This document shows positions 1 to 64,000 of a stretch of 64,000 bases of DNA, one piece after another. The stretch comes from Spirochaetales bacterium. GTDB lineage: Bacteria > Spirochaetota > Spirochaetia > DSM-2461. The position numbers and the translations under genes were made by a program. Each line of letters opens with the position of its first letter. Position 1 is the stretch's first letter. The notes beneath the pieces were generated by a model. That model saw nothing but the letters and a program-made list of their open reading frames with translations. It was not told the origin of the DNA and did no database searches. The stretch covers positions 1-64,000 of the forward strand of contig JAFGXR010000020.1 of NCBI GenBank assembly GCA_016936555.1. The letters run 5' to 3'.

Positions 1-75
1 AGTTTGTGGTTAAACCAATATGAGACTGATTGACTGACTTTTTCAAGCCCCCCTTTTTCCATTTTACAGAAAGAA

Positions 76-1230
76 TTGTACACTACCGCTCAGACTATTG
101 ATGATCTGCAGAATGCCTCCTGGAACAGTTTCAGTTCAACTATCAGTTTTGTTTTTGACGAAACCAAACTGGTCGACGGCATGCTGAATCTTATGATTCA
201 GGTCGAAGACTCGGAGGGAAATACTTCGGGAATCAAAAATCTGTTCCTGGCCTGCGATGCTCCGCGGATTACCAATCTGAGCCTAGCGAACGGAACTATC
301 TATACCAGTCAGGATGAAGTTGACTTCACCGGAACCGTGGAGGATAATGGCCGGATTTTAAGTTACAGCGTGAAACTCAATGGCATAAACCGGTACAAGG
401 AAACTTTCAGCAGTACCTGGGATTTCAGAAAATCGGCTTCTTTTGATATTCCGTTCAATGTTGCCAATATGGCAGATGGCGATTATACCCTTGTAACTGA
501 AGTGATCGATTATGTCGGGAATGTGACAACCGATGAGCGGACGTTTACCGTGAATAAGAGTTCCGCTGCAACAGGTTATGGCGTGGGGACCACCTGGAAT
601 GCTGACGGCAGCCTGATAAAAGACAGCGGTTCCATTTATCTGTGGGGATTTAACGATTCGGCAGCTTACGGGGCTGAAGCCGGGGGGAACAGCGCCTATT
701 CTCTGAGTGTTACCAATACAACAACCGGTGCTGCAGGAGACGCCGCTCAGCCATCTACTTCAGGGAATATCGATCTCAACTTTCCGGGAGACACATTAAC
801 TATCGAGTACTGGGCGAAATTTGAAAATACAGATTCGTATTCATCAGTTTATTTAAATAAAGAATCAGTGTTTTCTACTAATCTTTATGACAATTCATCA
901 AATCCATATGCATCTGGGAATATCACTTTAACAACAGCCAGTGGAACAGAGTCGAATGGAGTAGAATCGATTGTTGATTCAAACATCTTCGATGAGTGGC
1001 ACCACTATGCCTGGGTTTACAACGGTTCCCGTTTCCTGATGTATATCGATGGTATTCTGGTAGCTCAGAGTGAATCCCAGAGTCTACCCCTCAATACATC
1101 AACGGATAAATTGTATATATATGCATATACAAATAACTACATGGATGAAATCCGCATCAGTTCTAGTGCCCGGTCGGGAGACGAGCTGAAGGCTTATGTG
1201 GATTATGTAAAGGGCTTATCGGGATTGTAA
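76..1230 (+). CDS. LamG/concanavalin-like surface protein, probable 3' fragment
   Basis: About 384 residues. The first half (to about residue 160) looks like Ig/cadherin-like beta repeats ('VDFTGTVEDNG', 'GNVTTDERTFTV'). The second half is a LamG/concanavalin-A-like jelly roll with the typical 'DEWHHYAWVYNG' strand near residue 310 and 'MYIDG' after it. Such domains usually bind glycans on secreted or outer-surface proteins. There is no signal peptide and no convincing ribosome site before the TTG at 76, and every upstream frame is closed within 35 bases. I infer that this is the end of a longer gene interrupted by a stop or frameshift near position 31. A C6T5 run lies at 48-58. The alternative is a short TTG-started cytosolic protein, which is less likely for this domain content. 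Confidence 0.6.
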   Translation: MYTTAQTIDDLQNASWNSFSSTISFVFDETKLVDGMLNLMIQVEDSEGNTSGIKNLFLACDAPRITNLSLANGTIYTSQDEVDFTGTVEDNGRILSYSVKLNGINRYKETFSSTWDFRKSASFDIPFNVANMADGDYTLVTEVIDYVGNVTTDERTFTVNKSSAATGYGVGTTWNADGSLIKDSGSIYLWGFNDSAAYGAEAGGNSAYSLSVTNTTTGAAGDAAQPSTSGNIDLNFPGDTLTIEYWAKFENTDSYSSVYLNKESVFSTNLYDNSSNPYASGNITLTTASGTESNGVESIVDSNIFDEWHHYAWVYNGSRFLMYIDGILVAQSESQSLPLNTSTDKLYIYAYTNNYMDEIRISSSARSGDELKAYVDYVKGLSGL

Positions 1231-1244
1231 AAACCCTCTCTGCT

Positions 1245-1356
1245 CCCTCTCCTTCGGGAGAGGGCCGGGGTGAGGGTCGGGAAGAACGCTCTTTCAGCTA
1301 AACCGGGTTCAGAGTTTTCACTCAGTATGTTCGGGAGAAGGGACGGGGATGAGGGT
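1245..1356. repeat. GC-rich intergenic hairpin repeat, copy 1
   Basis: An 8-bp perfect stem (CCCTCTCC / GGAGAGGG, loop TTCG, 1245-1264) is followed by CCGGGGTGAGGGT and, at 1331-1355, a second related arm (CGGGAGAAGGGACGGGGATGAGGGTT). The same building blocks recur near 9370, 41391 and 54085. It lies between the convergent ends of the LamG gene and the coiled-coil gene, so it may also terminate transcription. Confidence 0.7.
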
Positions 1357-1361
1357 TCATT

Positions 1362-1733
1362 TCAAATATAATTAAAAACCGTAAACAGAACCGCCAGAGC
1401 GGTGAAACCGAGACTCATAAAAGCGAACATCATAGAAAAACGCTTGTCCATGGCGTTAAACCGGACATCCATCTGTTTCTGCATGGATTCAAATCTCTGA
1501 TCAACTGATTCAAATCGTCTATCGACCGCTTCGAAGCGCCGTTCCATAAGGGCGATCACGTCCTTGATATCGCTGCGTAGACTATAAATCTCCCTTTCAT
1601 GGGTATTGCGGCTGACAACATTCTGTGCCAGAAGGAGAATAAAGCGGTGAAAGGATTTTCTGTTTTTGACCTCAACGGCTTCTTCCAGTTCCTGTTCGAG
1701 TAATTCGGTCATTGATTCCAAAGACAGCTCCAT
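1362..1733 (-). CDS. Small coiled-coil protein with C-terminal membrane anchor
   Basis: 123 residues. A stretch from about residue 63 to 97 repeats a seven-residue unit (RRFEAVD, RRFESVD, QRFESMQ), which predicts a parallel coiled coil. It is followed by one hydrophobic segment (about 100-121) ending in 'VFNYI'. The N-terminal 40 residues are acidic and helical. I do not recognise a catalytic function. Proteins of this layout are tail-anchored helical rods and could tether or oligomerise a partner. It stands alone between a convergent gene and the pab operon. No strong ribosome site is seen, and a second ATG seven codons in is possible. Confidence 0.7.
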   Translation of the reverse strand: MELSLESMTELLEQELEEAVEVKNRKSFHRFILLLAQNVVSRNTHEREIYSLRSDIKDVIALMERRFEAVDRRFESVDQRFESMQKQMDVRFNAMDKRFSMMFAFMSLGFTALAVLFTVFNYI

Positions 1734-1841
1734 AATAGAAATTTAGATTAATCCTGCGGAAAAGACAAGATTTACTTTTATGTGTATGACGCATCAAATC
1801 GGAGTCGTGATTCAATTGTAGCTTCAATGAAATATATAAAA

Positions 1842-2660
1842 CTAAACAAGTCCTGATAAAATCTCAGAATAAGATTCTTCTGTAGTTGTCTCCCATCTCC
1901 GGACCCCATCCCTGAAGAGAATCTTCCGCACCCTCTTCACCAGCATCAGCGAGTTGCAGACCAGCACTTCATCGGCATCTTTCAGCCTTTCCGGAGAAAT
2001 GCCCCGGTCCAGAGCAACGGGCTTCAGTCCGGCTCTTTCCGCTGTTTCCAGCACCCTCTCCTGCATAATCCCCTGAAGGTAATTCTGCTGCTTTCCCGTA
2101 TAAAAAAGCTCATTTGCCTTCACAAAGAGTACATTCGTATAGGACCCTTCCAGAACATTTCCCTCCCGGTTCAGGAAAAGCACTTCATCGCTGTTTTCCT
2201 TCTTCCGGTAATGCTCTCTCCAGTGCAGGTTGAAACCGTAGTTGAGCGATTTATGCCGGTTGAGTGAAGTATCCCGGATCTCATCATGGAGGGACAGAAC
2301 GAAATCATTGATCGGGCGGGTATAAGTCGTGGCGGTCACCACCGTATCCCAGCGCCCCTGATCGGCAACCGGGGCATAGAGAATCTTGACCCGGGAACAA
2401 TGGCCTGCGAGGTTTTCGCTCTCCAGGTAGGAAAGGATTTTCTCTTCTCTTATTTCATCAAAATCAATTCTGAAAGAGAAGTCGGAAGCGGTTTTCCTCA
2501 TCCGGTCCAGATGCCTTTCGAAGAGATGCAGTTTTCCCTTTTCATAAAGAACCGTTTCAAAGAATCCCTGTCCGTAGTTGAAGAAGGGGGAGAGGGCATG
2601 GGTCTCCAGGATGGGGTTGACGAGTTCGCCTCTGTAGAGAATTTTCCTACTTGTATTCAT
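1842..2660 (-). CDS. pabC: 4-amino-4-deoxychorismate lyase (class IV aminotransferase)
   Basis: 272 residues, the normal length for the family. It should split aminodeoxychorismate into p-aminobenzoate and pyruvate using PLP, the last pab step before folate. Fold-type IV marks are visible: 'FFETVLY' near residue 33, the probable PLP lysine in 'HKSLNYG' (K137), and the 'EGSYTNVLF' loop at about 171. D-amino-acid and branched-chain aminotransferases share the fold. The lyase call rests mainly on the adjacent pabB and pabA genes, transcribed in the order pabA-pabB-pabC. The gap to pabB is about 70 bp. Confidence 0.85.
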   Translation of the reverse strand: MNTSRKILYRGELVNPILETHALSPFFNYGQGFFETVLYEKGKLHLFERHLDRMRKTASDFSFRIDFDEIREEKILSYLESENLAGHCSRVKILYAPVADQGRWDTVVTATTYTRPINDFVLSLHDEIRDTSLNRHKSLNYGFNLHWREHYRKKENSDEVLFLNREGNVLEGSYTNVLFVKANELFYTGKQQNYLQGIMQERVLETAERAGLKPVALDRGISPERLKDADEVLVCNSLMLVKRVRKILFRDGVRRWETTTEESYSEILSGLV

Positions 2661-2732
2661 AGGCCCTCCATCTCTCTTCCATCGTAATGGAATAATTGTA
2701 AATATCTATTTCGTAATTCCAACAGAATGGAA

Positions 2733-4082
2733 TTATTCATTCATTTTCAAAGCCTGTCGGATATTCCTGCCCTTATGAACCGTCTCCTCAAATTCATCCT
2801 CCGGTTCGGAGAGCAGGGTTATGCCGCCCCCTACATTGTAAATCACTTCCGAACCTCTTCGGAAGAGCGATCGGATCATGATATTGAAAACCGAATCGCC
2901 CCTGAATCCGATACGTCCGAAACTTCCCGTATAGATCCCCCGCGGCACAGGTTCCAGTTCGTCGATGATCTGGCAGGCTCTGATCTTCGGGCAGCCCGTT
3001 ATGGAGCCGCCGGGAAAGGTTTTTTTCAGAATCTCCCCGATTCCGGTTCCGGGATTCAATTCCCCTATGACATCGGCATAGAGATGATAGACGTTTTCAA
3101 GCGTCATAAGAACGGGAAACTGAGGCACTTTAACGGTTCCGGGACGGCAGACTCTCGATAAATCGTTTCTTAGGAGATCGACGATCATAGCCAGTTCGGC
3201 CCTGTTCTTTTCCGAACGGAGCAGTTCTTTCCTGTTGCTCTCATCTTCAGCCGGGTTGCTCCCTCTGGCGATTGTCCCTTTGATGGGGGAGGCTGTAATC
3301 ATCCCTTTTTCCGTCCGGAAAAACAGTTCGGGGCTGGTGCTGATAACTTGGCCTCCGGGAATCGAGGCGAAGACACCGTAGGTGATTCTGTTCGAGCCGT
3401 AGAGTTTCATGGCCAGCTCCAGAGGCTCCTGTTCTGTTTCGCCGTAAATGGCCCGGGTTATGTTGGCCTGGTAAATATCTCCCTGTCTGATGTAATCCAC
3501 GGTTTTTCCGACGGCATTCTCAAAGCTTTTTCTGTCGAGTGACGTACCCTTATACCGGGTTCCCCTTCCAGACCCATTTTCAGTTTTGTCCTTTTGAAGT
3601 ATTTCATAGCTCAATGATTCGGCAAGATCTTCCGCCGGCAGCGATTCATAGGCGAAGGGGAATTCCAGGGTGAAAAGCTCACCTTTGCTCCTGTTCCGGT
3701 CGGTGAGAATATAGTGTTCGAAAAGAGCGAAGTAGAAATCGGGATAGATTCCCTGAATCCTTTTTTTAAAAAGCCCCGGTTCTTCAAATCTGTCTTTGTA
3801 ATCGTAGGATATGTATCCGAGAAGGGCTGTCTCTCCGGGCAGGTCGGAACAGGATTCGACAAGCCGGTCCAGCTCCTTTACAGGATCAGAAATTCTTCTT
3901 CGCTCCTTCCCCTCTACCAGCTCCATCTCCGTGAGAATGATGACGGGATTGATTCCCGTGTACTCTCTGTCGTCGCCGCAACCGGAGGAGAAAAGAGATA
4001 TCCCTCTTCCCTTATCAGCTGCGGCGAAAATAGACTCAACGGCTGGACTTTTTATCTCTCTTTTATTCCACTTAATCATCAA
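2733..4082 (-). CDS. pabB: Aminodeoxychorismate synthase component I
   Basis: 449 residues of the chorismate-binding family. It aminates chorismate with ammonia supplied by the glutaminase PabA. 'PIKGTIARG' (266-274) carries the lysine that marks PabB, where anthranilate synthase TrpE has alanine. The 'PGGSITGCPK' motif near 355 and 'VGGGIT' near the C terminus complete the active site. Its start overlaps the end of pabA by 11 bases, as expected for translational coupling of two subunits. No trp genes are near, which supports PabB over TrpE. Confidence 0.9.
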   Translation of the reverse strand: MMIKWNKREIKSPAVESIFAAADKGRGISLFSSGCGDDREYTGINPVIILTEMELVEGKERRRISDPVKELDRLVESCSDLPGETALLGYISYDYKDRFEEPGLFKKRIQGIYPDFYFALFEHYILTDRNRSKGELFTLEFPFAYESLPAEDLAESLSYEILQKDKTENGSGRGTRYKGTSLDRKSFENAVGKTVDYIRQGDIYQANITRAIYGETEQEPLELAMKLYGSNRITYGVFASIPGGQVISTSPELFFRTEKGMITASPIKGTIARGSNPAEDESNRKELLRSEKNRAELAMIVDLLRNDLSRVCRPGTVKVPQFPVLMTLENVYHLYADVIGELNPGTGIGEILKKTFPGGSITGCPKIRACQIIDELEPVPRGIYTGSFGRIGFRGDSVFNIMIRSLFRRGSEVIYNVGGGITLLSEPEDEFEETVHKGRNIRQALKMNE

Positions 4083-4674
4083 TATAATCCATGAAGAAAT
4101 TCTCCATCATCGATTCGGCTTTTTCCGTCAGAAAACTCTCGGGATGAAACTGTACGGCGGAGAAGGGGAGCTTTTTATGTTTTAATGCCATGATCATGCC
4201 GCTATCGCTCTGGAGGGCTGTCACGGTTAGAGCCGTCCTGTCCTCCACTTCCTGGACTGTTGCATCAATGGCCAGTGAATTGTAGCGCATGGCTTTGAGC
4301 GTCGATCCCAGCCCTTTGAAAATACCGGTATCTTCCACAGTCAATTCCACAGTCCTCCCGTGTCTGGCATCATCGGCAGGAGACACGGCGAGGCCGTAAT
4401 ACCAGGCGAGAAACTGCATACCCAGGCAGACGCCCAGAACGGGCATTTTTTCCGGGAGAACAATCTTTTCAAAAAACTCTTTGAGAATCCCCGTATCGGC
4501 GGGACTTTTCGGACCGGGAGAGATGACAAGTCCGTCCCATTTTTCATCGAAGACAGATCTGTCGGTGTTTCTATGAACGGGAAAGCTGTATTCCGGTCTC
4601 ACTTTCATCAGCAGATGCCTCAGGTTGTCGGTGAACGAGTCGTAATTATCCATGATTAAAATCGATTTTGACAT
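4072..4674 (-). CDS. pabA: Aminodeoxychorismate synthase glutamine amidotransferase
   Basis: 200 residues from the ATG at 4674, where the family's usual opening 'ILIMDNYDSFTDNL' begins. An upstream TTG (4731) would add 19 residues without homology to the family. It is a class I glutaminase: the nucleophile is Cys83 in 'GVCLGMQ' and the partner His is in 'VQFHPES' near 175. It feeds ammonia to PabB and heads the pabABC operon. The ribosome site before 4674 is weak, so the start is not certain. Confidence 0.88.
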   Translation of the reverse strand: MSKSILIMDNYDSFTDNLRHLLMKVRPEYSFPVHRNTDRSVFDEKWDGLVISPGPKSPADTGILKEFFEKIVLPEKMPVLGVCLGMQFLAWYYGLAVSPADDARHGRTVELTVEDTGIFKGLGSTLKAMRYNSLAIDATVQEVEDRTALTVTALQSDSGMIMALKHKKLPFSAVQFHPESFLTEKAESMMENFFMDYIDD

Positions 4675-4880
4675 AGGGGAAATATAACAGATGGCGGGAC
4701 ATTTGGAAAAGATTAAATAAAGTTCTTCCAACCCTTGTAAAAGGCCTTTCCGTCACTTAAAATCAAATTGTCTGATAATCTTAACAAAAAACATTTCACA
4801 GCGGGAAGAGATCATGATAGAATGGCTTAAAGCTCGATGGAACTGTCAGTTTATGAGCAAAATATCCAGGAGACGATAGA

Positions 4881-6053
4881 ATGAAATTCGATTATATCTG
4901 TAGCGAATGTGGTCGGGTCTACGATATAAAAGCGGATCTGATGGTCTGCCCTGTCTGCGCGGAGAAACAGGAGGCTGATCAGCCGCTTGCCGGAGTTCTC
5001 GAGGTCAGGCTGACAGGAGAAGCCGACAGTTCATTTGACTTATTCGAGCTGCTGCCTGTGGAGAAGGAATATTTCCCTCCTTCCCCTGTGGGCAACACCC
5101 CCCTCTGGGAACCGGATAACCTGCGAAAACGAACCGGGTTCCCCCATCTCTATATAAAAGACGACGGAGCCAATCCCACAAGTTCCTTCAAGGACAGGGC
5201 GTCCTGGCTGGTTTCGGCTTTTGCAAAAAAGAACGGAATAGATAATATCGTTCTGGCTTCGACGGGAAACGCCGGGTCATCGATGGCCGGTATCGGCGCG
5301 GCAGCGGGACAGAAGATTACCATCTTTCTACCCGAAACAGCCCCGCCTGCCAAGATTATCCAGGCTCTCCAGTATGGTGCGGAAGTTCATAAGGTTGCGG
5401 GCAACTACGATCTCGCCTATGAATTTTCCATGGAGTATTCGAAGAAAGCCGGAGGGATGAACCGCAATACAGCTTACAATCCCATGACCATAGAGGGGAA
5501 GAAAACCGTATCCCTCGAGTTGTTCAAGCAGTTAGGGAAAGCCCCTGATTACCTTTTCGTGTCAGTCGGGGACGGATGTATCATCGGCGGGATATACAAA
5601 GGTTTCGAAGACCTCAGAAAATTGGGGATCATTGATAAAATCCCCGTGATTTTCGGCGTTCAGGCAGAAGGAAGCGATGCGCTCTACCGGGCTGAAAAAG
5701 AGGGCAAATTCACAAATATTCCCACGGCAACCGTTGCCGATTCGATTTGTGTTGATGTTCCGAGAAACGGCGTCTACGCTTTAAATAAAGTGAAGAATAA
5801 CGGGGGCCGTTTTATCCGGGTGAGCGATCAGCAGATCATAGATGCCCAGGCGGATCTTTCCGCGTCGGCGGGATTGTTCACCGAACCGGCGGGTGCGACG
5901 GCCTGGGCCGGATTCCTGAAGATTGCGGAAGATCTGGAAAAAGGTGCCTCTGTCGTCATTCTGGCGACTGGCAACGGTTTGAAAGACACGGCGACGGCCT
6001 TGAAGGGCATCAGCATGCCTGAAAGTTCGATCAGTTCAATAGATGAGATCTAG
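4881..6053 (+). CDS. thrC: Threonine synthase (PLP-dependent)
   Basis: 390 residues with an AGGAG site 8 bases before the ATG. It should convert O-phosphohomoserine to threonine. Two CxxC pairs (residues 7-10 and 23-26) form a short zinc-ribbon-like N terminus. The PLP lysine is K104 in 'SSFKDRAS', and a glycine-rich phosphate loop 'STGNAGSS' follows. Cysteate synthase, a known threonine synthase relative, has the same features and cannot be excluded from sequence alone. A hairpin lies between this gene and the next PLP enzyme, 69 bases downstream and probably co-transcribed. Confidence 0.8.
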   Translation: MKFDYICSECGRVYDIKADLMVCPVCAEKQEADQPLAGVLEVRLTGEADSSFDLFELLPVEKEYFPPSPVGNTPLWEPDNLRKRTGFPHLYIKDDGANPTSSFKDRASWLVSAFAKKNGIDNIVLASTGNAGSSMAGIGAAAGQKITIFLPETAPPAKIIQALQYGAEVHKVAGNYDLAYEFSMEYSKKAGGMNRNTAYNPMTIEGKKTVSLELFKQLGKAPDYLFVSVGDGCIIGGIYKGFEDLRKLGIIDKIPVIFGVQAEGSDALYRAEKEGKFTNIPTATVADSICVDVPRNGVYALNKVKNNGGRFIRVSDQQIIDAQADLSASAGLFTEPAGATAWAGFLKIAEDLEKGASVVILATGNGLKDTATALKGISMPESSISSIDEI

Positions 6054-6057
6054 ATAA

Positions 6058-6087
6058 AACGGGGGATGCGTAGCATCAGGACCCGTT
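6058..6087 (+). other. Stem-loop between thrC and the following PLP-enzyme gene
   Basis: A two-part stem: AACGGG (6058-6063) pairs with CCCGTT (6082-6087), enclosing GATGC-GTA-GCATC (6065-6077). No U-run follows, so it is not a standard terminator. It could be an mRNA processing or stability element separating expression of the two enzymes. Confidence 0.5.
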
Positions 6088-6122
6088 CTTATTCGAAAAT
6101 ATAGATAAGGAGAAAAGAAAAA

Positions 6123-7586
6123 ATGATAGATTTGACAATTGATCAGAAAACACTGGATTCCAATATTAAGTACTTCCGTGAGCAGGGAATCGTCCTCCCC
6201 ACCTATGAGATGATGAAGAATCCGGAAAAAGTACCGCAGAAAATCAAAGACAAACTGAAAAATATCGGCCTCTGGGATGTGAACCACGCCAACCTTTTCA
6301 GAATTACCTGGAAAAACGAACCGAAGAAAAGCGGCGGGCTCTACGGCGGCGTCAACCACTATGTTCTTCCCCCTGAACTAACAGGTATAAAAGCCAATAT
6401 TATTGTTATTTCCGGAAAGTATATGCCTACGGGAGCGCATAAGGTCGGGGCAACCTACGGCTGTCTGTCTCCCCAGTTGATTACAGGTCAGTTCGATCCC
6501 ACAAAAACAAAAGCTGTCTGGCCTTCCACCGGTAACTATTGTCGCGGAGGGGCTTACATCTCCGCTCTCATGTCCTGTGATTCCATTGCCATTCTTCCCG
6601 AGGAGATGTCCGAAGAGAGATTCAACTGGCTGAAAAAAGTCGCCGGAGAAGTTATTGCCACTCCCGGATGCGAGTCCAATGTAAAAGAAATCTTCGACAA
6701 GTGTCATGAATTGAGGAATTCGGGCGAAGACCTGAAAATCTTCAACCAGTTCGATGAGCTGGGCAACCCGCTCTGGCACTACAATGTCACAGGAGCCGCC
6801 GTTGAAGAGCTGCTTCAGAAATACGTGACCGGCAGCAAGAGATTCGCCGGATACATCAGTTCTTCTGGGTCCGGCGGAACCATGGCGGCGGGATATTACC
6901 TGAAGAGAAAGTATCCCCATTCAAAAATCGCCGCGGCCGAAGCTCTCCAGTGCCCCACGCTGCTGAATAACGGTTTCGGCGGCCACAGAATAGAAGGTAT
7001 CGGCGATAAGCATGTCCCCTGGGTTCACGACTGTAAGGATACGGACTTCGTTATCGCCGTAGACGATGAGAAAGCCATGAGGCTGATCCGCCTTTTCAAC
7101 GAGCCTGTTGGAAGAAAAGCTCTGAAAGATCAGGGGGTTAATCCCGAGCTTGTAGAAGTCCTTGACTTCCTGGGCATTTCAGGCGTGGCCAACGTTCTGG
7201 CCGCCATTAAGTTTGCAAAATATAACGAGCTGACAAATGATGACTATGTTGTGACCATCGCGACCGACTCCATGGAGCTCTACGGTTCCAGAATCAAGGA
7301 GCTGGAAGCGGAAAGAGGCGTATACTCCGAGGGCGATGCCCAGAGAGACATAGAACTTCTTCACGGCATGACTTACGACAATATGAAAGAGCTCAATTAT
7401 TACGACAGAAAGACCATCCACAATCTGAAATACTACACATGGATCGAACAGCAGGGATCGGAACTGGCGGAACTGAACGCTCAGTGGTATGATCACGACA
7501 ATTACTGGTACAAGACTTTTGAACAGGTCGATCAGATCGATGAACTTATCATGGACTTCAATGATAAAGTCGGTTTATTGAAATAG
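6123..7586 (+). CDS. Fold-type II PLP enzyme of unknown substrate
   Basis: 487 residues with a good AAGGAG site upstream. The sequence belongs to the tryptophan synthase beta / cysteine synthase superfamily. The probable PLP lysine is K107 in 'PTGAHKVGATYG', similar to TrpB 'TGAHK'. A substrate loop 'STGNYCRGG' follows near 135-145 and a phosphate-binding 'SSGSGGTMAAG' near 240-250. It is longer than cysteine synthase (about 310) or TrpB (about 400), with an extra C-terminal stretch of about 100 residues rich in Tyr and Trp. I cannot assign a substrate. Its neighbour thrC suggests amino-acid metabolism, possibly use of threonine or a homoserine derivative. Confidence 0.75.
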   Translation: MIDLTIDQKTLDSNIKYFREQGIVLPTYEMMKNPEKVPQKIKDKLKNIGLWDVNHANLFRITWKNEPKKSGGLYGGVNHYVLPPELTGIKANIIVISGKYMPTGAHKVGATYGCLSPQLITGQFDPTKTKAVWPSTGNYCRGGAYISALMSCDSIAILPEEMSEERFNWLKKVAGEVIATPGCESNVKEIFDKCHELRNSGEDLKIFNQFDELGNPLWHYNVTGAAVEELLQKYVTGSKRFAGYISSSGSGGTMAAGYYLKRKYPHSKIAAAEALQCPTLLNNGFGGHRIEGIGDKHVPWVHDCKDTDFVIAVDDEKAMRLIRLFNEPVGRKALKDQGVNPELVEVLDFLGISGVANVLAAIKFAKYNELTNDDYVVTIATDSMELYGSRIKELEAERGVYSEGDAQRDIELLHGMTYDNMKELNYYDRKTIHNLKYYTWIEQQGSELAELNAQWYDHDNYWYKTFEQVDQIDELIMDFNDKVGLLK

Positions 7587-7608
7587 ATTTATATTCCTCT
7601 TCTTTCCG

Positions 7609-7633
7609 CCCCGGTTTCCGCCGGGGTTTTTTT
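7609..7633 (+). terminator. Rho-independent terminator after the PLP-enzyme gene
   Basis: Stem CCCCGG / CCGGGG with loop TTTCCG, followed directly by seven T residues, 23 bases after the stop codon. Confidence 0.85.
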
Positions 7634-7647
7634 ATTTACATCGCGGT

Positions 7648-7676
7648 CTGATTACAGCTAAACTACTTAGTATAAT
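7648..7676 (+). promoter_or_regulatory. Candidate sigma-70 promoter before the pseudogene and fabF
   Basis: A perfect TATAAT (7671-7676) lies 17 bases after a weak -35-like CTGATT (7648-7653), just downstream of a terminator. The next intact gene is fabF. Confidence 0.4.
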
Positions 7677-7706
7677 CTGCCAGACAAGACAAATGAGGTA
7701 TTTTTC

Positions 7707-8017
7707 ATGCTATTCAATGCTCCATTATGCGAAGAGAGAGCCAGCCGGCTGATGGCTTTGCCGGGATTTACAACGATCACGAAGAAAATATCCAGGCAGG
7801 AACAGATAAAGGACTGATACCACTCTATGCCGCTGAAAGCAGCCCTGATGAATGGGACCATTTTGAATGGTCTTTTCTGATGGAGGCGGAGAATTCGGGT
7901 GACCGGGAGAGAATCGGGCGCATCCGCGAATGGAACCGCTATTACCGGAAATTCGGCAGAACGACTATGGGCTTCGGATTTTATCTGTTCAGAAAACCAT
8001 TTGCAGAAAAGCTGTGA
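7707..8017 (+). pseudogene. Remnant of a SAM-dependent methyltransferase with large internal deletion
   Basis: An ATG at 7707 with a GAGGT site opens a 36-codon frame starting 'MLFNAPLCEERASRLM', the usual opening of a family of about 250-residue SAM methyltransferases. That frame stops at 7817. A second frame, shifted relative to the first, carries from about 7764 to 8017 the end of the same family: 'YNDHEENIQAG', 'DEWDHFEW' and the terminal 'GRTTMGFGFYLFR'. The SAM-binding middle (about 130-150 residues) is missing. I infer an internal deletion plus frame change near 7755-7775. The start signals and promoter look intact, so the locus may still be transcribed into fabF. Confidence 0.65.
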
Positions 8018-8067
8018 CTGAAGTAAGGTATAAATACTGAAAAACATCTCATTTTGAGGAGATCTAA

Positions 8068-9306
8068 TTGAAAAGAGTCGTAATAACGGGGATGGGGACC
8101 GTCAACCCTCTGGCCCATAATGTTAATGAAACCTGGGATAAAGTTCTGAAAGGTCAAAGCGGGATCGCCCGGATCAAGCGCTTTGATCCCTCCCGCTGTT
8201 CCTCCCAGGTCGCCGGTGAAGTGAAGGACTTCAACAAAGATAATCTGTATTTCAACCCGAAAAAAGGGAACCGTCTCGATGATTTTGTAGCCTATGCGGC
8301 ACATGCTCTCAAAGAGGCGAAGGAACAGTCGGGCTTTTCCGTTGAGAAGAATCCCTGGCGCGTGGGGATCACCCTGGGCAGCGGCCTCGGTGGAATCGAT
8401 GCGGCTGTAACCAATGTAACCGGTTTGAATGAGAAGGGGATAAGCGGGATAAGTCCCATGTATATTCCCCAGACGATCGGAAATATCGCCGCGGGATTCC
8501 TCAGTATGGAGTACGGTTTCAAAGGCCCCAATATGAGTATGCAGACCGCCTGCGCCACAGCCAATCATTCCATTGCTACGGCACTTATGATCATCCAGTC
8601 CGGACAGGCTGATGTTATGGTAGCCGGTGGAACCGAAAGCGGTGTGAACGAGCTGATCGTGGGAGCTTTCGGACGGATGCGCGCTCTATCCACAAAATAC
8701 AATGATACCCCGGAAACAGCATCGAGGCCCTATGACCTCGGCAGGGATGGATTCGTTATCGCCGAAGGTGCCGCTGTCCTTATTCTCGAGGAGTACGAGC
8801 ACGCCAGAGAGAGAGGGGCGGAAATCCTCTGTGAAGTTTTCTCGGTCGGTATGTCCGGGGATGCCTACGACCTGGTCATGCCCGATCCCGAAGGAAACGG
8901 AGCGTATCATGCAATGAAGTCAGCCTGTGAGATGGCGAAGATCAATCCTTCGGAGCTGAATTATATCAACGCCCACGGCACATCGACACCGCTCGGCGAT
9001 ATCGGAGAATCAAAGGGAATTTACAAACTGGTCGGTGATGATCAGAGCCGCCTTTCCGTGGGTTCCACGAAATCCATGCATGGGCATCTGCTCGGTGCGA
9101 CGGCCGGCCTGGAAGCGATATTCGCCGTAAAATCGGTAATGGATAACAAGATTCCGGCCAATATCAATATCGAAAACCTCGATCCCGATGTGGCGGTTTC
9201 CTGCATTAATACGGAAGTCGTTGAAAGGGAGGTCAATTACGCCCTGTCCAACTCCTTCGGGTTCGGCGGGCATAACTCGAGTCTCATCGTCGGTAAAGTG
9301 AGGTAG
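8068..9306 (+). CDS. fabF: 3-oxoacyl-[acyl-carrier-protein] synthase II
   Basis: 412 residues, TTG start at 8068 preceded by GAGGAG. It elongates acyl-ACP by condensation with malonyl-ACP. The Cys-His-His triad is visible: Cys162 in 'QTACATANHS', a His in 'NAHGTSTPLGD' near 300 and a His in 'SMHGHLLGATAG' near 337. The glycine-rich 'NSFGFGGHN' is near the C terminus. No other fab gene is adjacent, so it acts either as the housekeeping KASII or as a solitary ketosynthase. Its length and motif order fit FabF rather than FabB. Confidence 0.9.
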   Translation: MKRVVITGMGTVNPLAHNVNETWDKVLKGQSGIARIKRFDPSRCSSQVAGEVKDFNKDNLYFNPKKGNRLDDFVAYAAHALKEAKEQSGFSVEKNPWRVGITLGSGLGGIDAAVTNVTGLNEKGISGISPMYIPQTIGNIAAGFLSMEYGFKGPNMSMQTACATANHSIATALMIIQSGQADVMVAGGTESGVNELIVGAFGRMRALSTKYNDTPETASRPYDLGRDGFVIAEGAAVLILEEYEHARERGAEILCEVFSVGMSGDAYDLVMPDPEGNGAYHAMKSACEMAKINPSELNYINAHGTSTPLGDIGESKGIYKLVGDDQSRLSVGSTKSMHGHLLGATAGLEAIFAVKSVMDNKIPANINIENLDPDVAVSCINTEVVEREVNYALSNSFGFGGHNSSLIVGKVR

Positions 9307-9365
9307 ATACTGTTCTCTCTCCGAAAAGGGATAGAGTCTTGGATAAAGGGTTGTTGAAAATGCAG

Positions 9366-9440
9366 CCCTCACCGGGCCTCTCCCGGAGGGAGAGGTGAGT
9401 CAAACAGCCTTCAGCGCCCTTCTCCCTCCGGGAGAAAGGC
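9366..9440. repeat. GC-rich intergenic hairpin repeat, copy 2
   Basis: Two hairpins in tandem: CCTCTCCC / GGGAGAGG (9377-9395) inside an outer CTCACC / GGTGAG pair, then a second stem of CTTCTCCC type near 9418-9440. It lies between the convergent fabF and phosphatase-like genes and could end both transcripts. Confidence 0.7.
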
Positions 9441-9444
9441 GATC

Positions 9445-9891
9445 CTATCCGGCCATGCCGAACCGCTTGAAGTAGTCAAACCATTTCTGCTCGGGGGTCT
9501 GGATTTTCAGAAGATCCTCCATGGATTCCTTTTCATCGACTTTTTTCTCAATGACTCTGTACATATGGAGAAGGTTCGATGATTTGATATTTCCTCCGCA
9601 GTGTATAAAGACCTTTTCCCCTTCCAGTCCATCGAGAATGGATGAAAACATTTTGTAATGACGGTCTCTCAAATTGGAGCAGTCTACGGGAAAGTGAACG
9701 TAATCCATTCCAAGCCCTTCGACCAGGCCCCCTTCTCCGGGAAGAAAATTGGGAGTCGATTCAGGGGAAATATTAACAACAGCTGTGTAGCCTTCCCTTT
9801 GAAGCGCTTTAATTCCTTCAACGCCGGGCTGGGCCCCTGTCGCGAAATTTTCATCGTGTTTGAAAAAACGGGGCAATTCTCTATTATCCAT
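9445..9891 (-). CDS. Dual-specificity phosphatase-like protein with altered active loop
   Basis: 148 residues with the layout of a small bacterial protein tyrosine / dual-specificity phosphatase: an early beta strand 'TAVVNISPES', the general-acid region 'VHFPVDCSNL', and the phosphate loop after 'VFIHC' with Cys98. The loop reads 'HCGGNIKSS'. The arginine that should follow at the sixth position (CX5R) is serine (104), and the nearest basic residue is Lys103. Either it has very low activity or it works as a phosphate-binding pseudo-enzyme. It stands alone, with an AGAGGT site before the ATG. Confidence 0.65.
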   Translation of the reverse strand: MDNRELPRFFKHDENFATGAQPGVEGIKALQREGYTAVVNISPESTPNFLPGEGGLVEGLGMDYVHFPVDCSNLRDRHYKMFSSILDGLEGEKVFIHCGGNIKSSNLLHMYRVIEKKVDEKESMEDLLKIQTPEQKWFDYFKRFGMAG

Positions 9892-10126
9892 ATCGCTAAC
9901 CTCTAATCAATAATTTCTTATACATTATTTACTCTATATATAACAAAGTGCATATATAAAGTAAAGTATATCTCCTGTTATTCCGTAAAAATTCCTGCAG
10001 ATTATATTTTTCATTAGTGCAAAAATAGTATATTCTGAATGTCTGACAATTAGTGTTTCGTTTTACGAATTCTATCGTTCGCAATATATGTCCATATATC
10101 GGATGAGTCTCATACAGGAGTTTTTT

Positions 10127-12235
10127 ATGAGAAAAAAAAAGAGGGGATTTGATCTCCGTAGAAAAATAGCTGCTGTTTTCATTTCCTCCATAACAATACT
10201 GGCGATTGTTGCCATATCACTTCTTCTTGTTTTTGTTTCCACGAAGGAAAAATTTGAATATTATCTCGATACCATAATCGGCCGGAAGATAGAACTCAGA
10301 GAGCTGGATCAGAATACGACGGAAGTACAGAACTCCATATTCACATTCGTATTTGATCTTGATTATACGCTTTCGTCGAATATCCGCGATCAGATTTCCC
10401 TGATGATTGAAAATGTTGATAATCTATATGACTATGATGAAAAAATCAGCATCCGCAACAGGAACCGGGAATATCTGGCTGAAGCCAAAGAAAAGCGAAT
10501 GGAAATGCTGGAGCTTATACGGTCATTCAATAAATCCATTACCGGACTGCTCGATCTTTATGTTGAAAAAGGCTTAACGGAGGATATCGGAATAAGGGGA
10601 CGTTTTCGCAGCAGCGCCCGTGATTTCGAAAAATTTGTCGATTCCACGGGAAATGCAGAGTTTATGGCGGAATATCTGACAGCGCGGAGATATGAGAAGG
10701 ATTACATAATCAGAGGTACAGATACTTATATCGATCTTCTTCAGGTGCAGGTCAGGAAAATGGAAAGCAGGGTTCGGTCGCTTAATTCCGGAAGTGATGA
10801 ACAGGAAACTCTTCTTAAGACCCTGAACAGCTACAGGACGGGTTTCCTGGTTCTTGTCGACATCGATGATAGCATAAACAGAGCTCTTGAAGATTTGCAC
10901 AAAATCAATAATTCCATAAATCCTTTTATCGAAAAGGAACTTTCGGCAATGGATCTGTTTCTTGCCGATGAAATGGACGGGCTTTCCAGAGCTATAAACT
11001 CTACAATAAGGAATATTGTCATACTCGGCATCATTATTCTCGCATCGAACCTCATCGGGGCATTGGTTATAATCCGTTCTGTAAAGAATCCTATGGATAT
11101 TATCCTTTCCGATACGGCAAGGCTCGAGAAAGGCGACCTCTCCCGCCTGATCTCATACGGAAAAAAAGATGAAATGGGCTCCGTGGCTTCACACATCAAT
11201 AGCGCCGTTTCCGCATTCAGGAATCTGATTTCCCAGGCTCAGCATGTTTCGGAGCAAAGCGTGGAACTCACTTCATCCATTGTCGCCACGGCTTCGGAAA
11301 CGGCATCAGCCACCAGGGAAATCAATGCCAATATCAGTTCCATCGATAGAAAGACTGAGCTGCTTCTTCAACAGGTCTCTATTTCAAACAAAGCGGCGGA
11401 AGATATAAAGGGCGTTATAGGCAGCTTCAACGATTCGGTGCAGCATCAGTCGGCTTCGGTTGAAGAATCGTCAACCGCAATTGAACAGATGGCGATGACG
11501 ATTCAGAATGTAGCGGTCATTGCAAAGGAAAGACGGGATGCCGCTCAAGTGCTCCAGACCGCAACGGAATGCGGGGAACAGCAGATAATCAACACCAACA
11601 GGCTCATAACGGAGGTTTCTCAGATCGCCCGGGACATTCTGAATATTACGAAAATAATCAACGGCATAGCGTCACAGACAAATCTCCTGGCTATGAATGC
11701 CGCTATAGAAGCGGCCCATGCCGGTGATGTCGGTCGCGGCTTCGCTGTTGTGGCGGATGAAATCAGAAAACTGGCTGAATCCTCTTCTGTCAATGCAAAG
11801 CAGATAAGCACCCTTCTGAAAGAAGCGGGAACCCGGATCGCCTCGGCTTCCGATGCTTCAGCTCAAAGCACAAGCGCATTTATGGACGTAAAAGGTGAAG
11901 TGGGAACTTTTGTCCGCTCTCTATCGGAAATCGCGGAGTCAATGTCGGAAATGTCTACCGGTTCTCAGGAGATCCTCAGGTCGACAGGACTTCTGAAGCT
12001 TTCCATGTCCGAACTGAAAAAAGAAACAATAGACATCAATGGCGAAGTGGACAACATCAGCAGTTCAATGGTTTCAGTCAGCAGCCTTACGGGGGAGACT
12101 TCCAACGGGATAAGTGAAATACGGCTGGCAATTTCGGATATTGATAAGTCCATTATCAATTTGAATGAAAAATGTCATGATAACGAAAAATTGATGGAAA
12201 AAATGGACGGGAGTCTGAAGGAATTCATTTTGTAA
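10127..12235 (+). CDS. Methyl-accepting chemotaxis protein
   Basis: 702 residues from the ATG at 10127, chosen because AGGAG lies just upstream and a basic stretch 'MRKKKRG' leads into the first membrane helix (about 14-36). A periplasmic helical sensor of about 260 residues follows, then a second membrane helix near 295-318, a HAMP linker, and the signalling hairpin with the conserved tip '[19 protein letters not shown]'. It should couple an external signal to CheA/CheW. No other chemotaxis gene is near. The AT-rich 235 bp upstream show no promoter I can name. Confidence 0.9.
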
Positions 12236-12262
12236 CCAGAATCCCGGACTATATTGTGTCTT

Positions 12263-12739
12263 ATGAGCGATCAACAGAAAAAAATGATTTCAGAAATAAA
12301 TGCGATTCTTAAAAAGCTGGATGGCGAAAGCCTGAGTTTTATCCGGGAACAGGCCGGCGTGCTTCTTTACAATAAGGAAGTGCGTGAACGAAACGCAAGG
12401 GCTCTGAAAGAAGAGAACGGGAAACCAAAGGGGAAGAAGAAAGATTCACCGATTAAAAACAAAGCGAAGAGCGGTCCCGATGTGTATTTTGAGCAACTCA
12501 AAAACGGTAAGTTCTTCAATCTCTGTATCAGCGGGGAAAAGCTTTTTATGGATTACAAGGAGATCAAAATACTCCTGAATATAGCCAGGGCGGCGGAAAG
12601 CCCTTCTGACGGAGCCCTCCGCCTATACAACTGGTTCAAGCGGGAGAGAAAGGATGTTCTGGTTGACGCCCATCTGGGCCGTCCTTCCCATCCCGCTCTT
12701 CTCCTCATATACAGGGAACTGCTGGAAACATTTGAATAG
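12263..12739 (+). CDS. Hypothetical protein, about 158 residues
   Basis: I do not recognise the family. The start is taken at the ATG 12263; an in-frame TTG lies three codons upstream. An N-terminal helical segment (about 1-40) is followed by a very basic linker rich in Lys, Glu and Asn (45-75), then a compact C-terminal domain with 'PDVYFEQLKNGKFFNLCISGEKLFM' type strands and helices ending 'LIYRELLETFE'. It follows the chemotaxis receptor by 27 bases and may share its transcript. The basic linker might contact nucleic acid, but nothing proves it. Confidence 0.6.
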   Translation: MSDQQKKMISEINAILKKLDGESLSFIREQAGVLLYNKEVRERNARALKEENGKPKGKKKDSPIKNKAKSGPDVYFEQLKNGKFFNLCISGEKLFMDYKEIKILLNIARAAESPSDGALRLYNWFKRERKDVLVDAHLGRPSHPALLLIYRELLETFE

Positions 12740-12741
12740 GT

Positions 12742-13887
12742 TTATATTACAGCCAGTTCTTCAACCGTTTCCCTTAACGTTCCAATAAAGGAATCGATCT
12801 CCTCTGCTGTTGTATCTCTTCCTATTGAGACGCGGACCGAAGAGAATGTGATTCTCCTGTCGAATCCCATGACTGTCAGGGCTGCGGTCCTGCTTTTCTT
12901 GTTGGTCGAACAGGCTGATCCGGTGGAAATGGCATATCCTTTTTCGTCAAGGACTCTGGCAAGAACTTCTCCCGGTACGGGCGGGAAGGAGAGAGAGAGT
13001 ATGAAATCGCAGTAGTTATCCCTTTGGAGAACTCTTTCCGGGGGAATTATTTCCGCGTTCGGTATTGACGTTATCCCCTGGAGCAGCGAATCCATCAGGA
13101 CTTTCATTTTCCCGGGATCTTCTTCCAGCGAGAGTTCAAGGGCTTTCGTCATGGATGCGATTGATGCCAGATTTTCCGTTCCAGGACGCATGCCCCTCTC
13201 CTGACCGCCTCCCAGAAAGAGAAACTCCCGGTCTTTTTTCAGATAGAGCATTCCGATCCCCCTCGGTCCTCCGAATTTATGGGCGCTGAAGGAGGCGCTG
13301 TCCACATCATATCTCTGAAGATCGACGGGGATTTTTCCCAGAGCCTGAACCATGTCGGAGTGGAAGTGGATGGGGCGGCCGTATTCTTTTTCCGCTTCCC
13401 TTGCGACTGCGATCAGCTCTTCCAGCGGCTGAATGACTCCCGTCTCATTATTAAGAAGCATGACGAGAATCATTCTCGTTTTATCGCTGATCGCTTTTTT
13501 GAGCTTTTCCGGTCCGATGATACCCGCCCGGTCGGGATTAAGCATTTTGACTTTAGCTCCCAGCTTCGCCATATTCTGAACGGGCAGTCCCGCGGCGGGA
13601 TGCTCCATGCCGCAGATCACGATTTCACCTTTGTCCCTCGCTTTTACAAGAGAGTAGACCATCATGTTATTGGATTCCGATCCGCCTGATGTAAAGATAA
13701 GCCGGTCCGGTTCGCAGTTCAGCAGCGCGGCGCATTTCCCCCTGGATTCGTTAAGGAGCTGTTTCGCTCTCCGACCCGGCGTATGAGCAGAGGAAGGATT
13801 GCCGTATGTGTCTTTCATCGTATCAGCCATGACGTCAATGGCTTCCTGGTAGGGGGGCGTCGTGGCTGCCCAGTCTAGATATATCAT
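12742..13887 (-). CDS. Cysteine desulfurase (NifS/IscS family)
   Basis: 381 residues from the ATG at 13887, where the family opening 'MIYLDWAATTP' begins. A longer TTG-started version would overlap the divergent regulator's promoter. It removes sulfur from cysteine to build Fe-S clusters. The PLP lysine is in 'SFSAHKFGGPRGIG' and the sulfur-carrying cysteine in 'STGSACSTNKK' near residue 330. No iscU or nifU scaffold follows. It could supply sulfur for nitrogenase clusters, since the nif cluster lacks its own nifS and nifU, but it is more than 20 kb away. The divergent ArsR-type gene is its likely regulator. Confidence 0.88.
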   Translation of the reverse strand: MIYLDWAATTPPYQEAIDVMADTMKDTYGNPSSAHTPGRRAKQLLNESRGKCAALLNCEPDRLIFTSGGSESNNMMVYSLVKARDKGEIVICGMEHPAAGLPVQNMAKLGAKVKMLNPDRAGIIGPEKLKKAISDKTRMILVMLLNNETGVIQPLEELIAVAREAEKEYGRPIHFHSDMVQALGKIPVDLQRYDVDSASFSAHKFGGPRGIGMLYLKKDREFLFLGGGQERGMRPGTENLASIASMTKALELSLEEDPGKMKVLMDSLLQGITSIPNAEIIPPERVLQRDNYCDFILSLSFPPVPGEVLARVLDEKGYAISTGSACSTNKKSRTAALTVMGFDRRITFSSVRVSIGRDTTAEEIDSFIGTLRETVEELAVI

Positions 13888-13919
13888 AGGTTTATAATAA
13901 TACCTTGAATAAAACTTGT

Positions 13920-13941
13920 ATATATCGCAATTATGATATAT
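13920..13941. promoter_or_regulatory. Inverted repeat between desulfurase and ArsR-type gene (candidate operator)
   Basis: ATATATC-N8-GATATAT, a perfect 7-bp dyad centred between the divergent starts at 13887 and 13953. AT-rich dyads of this size are typical operators of ArsR/SmtB regulators. Confidence 0.55.
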
Positions 13942-13952
13942 GATTTCCAATT

Positions 13953-14240
13953 ATGGAAAAATGCTGTTCAGTTGAAGAATTAGAAGACTTCGCACAGAAG
14001 TTGAAAGTTTGCGGTCATCCTCTCCGTCTTCAGATTCTCCTTTTAATCGAAAGAGAAGATGCCTGTGTTTCAGACCTGTGGAAATGTCTGGAGTTACCGC
14101 AGCCTGTTATTTCCCAGCATCTGGCAGTTCTGAAGGATAGAAATATAGTCGAATCGGAAACCGACGGCAATAGAAGAATCTACAAGATCATCGACCCTTT
14201 TGTTCAGAAAATCATCCAGGGTTTTGAAGTGGACGAGTAA
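13953..14240 (+). CDS. ArsR/SmtB-family transcriptional regulator, cysteine-rich
   Basis: 95 residues, the typical size. The winged helix is clear: 'HPLRLQILLLI', recognition helix 'LPQPVISQHLAVLKD' and wing 'SETDGNRRIYKI'. It carries cysteines at residues 4 and 5, about 18, and two more in 'ACVSDLWKCLELPQ', just before the recognition helix. ArsR-type metal sensors and persulfide sensors of this family use cysteines in this region. Being divergent from a cysteine desulfurase, it may respond to sulfide, persulfide or metal and adjust Fe-S sulfur supply. The ligand is unproven. Confidence 0.8.
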   Translation: MEKCCSVEELEDFAQKLKVCGHPLRLQILLLIEREDACVSDLWKCLELPQPVISQHLAVLKDRNIVESETDGNRRIYKIIDPFVQKIIQGFEVDE

Positions 14241-14286
14241 GGTTTACAGGCCTGCCAATTTCTATAGATTATTCTTGTAATCACGA

Positions 14287-14309
14287 TACCTCCCCCAGGG
14301 GAGGTTTTT
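14287..14309 (+). terminator. Rho-independent terminator after the ArsR-type gene
   Basis: Stem ACCTCCCC / GGGGAGGT followed by a run of T (14304-14309), 46 bases after the stop. Confidence 0.85.
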
Positions 14310-14368
14310 TGTTTGTATAATTCCGGTGTTAATTGAAAAAAATCTATAAAGAGGATAGCCTGTAGGCA

Positions 14369-15922
14369 ATGAAACGATTAACCATAGCATTAAATGCGCT
14401 TCTATTTTTTACGAATTTGTATTCCAATGAACTCATTCATTCCGATTATGATAACTATTTCAAATATCTTGAATTAACCGGAAGAGCGGAACCCGGGTTT
14501 ATCTCCTATCAATCTTTCTCAAACAATATATGGATTTATGAAGAATCAGAAAATCCCTGGATGAAAAGACTGGAGAGGGACAGAGCCTTTTACTCGAATG
14601 ACAAAATCAGCCTGGAACTTCAGGATCCGGAACTGTTATTGACGGCAAACAGTTTTAATCAGTACGGTAAGAACGATGGTGCCATGTGGCAGGGAAAAGG
14701 GCTGAACGGCCGGCTTCAGGCCGGTATAAGTTTCAGGAGCAAATTCGTCGATATAACCTTCTACCCTCAGATATGGTTCGCCCAGAACCTGGAATATGAG
14801 ATCCTGCCGGGAATAAACCCCAGCCCCTATTCCTCTTTTTTCGGCAATATTGATCTGGCTCAGAGAATGGGGGATGAACCTCTTTTTGAGTTCGATTTTG
14901 GTCAGACGGATATCCGTTTCAATTTCTGGAAGTTCACTTTCGGTTTTTCGACGGAGGAAATCTGGCTGGGGCCCGGGCGGATCAATGGACTCATTTTAAG
15001 CAACAACAGTGCCGGGTTGCCCCATTTCGATTTGGGTTTTAAAAAAATCGATACAAAAATCGGTTCTGTGGAGGGTAGATTTCTCTGGGGGCTTCTCCGC
15101 GAATCGGACTATTTCAATGATGATTCTTCCGACGATCTCAGACTGTTCTCTTCCGCCTCGATCGCCTGGAATTTTGTCTGGATTCCCGGTTTCAATATCG
15201 GCTTGAACTGGTCAGCCCAGACGCCGGGAGGGAATTTCGAAGCCCGGGATTTTTTTGTCATCCCCCTGACTTTTCTAAGACAGGCTGAGAGTAATGAAAC
15301 GAATGACAACGATCAGAAATACTCCATTACCCTGGACTGGAAATTTCCCGATTCGGGTTTCGAGTTTTACGGCGAGTTCGCATTTGAGGACTTCAACGGA
15401 GGGGGTACCCACACACCCGATCATACATTGTTCTACACTCTGGGCGGATTTTATGTCGTTCCCTTCAGTCAGCAGCGCGGCTTTATTGTCAATTTTGAAC
15501 ACACCAATATGGGCGTGAGCGACAGCCAGGAACTGATATGGGATACTCAGGCAACACCTGACTATTACACCCATCACAGAGTTGTCCACGGATACGGGAA
15601 TCTCGGCCAGGTTCTCGGAGCTTCGATCGGTCCCGGATCGGACAGTCAGTTCGGTTCCCTCACGTATTATGATTTCTGGGGATCCGCCGAGTTATTCGTC
15701 ATGAGGCACAATAAAGACAAGACTTATATATACAACGATGTCAATAATGATACCGGTATGATCAATGTCGAACTGAGTTTCGGGCTTAACGGTTTGATTT
15801 TCCTCGGCCCCTTTGACCTCAATGCCGGTTTTGTTGTCGTATCGGAGATTTCCAATTTGTATATTGAGGGAAATGATGAATGGAATTTCCACGGAGAACT
15901 GGGCTTGAGATACAGGTACTGA
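14369..15922 (+). CDS. Wzi-like outer-membrane barrel (capsule/exopolysaccharide assembly)
   Basis: 517 residues with a signal peptide (about 1-19) and alternating aromatic strands to the C-terminal 'LGLRYRY', as expected for a large beta barrel. The stretch near residues 200-230 ('LGPGRINGLILSNNSAGLP') matches the Wzi hallmark region. Wzi proteins hold capsule polysaccharide at the cell surface. It is the first gene of a plus-strand run with gtrA-like, GT2 and GT4 genes, its TGA overlapping the next ATG by one base. A second member of the same family is encoded at 27244-28998. Confidence 0.75.
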   Translation: MKRLTIALNALLFFTNLYSNELIHSDYDNYFKYLELTGRAEPGFISYQSFSNNIWIYEESENPWMKRLERDRAFYSNDKISLELQDPELLLTANSFNQYGKNDGAMWQGKGLNGRLQAGISFRSKFVDITFYPQIWFAQNLEYEILPGINPSPYSSFFGNIDLAQRMGDEPLFEFDFGQTDIRFNFWKFTFGFSTEEIWLGPGRINGLILSNNSAGLPHFDLGFKKIDTKIGSVEGRFLWGLLRESDYFNDDSSDDLRLFSSASIAWNFVWIPGFNIGLNWSAQTPGGNFEARDFFVIPLTFLRQAESNETNDNDQKYSITLDWKFPDSGFEFYGEFAFEDFNGGGTHTPDHTLFYTLGGFYVVPFSQQRGFIVNFEHTNMGVSDSQELIWDTQATPDYYTHHRVVHGYGNLGQVLGASIGPGSDSQFGSLTYYDFWGSAELFVMRHNKDKTYIYNDVNNDTGMINVELSFGLNGLIFLGPFDLNAGFVVVSEISNLYIEGNDEWNFHGELGLRYRY

Positions 15923-16332
15923 TGAATAAAAGAGAAGCATTCGCAGCGTCCTTTCGGGAGATGTTCAGATTCGGACTTGTGGGAATATCCAATACACTTG
16001 TGACTCTTTCCATCATTTTTATTCTGACGAAACTTTTTGCCGTCTCCTATGTCACTGCCAATGCAATTGGTTATGCGGCCGGTTTGATAAATAGTTTTCT
16101 CCTGAACCGGAACTGGACATTCCGGAGCAGGGGCCATGTCGGAAAGCAGTCTTTCAGGTTTCTCTTCGTTTTTCTTATCTGTTACGGCTTCCAGCTGGCC
16201 CTGCTTATTATCCTGCGGGAAATTCTGTCCATCAACCCCGATCCGGCGCAGCTTGTCGCCATGATTTTTTATACGCTGCTGAACTATGTTTTAAATAAAT
16301 TATTCACTTTTGGAAAGGCGGATAGACCATGA
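15922..16332 (+). CDS. GtrA-family membrane protein
   Basis: 136 residues with four predicted membrane helices. Family marks are 'FGLVGISNTLVTL' in helix 1 and 'NFLLNR.WTF' type residues (here 'NSFLLNRNWTFRS') after helix 2, ending 'NYVLNKLFTFG'. GtrA proteins are thought to flip or present lipid-linked sugar for a partner GT-C transferase. The start at 15922 overlaps the upstream stop by one base. The next gene, a GtrB-type GT2, is the usual partner. Confidence 0.85.
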   Translation: MNKREAFAASFREMFRFGLVGISNTLVTLSIIFILTKLFAVSYVTANAIGYAAGLINSFLLNRNWTFRSRGHVGKQSFRFLFVFLICYGFQLALLIILREILSINPDPAQLVAMIFYTLLNYVLNKLFTFGKADRP

Positions 16333-17258
16333 CAATCAGTTTGATCATTCCCTGCTACAATGAAGAGGAAGTCATAAAAAATTCTCATGAGAGAATATCC
16401 TCTGTTCTGAAGAGCTGTGATTTCGAGTCTGAAATTCTCTATATCAACGACGGCAGTAAAGATTCTACATTGGGAATTCTGGAATCGATCGCTGCGGAAG
16501 ATCCCGGGGTCCGCGTTCTTTCGTTTTCGCGGAATTTCGGTCATCAGCCGGCCGTCGCTGCGGGCCTGGAGAAATGTGCCGGTGATGCCGCCATAATCAT
16601 GGATGCCGATATGCAGGATCCTCCGGAATTAATTCCGCAGATTGTAGAAAAATGGAAGAATGAAAATGTAAACAGCGTTTATATGGTCAGAGCCGCCAGA
16701 TCCGGCGAATCCCTTTTCAAAAAAGCGACAGCAGCGCTTTTCTACAGATTGATTAATTGGATTTCCGAGGTGGATCTGCCTGTTGATACGGGTGATTTCC
16801 GGCTGATAGATCGTCTCATGATAGATGAGTTTAACAAGCTTGAAGAGAGAAAAACCTATATCAGGGGATTAATGACCTGGGTCGGATTCGATCAGGTTCC
16901 CATGTATTACGAAAGAGATCCCCGTCTGGCCGGTGAAACAAAATATCCCTTGTCCAAAATGATCCGTTTTGCCATGAACGGGATCATGTCTTTCACTAAA
17001 AAACCGCTCCAGTTGGCGACTCATCTGGGTTTGCTCAATATCCTGGTGGGGCTAGGGCTGGTCCTCTATGTCTTTATATCCCGTTATTCATCGCGGATTG
17101 AAACTGTACCCGGCTGGGCGTCCATCATGATTGTCATCATTTTCTTCGGCGGCGTTCAGCTGCTCTGTCTTGGATTATTGGGTGAATACCTCGGGCGGGT
17201 TTTTGATGAAGCTAAAAAAAGGCCTGACTATATCATTCAGAGGACCATTAACCTGTGA
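16329..17258 (+). CDS. GtrB-type polyprenyl-phosphate glycosyltransferase (GT2)
   Basis: 309 residues. The catalytic GT2 domain covers about 1-220: 'SLIIPCYNEEEVI' at the start, 'ADMQDPPE' with the metal-binding Asp residues near 95, and a 'GDFRLIDR' segment. Two C-terminal membrane helices (about 230-290) follow, the GtrB/DPM1 layout. It should load a sugar onto undecaprenyl phosphate for later transfer. It overlaps the gtrA-like gene by four bases and the next GT4 gene by four bases, so the three are co-translated. Confidence 0.85.
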   Translation: MTISLIIPCYNEEEVIKNSHERISSVLKSCDFESEILYINDGSKDSTLGILESIAAEDPGVRVLSFSRNFGHQPAVAAGLEKCAGDAAIIMDADMQDPPELIPQIVEKWKNENVNSVYMVRAARSGESLFKKATAALFYRLINWISEVDLPVDTGDFRLIDRLMIDEFNKLEERKTYIRGLMTWVGFDQVPMYYERDPRLAGETKYPLSKMIRFAMNGIMSFTKKPLQLATHLGLLNILVGLGLVLYVFISRYSSRIETVPGWASIMIVIIFFGGVQLLCLGLLGEYLGRVFDEAKKRPDYIIQRTINL

Positions 17259-18313
17259 AAATTGTTATCGATGCCAGAATGATAGAAATGTCCGGTATCG
17301 GAAGATATCTCAGAACTCTTTTACCGGTATTGCTGGATATTAAAGAAGTCCGTGTCACATTGCTGGGCAGCCTGAAGGAACTGGATAGATATAAATCTGA
17401 TTATGTGGAGATTAAAGAAATCAGATCTAAAATATATAACCCTCTTGAGCATGTGGAACTGGCGCTGAAAATCCCCGAATGCTATGTGTTTTTTTCTCCC
17501 CATTTCATCACGCCTCTTTTTCCCGTAAGAGCTAAAAAACGGATAACGACAATCCACGATTTATTTCATCTATCTGAGTATTCAGAATTTGGTTTTCTAA
17601 AGGAAAAGTATCTTCATTTTCTGTTTCGAAATGCGGTGAGGAAAACAGATCGGATTGTAAATGTCTCCGCTTCCACGGAAAATCATTTGTGGAGTTTATT
17701 CCCGGAATCAAAAGGAAAAACAACGGTAATCTATAACGGCATCGATAGGGACCTCTTTTCAGAATCAAATCTAAATAGACCGGATACCTCTCCGTATATC
17801 TTATTTGTGGGCAACATAAAAAAGCATAAGAACCTCCACAGGCTCGTACAGATCTTTTCGGAACCCGAATTATCAGGGCTGAAACTGATTATTGTAGGAG
17901 ACAGAGATAATTTCAGAAATGGAATTAAGGATTTTGATAACTTAACTGATAGGAACAATAATATTTTCTTTACGGGGAAAGTATCAGACAATGAATTGAT
18001 CGCTTACTATGCCTATGCCGGTTTTCTGGTTTTCCCCTCTTTATTTGAAGGGTTCGGATATCCTCCGCTGGAAGCTCTTTCCTGCAATACGCCGGTTATC
18101 GGATCCGATATTCCAGTTTTAAGAGAGATCTGCGGCGATTCCATGTTCTATTTCAACCCGCTGGACAGTGAAGATATGAAAAAGAGAATTCTGGAGTTTG
18201 CTTCAGATCCGGATCTTCAGAAACGATGTCTCGCGTCGAAGGAGAAATACCTTCAAAGATGCACAATTGAGAACTTCAGAGAACAGCATGTTGCTCTCTT
18301 TACGGAATGGTGA
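17255..18313 (+). CDS. Glycosyltransferase family 4
   Basis: 352 residues in the GT-B fold: an N-terminal Rossmann domain ('MSGIGRYLRTLLP' acceptor loop) and a C-terminal nucleotide-sugar domain with 'LFVGNIKKHKNL' and the donor-binding 'EGFGYPPLEALSC' motif. It likely adds a hexose such as mannose to the lipid-linked glycan. It ends in a 14-base tail-to-tail overlap with the membrane protein on the other strand. Confidence 0.85.
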   Translation: MKIVIDARMIEMSGIGRYLRTLLPVLLDIKEVRVTLLGSLKELDRYKSDYVEIKEIRSKIYNPLEHVELALKIPECYVFFSPHFITPLFPVRAKKRITTIHDLFHLSEYSEFGFLKEKYLHFLFRNAVRKTDRIVNVSASTENHLWSLFPESKGKTTVIYNGIDRDLFSESNLNRPDTSPYILFVGNIKKHKNLHRLVQIFSEPELSGLKLIIVGDRDNFRNGIKDFDNLTDRNNNIFFTGKVSDNELIAYYAYAGFLVFPSLFEGFGYPPLEALSCNTPVIGSDIPVLREICGDSMFYFNPLDSEDMKKRILEFASDPDLQKRCLASKEKYLQRCTIENFREQHVALFTEW

Positions 18314-19655
18314 GTAACAGTATCTCGCTTTTTTCGCCGTTGAATTCTATCTCACCTACTTTAATCCTCTTTGTAAAGCGATCGGGTACAGGAATATCTT
18401 TTTCTCTGAAATTATCATCTATTATGAGATAGCACGTCTCTATCTCCGGATGATCATTCAAAGACATAAAATGAAAGTAATCTCTCTCCATAAAAGCGTA
18501 CCATTCGTTACCTCCGCCGAATACGGGAAGGTTCTCGTCGGTAATAAGATTCTGCAGCTTCGCTGAATAACTGCTCAATGGCTCGGGCTGCCGGTTATGT
18601 TCGATTCTGATTATGTGCTGAGGTGTATATAAGAGAAAAAACAGAAAAAGGATCACCATGGCTTTGTTCAATCTGGTAGCCACCAGAACAGCCATATAGA
18701 GAAAAACCGGATAGGCGAATACGGCATAGTTGTGGTTTGCTCTGGGAAGAATGATGCTCTGGAGAATGGCTCCCGCTAAGAGGAATATCAGAAGCTTTTC
18801 TGTTTTATACATTTTAAGAGCCACAAAAATCACGAACATCGAAAGGAATACAATTAAATCGACCAGATGCCTATGTCCGGTGGAATAGAGAAAGTAATAA
18901 AGCAGATAGTTTTTTACGGCATCGGTGATTGAATCTGACAATTCGCTGCCGAGAGAGGAGAATGCGCCATAATGGAGAAAAATATAGTACAGGGCTCCCA
19001 GCGCAATCCCTGAAATGAAAATAAAGAGATCACGGATAAGACGTTTTTTATCGTCTTTGTAATAAGCGAGCGTACTGAGAAAATAGGCAAAGGAATATAT
19101 GAACGCAGAGAGCCCCATGGGATGAGTTTCAAACGCAATCATTCCCGTAAGAGCTGAAAAGAAAAACCTCTTATCCATAAAAAGGTAGAGAGACAGACTC
19201 GCAAAGAAGAAAGCAAAGGCATCGGACCTGGTTTTATTGGCCATCGAGAGGAAAGGTTCTGCGATCAGAAAGAGAAGAACCAGAAACGCGAGCTGCTTTT
19301 TATCGAGGCCGATTTTCCTGAAAATGAAGTACCAGAGGACGATGGAGGCATAAACAAAAAAAGAAGAAATACCGTGGGCGGTAATCTTGGTCCAGCCGAA
19401 TATATTGAAGACCGCGCTGTACACTCTGGCATAGGTTTTCCCGAAAAAGGCGACGCCACCGACTTCACCCGTTCTGAAAACCGAATCATATTCATAACCC
19501 TTTTCCGTGTAGCTGTATATAAAGGAGTGTGACCAGGCGTCATCGATGTCATCGGAAAGATAATTGTTAAACATAAATATATGGATGAGAATGGCCGCTG
19601 CAAAAAGGGAATAGTGCAACAATCTGTAGTTCTTTTCAGTTTCCGATATTTTCAT
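18300..19655 (-). CDS. Multi-spanning GT-C-like membrane protein
   Basis: 451 residues with about ten hydrophobic helices and a soluble C-terminal tail of about 90 residues. The first loop after helix 1 contains 'LSDDIDDAWS', an acidic motif like the catalytic Asp pair of GT-C (ArnT/PMT-like) transferases that use polyprenyl-phosphate sugars. With the gtrA-gtrB pair next door it is the natural candidate for the third, transferring partner, although it is on the opposite strand. A Wzy-type polymerase is the alternative. No ribosome site stands out. Confidence 0.6.
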   Translation of the reverse strand: MKISETEKNYRLLHYSLFAAAILIHIFMFNNYLSDDIDDAWSHSFIYSYTEKGYEYDSVFRTGEVGGVAFFGKTYARVYSAVFNIFGWTKITAHGISSFFVYASIVLWYFIFRKIGLDKKQLAFLVLLFLIAEPFLSMANKTRSDAFAFFFASLSLYLFMDKRFFFSALTGMIAFETHPMGLSAFIYSFAYFLSTLAYYKDDKKRLIRDLFIFISGIALGALYYIFLHYGAFSSLGSELSDSITDAVKNYLLYYFLYSTGHRHLVDLIVFLSMFVIFVALKMYKTEKLLIFLLAGAILQSIILPRANHNYAVFAYPVFLYMAVLVATRLNKAMVILFLFFLLYTPQHIIRIEHNRQPEPLSSYSAKLQNLITDENLPVFGGGNEWYAFMERDYFHFMSLNDHPEIETCYLIIDDNFREKDIPVPDRFTKRIKVGEIEFNGEKSEILLLTIP

Positions 19656-19709
19656 AGAATGAATGGTATAATAAAATGTTTAAGATGAGAAGGATAATAT
19701 AATTTAGAA

Positions 19710-20714
19710 ATGACAACATATTCATTAATTGTTACATACGGCAATCGATTTGCCTTATTGGAAAAAACAATCAGCGCCTGCCTAAGCGAAGGTATAGGAA
19801 GAGTCGTCGTTGTCGATAACAATTCAGACAAGGAAAGCCGCGCACAGTTACAGAATCTGGAAGCAGAATCCCCCGTGATAACGGTACTCTATCAGGACCG
19901 TAATCTGGGGTCTGCCGGAGGATATAAGAAAGGCCTGGAATACATTCGCAGCTCCTGTTCCGACTGTGACTTTATATGGCTTCTCGATGATGATAACAAA
20001 CCGGTTGAAGACTCCCTGCGGCAATTGAAAGATTACTGGCAGGCCAATAATCTGGATTATCATAAAACGGCTCTGATGTCTTATCGTCCGGACCGCACCG
20101 CCTACCGCATTGCCATTCGCAGGGGAAACCCCGATTATGTTCTCGAAAGGCCCGACAGTTTCTGGGGATTCCATTTGCTCAGTATCCTCGGTAAAGTCAT
20201 TCGCGTTCTTAAGCGGAGGATGGGTAAAACCTTATATCGCGAAAATGAAGCAATACGCTCCGGCCAGATATCAGTCGCCACTTACGGTGGAATGTTCTTT
20301 CATAAATCCCTTCTTGATACGATCGGTTATCCTGATGAGGACTATTACCTTTATGCGGACGATCATCAATGGAGCTACAGGATAACAAAGAGAGGGGGAG
20401 CTATTTTTCTTCTGCTCGACAGCGTTCTGGAGGACATCGACAGGTCCTGGAATGTTCGGGATAATACTAGCACGGTGTTCGATGTCATCGGGAAAGGTTC
20501 GGGGTTCCGAATATATTATACGGTTCGCAATCGAATCCTCTTCGAAAAAGAGAATCTGGTTCAGAAATATCCCTTATACAGATTGAATCTCTTCCTTTTT
20601 GAGACAATTTACCGATTGATTTCCCGGAAAAAAGGGTACGGTAATCGCGAAATCCTGAGAAGGGCGATTTCTGACGGATTAAAGGGAGTGAAAGGAAAAG
20701 TGCCGGATCTCTAA
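19710..20714 (+). CDS. Glycosyltransferase family 2 (galactofuranosyl/rhamnosyl-transferase-like)
   Basis: 334 residues with the GT-A features 'IVTYGNRFALLEKT', 'VVVDNNSD' and the metal site 'DFIWLLDDDNKP' near residue 92. A long 'YLYADDHQWSYR' acceptor region near 215 is typical of the GlfT/rhamnosyltransferase branch. There is no membrane helix. It is transcribed alone between two opposite-strand genes, converging on the flippase gene with a 14-base gap. Confidence 0.8.
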   Translation: MTTYSLIVTYGNRFALLEKTISACLSEGIGRVVVVDNNSDKESRAQLQNLEAESPVITVLYQDRNLGSAGGYKKGLEYIRSSCSDCDFIWLLDDDNKPVEDSLRQLKDYWQANNLDYHKTALMSYRPDRTAYRIAIRRGNPDYVLERPDSFWGFHLLSILGKVIRVLKRRMGKTLYRENEAIRSGQISVATYGGMFFHKSLLDTIGYPDEDYYLYADDHQWSYRITKRGGAIFLLLDSVLEDIDRSWNVRDNTSTVFDVIGKGSGFRIYYTVRNRILFEKENLVQKYPLYRLNLFLFETIYRLISRKKGYGNREILRRAISDGLKGVKGKVPDL

Positions 20715-20728
20715 GCGTTGAACCCCTG

Positions 20729-22174
20729 TCAGATTTTCCCTACTTTCTTTTTCACCAGGGACAGGATATGCATAGCCGTTGATTCCTTCAGTAACGTGAG
20801 CGCTGTTCCGTAGAGAAAAAAGCATATTCCAACTGATAATAAAACCAGGAATACGGGATTCAGATTCAATTTTCCCAGATAAAATACAACGGGAAGAAAT
20901 AAAAGAGATGCCAGAGGGTATATGAGATGCTTTATACTCAATATTTTTATTCTCTTTTTATAGCTCACCATTATCAGAAGAAAAAGACAGAGGCTCAGCT
21001 CCGACGTTAAGGTTGCAAGGGCCGCGCCCAGATTTGAATAAATGGGAATGAGGACCAGGTTTAAAATGAAATTCACTGCAGCGCCTAATACGTAGGCGCG
21101 TAGAACCATTTTCTCTTCATTCATGGGGATCAGGATCTGGAGGCTTAACATCTGGCTGATTCCGACAATGGGAATAAGAGCAGATAAGACTATCATCGTA
21201 TTGCCGGCGGAGAGAAAACCGGAACCGGAAAAGAGAAGCAGAATTTCTCTGGCCAGGAGAATCAGACCTGCTGCCGAAGGGACGGCAACGAACAGAATTC
21301 CTGAGACGGATTTTTGAATTGTCTCATAGAACTCCTTCATCTGATTCTTTTCCTTGTAATAGGATAGTCGGGGGATTAGGACTGTCGTGATTGTCGTTAC
21401 GAGAACGATGATGATTCTGTTTATTTTTATAGCTGAATTGTATAACCCGACAGAGATATCGCTATCGAGAAAACCCAGCATGACCGAATCGAGATTCTGA
21501 AATACGGTTGTCGAAACGCTGAGAACGCTGAAGAGAATGACAGGTTTTAAATGGGCTTTCAAATCAGCCGCCTTGAAGCTGAAATCCAGATATCTCCAGC
21601 TCATAATACAGTTCAGCAGAGAATCGCCCAGATAAAGAAGGACGAAAATCAGAGCGTATTTGTCCGTGTCCTCCTTGGTTTTTACAAGGAGCAGGAGTCC
21701 CGCAATTGAAACCACTTTGACAATAACGCTTCGTATAGCCACCTTTTGAAACGCTTCCAGGCCGTTGAAGAACCAGTCGATTGTAAAAACCGATAAGAAA
21801 ATGCTTATGCCGAAATATGAAAAAATAACTCTGGACGAGGCGAACCGAGGGATGGAAAATACGAGAAAGAAATAGAGTGCCGAAGAGAAGAGGGCAAAAA
21901 CAGAACTCAGCACGATAAGCTGTGTAAATGTTTTTTTCAGCGATGGTAAATCATCTCTTCTCTTTGCTATCTCTCTTATCCCGTATATCGGGATCCCCAG
22001 TGTCGCAATCATGATAAAATACTGTGAAAAGGATTTTGCAAAGTTTACCTGACCGATTCCTTCAGGTCCAAGGATCCTCGATGCATAGGGAAAGGTTACC
22101 AGCGGAAAGAGAAGCATGGTCAATTTGTAAAGAAAGGTGAACAGGAAATTACTGCGTAATGAATTCTGACTCAT
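20729..22174 (-). CDS. Polysaccharide repeat-unit flippase (Wzx/RfbX type)
   Basis: 481 residues, about 12-14 membrane helices. The N-terminal sequence 'LFPLVTFPYASRILGPEG' is characteristic of the RfbX branch of the MATE/MVF superfamily. It should move lipid-linked repeat units across the inner membrane. It is the last gene of the minus-strand glycan operon, overlapping the upstream GT4 gene by four bases. Confidence 0.88.
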   Translation of the reverse strand: MSQNSLRSNFLFTFLYKLTMLLFPLVTFPYASRILGPEGIGQVNFAKSFSQYFIMIATLGIPIYGIREIAKRRDDLPSLKKTFTQLIVLSSVFALFSSALYFFLVFSIPRFASSRVIFSYFGISIFLSVFTIDWFFNGLEAFQKVAIRSVIVKVVSIAGLLLLVKTKEDTDKYALIFVLLYLGDSLLNCIMSWRYLDFSFKAADLKAHLKPVILFSVLSVSTTVFQNLDSVMLGFLDSDISVGLYNSAIKINRIIIVLVTTITTVLIPRLSYYKEKNQMKEFYETIQKSVSGILFVAVPSAAGLILLAREILLLFSGSGFLSAGNTMIVLSALIPIVGISQMLSLQILIPMNEEKMVLRAYVLGAAVNFILNLVLIPIYSNLGAALATLTSELSLCLFLLIMVSYKKRIKILSIKHLIYPLASLLFLPVVFYLGKLNLNPVFLVLLSVGICFFLYGTALTLLKESTAMHILSLVKKKVGKI

Positions 22175-23370
22175 CTCTCAGATAAGACCTTTCCATAGAG
22201 TTCCAGATGTTCCGCTATAATCACTTCGGGAAGAAACCGCCTGGAAGATTCCAGACATTTTTGTCTCATTTCCTCTCTCTTCTCTCCGGTCTGTATCTTC
22301 CTGATCCGTTCTATAAGCTGCGATTCATTATCGGGATCTATGGAAAAACCGTTTTGACCTTCTTCGATCATTTCGGGAATGCCTCCCCGGTTTGAACCGA
22401 TGACAGGTACACCGTAGCTGAAGGATTCCAGAACAACCCGTCCCAAAGGTTCATGCCATTGGGATAGAACCAGAAGAACATCTATCCGGGGAAAAAAATC
22501 CTCCGGCTTTACATGACCTGAAAATTCAACCTTCAGATCTTTTACTTTGCTCTTTAGCGACTCTAAATAATCCGCATCCCCATCCCCGGCAATATAAAGC
22601 TCTGTATTATTATCTCCCAGAGTTCTCAGGGCGGATATGGCCACCTCAATTCCTTTGGTCGGATGAATCCTTCCGAAATATCCGAGTTTCAATACTCCGC
22701 TCTTCCGTGGCTCAGACTCGTGAAAACCGGATTCCGCCGGTCTTCCGTAAGCATTGAAAATCCTTTTTCTGACGGTGGCCCTGCTGAAAAAATCATATGA
22801 TAAATGACGATTCAATACAAAATCGCTTATGCCGATGACCGCATTTACATGGCGGGACACAATTTTCTGGGGAAATGAGAAGGCTGCACAAAGAGTGCAC
22901 TGATTCTCGCAATTACGTCCATTTTTGAACATTGTCGCATTGGGGCATAATAATTTATATCCCCTCAGTGTGTGGATTACCGGTATGGACAGTTTTTGGG
23001 CAACCTCCCAGGCCGAGACGGAAAAACCATCGAGAGCCTGGGAATGAATGAGATCCGGTTTCTCCTCAATCAGAATCTTTTTCAAACTGAAACCCATAAA
23101 TGGGTTGTAGATATCCAGTAAATGCCAAAGAGCCTTTTTGATTTTGCTCTGCGGTTTTGAAGGAGGAAACCAGTACATATTCCAGAGTCTGATTTTCCTG
23201 ATATCAACACCGTTGAGCCTGTAGTTCTCCTTTTCGCCGGTTCTGCTGGTTGAGACGACAGTGACTTTATGACCGCTTCGGGCCAGTCCTTCAGCAAGAA
23301 ACTGGGTCGATTTGTCGCCCCCGCCATGTATATCAGGATAATATCTGGCATTAATGATCAGAATTTTCAT
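22171..23370 (-). CDS. Glycosyltransferase family 4
   Basis: 399 residues. An N-terminal 'DIHGGGDKSTQFLAEGLARSG' acceptor loop and a C-terminal donor domain 'LGYFGRIHPTKGIEVAI' with 'SYGVPVIGSNRGGIPEMI' place it in GT4. A four-cysteine patch near 137-148 ('CPNATMF..CENQCTLC') is the cysteine cluster of a known GT4 subgroup and may bind metal. It overlaps both neighbours by four bases and belongs to the seven-gene minus-strand operon. Confidence 0.85.
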   Translation of the reverse strand: MKILIINARYYPDIHGGGDKSTQFLAEGLARSGHKVTVVSTSRTGEKENYRLNGVDIRKIRLWNMYWFPPSKPQSKIKKALWHLLDIYNPFMGFSLKKILIEEKPDLIHSQALDGFSVSAWEVAQKLSIPVIHTLRGYKLLCPNATMFKNGRNCENQCTLCAAFSFPQKIVSRHVNAVIGISDFVLNRHLSYDFFSRATVRKRIFNAYGRPAESGFHESEPRKSGVLKLGYFGRIHPTKGIEVAISALRTLGDNNTELYIAGDGDADYLESLKSKVKDLKVEFSGHVKPEDFFPRIDVLLVLSQWHEPLGRVVLESFSYGVPVIGSNRGGIPEMIEEGQNGFSIDPDNESQLIERIRKIQTGEKREEMRQKCLESSRRFLPEVIIAEHLELYGKVLSER

Positions 23371-24455
23371 TTCTCAGTATTTCTGGACCGGATAAAGGAA
23401 TCAAGTCTGTTTCGAAATTCATAGTTCGAAAAGCGTTCGGCGTGCTTTCTTATCGCTGCAGAATCGAAGACCATGTTCTCAAATCTCAGAATTCCTTCTT
23501 TCATGGAGCTGACTGTCTGTTCCGTAAAAAAGACACCTGTTTTACCGTCCTCTATCGAGTCGAGAACCCCGCCGCTTCCATAGGCTATTACCGGACGACC
23601 GCAGGCCTGTGCTTCGAGAGGAGTAATGCCGAAATCCTCAAATCCGGGGAAAAGAAATGCTTTGCAGCGCTGATAATAATCTCTGGACTCAGAATCAGAA
23701 AGACGCCCTTTGAACTCAACCGTGGGACTTGCGATTTTCTTCAGGTCTTTTTCCAGTGGCCCGGCTCCGATTATAACCAGTTTCCGTTTCAGTTCATTGC
23801 AGGACTTAATAGCCAGGTCAATCCGTTTGTAGGGTATGAGCCGCGATAATATCAGGAAAAACTCTTCCGCCTCTTTTCCGTTCGGTTCAAAAAAATCCGT
23901 ATCGACAGGCGGGTGGATTACTTCGGCTTCCCGTCTGTAGACCTTCAGGATTCTTCTCTTTACGAGATTGGAGTTGGCTATGAAATAATCCACTCTCATG
24001 GCGCTCAGGGCATCCCATTGGCGAATCCGGTGCATCGTTTTTTTCATAGCGGTTCTCGTTATAAACCCCGATGATTTCATATAATCGTGATAAAGATCCC
24101 ATGCATATCTCATGGGAGTATGCACGTAGGATATATGGAGAGTGTCTGCTCTGGTTATAACGCCTTTCGCGCAGGAGGAGGAACTGCTTATGACCAGATC
24201 GTAATCTGATAAATCGAAACTTTCAAAAGCTCTCGGCATCAGGCTGAGCATTTTTGTATAGAATTTCCCGGAAAAAGGGATCTTCTGCATAAAGGAAGCA
24301 TGAACCTTTTCAGGGGGAAAAAAACGGGCCATATTTTTTTCGTTATACACAGTCGTAAAGATGTCGGCTTCGGGAAATAGCTTCAGAATCTGTTCTACAA
24401 CTCTTTCCGATCCGCCGTATATTGTCAGCCACTCATGGACAATTGCGACTCTCAA
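23367..24455 (-). CDS. Glycosyltransferase family 4
   Basis: 362 residues. The N-terminal 'VHEWLTIYGGSERVVEQI' and 'YVHTPMRYAWDLYHDYM' elements are typical of a GT4 subgroup found in O-antigen and exopolysaccharide loci. The C-terminal domain has 'FLILSRLIPYKRIDLAI' and 'FGITPLEAQACGRPVIAYG'. The acceptor and donor cannot be read from sequence. It overlaps the downstream GT4 by four bases and abuts the MraY-like gene. Confidence 0.85.
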   Translation of the reverse strand: MRVAIVHEWLTIYGGSERVVEQILKLFPEADIFTTVYNEKNMARFFPPEKVHASFMQKIPFSGKFYTKMLSLMPRAFESFDLSDYDLVISSSSSCAKGVITRADTLHISYVHTPMRYAWDLYHDYMKSSGFITRTAMKKTMHRIRQWDALSAMRVDYFIANSNLVKRRILKVYRREAEVIHPPVDTDFFEPNGKEAEEFFLILSRLIPYKRIDLAIKSCNELKRKLVIIGAGPLEKDLKKIASPTVEFKGRLSDSESRDYYQRCKAFLFPGFEDFGITPLEAQACGRPVIAYGSGGVLDSIEDGKTGVFFTEQTVSSMKEGILRFENMVFDSAAIRKHAERFSNYEFRNRLDSFIRSRNTEK

Positions 24456-25520
24456 CTATAACTCCTTTTTGCTGTAATGCAGATACAGAAAAAAGATAAT
24501 GACAATAATCCAGGAACATAGAATTATGAAGTAGTTCTCTCGTCCCGATGACTCGAATACAATTACGGAAACCCCCATGATGATACATAGGCCATAAATA
24601 ACCGCCAGTATGTTTCGAACACTCAAGCCTAAATTCATCATTTTGTGGTGAAGATGAAACCTGTCGGGACTGAATATGTTTCTCTTTTCCCTTTTCCTCC
24701 GCCAGATAGCAGCTACGACATCGAGAATCGGAATGAGCAGCATTGTGAGGGGCATGACCAATGAAGTCGATTCTCCCGTAAAGGCCGCTATCGGCAACAG
24801 GGCGAGAATAAAACCGAGAAACAAACTGCCCGAATCCCCCATGAAGATTTTTGCGGGAGGGAAGTTGAAAAAAAGATACCCGAAAAGCGATCCGATCAAA
24901 GCATAAATAATAATGGCGGGAAGCAATTGCCCGTAAAGGAGGAAAACAAAACCATATACAAGAGATGCTATGATACTGATTCCCGATGATAACCCGTCGA
25001 CTCCGTCTATCATGTTGATTGCATTGGAAATGCCTACAAGCCAAAGGATCGTCACCGGTACCGCGAGCAAACCGAGCTCAAGTGAAACACCGGAAAAAGG
25101 TATCTGTATCCGCTCTATTTGAGCGCCGCCGGCTACAACCAGTATTGAAGCGATAAATTGCCCCAGAAGTTTATAGCGGGCTCTGATTTGTGCAAAATCG
25201 TCAAGAACCCCGATAATGAAAATAACAACCAGGCTAAGAGCCAGCAAAAGGATGCTGAGCTGTGGATTGCTGAATAAAGTCAGATCGCCTGAAATCATTC
25301 TGACCAGAGCAGGTGATATCAGGGCAGATATGAAAAAGGAGACAAAAATCCCGATGCCTCCGAGACGGGATGTGTTTTCCGTATGTACTTTGCGATGGTT
25401 TACTTCATCATATAAACCATGCTTATGAGATAGATATATAAGAACAGGGGTCAGATAGAGATTCAGCAGGAATCCGATTGCCAAAGAAATCCCTATAACC
25501 AGTATTATCGTATTGTCCAA
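24456..25520 (-). CDS. WecA/TagO-type polyprenyl-phosphate GlcNAc-1-phosphate transferase
   Basis: 354 residues with about ten membrane helices. Family marks in order: 'RKVHTENTSRLGGIGIF', the catalytic 'GVLDDFAQIRARYKLLGQ', 'NAINMIDGVDGLSSG', 'FMGDSGSLFLGF' and the 'DRFHLHHKMM' loop that separates WecA/TagO from MraY. It primes glycan assembly by placing a HexNAc-1-phosphate on undecaprenyl phosphate. The same operon also holds a WbaP/WcaJ-type priming enzyme, so two unrelated initiators coexist. Confidence 0.88.
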   Translation of the reverse strand: MDNTIILVIGISLAIGFLLNLYLTPVLIYLSHKHGLYDEVNHRKVHTENTSRLGGIGIFVSFFISALISPALVRMISGDLTLFSNPQLSILLLALSLVVIFIIGVLDDFAQIRARYKLLGQFIASILVVAGGAQIERIQIPFSGVSLELGLLAVPVTILWLVGISNAINMIDGVDGLSSGISIIASLVYGFVFLLYGQLLPAIIIYALIGSLFGYLFFNFPPAKIFMGDSGSLFLGFILALLPIAAFTGESTSLVMPLTMLLIPILDVVAAIWRRKREKRNIFSPDRFHLHHKMMNLGLSVRNILAVIYGLCIIMGVSVIVFESSGRENYFIILCSWIIVIIFFLYLHYSKKEL

Positions 25521-25569
25521 GTTTTTCGCCTCAGTTTATTGTATTTAAAATATAAATGTTCACGGACTT

Positions 25570-27243
25570 TTATTCCAGAACCAAGTTCCCCGATCTGTTT
25601 TTTAATCCATCTATTTCGTTGAACAATTCTTCTCTCTTGTATCTTTTTCCATGGTAGATAATATCGTTTTCAAGTGAAAGATTTCCCGAAGCATCGGGAA
25701 AGAGAATTTCCCCCATCGTATTGATGACGGAGCCTCTTCCCGATGAAAACAGAATAGAGGGTGCGATATCCAGAAAGCTGGCTATCCTGGAACTCTCCAT
25801 ATAGTTTATACCGGAGGGACTTATAATGATAAGTGGTATATATTCAAATAGATGGTCGTCTTTCCAGTTCATTGAACCGTTTGTGGAAAAAGAAGGTTCA
25901 TCGATTCCGACCGTGTGGTCTCCATAGATAAATAAGTAGGTTCCGGGATACTCTTTCTGAACTTTTGTGATAAAGTCTCCCAAAGCCCTGTCCACATAGG
26001 AGAATGTCAGCATGTAATTCCGGACATTTTTATTCTCGATTTTATCCAGGATCGGATGACTGTAATAAAGAGGTACATTCGTAAAAGGACCGTGGCTGCT
26101 CATCGTTATGTGGTGGAAATAAAAAGGCTCTTTTTCTTCTCCCATCTTTTTCAGCATGAAATCATAGACATTTTCATCAGGTGCCCCCCAGCCGACTTCA
26201 TTCAGTTTCATATTGCCGAGCTCCCAGAATTGGTCAAATCCGACTTTACGCAGATTCACGAATCTATTATAGAAACCGCCTTCATTTCCATGAAAGGCAA
26301 GTTTTGAGAAACCGGACAGTTTCTTTACAAATGAATTGGGATATTCATAGATCGAGAACTGGGCAGCCGGAAATCCGCTGATTGCTTCGACTGAGTTGAA
26401 AACGGAAAATTCCGCATCGGAGGAATTTCCTGTTTTATGCTGGGATAAGAGATAGGGAAAGTAGATGTTATTTCGGGCCGCATCATTGAGAAAAGGCATA
26501 ATTTCAACGCCGGAGTACTCAAGCCCGATCAGATCAGCATTCAGGGATTCGACCTGGATTGATATTATATTGCTGAGGTGATCCTTTTCCGGGATTTCCA
26601 GAGGTGGTCCGTACTCAATTTTATCAATATACTCCAGTTCATTAATGGTCAGATCATATATCTGGGAATACAGTGTCCCGTACTTGCAGTTTCTTCTTAT
26701 ATGGGAGCTGAATTTGATTGCATCGGGAGTGAAGTAGTCCATCCTGTAAAAAACGTACAGAGACATCAATCCGACGAGGGGTACCAGGATTATTGATAGA
26801 GGTAACAATCGAAGCCTGATCTTTGTATAGAAGCGCAGAAGGACAATAACAGGTATCAGATCGATAAGCGGGAGATAGAGCCGGGGATTATTAATGATTA
26901 TGCTCAGAGAGCCTATGGCCCGCAGCCCCTCAAAAAAACTGTAAATAAACTGCGGAAGTGTGAGAAGCTGTCCGGAATAAAGATAATAAGCCGCATGTAT
27001 GGATAAGTAGAGAGTCTGAATAATATAAGCGGCGGCTATAAAGCTTTTTCTTTTGAAGACAAAGGCAATTCTCCAGAAAAAATAGAGAAATAAAAAGTTT
27101 TTCAGAATGATCTGATAGACTTTGGTATAGGCTCCCTGAGTGATGATCCATTGAATTCCTGTTAACTTGACGGTATTGGCTATGATAAAAAGAAGAAACA
27201 GAATTTCTATAGGGAATGAGATTTTTCTTAGATATTTCAGCAT
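25570..27243 (-). CDS. LtaS-like alkaline-phosphatase-superfamily membrane enzyme
   Basis: 557 residues. Five N-terminal membrane helices (to about residue 170) precede a periplasmic sulfatase-fold domain with 'ISIQVESLNADLIG', 'HHITMSSHGPFTN' and 'LFIYGDHTVG', the metal-site motifs of lipoteichoic acid synthases and phosphoglycerol transferases. The nucleophile region reads 'KTGNSSDAEF'. LtaS has Thr before the 'SD' pair, so here the likely nucleophile is Ser. It probably adds phosphoglycerol or phosphoethanolamine to the glycan made by this operon. It starts one base after the Wzi-like gene ends. Confidence 0.8.
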   Translation of the reverse strand: MLKYLRKISFPIEILFLLFIIANTVKLTGIQWIITQGAYTKVYQIILKNFLFLYFFWRIAFVFKRKSFIAAAYIIQTLYLSIHAAYYLYSGQLLTLPQFIYSFFEGLRAIGSLSIIINNPRLYLPLIDLIPVIVLLRFYTKIRLRLLPLSIILVPLVGLMSLYVFYRMDYFTPDAIKFSSHIRRNCKYGTLYSQIYDLTINELEYIDKIEYGPPLEIPEKDHLSNIISIQVESLNADLIGLEYSGVEIMPFLNDAARNNIYFPYLLSQHKTGNSSDAEFSVFNSVEAISGFPAAQFSIYEYPNSFVKKLSGFSKLAFHGNEGGFYNRFVNLRKVGFDQFWELGNMKLNEVGWGAPDENVYDFMLKKMGEEKEPFYFHHITMSSHGPFTNVPLYYSHPILDKIENKNVRNYMLTFSYVDRALGDFITKVQKEYPGTYLFIYGDHTVGIDEPSFSTNGSMNWKDDHLFEYIPLIIISPSGINYMESSRIASFLDIAPSILFSSGRGSVINTMGEILFPDASGNLSLENDIIYHGKRYKREELFNEIDGLKNRSGNLVLE

Positions 27244-28998
27244 CTAATTCTCCGGGAAAATATGAATCTTAAGGCCGAGAATGTTTTTGATTCTCAGGTT
27301 CCCGTCGATGTTGTCATAATTGTCAGCCCTGGCAAATGAGTAATCGAATTCAAATGTAAGAGGTAGAATATCCATTTCATAGGCTATGCCGAGAGTCGCC
27401 ACATGTATCTTTTCATAGACTCCATCGTTCAAGAAGTCTTTATCGTCGTAACTGTTATAGGCATGAGCCGGTTCTTCACCGTCTCCTCCGGAATAGAGAT
27501 CTCCTTCCATTTCGCCTTCTTCGAAATTCCCTTCGCCATGGCGAATGTATTTATAGCTTATAAAGGCGGATATTCCTCTATATGGCATAGTGTGCACTTT
27601 GAAAAGGAATTCATCGGAGTTCGGAGGCAGGTAGTAGCCGAGATTTTCACCGTCATTCATCCAGTTGATATTGTAATAGTACGAACTGTCGAAAAAGGAA
27701 TAATCCTGAGCATAATGAGTATAAGTGTAGGGTTCTATTTTAGTGTACTGAAATAAAGCCATTGTAAAAGGCAATCCGGGAAGAACCCATTTAATGCCGC
27801 CTTGAAGGGCTATTGTTATGGCGGGATCACTGAACAGATCTTCGCTGACCCTGATTTCATCAGCAAAGTATGTACCATACATTTTCACGCTGAAAGGCAA
27901 TGTGAAGGCGAAAGTGAAATCCATGGCGCCGTTATCGTGATCGCCTGTCAGATTCTGAGCGAGAAGAGGCAGTATAAAGGGAGTTAAATAAGCGATCTCC
28001 AGTCTTTTTCCCCATACGACCGAATTGGAAACAGCAAAATAGAACCAGTCAAATGGCATCAGTTCAAAAAACTGTGTGGTGAACATGCTCTGGGCGATCA
28101 TTTCATCATCTTCCAGAACATTGTTATCATTCGTATCAGCCTGTCTTATGGCGCCGGCAAACCAATCTTCAAGAGAACCTGTAGAGTAGTGGAAGCTGAA
28201 CCATTTGGAAGGTCGGAAATCAAGATCCAGGCCATTGTATGGTCTCGCCGTTTTTGACAGGGTCAGATTCCCGTCGCCGTTTCCCATCTCGCGCCGGTGC
28301 CTGTGCAATTTAATATTTATACTGTTGTCCAGAAAGGCTGTTGATAGCTCGGGGTTCAACAGGACATTGAAAGATCTGCCATCATCATCGCCGTCTTTCA
28401 GTCCTCCCCCGTCGAGACCTCCGGTGCTTATATAATAACCGTCCGCCACCTTCGTGTATTCATAGGGGGCGAAAGCATCGGAATGGATATTATTGACTCC
28501 GACGCCGAGCCTGATATCATAGGAGAGAAATGACAGGATGTCACCCTGCATGAACCATTCCATCATATTGGTACTGTGAAAATTTCCCGCATTGAGATCC
28601 GATCTCATTTCAAAGTCGAATATCGATCCGAATGCCATAGGGTAGGGACTGTTTTCCTCTGCATTGAAGTTGATTTTGCCCTGATCGATTATATTCAACA
28701 GGCTCAGCGTTGTATCGTCGGGTAGATATTTTTCCAGTTCGGAGTCCAGAACAGTCTGTTCCGCCGCACTGAGGCGGCTTCTTTTTCCATCAATTTCCTG
28801 AAGGAGCGACAGAATATAGGCTCTGGAATACGGTCTCACCTGCGATAATCTGGTAACCAGGCCTTTCACCTCCGCCATTTCGAGGAGTTTATAAACAGGC
28901 TGATCCAGTTTTACCGATAGATACGATTGGCTGTGAATGCTTTGAAAAGTCAAAAGGAATAAAAAGACAAATATGACATGTTTATAATTAATAGGCAT
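27244..28998 (-). CDS. Wzi-like outer-membrane barrel, second copy
   Basis: 584 residues from the ATG at 28998, chosen because a signal peptide ('NYKHVIFVFLFLLTFQSIHS') starts there. A TTG four codons earlier is possible. The N-terminal helical segment 'PVYKLLEMAEVKGLV' with 'VRPYSRAYI' is the usual periplasmic plug of capsule-assembly Wzi-family proteins, followed by barrel strands to the end. It lies between the LtaS-like and priming-transferase genes. It shares its family, but little recognisable sequence, with the barrel at 14369. Confidence 0.75.
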   Translation of the reverse strand: MPINYKHVIFVFLFLLTFQSIHSQSYLSVKLDQPVYKLLEMAEVKGLVTRLSQVRPYSRAYILSLLQEIDGKRSRLSAAEQTVLDSELEKYLPDDTTLSLLNIIDQGKINFNAEENSPYPMAFGSIFDFEMRSDLNAGNFHSTNMMEWFMQGDILSFLSYDIRLGVGVNNIHSDAFAPYEYTKVADGYYISTGGLDGGGLKDGDDDGRSFNVLLNPELSTAFLDNSINIKLHRHRREMGNGDGNLTLSKTARPYNGLDLDFRPSKWFSFHYSTGSLEDWFAGAIRQADTNDNNVLEDDEMIAQSMFTTQFFELMPFDWFYFAVSNSVVWGKRLEIAYLTPFILPLLAQNLTGDHDNGAMDFTFAFTLPFSVKMYGTYFADEIRVSEDLFSDPAITIALQGGIKWVLPGLPFTMALFQYTKIEPYTYTHYAQDYSFFDSSYYYNINWMNDGENLGYYLPPNSDEFLFKVHTMPYRGISAFISYKYIRHGEGNFEEGEMEGDLYSGGDGEEPAHAYNSYDDKDFLNDGVYEKIHVATLGIAYEMDILPLTFEFDYSFARADNYDNIDGNLRIKNILGLKIHIFPEN

Positions 28999-30385
28999 TT
29001 TTATTAACAAATCCTTTCAGGAATGTGAGGAAAATGATTTTGAAATCAAAAAGAAGACTCCAGTGTTTGATGTAATATATATCAAACTCGATTCTTTTCT
29101 CCAGGCTCGTATTTCCTCTCCAGCCGTTTGCCTGGGCCCATCCCGTAATCCCGGCCTTCATTTTGTGGCGGATCATATAGGCGGGGATTTCATCTTTGAA
29201 TTTTTCCACAAAAACCGGTCTTTCCGGACGGGGGCCGACGAGGCTCATGTTTCCGATGAAGACATTCCAGAGCTGCGGCAGCTCGTCGAGAGATGTCGAG
29301 CGCAGAAACGCGCCGATCGGGGTTCTCCTGTCATCATTTTCCACAGTCCAGACGGCTCCGGATTTTTCCTCGGCATCGATTCTCATAGACCGGAATTTCC
29401 ACATTTTAAATTTTTCTCCATCGAGACTCATTCTTTCCTGACCGTAAAAAACGGGACCTTTTGATGTGACTTTAACCGCAATGGCGATAATCAGCAGGAG
29501 CGGGGAAAGGAGCAGAAGCCCGACGGCGGAACCTCCGATATCGAGTAAACGCTTGACTAAAATATCGAATATGCTCATGCTCGGCGCATTGACCTTAACC
29601 ATCGGAATCCCTTCGAAATCCTCGATTCTGTTTCCTATAAATGTGTAGGCAACATAGGGCAGTACAAAAATGGGTGTCAAAAGCTTATGGGATATTTTCA
29701 GAGCTTCCTGCTGTTTCTTCTGCTTATCGGGAGGATAGCTGATAATAACCGCATCGACTTCAGTGGTGTCCGAATCTATGGTGATTTCGCTGGATGTGGA
29801 TATATCTGACATTTTCAGTTCGGGAATTTTATATTTTGCCGCGGTGCCTTCGGAATCTACCCATCCCACGATGCATAGACCCGCTCCTTTGATATGGTAG
29901 ATGGCTTCCACATATTCCATCATCGACTGGCTGCTGCCCACAAGAATGATATGTCTGAGGTTCTTTCCCTTCGAACGCAGCGATTTAATGATATTCATGG
30001 AAACCAGACGGGTGGATATGGTTGAAATAAGGGCCATGATGGCATAAAGCATCAGAGTAATTCGCGATAAGCGACTGGGAGCCGCAAAAAAGAATAAAAT
30101 GATGAAAGAAAACAAACCCTTTGAAACAGAAATCATTACGGAGAGGATCTCTCTATGCCAGGAATAATACCTGTTGGAATCATAAAGACCGCTTCTGAAG
30201 TAAAAAGGCAAAGTCAATAGTATTATCAATGGAGTCAGGTTCAGGTAAAAGAGCCCCAGCCCCGCCTGGGCTCCCCCGATAATTTCAAAACGGATGTAAT
30301 AAGAAAAAAGCCATGCGGCAGCAATCGCGGCGGCATCGGCCAGCTGCTGCATAAAGCTGAATGTTCTTTCGTGTTTTTTTAGCAT
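28988..30385 (-). CDS. WbaP/WcaJ-type undecaprenyl-phosphate sugar phosphotransferase
   Basis: 465 residues. Four N-terminal membrane helices, a central CoA-binding-like Rossmann domain ('HIILVGSSQSMMEYVEA'), a fifth helix, and a C-terminal catalytic bacterial sugar transferase domain: 'VFYGQERMSLDGEKFKMWKF', 'LRSTSLDELPQLWNV' and 'SLVGPRPERPVF'. It primes exopolysaccharide by moving a hexose-1-phosphate (often glucose or galactose) to the lipid carrier. It is the first gene of the minus-strand operon, with an 11-base overlap into the Wzi-like gene. Confidence 0.9.
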   Translation of the reverse strand: MLKKHERTFSFMQQLADAAAIAAAWLFSYYIRFEIIGGAQAGLGLFYLNLTPLIILLTLPFYFRSGLYDSNRYYSWHREILSVMISVSKGLFSFIILFFFAAPSRLSRITLMLYAIMALISTISTRLVSMNIIKSLRSKGKNLRHIILVGSSQSMMEYVEAIYHIKGAGLCIVGWVDSEGTAAKYKIPELKMSDISTSSEITIDSDTTEVDAVIISYPPDKQKKQQEALKISHKLLTPIFVLPYVAYTFIGNRIEDFEGIPMVKVNAPSMSIFDILVKRLLDIGGSAVGLLLLSPLLLIIAIAVKVTSKGPVFYGQERMSLDGEKFKMWKFRSMRIDAEEKSGAVWTVENDDRRTPIGAFLRSTSLDELPQLWNVFIGNMSLVGPRPERPVFVEKFKDEIPAYMIRHKMKAGITGWAQANGWRGNTSLEKRIEFDIYYIKHWSLLFDFKIIFLTFLKGFVNKNAY

Positions 30386-30478
30386 GTCGGCAATAATCCT
30401 GTAGCTTGATTCTGGCTTAGTTCATAATACTCCAAAACCTCTGTATCCGGCAATATAAAAGCCCCGTCAATCCCGGTC

Positions 30479-31900
30479 TCAATAGGAGAGAGAGGTCGTT
30501 ACTTCAATTTCATATTTATCGCCGTCATCCCAGTTGTACTGACTCAGATCGACGGCAATCGTGCCCCTGGCCTGCAGAGCTTTCAGTTTATCCAGATAGA
30601 GAACGAAATCCGCACCGGCGCCGTAGGCGAACATGTTCCTGTCTTCATCTGTAAGGCCCGTATTAAAATCATTTCTCACATAGCCCAGATTGAAGAAGGG
30701 GCGGACCTGCGCCTCGGCTTTTCCCTCCCAGTCGAGAACGGAGATATTCATATCGACGCTCCAGAAGAGTGCCTTGTCGCCAAACATGAGGTCGTCCCGG
30801 ACTCCCCTCAGATGGGAGCCGAGACTGGTCATTTCCTTTCTGAAGGAAATGATCCCTTCGGCCATGGTGGAGAAATTGAAATGCTTGCTGATACGCCAGA
30901 AATATTTGGCCTGTGCGTTTATTTCCGATGTGAAATTGACCGGGTTTTCTTCGTTCAGGTCCGAAGAGAGCGAGAGGATATTGCCTATCGACGCGGAGAA
31001 GCCCTGTCTGAAATTTCCAATCCAGTCGATCGTATCGTAACCGATCGCATGGTCCCAGGAGAAATCCAGAACATCATACACCGGGGTGATGGCGGGATCT
31101 TCAAAGTAAGGGACGGCGGCTCCGCCCCGGCTCGCATCGGTCTGCAGCTCTTTAAGCCCGTAATAGAAACCCAGTCTGGGGTCCGCCCTGTAGTAAAAAT
31201 CCAGAGGCAGGAAAATTTTCGTGCCCATGCTCAGGCTCGTATTGTGAAGCGTGTATTCCTGGAGGAGAATATTCTCTTCGTTCCCGAAATCGCCGATTTT
31301 CTTGAAGGTGCCGAATTTGTGACTCAGTTCGATTCTGAAATCCTGACCCCACAGATCGATTCCCTCTATGGCGGGAGTAATATGCCAGCTCGGTATTTCC
31401 CAATGGCCCTTCGCCTCGTTATTCTGAATATCCATATTGGTAAAGAGCAGAATATCCACCAGCCGGCCGAAAGCGTTGTAGTAATAGGTTTTAAATCCAA
31501 TTCGCCAGCCCGTGTTGGAATTGTATTTGGGGTAGGGGATCGGGTAAAGAGTGAAGGAATCCCTGATGTTCAGATAGACCGTGTATTCATCGGCGGCATC
31601 TGATGCCTCCTCTTTCTCCAGACTGTATTCGATAAGTTCGAAAACCCTCATATTAATGAGGTTTTGAACCGCGACGTCCATAAAGTTGACAAGGTCTTCA
31701 TATGATTCGAAATCGCGACCGATATACAGACCCATTTCTTTCAAAAGGGAATCCTCTTTTGTGTTCCCGTCAATCTCGGTTCTGATATCGCTTATGGTTA
31801 TAGATTTATCAGCAGTTTCCGCGATCAGGACAAAGGTCCGGGTCGTCATCAGAAGCAGTGAAAGAATCATGATTTTATAAAATTTTTTCTTTAAGCTCAT
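30479..31900 (-). CDS. Outer-membrane beta-barrel protein with POTRA-like N terminus
   Basis: 473 residues from the ATG at 31900, where a basic start ('MSLKKKFYK') and signal helix begin. The longer frame to 32008 would run into the divergent aroB. After the signal comes a domain of about 90 residues ('GLYIGRDFESYEDLVNFMD', 'LINMRVFELIEYS') that resembles a single POTRA module. Barrel strands rich in aromatic residues follow to a C-terminal 'EVTTSLSY'. This resembles the BamA/TamA/D15 class, but with only one POTRA-like unit. It may be a glycan or protein export pore; the role is not established. Confidence 0.6.
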   Translation of the reverse strand: MSLKKKFYKIMILSLLLMTTRTFVLIAETADKSITISDIRTEIDGNTKEDSLLKEMGLYIGRDFESYEDLVNFMDVAVQNLINMRVFELIEYSLEKEEASDAADEYTVYLNIRDSFTLYPIPYPKYNSNTGWRIGFKTYYYNAFGRLVDILLFTNMDIQNNEAKGHWEIPSWHITPAIEGIDLWGQDFRIELSHKFGTFKKIGDFGNEENILLQEYTLHNTSLSMGTKIFLPLDFYYRADPRLGFYYGLKELQTDASRGGAAVPYFEDPAITPVYDVLDFSWDHAIGYDTIDWIGNFRQGFSASIGNILSLSSDLNEENPVNFTSEINAQAKYFWRISKHFNFSTMAEGIISFRKEMTSLGSHLRGVRDDLMFGDKALFWSVDMNISVLDWEGKAEAQVRPFFNLGYVRNDFNTGLTDEDRNMFAYGAGADFVLYLDKLKALQARGTIAVDLSQYNWDDGDKYEIEVTTSLSY

Positions 31901-31974
31901 AGTCAGACAATTTAACATAAGAGTCCCCGAGAAACAAGCTTGTGCAAAGAAAGCCTCTTGTCTATAATTTTGCC

Positions 31975-33012
31975 ATGAACGATATTCGTACTTTCCGATT
32001 CGGAACATTTACAACCAGAACACTATTCTGTTCTCCCGAGGAAGCGCTCGAAGATGCGCTTCTTGTGTTTGATGAGAACACAGCAGCTCTTTTCCCCAAC
32101 CGCAGTCAGCGGGACGCCGTTATTCTGCCTCCGGGTGAAAGGGCAAAAAGCTGGTCTTCGGTTGAGCAGATCCTTGAACGGGCCGTTGAGGCGTCATTCG
32201 GACGCGATGGCTGTTTCTGCGGAATCGGAGGAGGTGTTCTCTGCGATATGACGGCTTTCGCCGCTTCGGTTTATATGCGGGGCTGTTCCGTTATTCTGGT
32301 TCCGACCACCCTACTGGCCATGGTCGATGCCTCGCTGGGAGGAAAGTCGGGAATCGACTTCGCCGGTTACAAGAATATGATCGGGTCTTTTTACCCCGCC
32401 TCGGAAGTCCGCTACTGTCCCGAGCTGCTTAAGTCTCTGCCGGACCGCGAATATCTGAGCGGGCTCGGCGAGGTTATCAAAACGGCTATGCTGGGAGACC
32501 GGGAGCTCTTCGGCATTCTGAAGGAAAAACGGGATCTCATTCTGGCAAGGGAACCTGAGGTCCTGAAGGATATCATCAGACGGTGCATTATGGTCAAAGG
32601 GCTTGTGGTGGAAGAGGATCTTCATGAAAAAGGTGTCCGGGCCACCCTCAATCTCGGTCATACCTTCGCCCATGCTCTGGAGTCCGTTTCGGGATTCAGT
32701 GACTGGTCTCATGGCGAAGCCGTGGCCTGGGGGCTCTTGATGGCTATGGAAACCGGTGTGGAACTGGGGATCACCGATAATTATTATGCCATAGAAGTGC
32801 GAAAAATGCTTGAGGAATACAACTTCAGACTTTATGCTGAATTCAATCCCGATGAACTTATCGATGCCATGAGCCAGGATAAGAAGAAAAAAGGCGGGGT
32901 CGTGAATTTCATTCTTCAGGAAAGAATTGAAAAGACGCTTATCAGAACGGTCGAGAGAGATATCCTCTATAGAGTTCTGAATAGAAACAGAGAATCAGCA
33001 GGTGACAAGTGA
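31975..33012 (+). CDS. aroB: 3-dehydroquinate synthase
   Basis: 345 residues from the ATG at 31975; a GTG eleven codons upstream is also possible. It makes dehydroquinate from DAHP in the shikimate pathway with NAD and a metal. Visible marks: 'GGGVLCDMTAFAASVYMRG', 'VPTTLLAMVDASLGGKSGID', 'NMIGSFYPA', and the metal ligands in 'GLGEVIKTA', 'NLGHTFAHALE' and 'HGEAVAWG'. The chorismate it leads to is the substrate of the pab operon in this window. It overlaps the next gene by four bases. Confidence 0.93.
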   Translation: MNDIRTFRFGTFTTRTLFCSPEEALEDALLVFDENTAALFPNRSQRDAVILPPGERAKSWSSVEQILERAVEASFGRDGCFCGIGGGVLCDMTAFAASVYMRGCSVILVPTTLLAMVDASLGGKSGIDFAGYKNMIGSFYPASEVRYCPELLKSLPDREYLSGLGEVIKTAMLGDRELFGILKEKRDLILAREPEVLKDIIRRCIMVKGLVVEEDLHEKGVRATLNLGHTFAHALESVSGFSDWSHGEAVAWGLLMAMETGVELGITDNYYAIEVRKMLEEYNFRLYAEFNPDELIDAMSQDKKKKGGVVNFILQERIEKTLIRTVERDILYRVLNRNRESAGDK

Positions 33013-33656
33013 AACTGAACGGCAATGTATTTAATAAGTTTATTCAGAATATAGATGCGAAGCATACGATTTTCAGGGAAGGCGATGCGGGAAACCAGAT
33101 GTTTCTGATCGTCGAGGGCGAAGTCGAGATACGGAAGAAAACCACCGAGAAATCGACGACGACTCTGGCCACTTTGAAAAAGGGTGATTTTTTCGGGGAA
33201 ATGGCCATGGTCGAGCGCAAGCCCCGGTCCGCTTCAGCCATTGCTGTTTCGGACTGCAAGCTCCTTGCCCTTGACCAGAATGCCTTTATGACCCTTATCG
33301 AGCAGAACTCCGATTTTGCCGTAAGGATGATCAAGGTTCTGGCCACGAGACTGAGACGGACCAACCTTCTCGTCGAGCAGGTTATGGGTTCCGACATCGA
33401 AAAACAGGTTTTTCTCGGTATCGGCGATTATTTCAGCCATACCGGATCCATGACCGATCTGTCCGCCAATAACGGCGTGATGATCGTCGTCGACGATTTC
33501 GCCCGCTGGGCATCGAGGCACCTGGGGATTCCCGAGAGCTCCATTCCCAATGCCATGGCTGAGCTGATCAAGAGAAAGGTGGTCCACAGAGTTCCCGGTA
33601 CCGATGATGACACCCATGTCTTTATCGAGAAGCGCATTATTCTGAGGATGCAGTAA
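33009..33656 (+). CDS. CRP/FNR-family regulator with cyclic-nucleotide-binding domain
   Basis: 215 residues, GTG start overlapping the aroB stop. An N-terminal beta roll (about 15-120) contains the phosphate-binding cassette 'FGEMAMVERKPRSASAIA' with the Arg-Ser pair used to hold cyclic nucleotide phosphate. A long helix follows, then a C-terminal winged helix ('DFARWASRHLGIPESSI'). There are no FNR-type N-terminal cysteines. It could be a cAMP-type regulator. Target genes cannot be inferred from position, although modABC-nif lies just downstream. Confidence 0.8.
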   Translation: MKLNGNVFNKFIQNIDAKHTIFREGDAGNQMFLIVEGEVEIRKKTTEKSTTTLATLKKGDFFGEMAMVERKPRSASAIAVSDCKLLALDQNAFMTLIEQNSDFAVRMIKVLATRLRRTNLLVEQVMGSDIEKQVFLGIGDYFSHTGSMTDLSANNGVMIVVDDFARWASRHLGIPESSIPNAMAELIKRKVVHRVPGTDDDTHVFIEKRIILRMQ

Positions 33657-34188
33657 GTTTTTCCGTAAAGGTCTCCAGTCTTGCTTTAATCTCTTCCTTA
33701 AAACTCCCGTCGGACAGTCGGGCTTCCATCATGGCCTGATCATTTTCTTTATCTTCAGCCGGTAAAATCAGTTCGATGGGGAATGCTTCCATAAGCCCGG
33801 CTTTTTCACTTATCATCTCTTTCAGTTTTCTGAATACGTGACTGTAGCCGAACTTATCCTCTTTTGTTGAGTCTTTGCTGCCGCAGCATGTTATGAAATG
33901 CAGTCTGTTAATCTTGTTTATGTATTTTTTCAGAAAATCATTGAGCGGGGAGACGATCTGCCCCATCCAGATAGGTCCGCAGAGAATCACCGAATCATAT
34001 GAACTGAAGTCTTTATCGATTTTTCTGATACCCGAGCTTAACTTTGTCAGCGATGAAAGAACCAGAAAAGGGAAGGCGGAAAATCTCGGGTGAATTTCAA
34101 TGGCTTCGCTATTTAAAGCCAGGGCTGTTTTTTCGGCGAGATATCTGTTATTTCCCGTATGTGAGTAATAGACTACAATGCTTTTCAT
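33637..34188 (-). CDS. Flavodoxin-like protein
   Basis: 183 residues. The FMN phosphate loop 'YYSHTGNNRYLAEK' is at 8-21. 'CGPIWMGQIVSPLNDFL' and 'FITCCGSKDS' fit the second and third FMN loops of the long-chain flavodoxin/NADPH-quinone-reductase-like group. It ends in a 20-base tail-to-tail overlap with the CRP-family gene and is divergent from modA. An electron-carrier role for nitrogenase is conceivable from position only. Confidence 0.78.
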   Translation of the reverse strand: MKSIVVYYSHTGNNRYLAEKTALALNSEAIEIHPRFSAFPFLVLSSLTKLSSGIRKIDKDFSSYDSVILCGPIWMGQIVSPLNDFLKKYINKINRLHFITCCGSKDSTKEDKFGYSHVFRKLKEMISEKAGLMEAFPIELILPAEDKENDQAMMEARLSDGSFKEEIKARLETFTEKLTASSE

Positions 34189-34224
34189 AATTTTCCTCCG
34201 GTTTAATCATACAGGCATCTTATA

Positions 34225-34264
34225 ACATCTGTGAAAACAAAATTCCCTAGAATAACATAAATGT
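34225..34264. promoter_or_regulatory. Two ACA-N4-TGT-type sites upstream of the modA sigma-54 promoter
   Basis: ACATAAATGT (34255-34264) matches ACA-N4-TGT exactly; ACATCTGTGA (34225-34234) matches except the last base. They sit about 75 and 105 bases before the -12 element, a normal distance for activator sites of a sigma-54 promoter. The same motif occurs before nifH and nifV. Confidence 0.55.
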
Positions 34265-34317
34265 CAAAAAGACCGGCTCTGCTTCTCTTCTCTCGGCCTC
34301 ATTCTCTTTATATCAGA

Positions 34318-34333
34318 TGGCACGCAATTTGCA
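34318..34333 (+). promoter_or_regulatory. Sigma-54 promoter of modABC
   Basis: TGGCACGCAATTTGCA fits TGGCAC-N5-TTGCA with no mismatch; the GG and GC are 10 bases apart. The expected transcript start is near 34344, leaving an untranslated leader of about 18 bases with an AAGGGGAAAG ribosome site before the modA ATG. Confidence 0.88.
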
Positions 34334-34361
34334 TTTTCTTTTCCATAAGGGGAAAGATTTC

Positions 34362-35126
34362 ATGAACAGATATCCCGTTCTGATACTTCTTATTACTGCA
34401 ATGCTGGCAGGCTGCTCCGGCAAAAATGATAGAGAAACGATTACTGTTTTCGCCGCAGCCAGCACATCGGATATTATGGAAAGAATTTCCGCTCAGTTCA
34501 GAAAAGACGGCGGAAGCGAGGTCCGCATCAGCAGCGCCTCAAGCGGAACGCTGGCCCGTCAGATAGAGCAGGGCGCTGAACCTGATCTCTATATTTCCGC
34601 TTCTGAGAGCTGGATGGATTTTGTCAGAGATCTCGGTGAAGCGGAGGAAACCCTGCTGCTGATGGGAAACCGACTTGTTCTTATTGGACCTGAAGATTCA
34701 ACTCTTGACCCCTTCACACTTGATGAAAATACGAATCTGCCGGAGATGACCGAAGGATGGTTTTCCATGGGAGATCCGGAACATGTTCCGGCGGGACGAT
34801 ACGGAGAAGAGGCTTTGAAATATTACAGATGGTATGTGGATCTGAAGCCGAGAATTCTGCCCGCGCCTAATGTGCGGGCCGCATTATCCGTGGTGGAACT
34901 CGATGAGGCCGATCTCGGGATTGTATATCTATCGGATGTCATGAAGAGCGACAAGGTCAAAATCCTTTCCCTTTTTCCTGAGGAATCGCATAGTCCGATC
35001 CGTTACTTCTGTGTTCTGCTCAGGAACAGCGGAAAAGCAGCCAGAGTTTTTTTCCAGTATATTCAGTCAGCTGCTGAAGTCGAAGAGATGATTGAAGATT
35101 CCGGTTTTACCCGGTCAATGAACTGA
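34362..35126 (+). CDS. modA: Molybdate ABC transporter substrate-binding lipoprotein
   Basis: 254 residues from the ATG at 34362. An earlier in-frame start at 34317 would place the promoter inside the gene. A lipoprotein signal ends in the lipobox 'MLAGC'. The mature part has the ModA features 'VFAAASTSDIMERI' and 'SASSGTLARQIEQGAEPDL', which line the oxyanion site. It captures molybdate for the nitrogenase cofactor, and the sigma-54 promoter ties its expression to nif. modB follows after 10 bases. Confidence 0.9.
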   Translation: MNRYPVLILLITAMLAGCSGKNDRETITVFAAASTSDIMERISAQFRKDGGSEVRISSASSGTLARQIEQGAEPDLYISASESWMDFVRDLGEAEETLLLMGNRLVLIGPEDSTLDPFTLDENTNLPEMTEGWFSMGDPEHVPAGRYGEEALKYYRWYVDLKPRILPAPNVRAALSVVELDEADLGIVYLSDVMKSDKVKILSLFPEESHSPIRYFCVLLRNSGKAARVFFQYIQSAAEVEEMIEDSGFTRSMN

Positions 35127-35136
35127 AGGAGTCCCA

Positions 35137-35817
35137 TTGGACCTAACGCGTATTTCTACAATTGTGTTTCTCTCGTTGAAGACCGGTTTTGCGGCTATAG
35201 CGCTGAATCTGCCTGTCGCCTTGGTCGCCGCTTATTATCTGGAACGTAAACTCAAAGGAGAATCTCCTTTTATAGAGGGGATTATAAATCTCCCCCTGGT
35301 TATGCCGCCGGTCACGACCGGTTATCTTCTGCTGATTGTTCTGGGGAAAAAGGGGGTTATAGGCTCCTTTTTCTATGGGCTGACCGGCAGATCACTGGCT
35401 TACAGCTGGATGGCGGCACTCATAGCCTCTATGATTGTCTCCTTTCCTCTTATAATCCGCAGCATCAGAACGGCCATGGCCATGGTGGACCGCCGGCTGG
35501 AACTGGCCGCCATGACTCTGGGTGCCGGCGGTTTTTCCCTGTTTATGCGCATAACCCTGCCTCTGATCCTCCCGGGGGTAATCAATGGTCTGCTGCTGGG
35601 GTTTGCCCGCAGTCTGGGGGAATTCGGTGCGACAATCACCTTCGCCGGCAATATAGAAGGGGAAACCCGGACGATTCCACTGGCGGTTTATTCATTTCTC
35701 CAGATTCCCGGAAAGGAAAAAGAGGCGTCATTTCTGGTTCTCATTTCCATAGCCATCTCTTTCGGATCCCTGTTTCTCTCATCCCATATATCCGGGAGAA
35801 TAAAAAGTGAGTCTTGA
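35137..35817 (+). CDS. modB: Molybdate ABC transporter permease
   Basis: 226 residues, TTG start at 35137 with AAGGAG upstream. About five to six membrane helices. The ATPase-contact loop is 'AAMTLGAGGFSLFMRITLPLI' near residue 125, followed by 'GFARSLGEFGATITFAGN', the ModB/CysT signature. It overlaps modC by 11 bases. Confidence 0.92.
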   Translation: MDLTRISTIVFLSLKTGFAAIALNLPVALVAAYYLERKLKGESPFIEGIINLPLVMPPVTTGYLLLIVLGKKGVIGSFFYGLTGRSLAYSWMAALIASMIVSFPLIIRSIRTAMAMVDRRLELAAMTLGAGGFSLFMRITLPLILPGVINGLLLGFARSLGEFGATITFAGNIEGETRTIPLAVYSFLQIPGKEKEASFLVLISIAISFGSLFLSSHISGRIKSES

Positions 35818-36499
35818 ATTTGATCTGACACTGACGAGACGGGATTTCGATCTTCATCTATCGGGAGAGTTCGGGAAGGGGATAACCGGTATATTCGGAC
35901 CTTCCGGTTCGGGAAAGACGTCTTTTTTTAATCTCCTTGCGGGTATTGAGACGCCCGGGTCCGGTTTTGTTCGATTGAACGGCCGGGTTCTTGCTGATAT
36001 GGAAAACAGGATCTGCGTTCCCATTCATAAGAGGCGAATCGGCTATGTCTTTCAGGACAGGCTCCTGTTTCCCCATATGACAGTTCAGGACAATCTTCTC
36101 TTCGGCGTTCCCTATGCAACGAAAAGGGGATTGTCTTTTGATGAAATTGTCGATTTTCTCGATCTGGAGCCGTTGCTGAAGTCTAAGCCCTCCAGGATTT
36201 CAGGAGGCGAGCAGCAGAGGGTCGCTATCGGACGGGCTCTTTTATATGCTCCCGATCTGCTTTTACTCGATGAGCCCTTTAATGCTATCGATTACAGTCT
36301 CAGAAGTTCAATTCTGGCGACGATAAGGGAACTGGGAGAAAAGACCGGAATACCGGTTCTGGTTATCAGTCATGACAGAGAGGACCTTGTTACTCTGAGC
36401 GATCGATTGTACCGCCTTTCCGGGCGGGGACTGAATGGCTGCAGAAAATTCAATCTGCAGAATGCCGATAAACCGGCTGATTACTTCTTCCAGTTATAG
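35807..36499 (+). CDS. modC: Molybdate ABC transporter ATPase, short form
   Basis: 230 residues, GTG start. Walker A 'GPSGSGKTS' near 31-39, signature 'ISGGEQQRVAIGRALL' near 127, Walker B 'LLLLDEPF' near 150, and a switch histidine in 'VISHD'. Typical ModC has about 350 residues with a C-terminal molybdate-binding TOBE domain. Here the protein ends right after the ATPase core, so allosteric control by molybdate is probably absent. It should power ModB. Confidence 0.9.
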   Translation: MSLEFDLTLTRRDFDLHLSGEFGKGITGIFGPSGSGKTSFFNLLAGIETPGSGFVRLNGRVLADMENRICVPIHKRRIGYVFQDRLLFPHMTVQDNLLFGVPYATKRGLSFDEIVDFLDLEPLLKSKPSRISGGEQQRVAIGRALLYAPDLLLLDEPFNAIDYSLRSSILATIRELGEKTGIPVLVISHDREDLVTLSDRLYRLSGRGLNGCRKFNLQNADKPADYFFQL

Positions 36500-36504
36500 A
36501 TAAC

Positions 36505-36527
36505 AGGCCTCTGGCCTTTCCATTTTT
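36505..36527 (+). terminator. Possible weak terminator after modC
   Basis: AGGCC-TCT-GGCCT hairpin followed by TTCCATTTTT. The stem is short and the T-run imperfect. Confidence 0.35.
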
Positions 36528-36639
36528 CCCACCGGTCGTCCCTGCTAAAAAGTTCCGTCATAAAATAGGCTACATTGATCCGGATCATTCTCTTTTAAGT
36601 CTAAATTAACAAAGATGGAAAACCGGAATGAATCTCATA

Positions 36640-36713
36640 ACATCTATGTAAACAGGGGTTTTACATTTGTGTCAAATCGGGTCTGAGCTCCCGTTTTTCT
36701 TCGACATTTTTGT
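36640..36713. promoter_or_regulatory. Three ACA-N4-TGT sites upstream of nifH
   Basis: Exact matches at 36640-36649 (ACATCTATGT), 36663-36672 (ACATTTGTGT) and 36704-36713 (ACATTTTTGT). The first two are 23 bases apart and the third 41 bases further on. They lie about 60-130 bases before the -12 element, where an enhancer-binding activator should sit. No classical TGT-N10-ACA NifA site was found here. The 313-base gap between modC and nifH otherwise holds only the promoter and a possible terminator. Confidence 0.6.
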
Positions 36714-36756
36714 CAAAACATCTGTTTTCTCTACTTAATTTCACCTTTTTAGAAAC

Positions 36757-36772
36757 TGGCACACCCCTTGCA
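36757..36772 (+). promoter_or_regulatory. Sigma-54 promoter of nifH operon
   Basis: TGGCACACCCCTTGCA is a perfect TGGCAC-N5-TTGCA. The expected start is near 36783, giving a leader of about 30 bases with a GAGG ribosome site before nifH. Confidence 0.92.
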
Positions 36773-36797
36773 TTACCAGTGGTATAAACCTTTTTAA

Positions 36798-37631
<834 letters not shown>

Positions 37632-37645
37632 GGAGGAGAGCGAAA

Positions 37646-37972
37646 ATGTTAATGATCAGATCAATAGTCAGACCGGAAAAGAGCCAGGATGTTATGGACG
37701 CTCTTATGGATGCCGGATATCCGGCCGTGACCAAAGTGAATGTTGCCGGAAGAGGACAGCAGCACGGATTGAAAGTCGGAGAGGTCATCTACGATGAGCT
37801 TCCCAAGGATCTGCTGATTTCCGTCATCAGGGATAAGGATAAAGAGCTTGTCGTCAACACGATCCTGGGAATAGCCAGAACCGGCAAAGCGGGAAACTAC
37901 GGGGACGGAAAAGTCTTCGTCTCCCCCGTAATGGAATCCTACACAATCAGTTCCGGTTTCAAAGAGGATTAG
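37646..37972 (+). CDS. nifI1: Nitrogen regulatory PII-like protein NifI1
   Basis: 108 residues, strong GGAGG site. PII family: 'MIRSIVRPEKSQDVMDALMD' first strand and helix, a shortened T-loop 'AGRGQQHGLKVGEVIY', and 'GDGKVFVSPV' at the C-terminal end. In organisms with nifH-I1-I2-DK order, NifI1 and NifI2 together bind and switch off dinitrogenase when ammonium appears, sensing 2-oxoglutarate and ATP. Its position between nifH and nifD identifies it. Confidence 0.92.
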   Translation: MLMIRSIVRPEKSQDVMDALMDAGYPAVTKVNVAGRGQQHGLKVGEVIYDELPKDLLISVIRDKDKELVVNTILGIARTGKAGNYGDGKVFVSPVMESYTISSGFKED

Positions 37973-37982
37973 GGGGGCAACA

Positions 37983-38360
37983 GTGAAAGAAGTAATGGCG
38001 GTTATCCGGATCAATAAGGTTAACGAGACGAAAAAAGCTCTGGCCGTTGCCGGGTTTCCCTCCCTGACGGCTACGGGACGTGTCCTCGGCCGCGGGAAGG
38101 GAACGGTTGACTTTCGAATCATGCAGGGAGCGGCGGAGGGCCATGAAGAGGCCATCGCCAGGCTGAGCGATGCTCCGCAGCTCGTTCCCAAGCGCCTTCT
38201 GACCATGATTGTCCACGATGACAAAGTGGATCTGGCGGTCAAGACGCTCATCAAGGTTAACCAGACCGGAAACAGTGGTGACGGGAAGATATTTGTTCTC
38301 CCCGTCAATGACTCTTACAGAGTTCGTACCGGCGAACGGGGCGGTGTGACGCTCGACTGA
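37983..38360 (+). CDS. nifI2: Nitrogen regulatory PII-like protein NifI2
   Basis: 125 residues, GTG start with GGGGG upstream. The opening 'MKEVMAVIRINKVNETKKAL' and the longer T-loop ('GRGKGTVDFRIMQGA', with a 15-residue insertion rich in Glu and Ala) are typical of NifI2. It should form the complex with NifI1 that inhibits nitrogenase after ammonium shift. It lies between nifI1 and nifD. Confidence 0.92.
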   Translation: MKEVMAVIRINKVNETKKALAVAGFPSLTATGRVLGRGKGTVDFRIMQGAAEGHEEAIARLSDAPQLVPKRLLTMIVHDDKVDLAVKTLIKVNQTGNSGDGKIFVLPVNDSYRVRTGERGGVTLD

Positions 38361-38371
38361 AGGAAGTGAAT

Positions 38372-39997
38372 ATGAGTTTTGAAAAACTTGACGATACGAT
38401 GATGAAGACCTATCCCACCAAGGTCTACCGGAAACGGAAGAAAGCGGCCATGGTGAACGACCCCGGAGAGGTGAAGGAGATTCAGGCCAACGTCCGGACC
38501 ATTCCCGGAATCATAACCCAGAGGGGCTGTACCTATGCGGGGTGCAAGGGGGTCGTTCTGGGACCGACCAGGGATATCGTGAATATCACCCACGGCCCGA
38601 TCGGCTGCGGTTTTTATTCCTGGCTGACCAGACGGAACCAGACCAGACCGGAGAATGAGACAGCCGAGAATTTTATGACATACTGCTTTTCCACGGACAT
38701 GCAGGATTCCAATATCGTTTTCGGGGGCGAGACTCTGCTGAAGGATGCGATCCAGGAGGCTTACGACCTTTTCCATCCCAAAGCAATCGCGATTTTCTCC
38801 ACCTGTCCCGTCGGACTGATCGGAGACGATGTTCACGCCGTGGCCAGAGAGATGAAAGCGAAGTTCGGCGACTGCAATGTTTTCGGATTCTCCTGTGAGG
38901 GGTATAAAGGTGTCAGCCAGTCGGCGGGGCACCATATCGCCAACAACCAGATTTTCAAGCATGTCATCGGTAGCGATGACAGCCGCAGCGACAGCAAATT
39001 CCGGGTGAACCTGCTCGGCGAATACAATATCGGGGGAGACGCTTTCGTTCTTGAAGAGCTCTTCGAAAAATGCGGGATCGAGCTGGTGGCGACATTCAGC
39101 GGGAACTCCTCTATCGATCATTTCGCCAATGCCCATACGGCCGATCTGAACCTGATTATGTGCCACCGCTCCATCAACTATGTCGCGGAAATGATGGAAG
39201 TCAAGTTCGGCATCCCCTGGACAAAGGTGAACTTTATCGGAGCCGGACAGTCGGCCAAGTCCCTGAGAAAAGTAGGGGCTTATTTCGAAGATCCCCGGCT
39301 GATAGCCAGAATAGAAGAGGTTATCGCAGAGGAGATGCTCAAGACCGATGAGGCGGCCGCTGAATACCGCCCCGGCACGGAAGGCAAAACAGCCATGCTC
39401 TTTGTCGGCGGTTCGAGAGCCCATCATTACCAGGACCTCTTTGCGGAGCTGGGGATGAAAACGCTCGCTGCGGGATACGAGTTCGCCCACAGAGACGATT
39501 ACGAAGGAAGACGGGTTCTTCCCTCCATAAAAGTCGATGCGGACTCGAGAAACATCGAGGAGCTCCATATCGAGAAAGATCCCGGGAGATATTCACAGGC
39601 GCTGCAGGACAGAAAAGCGGCTCTTATGGAAAAAGGGATGGAGTTCAGCGATTACGAGGGAATGATGGCCCAGATGGAAAAAGGCGCTCTGGTTATTGAC
39701 GATATCAGTCATTACGAAATGGAAAAGCTGGTGGAAGTCTATAAGCCCGATGTCTTCTGCGCGGGAATCAAAGAGAAGTACGCCGTTCAGAAAATGGGTA
39801 TTCCCCTGAAACAGCTCCACAGCTACGACTACGGAGGTCCTTATGCGGGATTTGACGGAGCGGTCAATTTCTACAAAGAGATTGAGAGAATGGTCAATAC
39901 GAATGTCTGGGGTCTGATCAAAGCGCCCTGGTCCAATCAGAGCGCCATGAGCGCGAAATATGCGGGAGGTAAACATGCTGTTGCGTCACACACCTAA
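38372..39997 (+). CDS. nifD: Nitrogenase molybdenum-iron protein alpha chain
   Basis: 541 residues from the ATG at 38372; a GTG six bases earlier sits directly on the AGGAA ribosome site. P-cluster cysteines 53, 79 and 145 keep the standard 26- and 66-residue spacing. The FeMo-cofactor ligands are Cys264 in 'NLIMCHRS' and His483 in 'QLHSYDYGG'. Gln and His in 'GVSQSAGHH' line the active site. Relative to Azotobacter it has an insertion of about 50 residues near 385-435, the Clostridium pasteurianum-like form. Mo-dependent type is inferred from these features and the adjoining modABC. Confidence 0.96.
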   Translation: MSFEKLDDTMMKTYPTKVYRKRKKAAMVNDPGEVKEIQANVRTIPGIITQRGCTYAGCKGVVLGPTRDIVNITHGPIGCGFYSWLTRRNQTRPENETAENFMTYCFSTDMQDSNIVFGGETLLKDAIQEAYDLFHPKAIAIFSTCPVGLIGDDVHAVAREMKAKFGDCNVFGFSCEGYKGVSQSAGHHIANNQIFKHVIGSDDSRSDSKFRVNLLGEYNIGGDAFVLEELFEKCGIELVATFSGNSSIDHFANAHTADLNLIMCHRSINYVAEMMEVKFGIPWTKVNFIGAGQSAKSLRKVGAYFEDPRLIARIEEVIAEEMLKTDEAAAEYRPGTEGKTAMLFVGGSRAHHYQDLFAELGMKTLAAGYEFAHRDDYEGRRVLPSIKVDADSRNIEELHIEKDPGRYSQALQDRKAALMEKGMEFSDYEGMMAQMEKGALVIDDISHYEMEKLVEVYKPDVFCAGIKEKYAVQKMGIPLKQLHSYDYGGPYAGFDGAVNFYKEIERMVNTNVWGLIKAPWSNQSAMSAKYAGGKHAVASHT

Positions 39998-41357
39998 GGA
40001 GATAAAAGACAGAAAGGCCCTGACCATAAACCCGGCCAAGACCTGCCAGCCCATAGGAGCCATGTACGCGGCTCTGGGGATTCACGGATGTCTTCCCCAC
40101 AGTCACGGTTCACAGGGGTGCTGCTCCTATCACCGTTCCACCTTGACCCGGCATTACAAGGAACCGGTTATGGCGGGAACATCCTCCTTTACGGAAGGGG
40201 CATCGGTATTCGGCGGACAGAGCAATCTGCTTCAGTCTTTCAGTAACCTGTTCGCCATTTATGATCCCGATATCGTCGCCGTGCACACGACCTGTCTGTC
40301 CGAAACGATCGGTGATGATGTGAGCCAGATAACGCAGAAAGCCATCGACGAGGGGAAAATTCCCGCAGGCAAACATGTGATCTATGCCAGCACGCCCAGC
40401 TATGTGGGATCCCATGTGACAGGCTTTTCCAATATGTGCGCGTCCATCGCCAAATATTTTCCGGAAAAGCAGGACTATGAGCTGGACCAGGTCAACATTC
40501 TCCCCGGCTGGGTCGAGCCTTCGGATATGCGGGAGATTAAAAGACTGATGTCGGAAATGCATGTGCCTTTCGTCATGTTCCCCGATACGTCGGGCGTACT
40601 CGATGCGCCGCAGACGGGTTTCCATCAGTTCTACCCCAAAGGCGGGGCATCGGTTCCCGATCTGAAGCGCTCCGGCGCCAGCAGCTTTACCTTCGCTCTG
40701 GGGAAATTCTCCTCCGAAGCGGCCGGCGAAGAGCTGAGAAAGAAATGCGATGTGCCTTACGAGGTCATGGAAGTGCCCATAGGGATCAACGCGACAGACC
40801 GTTTCCTGATGAAAGTCAGTGAGGTCACCGGCTGCCCCGTACCCGAATCGATAAATGATGAAAGAGGCCGTGTCGTCGATATCATCACTGATATGCAGCA
40901 GTACCTCCACGGGAAGAAGGTAGCTCTCTTCGGAGATCCGGACATTCTGATTCCCCTCACCGAGTTCCTTCTCGCCATGGATATGAAGCCGGTCCATATC
41001 GTCAGCGGTACGCCCGGGAAGTATTTCATGGAGAGAATGAAAGAGATCATGGGTGACGATTTCGAAACCGGCAACGTGAAGAACGGTCCCAGAGCCGACA
41101 TGTTCCTGCTCCACCAGTGGATCAGGAACGAACCGGTCGACCTGATAATAGGGAACACCTACGGCAAGTACATCGCCCGGGATGAGAACATCCCCTTCGT
41201 CAGAATGGGATTCCCCATCCTCGACAGAATCGGGCACAGCTACTTCCCTGTGGTCGGCTATGCCGGAGCCATGAGAATTCTGGACAAGATGCTCGGAGCG
41301 ATAATGGATCAGATGGACCGGGAGGCCCCGGAAGAAAAGTTTGAGTTGGTTATGTAG
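39975..41357 (+). CDS. nifK: Nitrogenase molybdenum-iron protein beta chain
   Basis: 460 residues from the ATG at 39975, which has GGGAGGT 6 bases upstream; a start at 39960 would overlap nifD further. P-cluster cysteines 24, 49 and 107 have the conserved 25- and 58-residue spacing. It lacks the N-terminal extension of Azotobacter NifK (about 520 residues), again as in clostridial nitrogenase. It pairs with NifD, whose end it overlaps by 23 bases. Ends 33 bases before a large hairpin repeat. Confidence 0.96.
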   Translation: MLLRHTPKEIKDRKALTINPAKTCQPIGAMYAALGIHGCLPHSHGSQGCCSYHRSTLTRHYKEPVMAGTSSFTEGASVFGGQSNLLQSFSNLFAIYDPDIVAVHTTCLSETIGDDVSQITQKAIDEGKIPAGKHVIYASTPSYVGSHVTGFSNMCASIAKYFPEKQDYELDQVNILPGWVEPSDMREIKRLMSEMHVPFVMFPDTSGVLDAPQTGFHQFYPKGGASVPDLKRSGASSFTFALGKFSSEAAGEELRKKCDVPYEVMEVPIGINATDRFLMKVSEVTGCPVPESINDERGRVVDIITDMQQYLHGKKVALFGDPDILIPLTEFLLAMDMKPVHIVSGTPGKYFMERMKEIMGDDFETGNVKNGPRADMFLLHQWIRNEPVDLIIGNTYGKYIARDENIPFVRMGFPILDRIGHSYFPVVGYAGAMRILDKMLGAIMDQMDREAPEEKFELVM

Positions 41358-41390
41358 ATGGATGCTTATAGGCATTTATTGGGTTGTTCC

Positions 41391-41495
41391 CACCCCTCAC
41401 CCCGGCCCTCTCCCAAAAGGAGAGGGAGCAAGATTGAATTTTTACACATTCTCCCCTTCTACTCATGGGAGAAGGGGCCGGGGGATGAGGGGTTG
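41391..41495. repeat. GC-rich double-hairpin repeat, copy 3, inside the nif operon
   Basis: The most complete copy. Outer arms ACCCCTCACCCCGGCCCT (41392-41409) and GGGCCGGGGGATGAGGGGT (41475-41493) pair around two inner hairpins: CCCTCTCC-type (41406-41426) and CTCCCCTTCT...AGAAGGGG (41451-41477). It fills most of the 168-base gap between nifK and nifE, so it is transcribed in the nif mRNA. Confidence 0.8.
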
Positions 41496-41525
41496 TAAAA
41501 AAATTATTTCGTCAGAGGTAAAAAA

Positions 41526-42887
41526 ATGGGATCGGCAATACTCAAGGACAGAGAAAATCAGATCTTTATCAAAGAGCAGTCGCAGGGGGAAATTACCTGT
41601 GAAAAATCGAGCCTGGCCGGTTCGGTGAGCCAGCGGGCCTGCGTTTTCTGCGGTTCGAGGGTTGTGCTGTATCCTGTCGCCGATGCCCTTCACATTGTTC
41701 ACGGTCCGATAGGCTGCGCTTCCTTCACCTGGGATATCAGGGGGAGCCTCAGCTCGGGACCGGAGCTCCACAGACTGAGTTTCTCCACAGACCTGCGGGA
41801 AATGGATGTCATACAGGGCGGAGAGAAGAAGCTCGAAAGAGCCATTTCCGAGCTGGGCGAGCTGCACAAGCCCTCGGCCGTGTTTGTCTACGCGACCTGT
41901 ATCGCCGGCATCATCGGCGACGATATTGCGGCCGTTTGCAGGCGAACGGCCGAAAAGCTCGGCGTTCCCGTTCTTCCCGTTCATTCCGAAGGATTCAAGG
42001 GAACCAAAAAAGACGGATATAAAGCGGCCTGCGATGCCCTGGCGAAGATTGTCGGAACCGGCGATATCAGCGGTATTCCCGAAGTCAGCATCAATATCCT
42101 GGGAGAGTTCAACCTCGCCGGCGAGGCGTGGATGATCGAGGACTATTACAGAAGAATGGGCGTGGAAGTTGTCTCGGTTCTGACCGGCGACGGCAGAATC
42201 GGAAAAATCTCCAGAGCCCACGGCGCTTCGCTCAATGTGGTTCAGTGTTCGGGATCGCTGACCTACCTGGCGGAGCATATGAAGGAAAAGTACGGAATTC
42301 CCTATATCCGGGTTTCCTATTTCGGTATAGAGGATCAGTCCCGGGCTCTTTACGATGTGGCCGATTTTTTCAGTTTCAATCCCGGGTTGAGAACAAAGGC
42401 AGAGGAGATCGTCCGGGAAGAGATTTCCGTAATCATGCCCCGGATTCAGTATTACCGAGAGAAACTGGCCGGTAAAAAAGCGGCCGTTTACGTGGGGGGG
42501 GCTTTCAAGGCTTTCTCTCTTATTAAAGCATTGAGGCTTATCGATATGTCAGTCGTCATAGCCGGTTCGCAGACCGGTAACAAGAATGACTATAAACAGC
42601 TCGAAGAGCTCTGCGATCCCGGTACAGTCATTCTGGACGATTCCAATCCTCTGGAGCTGTCGCGGTTCGTACTGGAGAAAAAAGCCGACCTCTTTATCGG
42701 AGGGGTTAAGGAAAGGCCCATTGCCTACAAGCTGGGAATCGGCTTCTGCGATCACAACCACGAGAGGAAAATAGCTCTGGCCGGATATGAGGGGATGATC
42801 AATTTCTATAAAGAGGTCTATTCCTCTGTTATGAGCCCGGTGTGGAAATTCGCTCCCCGCAATAACAGGAGGAAAAGTCATGAATAA
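41526..42887 (+). CDS. nifE: Nitrogenase FeMo-cofactor scaffold subunit NifE
   Basis: 453 residues, AGAGGT site before the ATG. NifE with NifN forms the scaffold on which the NifB-cofactor gains molybdenum and homocitrate. It resembles NifD: 'SQRACVFCGSRVVLYPV' with Cys39, 'HGPIGCASFTWD' with Cys64, and 'YATCIAGIIGDD' with a third cysteine near 122. It overlaps nifN by 8 bases. It is the first gene after the hairpin repeat. Confidence 0.94.
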   Translation: MGSAILKDRENQIFIKEQSQGEITCEKSSLAGSVSQRACVFCGSRVVLYPVADALHIVHGPIGCASFTWDIRGSLSSGPELHRLSFSTDLREMDVIQGGEKKLERAISELGELHKPSAVFVYATCIAGIIGDDIAAVCRRTAEKLGVPVLPVHSEGFKGTKKDGYKAACDALAKIVGTGDISGIPEVSINILGEFNLAGEAWMIEDYYRRMGVEVVSVLTGDGRIGKISRAHGASLNVVQCSGSLTYLAEHMKEKYGIPYIRVSYFGIEDQSRALYDVADFFSFNPGLRTKAEEIVREEISVIMPRIQYYREKLAGKKAAVYVGGAFKAFSLIKALRLIDMSVVIAGSQTGNKNDYKQLEELCDPGTVILDDSNPLELSRFVLEKKADLFIGGVKERPIAYKLGIGFCDHNHERKIALAGYEGMINFYKEVYSSVMSPVWKFAPRNNRRKSHE

Positions 42888-44220
42888 GAAAACTCCCGAT
42901 TACGTTTCGACATCCAATCCCTGCAAAGTCTGCTCTCCACTCGGCGTCAGCCTGGCTGTCAAAGGCCTGGAGAATGCCATGTCGATCATGCACGGTTCCC
43001 AGGGATGCGCCACTTATATCCGGCGCTATATGATCAGTCATTTCAAAGAGCCTCTGGATATAGCCTCATCCAGTTTTGATGAAAGATCGGCGGTTTTCGG
43101 AGGGAAGAGAAATCTCCGGGCCGCCATAGAAAATGTGTCGCTCAAGTATGATCCCGAACTGATCGTCGTGGCGCCCACATGCCTCTCCGAAACCATCGGA
43201 GACGACCTGAGGGCTTACTGCCGCAATTTTGATTCCACCACATCGGCGGAAGTCCTTTCCGTATCCATGCCGACTTACACGAGCGCTCACCTTGTCGGTT
43301 TTTATGGGGCCGTGAGAAGCGTGGTCGCCGGAAAGGAGAAAGGCGATGAAAAACGACAGGCAGTCAATATATTCCCGTCCATGGTCTCTCCGGCGGATCT
43401 TCGCTATCTGAAAGAAATCGTCGGATCCTTTTTCGATAAATCCATGGTTATGCCCGATTATTCGGAAACGCTCGATGGTGAAATCTGGGGAGAATATATC
43501 CCCATCGCGCCCGGCGGGACGCCCCAGAAAGATATTGCCTCAGCCCATAAAGCGGATTTCTCCATCAGCTTTTCTCCCTATACAAAAGAGGACATCAGCG
43601 CTGCCTGCTGGCTGGAAGAGGAATACGGAGTGGAGCATTTCGATCTTCTGCCGCCTATCGGCATCAGGGGAACCGATGAGCTTATCGATGTTCTCTCGCA
43701 GAAAAGCGGCAGGGATGTTCCCCGAAATCTTGTCCGGGAAAGAGCCCGGCTGATCGACGCCCTGGCGGACAGCCACAAGTATACATTCGGAAAAAGAGCT
43801 GTCGTTTACGGCGACGGGGATTTTGTAGCCGGTATCGCTTCCTTTCTCGATGAAATCGGCATCGTTCCGGTCATCTGCGCCTGCGGGACTCCCTTTCCCC
43901 GTTTCGAGGAATACCTGAAAAACAGCCTGGAAGAGACAGAGCCGGAGTATATCGGAGCCGATGTGGATTTCCGGGACCTGGAAGAGCTGATGGAAGGGAA
44001 AGAGTACGATTTCATGATCGGAAGCAGCAAAGGGTATCCCCTTTCCAGAAAGCGGGGGATTCCCCTGGTCCGCTGCGGATTCCCCATCCACGACCGGATC
44101 GGCGGGCCCCGTTTTCTCCATGTGGGCTATGAAGGAGCCCTCAATCTGCTCGACACAATTGTCAACACTCTGCTGACAAAGAAACAGGACGACTCGACTG
44201 TAGGATATTCCTACTTGTAA
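42880..44220 (+). CDS. nifN: Nitrogenase FeMo-cofactor scaffold subunit NifN
   Basis: 446 residues, AGGAGG site. NifK-like: 'NPCKVCSPLGVSLAVKG' near 12, 'MHGSQGCATYIRRY' near 40 and 'APTCLSETIGDDL' near 98. It partners NifE in cofactor maturation. It is not fused to NifB, in contrast to the NifN-B fusion of some clostridia. nifB follows after 21 bases. Confidence 0.94.
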   Translation: MNKKTPDYVSTSNPCKVCSPLGVSLAVKGLENAMSIMHGSQGCATYIRRYMISHFKEPLDIASSSFDERSAVFGGKRNLRAAIENVSLKYDPELIVVAPTCLSETIGDDLRAYCRNFDSTTSAEVLSVSMPTYTSAHLVGFYGAVRSVVAGKEKGDEKRQAVNIFPSMVSPADLRYLKEIVGSFFDKSMVMPDYSETLDGEIWGEYIPIAPGGTPQKDIASAHKADFSISFSPYTKEDISAACWLEEEYGVEHFDLLPPIGIRGTDELIDVLSQKSGRDVPRNLVRERARLIDALADSHKYTFGKRAVVYGDGDFVAGIASFLDEIGIVPVICACGTPFPRFEEYLKNSLEETEPEYIGADVDFRDLEELMEGKEYDFMIGSSKGYPLSRKRGIPLVRCGFPIHDRIGGPRFLHVGYEGALNLLDTIVNTLLTKKQDDSTVGYSYL

Positions 44221-44241
44221 TCAGGCAATCGGAGGTGAAAT

Positions 44242-45501
44242 ATGATAGACGAGACCAGACATCCCTGCTTTAATAAAAAAGCGGCAAAAGATTACGGGCG
44301 GATGCATCTGCCCGTGGCGCCGGCCTGTAACGTGCAGTGCAATTTCTGCAACCGCGATTACGACTGCGTCAATGAATCCAGACCCGGTGTGACGAGCACC
44401 ATACTCTCTCCCGGTCAGGCCGAGTGGTTTTTTACTAAGGTCTCCGCAGAGACGCCTATCTCCGTTGCCGGTATAGCCGGTCCCGGAGACCCTTTCTGCG
44501 ATCCAGAACCGACTCTGAAAACGTTCGAATTGATCAGAGCCGCCCATCGCGATGCCATTCTCTGCGTGTCGACGAACGGACTGAATCTACTCTCATCCAT
44601 CCCCAGGCTGGCGGAAATCGGCGTCAGCCATGTGACCATTACGGTCAACGCCGTCGATGCCGCGATCGGAAGTAAAATCTACAGCTGGATCAGACGGGGA
44701 AAGAGGACTTTCCGGGGTGTGGAAGGGGCGACGCTTCTTCTGGAAAATCAGCTGGCAGCCATAGCATCTCTGAAAGCCCACGGCATAACGGTCAAGATCA
44801 ACTCCATCGTTATCCCCGGCGTCAATGATCATCACATTCCCAGGATCGCCGAGGAAATGAAGAAGAGGGGCGCTGACCTGTTCAACTGCATCCCCATGAT
44901 TCCCGTAGAAGGTGCGGTTTTCGGGAACCTGACCGAACCGGATCACGATGCCATGTGGAAGATCAAAGAGGAAGCGGGAAAATTCCTGCCCCAGATGAAG
45001 CACTGCCAGAGATGCCGCGCCGATGCTGTGGGCAAACTGACTGAAAAAGATCCGGGCCTCTGGAGAGAGCTGTTCCTCGATGCGGCGTCCAGACCGCTTT
45101 ATCCCGAAGAGGACCGCCCCTATGTGGCTGTGGCGTCCCGGGAAGGATTCCTTATCAATCAGCATCTGGGAGAAGTCTCTGACCTGGCTGTCTATAAGCT
45201 CGATGAAAAGGGAAAAATAAGCCTGATGGAAAGGCGGAAGACACCGGTTTCCGGTGGCGGCGATGTCCGCTGGGAGAAACTGGCCGATTCCTTTTCCGAC
45301 TGCCGGGCCATTCTGGTCAACGGCGTGGGCAATGCGCCGAGGAAAATCCTTGAGGATAAGGGGCTGAAAGTCTACCAGGTCGAAGGACTCCTCGATGTGG
45401 CGGCCTCGAAAATCTATTCCGGCCATTCCCTCAGTTCTATGAGCTGCCGTAGCAGCGGCTGCGGGGTGGCCTGTAAGGGCTCAGGAAATGGCTGCGGGTA
45501 A
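44242..45501 (+). CDS. nifB: FeMo-cofactor biosynthesis radical SAM protein NifB with NifX-like domain
   Basis: 419 residues, GGAGGT site. The radical SAM cluster motif CxxxCxxC is at Cys29, 33 and 36 ('ACNVQCNFC'). It builds the 8Fe-9S-carbide NifB-cofactor from two 4Fe-4S clusters. From about residue 293 a second domain ('VAVASREGFLINQHLGE...AVYKLD') is of NifX/NafY type and probably holds the product. The last 20 residues form a tail with four cysteines ('CRSSGCGVACKGSGNGC'). Confidence 0.95.
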   Translation: MIDETRHPCFNKKAAKDYGRMHLPVAPACNVQCNFCNRDYDCVNESRPGVTSTILSPGQAEWFFTKVSAETPISVAGIAGPGDPFCDPEPTLKTFELIRAAHRDAILCVSTNGLNLLSSIPRLAEIGVSHVTITVNAVDAAIGSKIYSWIRRGKRTFRGVEGATLLLENQLAAIASLKAHGITVKINSIVIPGVNDHHIPRIAEEMKKRGADLFNCIPMIPVEGAVFGNLTEPDHDAMWKIKEEAGKFLPQMKHCQRCRADAVGKLTEKDPGLWRELFLDAASRPLYPEEDRPYVAVASREGFLINQHLGEVSDLAVYKLDEKGKISLMERRKTPVSGGGDVRWEKLADSFSDCRAILVNGVGNAPRKILEDKGLKVYQVEGLLDVAASKIYSGHSLSSMSCRSSGCGVACKGSGNGCG

Positions 45502-45576
45502 CGGGCCGTCTTGATACTGTCAGGAATCCAGTGCTTTGGATGAAATAAAAGAAATTATCAAAAACAGGAGAAAAAA

Positions 45577-45885
45577 ATGGAAAAACCGGGAAAACACATT
45601 CTGGTGTGCGCGAGTTTCAGAGCAGGGGGAGAGCCTCAGGGGATCTGCCATAAGAAGGGGAGTCTCGATTTCCTTCAGTACATGCAGGACGAACTTCTGG
45701 ACCGGGGAATGCACGATGTCATGATTTCGACGACGGGCTGCCTTAAAGTCTGCGATCGCGGACCGGCTATGGTGGTCTACCCGGATAACATCTGGTACGG
45801 CGGAATTTCAGGAGAGGAGGATATCGACACCATCCTCGATGCCATGGAGGATGGCCAGGTTTCTGAAGAATTTGTTATTTCATAA
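45577..45885 (+). CDS. Thioredoxin-like 2Fe-2S ferredoxin
   Basis: 102 residues, AGGAG site. Four cysteines at 11, 24, 55 and 59 have the spacing of thioredoxin-fold 2Fe-2S ferredoxins, which often accompany nif genes (FdI of Clostridium pasteurianum type). Likely an electron carrier or assembly factor for nitrogenase. It ends the nifH operon, 75 bases after nifB, before the separate nifV promoter. Confidence 0.88.
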   Translation: MEKPGKHILVCASFRAGGEPQGICHKKGSLDFLQYMQDELLDRGMHDVMISTTGCLKVCDRGPAMVVYPDNIWYGGISGEEDIDTILDAMEDGQVSEEFVIS

Positions 45886-45929
45886 ACATGCATTAATGTA
45901 TGATGTCTGTTATGTGAATACAATATTGT
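45886..45929. promoter_or_regulatory. ACA-N4-TGT site upstream of nifV
   Basis: ACAATATTGT (45920-45929) matches exactly. A degenerate copy, TGTATGATGT (45897-45906), lies exactly 23 bases upstream, the same spacing as the first two nifH sites. A further ACA-N8-TGT dyad is at 45886-45899. The exact site is about 83 bases before the -12 element. Confidence 0.5.
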
Positions 45930-45993
45930 AGGATCTTTGATTCCTTTATTGCCATAATCAGCCTGTATCGTGCTTAGACTTGATAAAGACAAT

Positions 45994-46009
45994 TGGCACT
46001 GATTTTGCA
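45994..46009 (+). promoter_or_regulatory. Sigma-54 promoter of nifV-nifA-GNAT operon
   Basis: TGGCACTGATTTTGCA is a perfect TGGCAC-N5-TTGCA. The expected transcript start is 46019-46021, only 1-3 bases before the nifV ATG at 46022, so the mRNA should have almost no leader. Confidence 0.85.
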
Positions 46010-46021
46010 ATTACTTGGATA

Positions 46022-47164
46022 ATGGTTATAAAAAAAGAAATTATCGATACAACATTACGCGATGGCGAACAGGCTCCCGGTATCTCTTTCTCCCTCAGGG
46101 AGAAAAGGGATATCGCCCATAAGCTTATGGAAGCGGGTGTGGATGAGATAGAAGCGGGAACACCCATCATGGGAAGCGAGACCATCGACCTGATCCGGTC
46201 TCTTTCCGCTGAAGGTTCATCGACGCGGATCTCCGCCTGGGCCAGGCTCAGGGAAGATGACATGCGGGCGGCCTATAAGGCCAAGTCGGACCTGATCCAC
46301 TTCACCGTTCCTCTTTCCGATTATCATCTGGGTCGGCAGATCGGTTTCTGGGATGATGTCAAAGCGAAAATGTTCAGAATTCTGATGATGGCGAAGGATC
46401 TCTTTCCCCGTGTTTCCGTCGGATTTCAGGACAGTTTCAGGGCTCCCGGTCACAGACTCGATGAGGCCTGTACTCTCGCAGAGGAGCTGGGCATATACCG
46501 TATACGCTTTTCCGATACGGTCGGAACGGCTCTGCCTTCCGATGTGGAAGCTCTTATCAGCCGCTACAGATCATTTTTCAGGGGGATCATTGATTTTCAT
46601 GGCCATAACGATCTGGGACTGGCTGCCGCCAATTCGCTGACGGCGCTGGAAGCCGGTGCCGATTCGATCAACGTCACCGTAAACGGTATAGGGGAAAGAG
46701 CGGGTAATGCATCTCTTGAGCAGCTGGCGTTCATTCTTCATTTTCATAAATCGCTCGATACAGCAATCGCTCTTGATAAAATCAAGCAGCTGAGCGCCAT
46801 GGTCTCGGATTTCTCGGGACGTGCCGTTGCGGTCGACCGGCCCATCGTTGGCGAGCTGGCTTTTACTCATGAATCGGGTATCCACTGCCATGGCCAGCTG
46901 GGCAATCCTCTGGCTTATCAGCCCTTCGATCCGCGGGAAAAGGGCCTTCCCCCTTCGGCTCTGGTCGTCGGATCCCATTCCGGAAAAGCGGGAATCGTCA
47001 GTGTCCTGAAAGCGGCCGGAGTCCGGGACAGCGAAAAAGCCGTAGCTGAGCTGCTGGATATCTACAGAAACCGCTCGAGAACCAAAAAGAATTTCCTGAG
47101 TCAGAAGGAAGTTCTGGAAATCTATAAGGATAAAAAGGGAAGAAGCCGTGAGTACCTGCGATAA
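46022..47164 (+). CDS. nifV: Homocitrate synthase
   Basis: 380 residues from the ATG at 46022. The longer frame from 45980 would contain the promoter, and no later start keeps the catalytic 'IIDTTLRDGEQAPG' (6-19). It condenses acetyl-CoA and 2-oxoglutarate to homocitrate, the organic ligand of FeMo-cofactor. TIM-barrel metal ligands appear in 'DFHGHNDLGLA' and 'NVTVNGIGERAGNASLEQL'. Isopropylmalate and leucine-pathway homologues are close, but the nif context decides. It overlaps the activator gene by 17 bases. Confidence 0.92.
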   Translation: MVIKKEIIDTTLRDGEQAPGISFSLREKRDIAHKLMEAGVDEIEAGTPIMGSETIDLIRSLSAEGSSTRISAWARLREDDMRAAYKAKSDLIHFTVPLSDYHLGRQIGFWDDVKAKMFRILMMAKDLFPRVSVGFQDSFRAPGHRLDEACTLAEELGIYRIRFSDTVGTALPSDVEALISRYRSFFRGIIDFHGHNDLGLAAANSLTALEAGADSINVTVNGIGERAGNASLEQLAFILHFHKSLDTAIALDKIKQLSAMVSDFSGRAVAVDRPIVGELAFTHESGIHCHGQLGNPLAYQPFDPREKGLPPSALVVGSHSGKAGIVSVLKAAGVRDSEKAVAELLDIYRNRSRTKKNFLSQKEVLEIYKDKKGRSREYLR

Positions 47165-48695
47165 GTGCAACCATCTATCCCTCTTTATAAAAATCTCCTC
47201 TGCCATCACGCCGGGAGAAGACTTGAAAGAGCTTCTTCCGGTTCTGATGGGTTATCTCGGGGAGTATATGTCCATTGACAGAGGTATGGTCACCATACTG
47301 AACAGAAAATCATCGGAGATCATTGCGACCAGTTCCTACGGGATGAGCGATGACGAAAAAGCCCGGGGGATTTATCAGCTGGGTGAGGGAATCACCGGAA
47401 AAGTCGTGGAGACGGGCGAGCCCATCATAATCGAAAATACCGATAGGGATCCCCGTTTTCTTAATCGCACCGGCAGTTCCAGGAAAGGGGAAAATAACGG
47501 TTTTCTCTGCGTTCCCGTCAAGACGACCAACGAAGTAATCGGGTCTCTCAGCATCGATAAGAGCTATAGCATAAAAGAGGCGATTCATGACGATCTGAAG
47601 ATTCTCATTATCATCAGCACCATGATCTCCCGGGCCGTCCGGCTCCATCAGGCGCTGCATGAAGAGAAGCAGCTTGTCTGGGAAAATGAGGAACTGCAGG
47701 CCAGGCTGGCCAGAGGATTCAGAAATCCCGGCAATATTATAGGCAATTCGAGGATTATGCGGAATATGTACGATCTTATCGATAAGATCTCCTGTGCCGG
47801 CTCCACGGTTCTGATAACCGGCGAAAGCGGCAGCGGCAAGGAACTTGTCGCCAGGGCCATCCATTATACCGGTAACCGTTCCGACAGGCCCTATATTCCC
47901 TTTAACTGCGCGGCCCTGCCGGAATCGCTTCTAGAAAGCGAGCTCTTCGGCCATACTAAAGGAGCCTTTACCGGAGCCTTTGCCGATAAGGACGGAAAAT
48001 TCCAGGCGGCTGACGGAGGAACTCTCTTTCTCGATGAAATCGGCGAAATGTCCATGACGGCCCAATCGAAACTGCTCCGGGTCATTCAGGAGAAGGAAGT
48101 GGAAAAAGTGGGCTCCAACAGCCCCGTAAAAATCGATGTGAGAGTTGTCGCCGCGACCAACCGGGATCTGATGGAACTGGTTGATAAAGGACAGTTCAGG
48201 CTCGACCTCTACTACCGTCTCAATGTCTTTCCCATCAATGTTCCTCCCCTGAGAATGCGCAAGACCGATATTCCCCTGCTGGTGGATACTTTTATTGAAA
48301 AATATTCATCCATCACCAATAATAAAGTGAAGAGGATATCCACTCCGGCCATTGATATGCTTATGTCCTATCACTGGCCCGGGAATGTCCGGGAACTGGA
48401 AAACTGCATTGAAAGAGCGGTTATTCTGGCGGAGGACGAAGTGATCCACAGCTATCATCTTCCCCCGTCGCTCCAGACGATCGGCAAGGTCCCCTCGGGA
48501 GAGACGGGGAGGCTTCAGTCCCAGCTGGATATTCTCGAGTACGAGCTGGTCATAGAGGAGCTGAAACGGACGGCCGGGAATATCAAGGAGGCGGCTGCGA
48601 ACCTGGGGATCACATACCGGCAGTTCGGTCTGAGGCTGGATAAGTACAGGATCAACATCGACAAATACAAGAAACAGGGAGTGTGCAATGGCTGA
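47148..48695 (+). CDS. nifA: NifA-like sigma-54-dependent transcriptional activator
   Basis: 515 residues, GTG start at 47148. Domains: N-terminal GAF sensor (about 20-165); AAA+ core with Walker A 'GESGSGKE' (225-232) and the sigma-54-contact 'GAFTGA' (272-277); C-terminal Fis-type helix-turn-helix ('GNIKEAAANLGITYRQFGL'). It should drive the three sigma-54 promoters seen here, including its own through nifV. Two cysteines open the protein ('STCDKC'). The oxygen-sensing inter-domain cysteine pair of rhizobial NifA is not evident. Target specificity is inferred from location. Confidence 0.88.
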   Translation: MSTCDKCNHLSLFIKISSAITPGEDLKELLPVLMGYLGEYMSIDRGMVTILNRKSSEIIATSSYGMSDDEKARGIYQLGEGITGKVVETGEPIIIENTDRDPRFLNRTGSSRKGENNGFLCVPVKTTNEVIGSLSIDKSYSIKEAIHDDLKILIIISTMISRAVRLHQALHEEKQLVWENEELQARLARGFRNPGNIIGNSRIMRNMYDLIDKISCAGSTVLITGESGSGKELVARAIHYTGNRSDRPYIPFNCAALPESLLESELFGHTKGAFTGAFADKDGKFQAADGGTLFLDEIGEMSMTAQSKLLRVIQEKEVEKVGSNSPVKIDVRVVAATNRDLMELVDKGQFRLDLYYRLNVFPINVPPLRMRKTDIPLLVDTFIEKYSSITNNKVKRISTPAIDMLMSYHWPGNVRELENCIERAVILAEDEVIHSYHLPPSLQTIGKVPSGETGRLQSQLDILEYELVIEELKRTAGNIKEAAANLGITYRQFGLRLDKYRINIDKYKKQGVCNG

Positions 48696-49170
48696 TTATA
48701 AAATCATTGAAGCCGATTATTACAAAGCGGAACATATCGACGATATCCTTAAAGTTCTGGAGAACTACAAAACCGGCGAAATGGGCGACGGCGTCCCCTA
48801 TACGGACGCGGAAAAAGCCAGATTGAGAACCCAGTTCCTGGTTCATCCCAATGTTATGGTGTTTCTGCTGTATACGAAAGCCGGCGAGATCGCCGGAGGG
48901 GCGGTTTGCTTTAAATCATTTTCCACCTTCAATACGGATAATATCATCAATATCCACGACCTCTGCGTTATTGATAAGTTCCGGGGAAAGGGATACGGAC
49001 GGGCTCTGACTGAATATATCGTGCAGAAGGGGAAAGAACAGCTTTGCTCCAGACTGACTCTGGAAGTTCGCGAGGACAATGGAATCGCCCAGGATCTGTA
49101 CAGAAAGTTCGGTTTTGACGATATGGCGCCGAAGATGCATTTCTGGCGCAAAAAACTGCACCATGATTGA
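48688..49170 (+). CDS. GNAT-family acetyltransferase in the nifV-nifA operon
   Basis: 160 residues, ATG overlapping the nifA end by 8 bases. The acetyl-CoA loop 'RGKGYGRALTEYIVQ' near 111-125 and a typical 'LYRKFGFDDM' C-terminal motif identify the family. The substrate is unknown. Translational coupling to the activator and the absence of other genes after it suggest a role tied to nitrogen fixation, perhaps acetylating a protein or detoxifying a by-product; this is inference. Confidence 0.82.
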   Translation: MADYKIIEADYYKAEHIDDILKVLENYKTGEMGDGVPYTDAEKARLRTQFLVHPNVMVFLLYTKAGEIAGGAVCFKSFSTFNTDNIINIHDLCVIDKFRGKGYGRALTEYIVQKGKEQLCSRLTLEVREDNGIAQDLYRKFGFDDMAPKMHFWRKKLHHD

Positions 49171-49223
49171 TCATTAATCCAGACTCTGCAGCGGATGCCT
49201 GGCCGTTCACGTGTTTTGAAGCT

Positions 49224-49445
49224 TTATTGAACTGAGGGATTCTCATCCGCTTCGGCAAAGGCATCGGCACTTTCGTCTGTTCCGGTTTCCGGTTCAATGC
49301 CCAGATATCCGTTAATGAGCGCCTGCTCGTCCTTTATGCCTTCGGGAGTTCCCTTATTTTCTTTTCGAAGTCTCTTCTCTTCCTGGCGTTTCTGCCTTTT
49401 AATTTCCTTCTGTCGTTTGTCCGAAGAGTAATTATGCCTGGCCAT
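49224..49445 (-). CDS. Small highly charged conserved-type protein
   Basis: 73 residues. The first half is almost all Lys, Arg, Glu and Gln ('KRQKEIKRQKRQEEKRLRK'), likely one long helix; the second half is acidic. The ribosome site AGGAGGT lies just before the ATG, which supports a real gene. It is downstream of the RRM protein gene on the same strand, behind a terminator-like hairpin. Function unknown; the basic helix could contact RNA. Confidence 0.7.
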   Translation of the reverse strand: MARHNYSSDKRQKEIKRQKRQEEKRLRKENKGTPEGIKDEQALINGYLGIEPETGTDESADAFAEADENPSVQ

Positions 49446-49474
49446 TTACGACCTCCTGTCTGGAGAGTTAATAT

Positions 49475-49503
49475 AAAAAAAAGGACCGTTTCGGGTCCTT
49501 TTT
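49475..49503 (-). terminator. Terminator after the RRM gene (minus strand)
   Basis: Stem AAAGGACC / GGGTCCTTT with a short loop; read on the minus strand it is followed by a run of eight T. It separates the RRM gene from the small charged-protein gene and may pass part of the transcription. Confidence 0.75.
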
Positions 49504-49519
49504 CAATTGTCGGTATGAA

Positions 49520-49798
49520 TTAGTACCGGCGGTTATTTCCCCGGTTGTTTTCTCTCTCTTCGGCTTCGTTGACTCTGATGTTCCGGCCATCGTGTTCTGT
49601 TCCGTTTAATGCTGAAATTGCCGCTTCGGCAGCGCTGGCATCAGCCATTTCGATAAAACCGAATCCTTTTGAACGGTTTGTGTTCCGGTCAATGATGATT
49701 CTGGCGGAGAGAACTTCTCCGTACTGTGCGAAAAGATCGCCCAGTTCCTGATCTCCGATGTTCCAGCTAAGATTACCTACATAGATTTTACTTGACAT
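49520..49798 (-). CDS. RRM-type RNA-binding protein
   Basis: 92 residues forming one RNA recognition motif: RNP2 'KIYVGNLSW' at 4-12 and RNP1 'KGFGFIEM' near 44-51, plus a short Arg/Asn-rich tail ('NNRGNNRRY'). A GGAGAC site precedes the ATG. Such small RRM proteins in bacteria are often cold-induced RNA chaperones. A CCGGA-TTTT-TCCGG hairpin in the leader near 49813 could influence translation. Confidence 0.92.
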   Translation of the reverse strand: MSSKIYVGNLSWNIGDQELGDLFAQYGEVLSARIIIDRNTNRSKGFGFIEMADASAAEAAISALNGTEHDGRNIRVNEAEERENNRGNNRRY

Positions 49799-50018
49799 TT
49801 TGTCTCCTGTTTCCGGATTTTTCCGGTAAATAAATAGTATAAGAATGATTATTGAATTTGTGGGAATCGGGAATTGAAGACAGGTAACAAATAAAAATCG
49901 GTAACTTTGAAAACAATAAAACGGTTCTACATATAATAAATCAATCTGTAAAAAAGACTATAGGTGTTCTGAAGTCAAATGTCAACGAGTTATAGCTTAT
50001 TCCTTGCGACTTTTTGCA

Positions 50019-50759
50019 TTAAGAAGGGGAAGATGCTCTATTCTGCAGCTGTAATGCTTCCTCGATCCTCATCTTTACATGATCTCTGAGATCCCTGGTC
50101 TTTTTAAACTCCTCAGAGGAAATTGCGCTGAGGACTTCCACTTTGATTTTAAGGAAGCTTGTGAAGGTAATGCCTTTCAGAATTTTGTGTTCCGAATAAG
50201 TCAGTGCCACGGGGAGGATAGGGCATTTCATTTTTTTTGCCAGAAGAAACCCGCCGTCAAGGAATTTCCCGAGCACCAGTCCTCTGCTTCTCGTGCCTTC
50301 GGGAAAAATCATGATTGAATTTCCGATTGACAGATTCTCCTCGCAGGATCTCATCATTTTCAACTGGCTCTTCTGATCGGTGCGATTGATAAATATCGTT
50401 TTATTCAGGACCATATTCCATCCTATAAAGGGAATCTTTCGGATTGAGTCCTTGGAAATCCATTTGAAGTGGATGAAGAGATGATGAAGCGCCGGAATAT
50501 CGAGCAGAAATGAATGGTTCGGCGTTATTATGTACGTTTTCTCAGGATCAATATTTCCTTTTCCGATTATCTCGACGGAAACAAAAGGGTTGAGCCATAT
50601 AAAAAGCGAACCCCAGATGTTGGCGATAAATTGAAGGGCGCGCAATCGCCTATCAAAAAGCACGGTCGCGAGCCAGACGAAAAGAGAGAGGGGAAACATG
50701 ACCAGCACGATAGCCGGAACGGCAATGATCCAATACGCCAGGGATAATATTAAATGCAA
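50019..50759 (-). CDS. plsC: 1-acyl-sn-glycerol-3-phosphate acyltransferase
   Basis: 246 residues. N-terminal membrane helices are followed by the acyltransferase motifs NHX4D ('NHSFLLD', near 76) and 'FPEGTRSRG' (near 152). It adds the second acyl chain in phosphatidic acid synthesis at the inner membrane. The upstream 220 bases towards the RRM gene show no other gene. It stands alone with an ordinary ribosome site. Confidence 0.88.
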   Translation of the reverse strand: MHLILSLAYWIIAVPAIVLVMFPLSLFVWLATVLFDRRLRALQFIANIWGSLFIWLNPFVSVEIIGKGNIDPEKTYIITPNHSFLLDIPALHHLFIHFKWISKDSIRKIPFIGWNMVLNKTIFINRTDQKSQLKMMRSCEENLSIGNSIMIFPEGTRSRGLVLGKFLDGGFLLAKKMKCPILPVALTYSEHKILKGITFTSFLKIKVEVLSAISSEEFKKTRDLRDHVKMRIEEALQLQNRASSPS

Positions 50760-50838
50760 ATGATCCTCCAGAGGTTCCCGGAGTATAACAGAAATGCAAA
50801 CCGGCGAACAGTTCAGACTTATCTAAAGAAGGATCAAT

Positions 50839-51675
50839 TCATCCTTCCAATTCGCCAATTATATCGATTCTTGATTTCCGGGGTACTTTCGAAGGTATAG
50901 AGTCCTCCAGTTTCTGATCGCCCCGGGCGATCCCGATCAGATCGGCATTGCTTATGACATTGTTCGGCGGCCAATTCAACTTTTCAGCCTGCCTGTCTCT
51001 CACATCGAAAATTCTGTCAAAAATGCGCTTCTGTTCCCTCGATAGCTTTTTGTACTCTTTTTTTCTCTTAATGCCGGGAACCGGATTAATTCTGACCTGA
51101 TAATCCTTTGTAACCAGCCTGTGAATGTAGTCTTCGAATAAGCCCTTTTCTATAATATTTTTCAGCAACTCATCCTTCAGCTGAAATAAATACTGAACAT
51201 CCTGCAGGGCATATTCCAGAGCTTCATTGTTTACAGGCCTTACGGTCCAGTTATGTCTCTGGAATTTTTTCTTCTGGCTCAGGGTAATCTGCAGGTATTT
51301 CCCGATCATGGCATCAAGCCCCCGGCCCTGACCTTCAAGTATCCAGACCAGGTCGGCAAGATCGAAAACCGATAGAATTTCGATGCCGTATTTTTTGAAA
51401 ACAAGAGCCTTATCCGATTGGGCGTCATAGAAGAGCTTGACGATATCTCTTGTTTCAAGGAGTTTTTTCAATTCGCCGGCGCTGATTTTTACGGGATCAA
51501 TTATAAATGAATTCCTGCCGTCATAAATCTGAATAAGGCAGAGAGCCTCTCCGTACTGATGGAGGGAAAATTCTCCTTCGAAATCCATCGCCACTGTGCG
51601 AATCCCTTCGGAATGGAGATAATTTATGAATTTCCGGATCTCTGAATCTGTCTCTATATACTGATATTTTATCAT
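50839..51675 (-). CDS. rnd: Ribonuclease D-type 3'-5' exonuclease
   Basis: 278 residues. DEDDy exonuclease: motif I 'VAMDFEGEF' (Asp and Glu near 31-33), motif II 'YDAQSDKALV', motif III 'YALQDVQYLF' with the Tyr-Asp pair. The C-terminal 75 residues hold one HRDC-like helical region. It trims the 3' ends of stable RNAs. Full-length E. coli RNase D has about 375 residues and two HRDC domains, so this is a short form. Confidence 0.85.
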   Translation of the reverse strand: MIKYQYIETDSEIRKFINYLHSEGIRTVAMDFEGEFSLHQYGEALCLIQIYDGRNSFIIDPVKISAGELKKLLETRDIVKLFYDAQSDKALVFKKYGIEILSVFDLADLVWILEGQGRGLDAMIGKYLQITLSQKKKFQRHNWTVRPVNNEALEYALQDVQYLFQLKDELLKNIIEKGLFEDYIHRLVTKDYQVRINPVPGIKRKKEYKKLSREQKRIFDRIFDVRDRQAEKLNWPPNNVISNADLIGIARGDQKLEDSIPSKVPRKSRIDIIGELEG

Positions 51676-51728
51676 TTGATGCTCTTGCTGTCATTTTAGC
51701 ATATACCTGAGAAGTTCCGAAGCCCGTT

Positions 51729-52751
51729 TCAGCTCCTTTTTTCAACTCTCCCGTCGGTCAGCCGGGCAAATCGCGATGTCCCGGAGCCATGAACCGGTTC
51801 GGGACTGTCCCAGGACCAGCCTCCGAATCGGGTTTCCTCATAGTCCGAATAGGCCCGGTAGATCTCTTCTTCACTATTCATGACAAAGGGACCGCTCTGT
51901 ACAACAGGTTCATTCAGCGGGATCCCCTGCAGAAGAAGTAAGCAGCTCTCTTTTCCGGAATCTGTATTTTCCAGATAAAGTGAAGACTCGGAAACCGTTT
52001 TAAAGGAGTGATTTTCCGGAATATCCGAATCGGCGGCCTTCAGCCCCCGGCCTTTATAGTAATATAGAGTTCTATCGGCCATTGAATTCGTTTCAGGAAG
52101 GAGCCACCGGGCTCCGGGCTCCAGCGTGATTAACCAGATAGCGACATGATGAGCTCGATCGCCCGCCCAGGAATCGGGCGGAGGAGGAAGAGCTTCCCTG
52201 TCTTTATAAGAACCGGCAATTATTCGGATGGAGATATTTTTCCCGTTTTCATCTTTCTCATGGAGAACGGGGATGTCCTCGTTCCAGAGCATCGTATAAT
52301 AAGGCTCTACCATCTTGGATTTGCGGGGAAGGTTCAGCCAGATCTGAAAAAGATGCAGCGTGTTGGGTTTATCTTTGAAAACGCAGGGAAACATCTCGCT
52401 GTGCTGCATTCCGCTTCCGGCTGTCATCCATTGGACATCGCCCTGTCCGTACCGTCCTCCCGCTCCCATAGAGTCCGAATGATCGACAAAACCTTCGAGA
52501 ACGATGGTCACCGTTTCAAAACCCCTGTGCGGGTGTACGGGAAATCCCGGAATTTTGCGGCCGTGGTACATCCTCCAGCCGTCCCGGGGAGTGAAATCAT
52601 TCCCGATCGGTCTGCTCCCCAGAGATGCGTCCGGTCCCATATTCTCATTCCCCCGGGGATAATGATCGTAATGATGGGCACAGAATAAATAGGGATCATA
52701 GGTCTTCCAGAGAAAGTCCATAGGTCTGAGGTCGCTGATGATTTCTTTCAT
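51729..52751 (-). CDS. Pirin-family bicupin protein
   Basis: 340 residues. The N-terminal cupin carries the metal ligands in 'HPHRGFETVT' (near 75-85) and 'GSGMQHSE' (near 122-129). The second cupin is less conserved, as is usual. Bacterial pirins have been described as quercetinase-like or as regulators of pyruvate metabolism; the specific role here is open. It is slightly longer than the usual 230-300 residues because of its N-terminal extension. Confidence 0.85.
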   Translation of the reverse strand: MKEIISDLRPMDFLWKTYDPYLFCAHHYDHYPRGNENMGPDASLGSRPIGNDFTPRDGWRMYHGRKIPGFPVHPHRGFETVTIVLEGFVDHSDSMGAGGRYGQGDVQWMTAGSGMQHSEMFPCVFKDKPNTLHLFQIWLNLPRKSKMVEPYYTMLWNEDIPVLHEKDENGKNISIRIIAGSYKDREALPPPPDSWAGDRAHHVAIWLITLEPGARWLLPETNSMADRTLYYYKGRGLKAADSDIPENHSFKTVSESSLYLENTDSGKESCLLLLQGIPLNEPVVQSGPFVMNSEEEIYRAYSDYEETRFGGWSWDSPEPVHGSGTSRFARLTDGRVEKRS

Positions 52752-52780
52752 ATTCCGCTACTCCTTTACTGGCCGTCTCT

Positions 52781-53743
52781 CTATAAAACATAGTCTTTTA
52801 AGAGCGGTTTTAACAGAGTTATATCTGATTTGCACAATTGCCGGCTTTGCGGGAACTCGGGGATATAGGGCCCGATGGTAAAGCGGCTTTTCAGGTGCAC
52901 TTTTCCCGTTGTTCGCGTTCCCTTTCGGAAGGTGACCATATCCTCTTCAAAAGTGATGCGGAGCGGTTCGATGCGGTGGCTGTTTTCATCGCAGAGGCTG
53001 CTTTTCCGGTCCGGTGAAAAATGAGAGCGGAAGCCCCGGTCGTCCGTTACGGTTATTTCGTTCCCGGTCGTCGACAGTGCCGCCACATCGCCCGATTCGG
53101 TGAAGACAAGGGAGTTCCGGCTGCCGTCCAGCCCGTTTATATCGCTGTCGAAGGCCCGGATTTTTCCGATGGATGTCTGAACTTCCACAGGAGCGGCCGG
53201 TTCGCAGGAGTTCAGTGATCCATCCTGATAGAAGGACACCCCTTTCCGGATCAGGATTTCCCCGACCGGCGTTTCCATCGAAGACCGTTCCCCCGGCCAC
53301 AGAGTCAGACTCTTCAGTAATCCGGTTCTGTAAAATTCTATATTAATGGGTTTCACCGCCAGAATCCCCCAATAAGTGGGGATGGTCAGAGTCTCGGCCA
53401 GTTTGTATTCGTCATTCTCGCTCCAGTAACCGGAGACTTTCCCGTTCAGAGGAAACAGGCGGTGAAGCGATCCGTCGGGATAGAATGTAAGCAGTTCCGC
53501 TTCAAAATTTCCGACATGAGTCCTCACTGTCCGGGCGCGCTGAAGAGCAATGGATTTGACCATGCCGTTCCTATGGAATTTTACGGGAGAGAGTTTTTTT
53601 CTGCCGTGATCCTCCACCATGTAGATCGGCGTGTAGTGTCCTGCCGAAGTTTCAATCTGACATTCTTCGAGAGGCTGAAATGTTTCAGGCGTCCCGTCCT
53701 CTCTGTACGTGTAAAGTCCCTTTGCGTTTTCCCGTGTTTTCAT
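52781..53743 (-). CDS. Protein with six F-x2-D-G-type repeats, function unknown
   Basis: 320 residues, no signal peptide. A short unit of pattern [YF]-x-x-[DNST]-G-x-[LV] recurs at about residues 12, 56, 87, 137, 171 and 214 ('FHRNG', 'FYPDG', 'FYRTG', 'FYQDG', 'FTESG'). Each sits at the start of a beta-hairpin-like stretch, similar to MORN or YD-type repeats. The spacing (31-50) is irregular. I recognise no enzyme motif. It is transcribed toward pirin with a 29-base gap. Confidence 0.7.
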   Translation of the reverse strand: MKTRENAKGLYTYREDGTPETFQPLEECQIETSAGHYTPIYMVEDHGRKKLSPVKFHRNGMVKSIALQRARTVRTHVGNFEAELLTFYPDGSLHRLFPLNGKVSGYWSENDEYKLAETLTIPTYWGILAVKPINIEFYRTGLLKSLTLWPGERSSMETPVGEILIRKGVSFYQDGSLNSCEPAAPVEVQTSIGKIRAFDSDINGLDGSRNSLVFTESGDVAALSTTGNEITVTDDRGFRSHFSPDRKSSLCDENSHRIEPLRITFEEDMVTFRKGTRTTGKVHLKSRFTIGPYIPEFPQSRQLCKSDITLLKPLLKDYVL

Positions 53744-54149
53744 ACATAAATCAATAGCAAATAGGGTACCAACTATTACTTGCAGACTGATAAATTGTCT
53801 AATTATATATAGAATAGAGAAATAACATGTTATAGCCTAGCCGGTCGGAAACCGGATCATGATGAATTGGGGACGTAGATGTAAGAATCGGTCAATGTGA
53901 TTACATTAATGTTGTTATTGTGGGTAATATAAGTATGCTTCTCGTTAAGAACCCTGATCGGGCCTCTCCTCAGGTGGCATTTGAGATCGTTCCTCAGCAC
54001 TTCGTGCCTGCGGTACGACTCATTGGCGGGCAGGAAGCTTGCTTCCGACCAGCCCGGAGCGAGAAAGGTTCGTCGTCAACTTGAACCCCCTCTCCTCGTG
54101 GGAGAGGGCAGGGGTGAGGGTCTCGTATAAACTATAGCTACAGCCCCGG
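53744..54149. other. Gene-free 406-base stretch with several hairpins
   Basis: No credible open frame. It holds CCGGT-CGGAA-ACCGG near 53841, GCAC-TTC-GTGC near 53997, a perfect GGAAGC-TT-GCTTCC near 54040, and repeat copy 4 at its right end. The part from about 53950 to 54080 looks like a structured non-coding segment or decayed repeat. I could not identify it. Confidence 0.5.
54085..54121. repeat. GC-rich intergenic hairpin repeat, copy 4
   Basis: CCCTCTCC-TCGT-GGGAGAGGG followed by CAGGGGTGAGGG, the same core as copy 1. It is next to the end of the minus-strand phosphorylase gene. Confidence 0.7.
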
Positions 54150-55310
54150 CTATAAAGCCCTGTTCCGCTCGATCAGCCCGAGTCTCTGTTTCACCGATTC
54201 ATGGGAGCTCAGCGGGTCGACGGGCGTATTCTTGCAGTAATCCACAAGCTGATCCACTGTGGAAACCGCCACGTGCATTCTCGTGTCGGAAGAGGCGTAG
54301 TAGATGAGAAGACGTCCGTCGTCATCGGTTATCAGCCCGTTCGTGAAGACGACGTTGGACACATCTCCCACCCGCTCGCTGCCTTGGGGAGCCATGAGAT
54401 AGCCGCCCGGCCTATAGAGCAGTTTTTCCGGATTATCCAGTTCGGTCATAAAGGCGTATATGACATAGCGCAGGCCGTCGGCCGTGTTGCGGACACCATG
54501 AGCGATATGGAGCCATCCCTCATCGGTTTTGACTGGAGGGGCTCCGGCACCGTTTTTCACTTCCTTGATGGTGTGGTAGATTTTCTCATCGAGAACGGTT
54601 TCTTTACCGATAACCGCGCAGGTCATATCGTCGCAATAGCCGACGGAAATTCCGCCGCCCGATCCCGTATCGATAAAACCGTCCTGGGGTCTCGTGTACA
54701 GAAGGTATCTGCCATTTACAAACTCGGGGTGGAGAACGACGTTTCTCTGCTGGGACGAAGGCGTCTTCAGATCGGGAAGCCGTTCCCAGTTCTCCAGGTC
54801 TCTGGTCCGGATCATGGCGGCGCTGGCGACGGCGCTGGCCGTATCACCGGGAGCCGCATCGGGATCTTTCCGTTCGGCGCAGTAGATGCCGTATATCCAT
54901 CCGTCTTCGTGCTGCGTCAGCCTCATATCGTAGGAGTTTGTCTCTTTATGGGGATTTTCCGGCATGAGGAGGGGCTTGTCTGTAAAGCGGAAGTGGATTC
55001 CGTCAGGGCTTTCCGCCAGGCTGAAAAAGGATTTTCTGTCCATGCCCTCGATCCGGCACATCAGGTAGTATTTTCCCTTCAGCTTGATGGCTCCCGAGTT
55101 CATAACGGCGTTGATTCCCATCCGCTCCATAAACCAGGGATTGGTTTTCTCATTGAAGTCGTAGCGCCAGTCCAGGGGCGTGTGCTCCGCGGTCAGGATC
55201 GGATATTTGTATCGTGTGTATATGCCGTTTCCGGGCAGGACCGGTACATTTTCCAGGGCTAGAAGCTCGGCGTGGGCTTTTTCTATTCGGGATTTTCTCT
55301 CATTAAACAT
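54150..55310 (-). CDS. GH130 phosphorylase, probably 4-O-beta-D-mannosyl-D-glucose phosphorylase
   Basis: 386 residues from the ATG at 55310, which has AGGAG 7 bases upstream; a start at 55331 is less likely. GH130 marks: '[20 protein letters not shown]' region, '[14 protein letters not shown]' with the probable acid Asp near 128, and the phosphate-pocket region '[10 protein letters not shown]'. It should phosphorolyse mannosyl-glucose to mannose-1-phosphate and glucose. The epimerase gene upstream, overlapping by 8 bases, makes its substrate from mannobiose. Length and motifs fit the GH130_1 branch, though other mannoside phosphorylases remain possible. Confidence 0.85.
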
Positions 55311-56502
55311 TTCTTTTCTCCTGTTTTTCAATTCGGTGGATCAGTTCCATAGAGGCCCGCCCGTTGTGATAGGGCGTTTTCCACATTCCGCCTTTTTCGC
55401 GGTCCAGAACTGATCCGTCGTCTTTTATACCCCAGAACCATTCTCCCTTTACTCTGTCGGTCTGCTGGGTTTCTATATAATTCCAGAGCTTTTCCAGTTT
55501 TATCAGATATTCCTCATTTCCCGTCATCTCCCAGCCGTTCATCAGGCTGACGGCGTATTCCGCCTGGACCCACCATATCCTGGTTTTGTCGAGATGGCCG
55601 TCGTGTTTTTCATTGTAGAGGCTGCCGTCGGGAGCTGTGGCCTTTACGCTCGATACATCCAGAAGTCTCAACACTGTTTCCCTGTACTCTACCTGCAAAT
55701 TTTCATCTCCGAGGATCTGAAGAGCTTCCCACAGGAGCCAGCTCGTCTCCACATCGTGCCCATAGGATTCCACATCGCCCGCGGGGGTCCAGTCTTTCGA
55801 GAAGTAAAGTTTCTGATGACCGGTTGAACGATCGTAGATCTTATCGGTAATGATTCTGATCAGAGAGACAAGCGCCTCTTTGACATCCTCTCTCCGGCTC
55901 TGAAGATAATAGCGCGTATAGGCTTCGAGCATATGGAGGTTGGTGTTCATGGATTTCTCGCAGGCCATATCGTCGGCGCCCAGATTGTTGACCCCTCCGT
56001 ATGCCCAGTCTCGGCTGCAGGCTTCGTAATAGCCGCCGAGTTCTCTGTCCCTTCCGTACCGTTCGAGGTAGCCGAAGATCTCTCTGCAGAGTTTTTCCGT
56101 CCCGGCCGAAGGGCTGATCATCTGAAAAGTGCTCAGGCCGTAAAGGGCGAAGGCCTGCCCGTAGAGGACTTTCTTGTCGTCGACAGGCTTTCCGTCTCGG
56201 TCAACCAGCCAGTAGAAGCCTCCGTATTCAGGATCTGTCAGCACGGAGATGAGAATATCATATAACTCCGTGGCGAATTCCAGGTATTCCGGCCGTTCTG
56301 TCATTCTGTATGCTTCAGAGTAGGTCCAGAGGAAACGCGAGACCATAACCAGTCCTGTCGGCGCATCGGGATCGGGGATATTATCATTGGAAATTTCTCC
56401 GTAAAGCCCGCCGTCTCCGCGGCGCATGTGTTCCATCCAATAGTTGAGTATGGATCCGTGCAGTTCCTCCCGGACCCGTATTTTCAATTTCTGCCAGTTC
56501 AT
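55303..56502 (-). CDS. Cellobiose/mannobiose 2-epimerase (AGE family)
   Basis: 399 residues. An alpha/alpha-barrel of the N-acylglucosamine 2-epimerase family, with conserved histidine regions '[10 protein letters not shown]' (near 245) and '[14 protein letters not shown]' (near 308), the form typical of cellobiose 2-epimerase. It inverts the 2-hydroxyl of the reducing sugar, turning mannobiose into mannosyl-glucose. Pairing with the GH130 phosphorylase is the known mannan-utilisation module. No mannanase is in the window, so mannobiose must come from elsewhere. Confidence 0.88.
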
Positions 56503-56658
56503 CCTATCCTCCGGTAGAGATTATACAGTAAAATCCGGTTAGTTGTAATAAAAACTAACCAGTAAAAATCTGCATACTTTTATTTCTCGAATAGTGCCTG
56601 TAACAGGTTCTGACTGATTTACATAGTTAAAAAAGCTTGAAGAAATTAGACTTGAATA

Positions 56659-56886
56659 ATGAAAGTCTCAAAAATCAGAAAAAGGCCCCGCTATATAAGG
56701 AAAAGCCATCTCGCCCGGCAGGAGGAGATTCTCCGCAAAGTCCTTGAGGGCAGCGAAGAGGCCTGGCTGAAGATTGAAAGATATCTCGAGAAGAACAGCG
56801 ATGCCCAGATCAGTCACGGGATCTGCGATGATTGCATGGAGAAACTCTATGGCGATCAACCGTGGTTTCAAAAAAAACAGCAATAG
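56659..56886 (+). CDS. Orphan 75-residue protein resembling a sensor-kinase linker
   Basis: 75 residues. The C-terminal half 'ERYLEKNSDAQISHGICDDC' resembles the short segment ('...FSHGICPEC...') that occurs between PAS or REC domains of many signalling proteins. The usual preceding CxxCKKIR half is missing. It could be a remnant of a larger signalling gene or a free-standing small protein with a CxxC pair. It lies just upstream of the response regulator. Ribosome site weak. Confidence 0.5.
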   Translation: MKVSKIRKRPRYIRKSHLARQEEILRKVLEGSEEAWLKIERYLEKNSDAQISHGICDDCMEKLYGDQPWFQKKQQ

Positions 56887-56954
56887 GATTTCAGCTTTTC
56901 CCTTGCGCAACCCTCTCAAGCTGATATTATGGATGCCATAAGGGGCCGGGCTTT

Positions 56955-58526
56955 ATGACTTTTCATAATTACAGAGTACTGATCATCGATGATGAAGAAA
57001 AAATCGTCAAACTCATCTCAAATCTCATAGACTGGGACACTCTCCCCCTTTCTCTGGCGGGCACGGCCCACGACGGGCTGTCGGCTCTCGAGTTGATCGA
57101 CAGGGAGGAACCGGACATCGTCATCCTCGATATCAGAATGCCCGGGCTGACGGGGCTGGATATCATCTCCAGGGTCAAGCAGTCGGGACGGGATATCCAG
57201 TTCATTATCATCAGCGGTTACCGCCATTTCGAGTATGCCCACAACGCCATAAAGTTCGGCGTTGAGGATTATCTTCTCAAGCCGGTCAAAGAGGAAGAAC
57301 TGAACCGGACCTTGAAAAATATCATAGAGAGAAAGCGGGACAGCCGGAAACTGGAGGAGCGGGAACAGTCGAAAAGGGAACAGGATTTTATCAAGATCCT
57401 TTTCGACGGCCGCGGGAAGCCTCTGCCCGGGGATTTGGGAGTCACACTCCCATATGATACATTTGAGGTCTATTATCTCAAATGCGACCTGAACAGGAAT
57501 GAGTGGAACGGCAATGAGGCTGCGCTGCTCGAAGACAAAGTCTCCAATACCCTGAAAACCGTTTTTTCCGACGGGAGAACGGCTCCTTTCTTTTACCGCG
57601 ACGGGGGAGGTATCTATATACTTCTCAATTTCCGGAGCGAGGATTCCAGGATTATCGGCAATTACTTTTTTAATCTGATTGAAGGGCTCCATTCCTACAG
57701 GGATCTTTTCAGGGATCTTACGGCAACTGTTTCCGCGAGCGGACCTTTCGAAGATCTTTCCGATTTTTCCGGGAGGGCTTCCGCCGCGGCCGGTCTGATT
57801 CAGGAGCGTTATGTCCGGGGCAGCGGAGCGGTTATCGAAAACAGACCTGCTCCGGACCAGATTGATATAAGCGATATTGTATCATCGGCTTTCAGAAGAG
57901 ATTTCCTCCGGGCCGTGGACTGCCTCGACTCTGAAGAATCGGAAAAGCTTGTTTCAGAACTCTATAAGACTCTCTGCGAGCTTAAGGTTTCAGGCCGTCT
58001 CCTCTACCGGACCCTTCAGGAAATCCTGAAGATCTTCCGCTTCAACGGGGAGAACAGCCTCGAAATCGAGACCACTTTCGGCAGAGAGTTTGAACAGCTG
58101 GAACAGATCCTCGCTGAACAGAGTTCCGGAAAGAGTCTGTATTCCATAACAGCCTCCTTTTTCCGGGATGTCCTGTCGGAACTGCAGAAGAGGAAACGGA
58201 ACCGCGATGAAAGACCGATTCTCGATGCCAAAAAATACATCCAGGAAAATTTCTATCTCAATCTCTCTCTGGAGGATGTCAGCTCCCGGATCGGGATAAG
58301 CCCCACTTATCTGTCCACGCTCTTTAAGAAGAAAACGGGAACGGGATTTCTCGAATATCTGACGATGGTCCGCGTCGAGGAGGCGAAGGAGCTGCTGGCC
58401 GATCACAGAAGATCCATTGCCGATACGGCGGGCGAAGTCGGTTACAAAGATACGAAGCACTTTACGAAGCAGTTCAGAAAAGTTGTCGGTCTGAGTCCCG
58501 CCGAATACCGCAAAATCTATTACTGA
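56955..58526 (+). CDS. YesN-type response regulator, AraC DNA-binding domain
   Basis: 523 residues. N-terminal receiver domain (about 5-122) with phospho-acceptor Asp59 in 'DIVILDIRMPG', acidic pair 'IIDDEE' and the conserved Lys in 'YLLKPVKEEE'. A long middle helical region, then two AraC-type helix-turn-helices at about 425-520 ('FYLNLSLEDVSSRIGISPTYL', 'VGYKDTKHFTKQFRKVVG'). It should switch on the downstream sugar transporter when phosphorylated by the kinase encoded 8 bases later. Confidence 0.92.
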   Translation: MTFHNYRVLIIDDEEKIVKLISNLIDWDTLPLSLAGTAHDGLSALELIDREEPDIVILDIRMPGLTGLDIISRVKQSGRDIQFIIISGYRHFEYAHNAIKFGVEDYLLKPVKEEELNRTLKNIIERKRDSRKLEEREQSKREQDFIKILFDGRGKPLPGDLGVTLPYDTFEVYYLKCDLNRNEWNGNEAALLEDKVSNTLKTVFSDGRTAPFFYRDGGGIYILLNFRSEDSRIIGNYFFNLIEGLHSYRDLFRDLTATVSASGPFEDLSDFSGRASAAAGLIQERYVRGSGAVIENRPAPDQIDISDIVSSAFRRDFLRAVDCLDSEESEKLVSELYKTLCELKVSGRLLYRTLQEILKIFRFNGENSLEIETTFGREFEQLEQILAEQSSGKSLYSITASFFRDVLSELQKRKRNRDERPILDAKKYIQENFYLNLSLEDVSSRIGISPTYLSTLFKKKTGTGFLEYLTMVRVEEAKELLADHRRSIADTAGEVGYKDTKHFTKQFRKVVGLSPAEYRKIYY

Positions 58527-58534
58527 GGCTTATT

Positions 58535-59557
58535 GTGAAATCTCCCCTTCGAAGTTATCTGTTTCACCGCATGATCTTCATCTCGGCAATTTATCTATTG
58601 ATCCAGGTCGTCACGATGTTTCTCCTGTTCAGCGGTTCCGGTTCCGGGTCTGCCGCTTTTCTGCTGCTGGGGGGTATCGGGATTTTCTTCCTCATGGTCT
58701 TTCTGTTTCTCTACAGGCCCTTCCGAAAAATGGAGAAGAGAATCGATGATTATGTGTACGGTTACAGCGGTGAGCTTCTCCCGGAGGAGGGCGTCTCGGT
58801 TTCCGAATCTCTTGACCGCCTTCTGGCGAAAATCCGCGAGGACCTGAGAACGGAAAAGCTTCTTCGCAATTCTGACCGGCAGGCCGAATATCTGGCTCTT
58901 CAGAACCAGATCAATCCCCACTTTCTCTACAACACGCTGGAGGGTATCAGAAGCGACGCCCTGTCGGAGGGAGTTGATAATATCGCCTCCATTATCGAGT
59001 CTCTGGCGGTTTATTTCCGTTATACCATAAGCAAAGTGGACCGGCTCGTAACCCTGGAAGAGGAACTGGCGAACCTGAACAACTATCTGGCCATTCAGAA
59101 CTACAGGTTCGGCGGGAAAATTTCCCTTGTCGAAGTATTCGATCAGTGCGATCGCTCGGTCTGTTCTCATCTCATTCCCAAACTGATTCTCCAGCCTTTT
59201 ATGGAAAACGCCATTATCCACGGGCTTGAGGAAAAGGTCGGTCCCGGCGTCGTGAAAATCATCTTCTCCCATACGGAAGACCGCCTGCTGCTGACAATCG
59301 AGGATGACGGTGTGGGGATTGGCGAGGACAAGCTCTGGAACATCAACGCCTCGCTTTCCACTGTTTCCGGAACGGCTGAGGCGGACAGAAGCGGCGCGGG
59401 AGGCGGAATCGCCATTAAAAATGTAAACAACAGGATCAAGCTGCTCTTCGGGGAGCGGTTCGGGATCAGGCTCCGCAGCATGAAGAATATAGGCACTTCC
59501 GTGGATATTTCTCTTCCTCTCCTCTCCCGGGGGGAGAACCGGGACGGCGATCCGTGA
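58535..59557 (+). CDS. YesM-type sensor histidine kinase, short form
   Basis: 340 residues, GTG start. Two membrane helices (about 12-32 and 40-60) joined by a very short loop, so it lacks the large extracellular sensor of typical YesM (about 580 residues). A short linker is followed by the LytS-type kinase domain with phospho-acceptor His129 in 'NQINPHFLYNTLEG' and ATP box 'TIEDDGVGIG'. It may sense through partner proteins such as the transporter or the pseudo-ATPase that follows with a 4-base overlap. Confidence 0.9.
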   Translation: MKSPLRSYLFHRMIFISAIYLLIQVVTMFLLFSGSGSGSAAFLLLGGIGIFFLMVFLFLYRPFRKMEKRIDDYVYGYSGELLPEEGVSVSESLDRLLAKIREDLRTEKLLRNSDRQAEYLALQNQINPHFLYNTLEGIRSDALSEGVDNIASIIESLAVYFRYTISKVDRLVTLEEELANLNNYLAIQNYRFGGKISLVEVFDQCDRSVCSHLIPKLILQPFMENAIIHGLEEKVGPGVVKIIFSHTEDRLLLTIEDDGVGIGEDKLWNINASLSTVSGTAEADRSGAGGGIAIKNVNNRIKLLFGERFGIRLRSMKNIGTSVDISLPLLSRGENRDGDP

Positions 59558-60948
59558 AGAGCGAGCTGCTGAGTCTGGAATACATTTGCACGCCTGGAAA
59601 AGGGAGTCCCGTTCTCCAGGATTTTTCCATGGAGCTTTTCCGCGGTGAAATTGTCGGCCTTCTCACTATGAATTCCAGAGAAATCAGTTCGCTCGTCGAA
59701 ATCCTCACTGGTCAGACAGCTCCCCAGAGCGGCAGGATTTCCTATAACAATAAGCCTCTGCTCTCCAGTTATCCCGGAAGGAAATCGCCGATTATCGTGC
59801 TGGGCCGCAGAAGCCAGCTGATCGATGATTTCAATATCGCGGAAAATATTTTTGTCCTCCGCAGGGGATTCGGAAAATATCTGATCAACAGAAAGACTCT
59901 GGAGGATCAGGCGGCGGCGATGCTGGAAAAACTGGGGATCGCTTTTCCCTCCACTTCCTACGTCCGGGATCTGTCGGTTCTGGAAAAACTGATCATCCAG
60001 ATCGCCAAATCCCATATTCTCAGGTATCCGGTCATTGTTCTCCGCGAACTGTCGGCCTTTCTTTCCGACGATGATCTGGCGAGGCTGCTTCCTTTTCTGA
60101 AAGAGCTGGCCTCGGGCGGGCAGACTTTTCTGGTTCTCGATTCCACTTCCTCTGTCGTCGGTAAGGTGAGTTCCCGGGTGCTCCTTCTTCACAAGGGCCG
60201 GAACCTGTGGAATTTCCGGGAAGGGGAGTTTTCTCCTGCGCTGCTGGAACGGTTTTTCAAGGTCGACCGCGGGAGTCCCCCTTCGGGACCCGATACGGAG
60301 TCGCCGGGAGAGCTCGTCCTATCTCTGGAGGACGGCGCATCGGCTCTTCAGGCGCGGAAAGGGTCTGTTCTCGTCGCCATTGATCCCGAAGGCGGGCGTA
60401 TCTGCAGAATGATGGAATTTCTTAAGGGCTGCGGCGCCGCCGGTGATCTGAAGCTCCGGCTCCGCGGACGGATAATCCCTCAGCCCGGTCCCCGTCTGCT
60501 TTTGAAGAAGGGGATCGCGCTGATCGGGGAGGATCCCCTGGAGGGACAGCTCTATCCCCAGTTGAGCGCCCTGGACAACCTGGTTTTTCCCATGGGGGAG
60601 AAAGTTCCCTTTTTCTGGCAGAGACGGAGATTCCGGGAAAATGTAGCCCGGCAGTACGAAGCCCTTTTCAGTTCCGATGCCCTGAACTGCAGGATTTCAG
60701 CGCTCTCCTCAACAGACAGGCTGACTCTCGCCTATATGCGATGGCATGTATATTCTCCCGATCTGGTCATTCTCTTCCGTCCCTTTTCGACGGTGGACGG
60801 CCGGCTGGAGGAGCTGATCATCAGCCATATGAGCCGCCTGCTGGAAAAGGGAATCGGACTTCTCATTCTCACATCCAATTTATGGGAATTGAGCGCCCTG
60901 AAGGAAAAATTACCGGTTCAGATCCAAAGATTGCCCCCTCTCTCCTGA
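59554..60948 (+). CDS. Degenerate double ABC-ATPase-like protein (probable regulatory pseudo-ATPase)
   Basis: 464 residues, GTG start overlapping the kinase stop. The length and two-half layout match the CUT2 sugar ATPases (RbsA/MglA), but the nucleotide-binding parts are gone: where Walker A should be it reads 'GLLTMNSREISSL', the signature is absent, and Walker B reads 'VIVLRELSAF'. The second half lacks Walker A as well ('VLVAIDPEGGRICRM'). The fold seems kept, so this is a repurposed protein rather than decay: the frame is open and co-translated. It probably links the sensor kinase to the transporter. Confidence 0.75.
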   Translation: MKSELLSLEYICTPGKGSPVLQDFSMELFRGEIVGLLTMNSREISSLVEILTGQTAPQSGRISYNNKPLLSSYPGRKSPIIVLGRRSQLIDDFNIAENIFVLRRGFGKYLINRKTLEDQAAAMLEKLGIAFPSTSYVRDLSVLEKLIIQIAKSHILRYPVIVLRELSAFLSDDDLARLLPFLKELASGGQTFLVLDSTSSVVGKVSSRVLLLHKGRNLWNFREGEFSPALLERFFKVDRGSPPSGPDTESPGELVLSLEDGASALQARKGSVLVAIDPEGGRICRMMEFLKGCGAAGDLKLRLRGRIIPQPGPRLLLKKGIALIGEDPLEGQLYPQLSALDNLVFPMGEKVPFFWQRRRFRENVARQYEALFSSDALNCRISALSSTDRLTLAYMRWHVYSPDLVILFRPFSTVDGRLEELIISHMSRLLEKGIGLLILTSNLWELSALKEKLPVQIQRLPPLS

Positions 60949-60997
60949 AGAACCGCCTTTGACGGCTTAAATTCCCGGTGGTACGATTTGATCAGAT

Positions 60998-62506
60998 ATG
61001 GCAATTGAAGAGAATATTTTAAACATTGAAGGCGTCAGCAAAAGTTTCCCGGGAGTCAAGGCTCTTGACCGGGTTTCCTTTAATCTGAGGAAGGGCGAAG
61101 TACACGCCCTCCTGGGAGAAAACGGCGCGGGAAAATCGACCCTGATGAAGATCATCGGCGGTATTTATACCAAGGACGAAGGATCCTATGAAGCCTTCGG
61201 TGAGAGGATCGATGATCTCAATCCCCGGAGAGCCGAAGAGCTGGGTATCGCCATCATCCATCAGGAACTGAATCTCTGCGAGCATCTGACCGTGGCGGAG
61301 AATATTTTTCTGGGACGGGAAGAGGTCCGGTTCGGCATGATCGCCCAGAGGGAACTCAACGGCAGGGCCGATGAAATCCTGAGGCAGCTGAAAATCGACC
61401 TGGATCCGACCACGCTGATCGAAGATCTGCCCGTGTCGAAAAAGCAGATGGTGGAGATCGCCAAAGCCCTTTCCGTCGATGCGAAGATTCTGATCATGGA
61501 TGAGCCGACCAGCGCTCTGACCGACCGCGAGATCGAAGATCTCTTCCGGATTATCGGAGACCTTAAAAGCCGGGGATGCGGGATCATCTATATTTCGCAC
61601 AGGCTGGAAGAGCTGGAACACATTGCCGACCGTATCAGCATTTTCCGCGACGGCCGGTATATTATCACGAAAGATTACAGGGACACCCATCTGGATGAGA
61701 TCATCTCCTATATGGTGGGCCGGGAGATCAAAGAAAAGTTTCCCCGTCTGGAGAGGGAGAGGGGCGCCAGGATTCTGGAAGTCAGGAATCTCAATTCCGG
61801 CATGGTCCGCAACGCCAGTTTCGATCTATACGAAGGGGAGATTATAGGTTTCGCCGGGCTGATGGGCGCCGGGCGCACAGAGCTCGTGAGGGCTCTGTTC
61901 GGAGCGGAGCATATCGACTCGGGAGAAATCGTTCTCGACGGGAGGGAGCTCTCCATCCGCTCGCCCAGAAACGCCATTCAGAACGGAATCGTGCTGGGGC
62001 CGGAGGACCGGAAACTCGAGGGGCTCTGCGGAAAACTCTCGGTCCGGGAAAACATCGGCCTGGCCAATCTCGACAGGATTTCAAATACTCTGGGCGTGGT
62101 AAACCGGAAAAAGGAGCGGAAGCTGGCGGAAGGAGCCATCGGCGATCTGAAAATCAAGACGCCATCGATGGATCAGCTGGCCTTCAATCTTTCGGGAGGG
62201 AATCAGCAGAAAATCGTTGTGGCCAAATGGCTGGTCCGCAATGCCCGGGTCGTCATATTCGATGAACCGACCAGGGGAATCGATGTGGCTGCCAAGGTCA
62301 GCATCTATAAAATAATGAATCAATTGAAGGAAGCGGGGATCGGTGTCATATTCGTTTCCAGCGAGATGCCCGAAGTTCTGGGCATGAGCGACAGAATCCT
62401 GGTAATGTGCAACGGCCGCATAACCGGAGATCTGCCGGCTGAAGAAGCCACAGGGGACAAAGTTCTCTACTACGCCACCCGTTACGAAGAGGAAGGAAAG
62501 ATATGA
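60998..62506 (+). CDS. CUT2 sugar ABC transporter ATPase (RbsA/MglA type)
   Basis: 502 residues with two ATPase halves. Half 1: Walker A 'LLGENGAGKSTLMKI' (near 39), signature 'DLPVSKKQMVEIAKALS', Walker B 'ILIMDEPTSALT'. Half 2: the degenerate Walker A 'GFAGLMGAGRTELVRAL', which is normal for the family, signature 'LSGGNQQKIVVAKWL', and 'VIFDEPTRGIDVAAK'. It powers import through the permease that overlaps its end by four bases. The sugar cannot be read from sequence. Confidence 0.93.
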   Translation: MAIEENILNIEGVSKSFPGVKALDRVSFNLRKGEVHALLGENGAGKSTLMKIIGGIYTKDEGSYEAFGERIDDLNPRRAEELGIAIIHQELNLCEHLTVAENIFLGREEVRFGMIAQRELNGRADEILRQLKIDLDPTTLIEDLPVSKKQMVEIAKALSVDAKILIMDEPTSALTDREIEDLFRIIGDLKSRGCGIIYISHRLEELEHIADRISIFRDGRYIITKDYRDTHLDEIISYMVGREIKEKFPRLERERGARILEVRNLNSGMVRNASFDLYEGEIIGFAGLMGAGRTELVRALFGAEHIDSGEIVLDGRELSIRSPRNAIQNGIVLGPEDRKLEGLCGKLSVRENIGLANLDRISNTLGVVNRKKERKLAEGAIGDLKIKTPSMDQLAFNLSGGNQQKIVVAKWLVRNARVVIFDEPTRGIDVAAKVSIYKIMNQLKEAGIGVIFVSSEMPEVLGMSDRILVMCNGRITGDLPAEEATGDKVLYYATRYEEEGKI

Positions 62507-63582
62507 AAAGCGGATACAGGGGGAGGAGATCAGTCCTTCAGAGAATTCTGGCAACCAGGGGCATCGGACAGGTCATCAGCGTTTCAATAGCCCTGATCAT
62601 CATGTCCATTATTTTCGGGGTCATCAATCCGGCTTTTTTCTCCCGGGAGAATACGCTTAATCTGCTCCGGCAGGTGGTACCCATACTCATTATCGGAATG
62701 GGGCAGTCCTATGTCCTCATCACCGGGGGGATAGACCTCTCCATCGGTTCGGTCGCCGGCATGAGCTGCATGCTCAGCGCCACCCTTATGACCCGGGGCG
62801 GGCTGAGTCCCGTCCCCGTGATATTCATCACCCTCCTAGCCAGCGCTACGGTGGGGCTGATCAACGGACTGCTTGTGGCCAAAACGAAACTGCCCGCTTT
62901 TATCGCCACTCTGGGCACCATGATCATTGCCAGGGGGATCGCCCAGCTGTCCAACGGCAATATGAACACAGACGGAATTCCCGCAACGGCGGATACATTC
63001 AAAGAGGTTTTTTACTACGGAGAGACTTTCGGACTCTATAACCCCGTATGGATAGGGATCTTCCTCTTCGTTCTGTTCAATTTTATCCTCAGCCGCACCA
63101 GAACCGGGCGCTATACCTATGCGATCGGAAGCAATTACGAAGCGGCCAAGCTGTCGGGCGTCAATGTCGTGGCGGCGGAAACTCTGGTATACGTTTTCAG
63201 CGCCTTCCTCGCCGGCGTTCTGGGACTGATTCTCACCGCCCAGAGCGGTATGGGAACCATGAACGCCGGAACAGGTTACGAGCTCAATGCCGTGGCGGCT
63301 TCGGTTATCGGGGGCGTGAGCACTATGGGCGGTCAGGGACTGCTTTTCGGTACGGTTATCGGCTCCTTTATATGGGGAGTATTAAATAACGGTTTACAGT
63401 TTGCCGGCGCACCGCTGGCTTTGAGAAATCTGGTTATCGGCGTCGTCGTCATCATCTCTGTTCTGATCGACAGAGTGGCCCGGAGCGGAAAAGTGGATCT
63501 TTCGAAGCTGGTGAAAAGCATCGGACGTAAATTCAATAAAACGGAGGAAAGTGATGAAGAAAAAATTACTGAGCTTACTTAG
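62503..63582 (+). CDS. CUT2 sugar ABC transporter permease (RbsC/MglC type)
   Basis: 359 residues with about ten membrane helices. Family marks are 'LITGGIDLSIGSVAGMSCML' near 75, 'PAFIATLGTMIIARGIAQL' and 'AVAASVIGGVSTMGGQG' near 265. It forms the membrane channel for the ATPase encoded upstream. It overlaps the binding-protein gene by 29 bases. Confidence 0.93.
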   Translation: MKSGYRGRRSVLQRILATRGIGQVISVSIALIIMSIIFGVINPAFFSRENTLNLLRQVVPILIIGMGQSYVLITGGIDLSIGSVAGMSCMLSATLMTRGGLSPVPVIFITLLASATVGLINGLLVAKTKLPAFIATLGTMIIARGIAQLSNGNMNTDGIPATADTFKEVFYYGETFGLYNPVWIGIFLFVLFNFILSRTRTGRYTYAIGSNYEAAKLSGVNVVAAETLVYVFSAFLAGVLGLILTAQSGMGTMNAGTGYELNAVAASVIGGVSTMGGQGLLFGTVIGSFIWGVLNNGLQFAGAPLALRNLVIGVVVIISVLIDRVARSGKVDLSKLVKSIGRKFNKTEESDEEKITELT

Positions 63583-64000
63583 TGTCATGATCGCAGGATT
63601 CATGCTGATCGGCTGCGGATCGGGAAAAGAGGAAATGAGCAGTGCCGCGGCACCGGTCGAAAAAGCGAAGACGGTTTACCTGATTACCATGGATAAAATG
63701 GACCAGCACTGGGTCGCTGTTGACAAGGGCGCCAAAACAATGGCTTCGGCTTTGGGACTCAACTACAAATGGGACGCCCCCGATGTGAAGGACAACGCCA
63801 AGCAGATCGAAGCGGTTAACAATGCTGTCGCCGATAATGCGGATCTTATCCTCCTGGCGGCCAATGACCCCAACGCAATTTCCGCTGCGGTCAAGAATGC
63901 CAAGGCAAAAGGCGTGAAGATCATCTATGTCGACTCGCCCGCCAATGAGCCGGCTATCGCGACCCTTTCGACTAACAATACCCAGGCCGGAGCTCTGGCC
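63554..64000 (+). CDS. Sugar-binding lipoprotein of the CUT2 transporter, cut by window end
   Basis: Start ATG 63554 with GGAGG upstream; 149 codons are visible and the gene continues beyond 64000. The lipobox 'MLIGC' follows a short signal. The mature part begins as a type I periplasmic sugar-binding fold: 'YLITMDKMDQHWVAVDKGAK', 'ADLILLAANDPNAI' and 'VKIIYVDSPAN', as in RbsB/LsrB-like proteins. It should capture the sugar for the permease and ATPase upstream, and might also inform the YesM-type kinase. Confidence 0.9.
   Translation, partial: MKKKLLSLLSVMIAGFMLIGCGSGKEEMSSAAAPVEKAKTVYLITMDKMDQHWVAVDKGAKTMASALGLNYKWDAPDVKDNAKQIEAVNNAVADNADLILLAANDPNAISAAVKNAKAKGVKIIYVDSPANEPAIATLSTNNTQAGALA

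Follow-up and report, generated by a model that had tools for sequence, protein, structure and literature searches.

A small ArsR-family regulator, encoded next to a cysteine desulfurase in a spirochaete genome, probably acts as an autoregulated repressor of a thioredoxin/glutaredoxin regulon in Spirochaetota, with putative binding to a shared operator and a putative thiol-reactive signal. Its gene lies in the window – the whole stretch of 64,000 nucleotides that was analysed, contig C42 of a 4.73-Mb genome (G000). A pair of TATATA cores spaced 16 bp apart recurs in the promoters of regulator orthologues, is associated with genes of the thioredoxin system and is conserved among relatives. The wider reading that this suggests is of a spirochaete thiol-redox regulator with an operator of its own, a switch for the thiol balance of the cell and not for one enzyme.

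According to the available part of an array study of Treponema denticola, thioredoxins are oxygen-induced in this organism, whose genome has no OxyR homologue, and the regulator was left unidentified (PMC2965109). The control of thioredoxin genes in spirochaetes appears to be an open question, which a regulator, an operator and a list of targets make testable. Among the literature matches listed, no title or abstract opening describes such a regulon in spirochaetes.

The divergent locus and its candidate operator

As the sequence-only reading had described, the desulfurase (minus strand) and an ArsR-type regulator (plus strand) are divergent, with a perfect dyad between their starts (Table 1). 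The list of open reading frames puts the desulfurase start at a TTG (13950), which is too long and would run through the dyad; the ATG at 13887 (first residues MIYLDWAATT) agrees with where the family match begins, and with this start the intergenic region is 65 bases long. The enzyme contains an STGSACST loop and an SAHK lysine, which we take to be its catalytic motifs, and its best NCBIfam match, TIGR03402, reaches 305.4 bits, below the cut-off of that model (530.75). The TATACA hexamer of the desulfurase promoter predicted by a consensus scan (its –35 element) shares bases with the dyad's left arm.

Table 1. Features discussed in the text, in window coordinates
Feature	Position	Strand	Remarks
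148-aa protein, resembles Blh N-terminal domain	9445–9891	–	candidate co-regulated gene
Exact TATATA-N10-TATATA site, the window's second	9937–9958		centre 56 bp from start of 9445–9891 (–)
Cysteine desulfurase (class V aminotransferase, NifS/IscS-like)	12742–13887	–	PF00266 235.4 bits (cut-off 21.5)
Intergenic region, 65 bp	13888–13952		65/65 identical in sister species G002
Promoter-like pair TATACA-17-TATTAT, for desulfurase	13894–13922	–	consensus scan; not evidence of function
Dyad ATATATC-N8-GATATAT, ATATATCGCAATTATGATATAT	13920–13941		case of TATATA-N10-TATATA operator
ArsR/SmtB-family regulator (P0002), 95 aa	13953–14240	+	NF033788 74.0 bits (cut-off 55), PF01022 48.9 bits (cut-off 22)
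aroB (3-dehydroquinate synthase)	31942–33012	+	about 17.7 kb from regulator; without site

Taken alone, the dyad is not significant, because dinucleotide shuffling of the 65 intergenic bases yields arms of at least 7 in 430 of 2000 cases. It is itself the sole exact match in the 4.73-Mb genome, where matches with up to two mismatches hardly rise above the reversed control (42 forward vs 37); inside the window, matches with up to three mismatches number 12, against 3.1 expected. What gives the dyad weight is its conservation, together with the recurrence of 16-bp-spaced cores in relatives. A run identical between the window and G002 (13862–13987, 126 bp) spans the intergenic region; by comparison, identity is 76.5% for nifS DNA, 84.8% for the regulator gene and 50% for the DNA downstream. 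In G001, a third member of the genus, the bases differ, yet two TATATA-like cores still lie 16 bp apart. Pure chance, with which the 65 bp alone would be compatible, is made unlikely as the whole story by this conservation and recurrence. Exact ATATATC/GATATAT half sites were rejected as a family motif, as they occur in 6 of 85 regulator promoters with 4.1 expected.

The operator itself emerged from the upstream regions of 85 regulator orthologues, the window's own included, that were left after removal of near-identical ones. TATATAGT is abundant in these promoters (23 vs 0.8 expected), and the single palindrome TTACTATATAGTAA, although enriched, served only as a lead to a spaced pair. Pairs of TATATA peak at a spacing of 16 bp, with exact pairs in 4 of 78 promoters (0.0 expected) and, when one mismatch per core is allowed, in 14 of 78 (2.2 expected and at most 6 in any shuffle set); the side peaks at 14 (12/78) and 18 (10/78) are such as a core with a period of 2 would give. 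This spacing differs from that usual between the –35 and –10 elements of a promoter. At a width of 22, the single-palindrome and spaced-pair models fit about equally well (log-likelihoods of 164.5 and 164.2). The dyad that the sequence-only reading had picked out turns out to be one case of a recurrent operator, TATATA-N10-TATATA, with its cores 16 bp apart and one mismatch in one of them. A first matrix was built from 14 regulator-promoter sites (12 of the 14 from the spacing analysis, plus those of the window and G001); at a score of at least 13, it detects only 20 of 90 regulator promoters, the training ones included.

Thioredoxin-system genes as probable targets

For trxA and trxB, families were chosen by protein match and their upstream regions scored at the same matrix threshold of at least 13. 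Of 33 genomes with the regulator, 20 have a site before trxA, where shuffles predict 0.39, and of 8 genomes without it, 2 have one (0.06 expected); the test covered the 42 best places, with G007 dropped for its short upstream region and with four regulator genomes that have no close trxA (G015, G021, G029 and G040) left unscored. Upstream of trxB, across the 30 best places, the corresponding figures are 8 of 25 (0.16 expected) and 0 of 5. As a control, 225 other open reading frames (150 aa or longer) were taken from 42 loci of the regulator or nifS; the threshold is reached before just one of them, which is itself divergent from a regulator gene.

Within the genus of the window, exact TATATA-N10-TATATA sites stand before thioredoxin in 4/4 genomes, glutaredoxin in 3/4 and trxB in 2/4, as well as before an Acr3-like permease and a Blh-domain-like gene (2/4 each). 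In the window's own genome, the candidate operators of trxA, trxB and glutaredoxin are at C113:43753–43774, C43:12291–12314 and C109:14349–14370. The Blh-domain-like gene, named for a sulfur transferase/dioxygenase, is the one at 9445–9891 in the window, and in G002 the equivalent of the neighbouring site lies 57 bp from the same gene; its product matches the Blh model NF040641 over the N-terminal domain with an E-value of 9.8e-10 but far below cut-off (37.9 of 625 bits), and PF22741 with 28.3 bits (cut-off 27). When the 64 kb are scanned with a second matrix, derived from trxA and trxB sites outside this genus that the first matrix had selected, the dyad comes 6th–7th among all positions, which makes it the third best separate place after 9918–9959 and 25532–25557.

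Raw site counts were abandoned as a way to delimit the regulon, since they came close to their controls – 31 CTATAT-N12-ATATAG sites vs 30 of the reversed pattern over 61 genomes, and 11 TATATA-N10-TATATA sites vs 9 in the window's own genome – and the signal was carried by the contexts. These were labelled by eye and not blind, with ten proteins checked by further analysis. Thirty of the 31 CTATAT-N12-ATATAG sites gave 28 distinct rows. Of these, 9 are coding, 1 is intergenic at a contig end, and the other 18, likewise intergenic, precede genes read as thiol, arsenic or ArsR-type in 13 cases and other genes in 5. The 25 of 30 reversed-pattern sites that were labelled in the same way comprise 15 coding and 10 intergenic ones, one of the latter thiol-related. 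Some TATATA-N10-TATATA sites fall in coding sequence, and several precede genes without a clear thiol role (among them an unnamed gene start in G000:C9 and G002:C8, a Rex gene in G000:C64, and an ABC permease in G000:C67 and G002:C6). Candidate targets seen in single genomes include OsmC, thiol peroxidase, CoA-disulfide-reductase-like, and Acr3-like or ArsM-like genes. The control pattern also led to a gene that looks by eye like glutathione peroxidase (G000:C115, L303) and has a TATATA-rich dyad upstream.

The association of these sites with this particular regulator, as opposed to a paralogue, is modest when judged from genome counts. For trxA, the comparison of genomes with and without the regulator (20/33 vs 2/8) gives a one-sided Fisher p of 0.078, and pooling trxA and trxB (28/58 vs 2/13) gives 0.028, in genomes that are not independent of each other. 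One of the two regulator-less trxA exceptions, G016, is 80% complete, and other genomes of its genus do carry the regulator. In two genomes that lack an orthologue, G027 and G059, a comparable site lies ahead of a different ArsR-type gene, so that a paralogue could bind such sites. CTATAT-N12-ATATAG occurs just upstream of other ArsR-type genes at L242 and L238, in genomes lacking the orthologue, hinting at an operator type common to ArsR paralogues.

The neighbouring desulfurase

With orthologues defined as matches above 90 bits, the regulator is found in 38 of the 61 genomes searched, the window's own included. A genome survey for the gene pair, which the sequence-only reading had called for, finds it conserved: nifS is divergent from the regulator, with no more than 355 bp between the two starts, in 23 of these 38 genomes (own included) and lies further off on the same contig in 7; in the remaining 8, nifS is on another contig or absent, or contig ends intervene. 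A wider set of 80 loci, all with spirochaete names and the best 80 of 297 matches, gives the divergent pair in 27 of 72 loci with enough left flank, aroB within 300 bp behind the regulator in 35 of 72 with enough right flank, and thiI (PF02568), the gene behind nifS in relatives, in 26 of 68 with enough flank. Loci with aroB closely behind the regulator are many (L061, L063, L064 and L067, for example); in G002, aroB lies about 2.7 kb from the regulator, and in the window the intervening stretch (14369–31900) encodes a Wzi-like protein and, as judged by eye, glycosyltransferase-like genes.

The desulfurase is most likely, from gene order, a ThiI partner of the NifZ type and a sulfur donor for 4-thiouridine in tRNA. 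This assignment follows from thiI lying directly behind the desulfurase orthologue in many relatives and from elimination of other desulfurases of the genome: two of them adjoin nifU-like (C100) and selD-like (C103) genes, names given by eye, and a third (C79), the best PF00266 match, was read by eye as SufS. The genome's own thiI is on another contig, C114.

As regards the regulator, the desulfurase is most likely above all an adjacent gene, which in this genus has the operator in common with it. Here the dyad overlies the predicted –35 element, which suggests that the desulfurase is repressed along with the regulator. At chosen loci where the genes are separated from the regulator, a site was found before 0 of 11 nifS, 0 of 11 thiI and 0 of 12 distinct aroB genes. 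Among adjacent nifS genes, 4 of 18 tested have a site scoring at least 13 within 200 bp, and three of these four, all from the window's genus, contributed their sites to the matrix itself. In G037 and G051, both 99% complete, the regulator and aroB are present but a nifS orthologue and a full-length ThiI match are not. The sequence-only reading had envisaged a persulfide- or metal-responsive switch for sulfur mobilisation. Its guess at the chemistry is reasonable, in that trxA, trxB and glutaredoxin as targets fit a thiol- or persulfide-reactive switch; its guess at the target, a role centred on the neighbouring desulfurase, is mostly not supported by these site counts and by the two genomes without the enzyme.

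A candidate cysteine sensor among known systems

The regulator (P0002) belongs to the ArsR/SmtB family, scoring above the cut-offs of both NF033788 and PF01022, and its AF2 model (pLDDT 88.8) is a winged helix with the SmtB/CzrA/SqrR fold. It was expected to be cysteine-rich and has exactly five cysteines (C4, C5, C20, C38 and C45). The last two precede the recognition helix, as had been read from the sequence: in the predicted structure, C38 lies just before helix 3 (39–46) and C45 near the end of it, followed by the recognition helix (50–62), two strands (66–71 and 74–79) and helix 5 (82–90). All 91 regulator sequences have C38, and 88 of them have C45. In 77 of the 91, and in all 24 of alignment A1, there is also an N-terminal cysteine; since it is missing from 14, it cannot be essential in all orthologues. 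Histidines are limited to H22 and H56. With its last cysteine at C45 (a later one occurs in 1 of 24 aligned sequences and in 5 of the wider 91) and its last histidine at H56, P0002 has neither a pair of the SqrR type nor a helix-5 zinc site.

In the mechanism that we infer, a dimer of the regulator would bind TATATA-N10-TATATA over promoters and, with its cysteines reduced, keep its own gene and a thiol-redox set (thioredoxin, thioredoxin reductase and glutaredoxin) low. Oxidation, persulfidation or arsenite at C38, perhaps together with C45 or with the N-terminal cysteine where present, would release the DNA, and the thioredoxin system might then re-reduce the regulator. In this genus, where the operator lies between regulator and desulfurase, the desulfurase is probably co-repressed, and it may feed sulfur to ThiI for tRNA 4-thiouridine. 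A bolder version, against which we lean slightly, would make the protein a Spirochaetota-specific ArsR-type master regulator of thioredoxin and glutaredoxin, in a place like that of OxyR, with its own operator and a cysteine sensor unlike those of SqrR, RexT and the zinc sensors; in this genus, the shared operator would link thiol redox to tRNA thiolation.

Three other explanations account for part of the data. The regulator might be a repressor that responds to persulfide or metal and serves the adjacent desulfurase (and thiI) alone, so that sulfur mobilisation keeps pace with supply, as the frequent divergent pairing (23/38), thiI behind nifS (26/68 loci, from the best 80 of 297 matches) and the dyad over the predicted nifS –35 element would suggest; we consider this quite improbable, given 0/11 sites at separated and 4/18 at adjacent nifS genes, the regulator and aroB persisting in G037 and G051, which have no nifS orthologue or full-length ThiI, and, in that same set of loci, the divergent pair being found in 27/72 vs 35/72 for aroB behind the regulator. 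It is also unlikely, if slightly less so, that the protein is an arsenite/antimonite sensor, with a metalloid bound by the thiolates of C38 and the N-terminal cysteines and with a regulon that would be an arsenic response made up of Acr3-like and ArsM-like proteins, with thioredoxin and glutaredoxin for arsenate reduction. Sites do occur upstream of genes for an Acr3-like permease (G000, G002) and for ArsM-like methyltransferases (G002, G003), with a like site at a contig end in G001, and the cysteines concerned are common (77/91 and 91/91); the family matches on this side both stay below cut-off (TIGR00832, 101.4 bits vs 282.8; NF008823, 193.2 bits vs 263). The wider conservation, however, is seen at trxA and trxB, the families surveyed, and the classical C-V-C is absent.

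There is likewise only a small chance that the TATATA dyads reflect AT-rich promoters or serve a different factor as operator, with the regulator itself acting on an unrelated target. Site counts no higher than reversed controls, a dyad unremarkable within its 65 bp and the existence of regulator-less genomes with similar sites all fit such an explanation; the preferred 16-bp spacing, which is not the –35/–10 distance, the 126-bp block of identity and the contrast between trxA (20/33) and other genes (1/225) argue against it.

Zinc sensors such as SmtB and CzrA have a histidine-containing metal site on helix 5, and classical arsenite-responsive ArsR proteins have a Cys-Val-Cys motif on helix 3. 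The best match of the regulator in both fold (by Foldseek) and sequence is a member of the former group, SmtB of Mycobacterium smegmatis (8qkf), but P0002, with H22 and H56 as its only histidines and no helix-5 zinc site, does not group with these sensors; nor does it have the classical motif, as C38 is followed by V and S, and position 40 is S, T, G or M in all 24 aligned sequences. The sulfane-sulfur repressors SqrR, BigR, YgaV, SoxR and sHdrR use two conserved cysteines (Cys50 and Cys116 in sHdrR) that form a tetrasulfide bridge, according to the part of the source available (PMC12423496). P0002 resembles this group in fold – SqrR and BigR are among its Foldseek matches – and in its candidate sulfur-related targets, but has no cysteine beyond position 45, and it scores 45.3 bits against the BigR model NF040642 (cut-off 155), outside SqrR/BigR membership.

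For the desulfurase, a close parallel is in Bacillus subtilis, where, in the available part of the report, nifZ and thiI are neighbours and s4U8 depends on both (PMC5372739). The spirochaete enzyme is similarly a stand-alone desulfurase that adjoins thiI in many relatives, whereas thiI lies apart from it in the window's genus (G000:C114) and the partnership is a putative one. For the regulator, a further close system is RexT of Nostoc sp. PCC 7120, an ArsR-SmtB sensor of H2O2 that controls the thioredoxin gene trxA2; as described in the accessible part of the paper, it senses through Cys40–Cys41, binds ATTCG-N15-CGAAT and is reset by thioredoxin (PMC8960804). Compared by residue numbers – a plausible register, because the helix at 50–62 and the strands at 66–71 and 74–79 share their numbering as far as that source goes – P0002 differs in having S40–D41 in place of the cysteine pair, C38 and C45 as its cysteines and TATATA-N10-TATATA as its candidate operator. 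What the two would have in common, on the same partial account of RexT, is a small repressor of the ArsR fold with thioredoxin as a target.

Follow-up and report, generated by a model that had tools for sequence, protein, structure and literature searches.

A degenerate RbsA-like ATPase encoded with a sensor-less YesM-type kinase beside sugar importers of Spirochaetia

Between a two-component system and a sugar importer of a Spirochaetales bacterium lies a gene whose product resembles the double ATPase RbsA along its whole length and has none of its ATP-site motifs. What might such a protein do beside an intact RbsA, and to which of its two neighbours does it belong? We examined this question in the window, the 64,000-nucleotide stretch of contig JAFGXR010000020.1 (assembly GCA_016936555.1) whose relevant features are collected in Table 1, and in related loci of other Spirochaetia genomes.

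Table 1. Features of the window operon, and the operon of genome G276 used for comparison
Feature	Coordinates	Strand	Basis
YesN-type response regulator (REC, ~300-aa middle part, AraC HTH)	56955..58526	+	Pfam (Response_reg 3.8e-25, HTH_18 3.5e-24), conserved gene order
Short YesM-type histidine kinase, 340 aa	58535..59557	+	Pfam (His_kinase 9.1e-25, HATPase_c 1.5e-10), hydropathy, kinase tree
RbsA-like pseudo-ABC-ATPase, two NBDs	59554..60948	+	Pfam, NCBIfam, BLASTP, AlphaFold2, Foldseek
Candidate sigma-70 promoter, TTGACG-17-TACGAT	60959..60987	+	consensus match only
Intact RbsA-type double ATPase, CUT2 transporter	60998..62506	+	NCBIfam RbsA 6.2e-180; motifs intact
RbsC-type CUT2 permease	62503..63582	+	Pfam BPD_transp_2 9.3e-44; NCBIfam ribose permease 5.6e-62
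Periplasmic sugar-binding protein, lipoprotein-like N-terminus	63551..64000, on to contig 64486	+	Peripla_BP_4 (5.4e-47 on the whole gene, L046:5552-6487)
G276 operon: response regulator, kinase, degenerate ABC protein, binding protein, permease	L131:7866-12339		Peripla_BP_4, BPD_transp_2

An RbsA paralogue without ATP-site motifs

The pseudo-ATPase gene begins with GTG and encodes 464 amino acids with no internal stop. Its product matches Pfam ABC_tran (E 1.4e-10) and the NCBIfam models of the RbsA/AraG/AlsA type (best E 1.8e-24; RbsA 3.6e-23 over residues 5-452), with scores of 82-86 bits that stay below the curated equivalog cut-offs of 689-850. BLASTP aligns it over its full length with the adjoining RbsA (E 3e-19, 21% identity). 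In the AlphaFold2 model of the protein alone (mean pLDDT 82), how the two halves sit relative to each other is not certain, given a pTM of 0.59, and Foldseek retrieved tandem ABC ATPases as the top PDB matches of this model (E down to 2e-20). By its tandem ABC domains and full-length homology, the protein belongs with RbsA; judged by its motifs, neither half has the functional ATP site expected of an RbsA/CUT2 ATPase.

All ten ATP-site motifs, five in each half, are gone (Walker A, Q-loop, signature, Walker B and H-loop). The Walker A motifs GENGAGKST and GLMGAGRTE of RbsA are replaced by TMNSREISS and DPEGGRICR, the Walker B motifs IMDEPTS and FDEPTRG by VLRELSA and LFRPFST, the H-loop SHR by DST and the Q-loop HQE by GRR, and the signature positions hold LSVLEKL and LSSTDRL. 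Every one of these motifs is intact in the adjoining RbsA. The same losses run through the clade of the window protein: at the aligned places, the Walker A Lys, Q-loop Gln, signature Gly and Walker B Asp are each found in 0 of 14 members, as is the first-half H-loop His (0/14), and all 14 RbsA proteins encoded beside these pseudo-ATPases keep every motif. New residues are shared in turn, with the second Walker B FDEPT changed to xQPF in 12 of the 14 and the first H-loop region changed from SHR to NH in 10, the consensus being CNHH in most.

The kinase encoded just upstream combines His_kinase (PF06580) and HATPase_c domains and adjoins a REC-AraC regulator, which makes the two a YesMN pair. 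Hydropathy predicts two membrane segments with only a very short connecting loop, leaving almost nothing external, and the domain search gave no match to PAS, HAMP or sensor domains. Among the genome's 15 YesM-type kinases, this one is the shortest (open frame of 409 vs 510-755). The end of its gene, stop codon included, overlaps the start of the pseudo-ATPase gene by 4 nt.

The initial annotation had described a two-lobe protein set between a two-component system and its sugar transporter, devoid of recognisable Walker A, signature and Walker B motifs in both halves, and co-translated with a kinase lacking an external sensor domain. This description holds throughout: coordinates, full-length homology and fold search agree on the protein, the motif comparison with RbsA on the losses, and the 4-nt overlap on the coupling, and the gene is flanked by YesN-YesM upstream and RbsA-RbsC-binding protein downstream.

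In most of the related loci, the gap between the kinase and pseudo-ATPase genes is likewise -4 nt, and the one between the pseudo-ATPase gene and rbsA measures ~49-154 nt. In the window, the latter gap holds the candidate promoter (one found vs 0.1 expected), and the nearest relative, G007, has the hexamers TTGACT and TACTCT at the corresponding places. Because this candidate precedes rbsA, expression of the transport genes could be independent of the sensor genes. Direct repeats of CCACCTTT with 19-21 bp spacing exceed shuffled sequences in this gap in ~5 of 15 loci; CCACCTTT-like repeats lie upstream of rbsA in L041, L080 and L083, for example, where the AraC-type regulator may bind. We treat them as a weak lead only, since the pattern was picked post hoc and repeats at 21-bp spacing are absent from the window's own pseudo-ATPase/rbsA gap.

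Divergently from the operon, genes for a GH130 mannooligosaccharide phosphorylase and an AGE-type epimerase occupy positions 54150-56502 of the minus strand. Together they resemble a beta-mannobiose pathway, which is a possible clue to the substrate. Neighbouring genes differ between loci, with a FucU/RbsD-like gene in L040, ROK and SIS genes in L078 and a SIS gene in L087, and for this reason we claim no sugar as the substrate. Just 5' of the response regulator gene, the window also contains a 75-aa ORF with a ISHGICDDCMEKLYG motif (56659-56886, plus strand); some signalling proteins carry motifs similar to ISHGICDDCMEKLYG at their ends. Two genomes of one genus have, directly 5' of the regulator gene, a gene with a sirtuin-like TGAG motif (L081:4619-5422 and L082:4690-5490).

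Recurrence of the kinase/pseudo-ATPase pair in the Spirochaetia

Searches of 61 and 395 genomes revealed relatives sharing the motif loss in 16 genomes, with scores well apart from those of true RbsA proteins, and these relatives in other Spirochaetia genomes rule out a lone oddity of one genome. The order regulator-kinase-pseudo-ATPase-RbsA-RbsC-binding protein is found in 14 complete loci from several families of the class, the one exception being L079, in which an opposite-strand ORF lies between the regulator and kinase genes. The 14 pseudo-ATPases are 24-46% identical to the window protein. What the initial annotation had seen as one case, suggesting that the same order be sought elsewhere, is thus a recurrent module. 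A phylum-wide draw of 393 genomes gave 0 cases outside Spirochaetia, one contig scan for the family outside the class returned only a true ATPase, and tblastn against plasmids gave only matches of 25-27% identity, the same level as ordinary RbsA proteins.

The pairing can also be approached from the side of the kinase. Applied to 390 genomes of the class, a profile of the short kinase retrieved 24 such proteins in 22 genomes (E <= 1.4e-81); the next match (1.1e-70) is a full-length kinase with a 623-aa frame, ordinary YesM kinases having ~600 aa. A degenerate RbsA-like gene directly follows all 24 short kinase genes. In the kinase tree, which took in the 23 of the 24 that could be placed, the short kinases form one clade (support 99/99), and they occur in at least three unrelated types of CUT2 operon. 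In the ATPase tree, which carries long-branch warnings, the 22 pseudo-ATPases are split from every true RbsA (94/100). The intact RbsA proteins of the same operons do not form one clade, which indicates that the kinase and its pseudo-ATPase have been joined, as a pair, to different transporters. Evolutionary distances of kinase and pseudo-ATPase correlate with r 0.94, and their partial correlation of 0.71 is the highest among the gene pairs; since distances are not independent, this result is supportive rather than proof. Taken as a whole, these sequence comparisons make the partnership of the pseudo-ATPase with the kinase well supported.

Beyond the window clade, a short kinase is paired with a degenerate RbsA in the sister clade B (L125-L128) and in L089, L129, L130 and L131. 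Clade B loci (G050, G070, G098 and G048) have the order regulator-short kinase-half-degenerate RbsA-permease-RbsA-permease; three of the four (L125, L126 and L128) show a 4-nt overlap between the pseudo-ATPase gene and its own permease gene, and a weakly matching binding protein lies beyond the second permease in L125 and L126. The first NBD of clade B retains GLNGSGKS and the Walker B Asp and has lost the signature, the catalytic Glu and the H-loop, and the ATP site of the second half is entirely gone. L089 resembles clade B and likewise retains the first-half Walker A, which reads GLNGSGKS or GLNGSGKT across clade B and L089, and the Walker B Asp. Given what clade B keeps in its first half, nucleotide binding may matter there. 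The signature motif is absent from all 22 kinase-linked ABC proteins examined.

The most divergent arrangement comes from L131 in G276, a single-contig genome that is 99% complete. Here the kinase has 260 aa and no membrane segment; it starts 9 nt past the regulator stop, and the reading frames upstream of it conceal no membrane segment. No RbsA is encoded in the 17 kb surrounding the operon. A soluble, sensor-less kinase needs a cytosolic informant, of which the pseudo-ATPase is the obvious one, and since the operon has no motor, its permease looks like a receptor. The operon is possibly a transport-dead receptor, although an ATPase encoded elsewhere in G276 could serve that permease. This arrangement, free of both ATPase and transmembrane kinase segment, is known from one locus of one genome.

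The signalling role that the initial annotation had proposed has therefore gained ground in its tie to the kinase, through the pairing in 24 of 24 cases, the joint evolution and the G276 locus. Its other part, docking on the permease, is considered below and is graded as compatible.

A possible route from permease to kinase

On balance, we favour a model drawn from these comparative data in which the pseudo-ATPase is probably a signalling subunit that takes the seat of RbsA on the permease and informs the kinase of ligand or transport state. An RbsA paralogue that lost ATP binding and hydrolysis would have become the dedicated input subunit of a sensor-less YesM-type kinase. The sugar-loaded binding protein would dock on the RbsC permease; the pseudo-ATPase, sitting on the cytoplasmic coupling helices either in RbsA's place on some permeases or beside it on an RbsA-loaded one, would follow the conformational change of the permease without ATP and hand it to the dimerisation/catalytic part of the kinase just under the membrane, through a putative contact. 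Phosphorylation of the AraC-type regulator would then raise expression of rbsA, rbsC and the binding protein gene from the candidate promoter. The genes would divide into a sensor unit (regulator, kinase and pseudo-ATPase) and a transport unit (RbsA, RbsC and binding protein), with the permease and binding protein common to both.

In ABC importers, the helical subdomain of the ATPase meets the coupling helices of the permease. The pseudo-ATPases keep the Asn and, in the first half, the Phe of the xxENxF segment that follows the Q-loop (N98 in 13/14, F100 in 13/14 and N342 in 14/14), and their docking on the permease instead of the true ATPase would be compatible with this, as it would with the overlap of pseudo-ATPase and permease genes in three clade B loci. 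The case for retained docking rests on few residues, as the helical subdomain taken together is not more conserved than the core (mean conservation 0.22 vs 0.30). By analogy with BceS, the window kinase, which keeps two transmembrane helices, could also sense the permease directly.

The protein could instead bypass the permease as a cytosolic metabolite sensor or scaffold, its ABC fold binding a sugar phosphate or another ligand. Nucleotide sites rebuilt with clade-specific conserved residues and the soluble kinase of G276 would suit such a function; however, CUT2 genes lie in or beside the operon wherever the contig is long enough, G276 included, and the post-Q-loop Asn is retained in both halves, so that we regard this reading as unlikely. 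Quite unlikely, too, is a role in transport itself, with the pseudo-ATPase acting as a brake or assembly factor that competes with RbsA and its co-encoding with the kinase being incidental. As an RbsA paralogue from the same operon, it could indeed sit on the same permease, but its translational coupling is with the kinase and not with rbsA, it evolves in step with the kinase and not with RbsA, it accompanies the kinase into unrelated transporter operons, and it is kept in G276, whose operon offers no RbsA as a competitor.

That the protein is an active, non-canonical ATPase with unrecognised nucleotide-binding residues seems very improbable: the first-half Walker A and Walker B Asp of clade B and L089 would favour activity, whereas the window clade has lost the P-loop Lys, the Walker B Asp and the first-half H-loop His in every member (0/14 each) and a signature motif occurs in 0 of the 22 kinase-linked proteins.

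For the closest pair of loci, the dN/dS of the pseudo-ATPase gene is 0.138, near that of the regulator (0.12) and somewhat above those of the kinase (0.089) and RbsA (0.084). One copy, in G030, is split by an insert carrying an opposite-strand transposase-like ORF and also has a frameshift (L088:8985-10388), and the G389 copy is cut by the contig end. The reading of the gene as a decaying pseudogene, for which only the broken G030 copy speaks, is refuted for the family by open frames in 14 complete loci, the fixed gene order and the closest-pair dN/dS of 0.14. The initial annotation had allowed that homologues with intact motifs might expose the window gene as a mere decayed copy; the relatives of its clade are all degenerate and under purifying selection.

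Relation to known transporter-linked signalling

The favoured signalling subunit resembles the RbsA of CUT2 importers in its full-length homology across two NBDs and in the position of its gene beside an intact RbsA-RbsC-binding protein set; it differs in the loss of the ATP motifs and, in the window, in the translational coupling of its gene to the kinase and not to the permease. A functional parallel is BceAB-BceS of Bacillus, in which an ABC transporter gives input to a kinase without extracellular sensor; functional BceAB is required for signalling, and the transporter's own expression is regulated (PMC10314905, PMC7828314). The window kinase has the same two transmembrane helices and lack of an extracellular sensor domain. 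The Bce combination of a BceB-like permease bearing a large extracellular domain with an active ATPase is not present here; instead, the permease is of the BPD_transp_2 (RbsC) type, the kinase comes from another family, the dead ATPase paralogue is a separate protein and the context is a spirochaete sugar importer.

XylFII-LytS is a xylose system whose partners are an AraC-type regulator and a CUT2 importer. Its binding protein acts on the ligand-binding domain of the kinase (Li et al. 2017, cited in PMC6321045). Both systems add a third, transporter-derived component of sugar uptake to the kinase, but here an ATPase paralogue of the cytosol fills that place and the kinase lacks any external domain. 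Other transporters act as co-sensors, such as the Pst transporter with PhoU and PhoR, and MalK with MalT; to our knowledge, it is a working transporter that does the signalling in the known cases (BceAB, Pst and MalK). In the literature searched, which included few subscription papers, we found no description of a degenerate ABC ATPase as the partner of a histidine kinase.

We put at about even the chance that spirochaete ABC importers have been turned, wholly or partly, into membrane receptors, with a dead ATPase replacing the motor and driving a sensor-less kinase. If so, these loci would encode a three-part signalling system of a new type, present in G276 as an operon without any working ATPase. 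A dead ATPase paralogue has apparently been split off for signalling, selected across a bacterial class and moved with its kinase between sugar transporters. Clade B, possibly able to bind ATP, the fully degenerate window clade and the motorless G276 operon would together provide a natural series for dissecting transporter-to-kinase signalling, and where a gene next to a YesMN pair is annotated as 'sugar ABC transporter ATP-binding protein', its product may be a signalling subunit.
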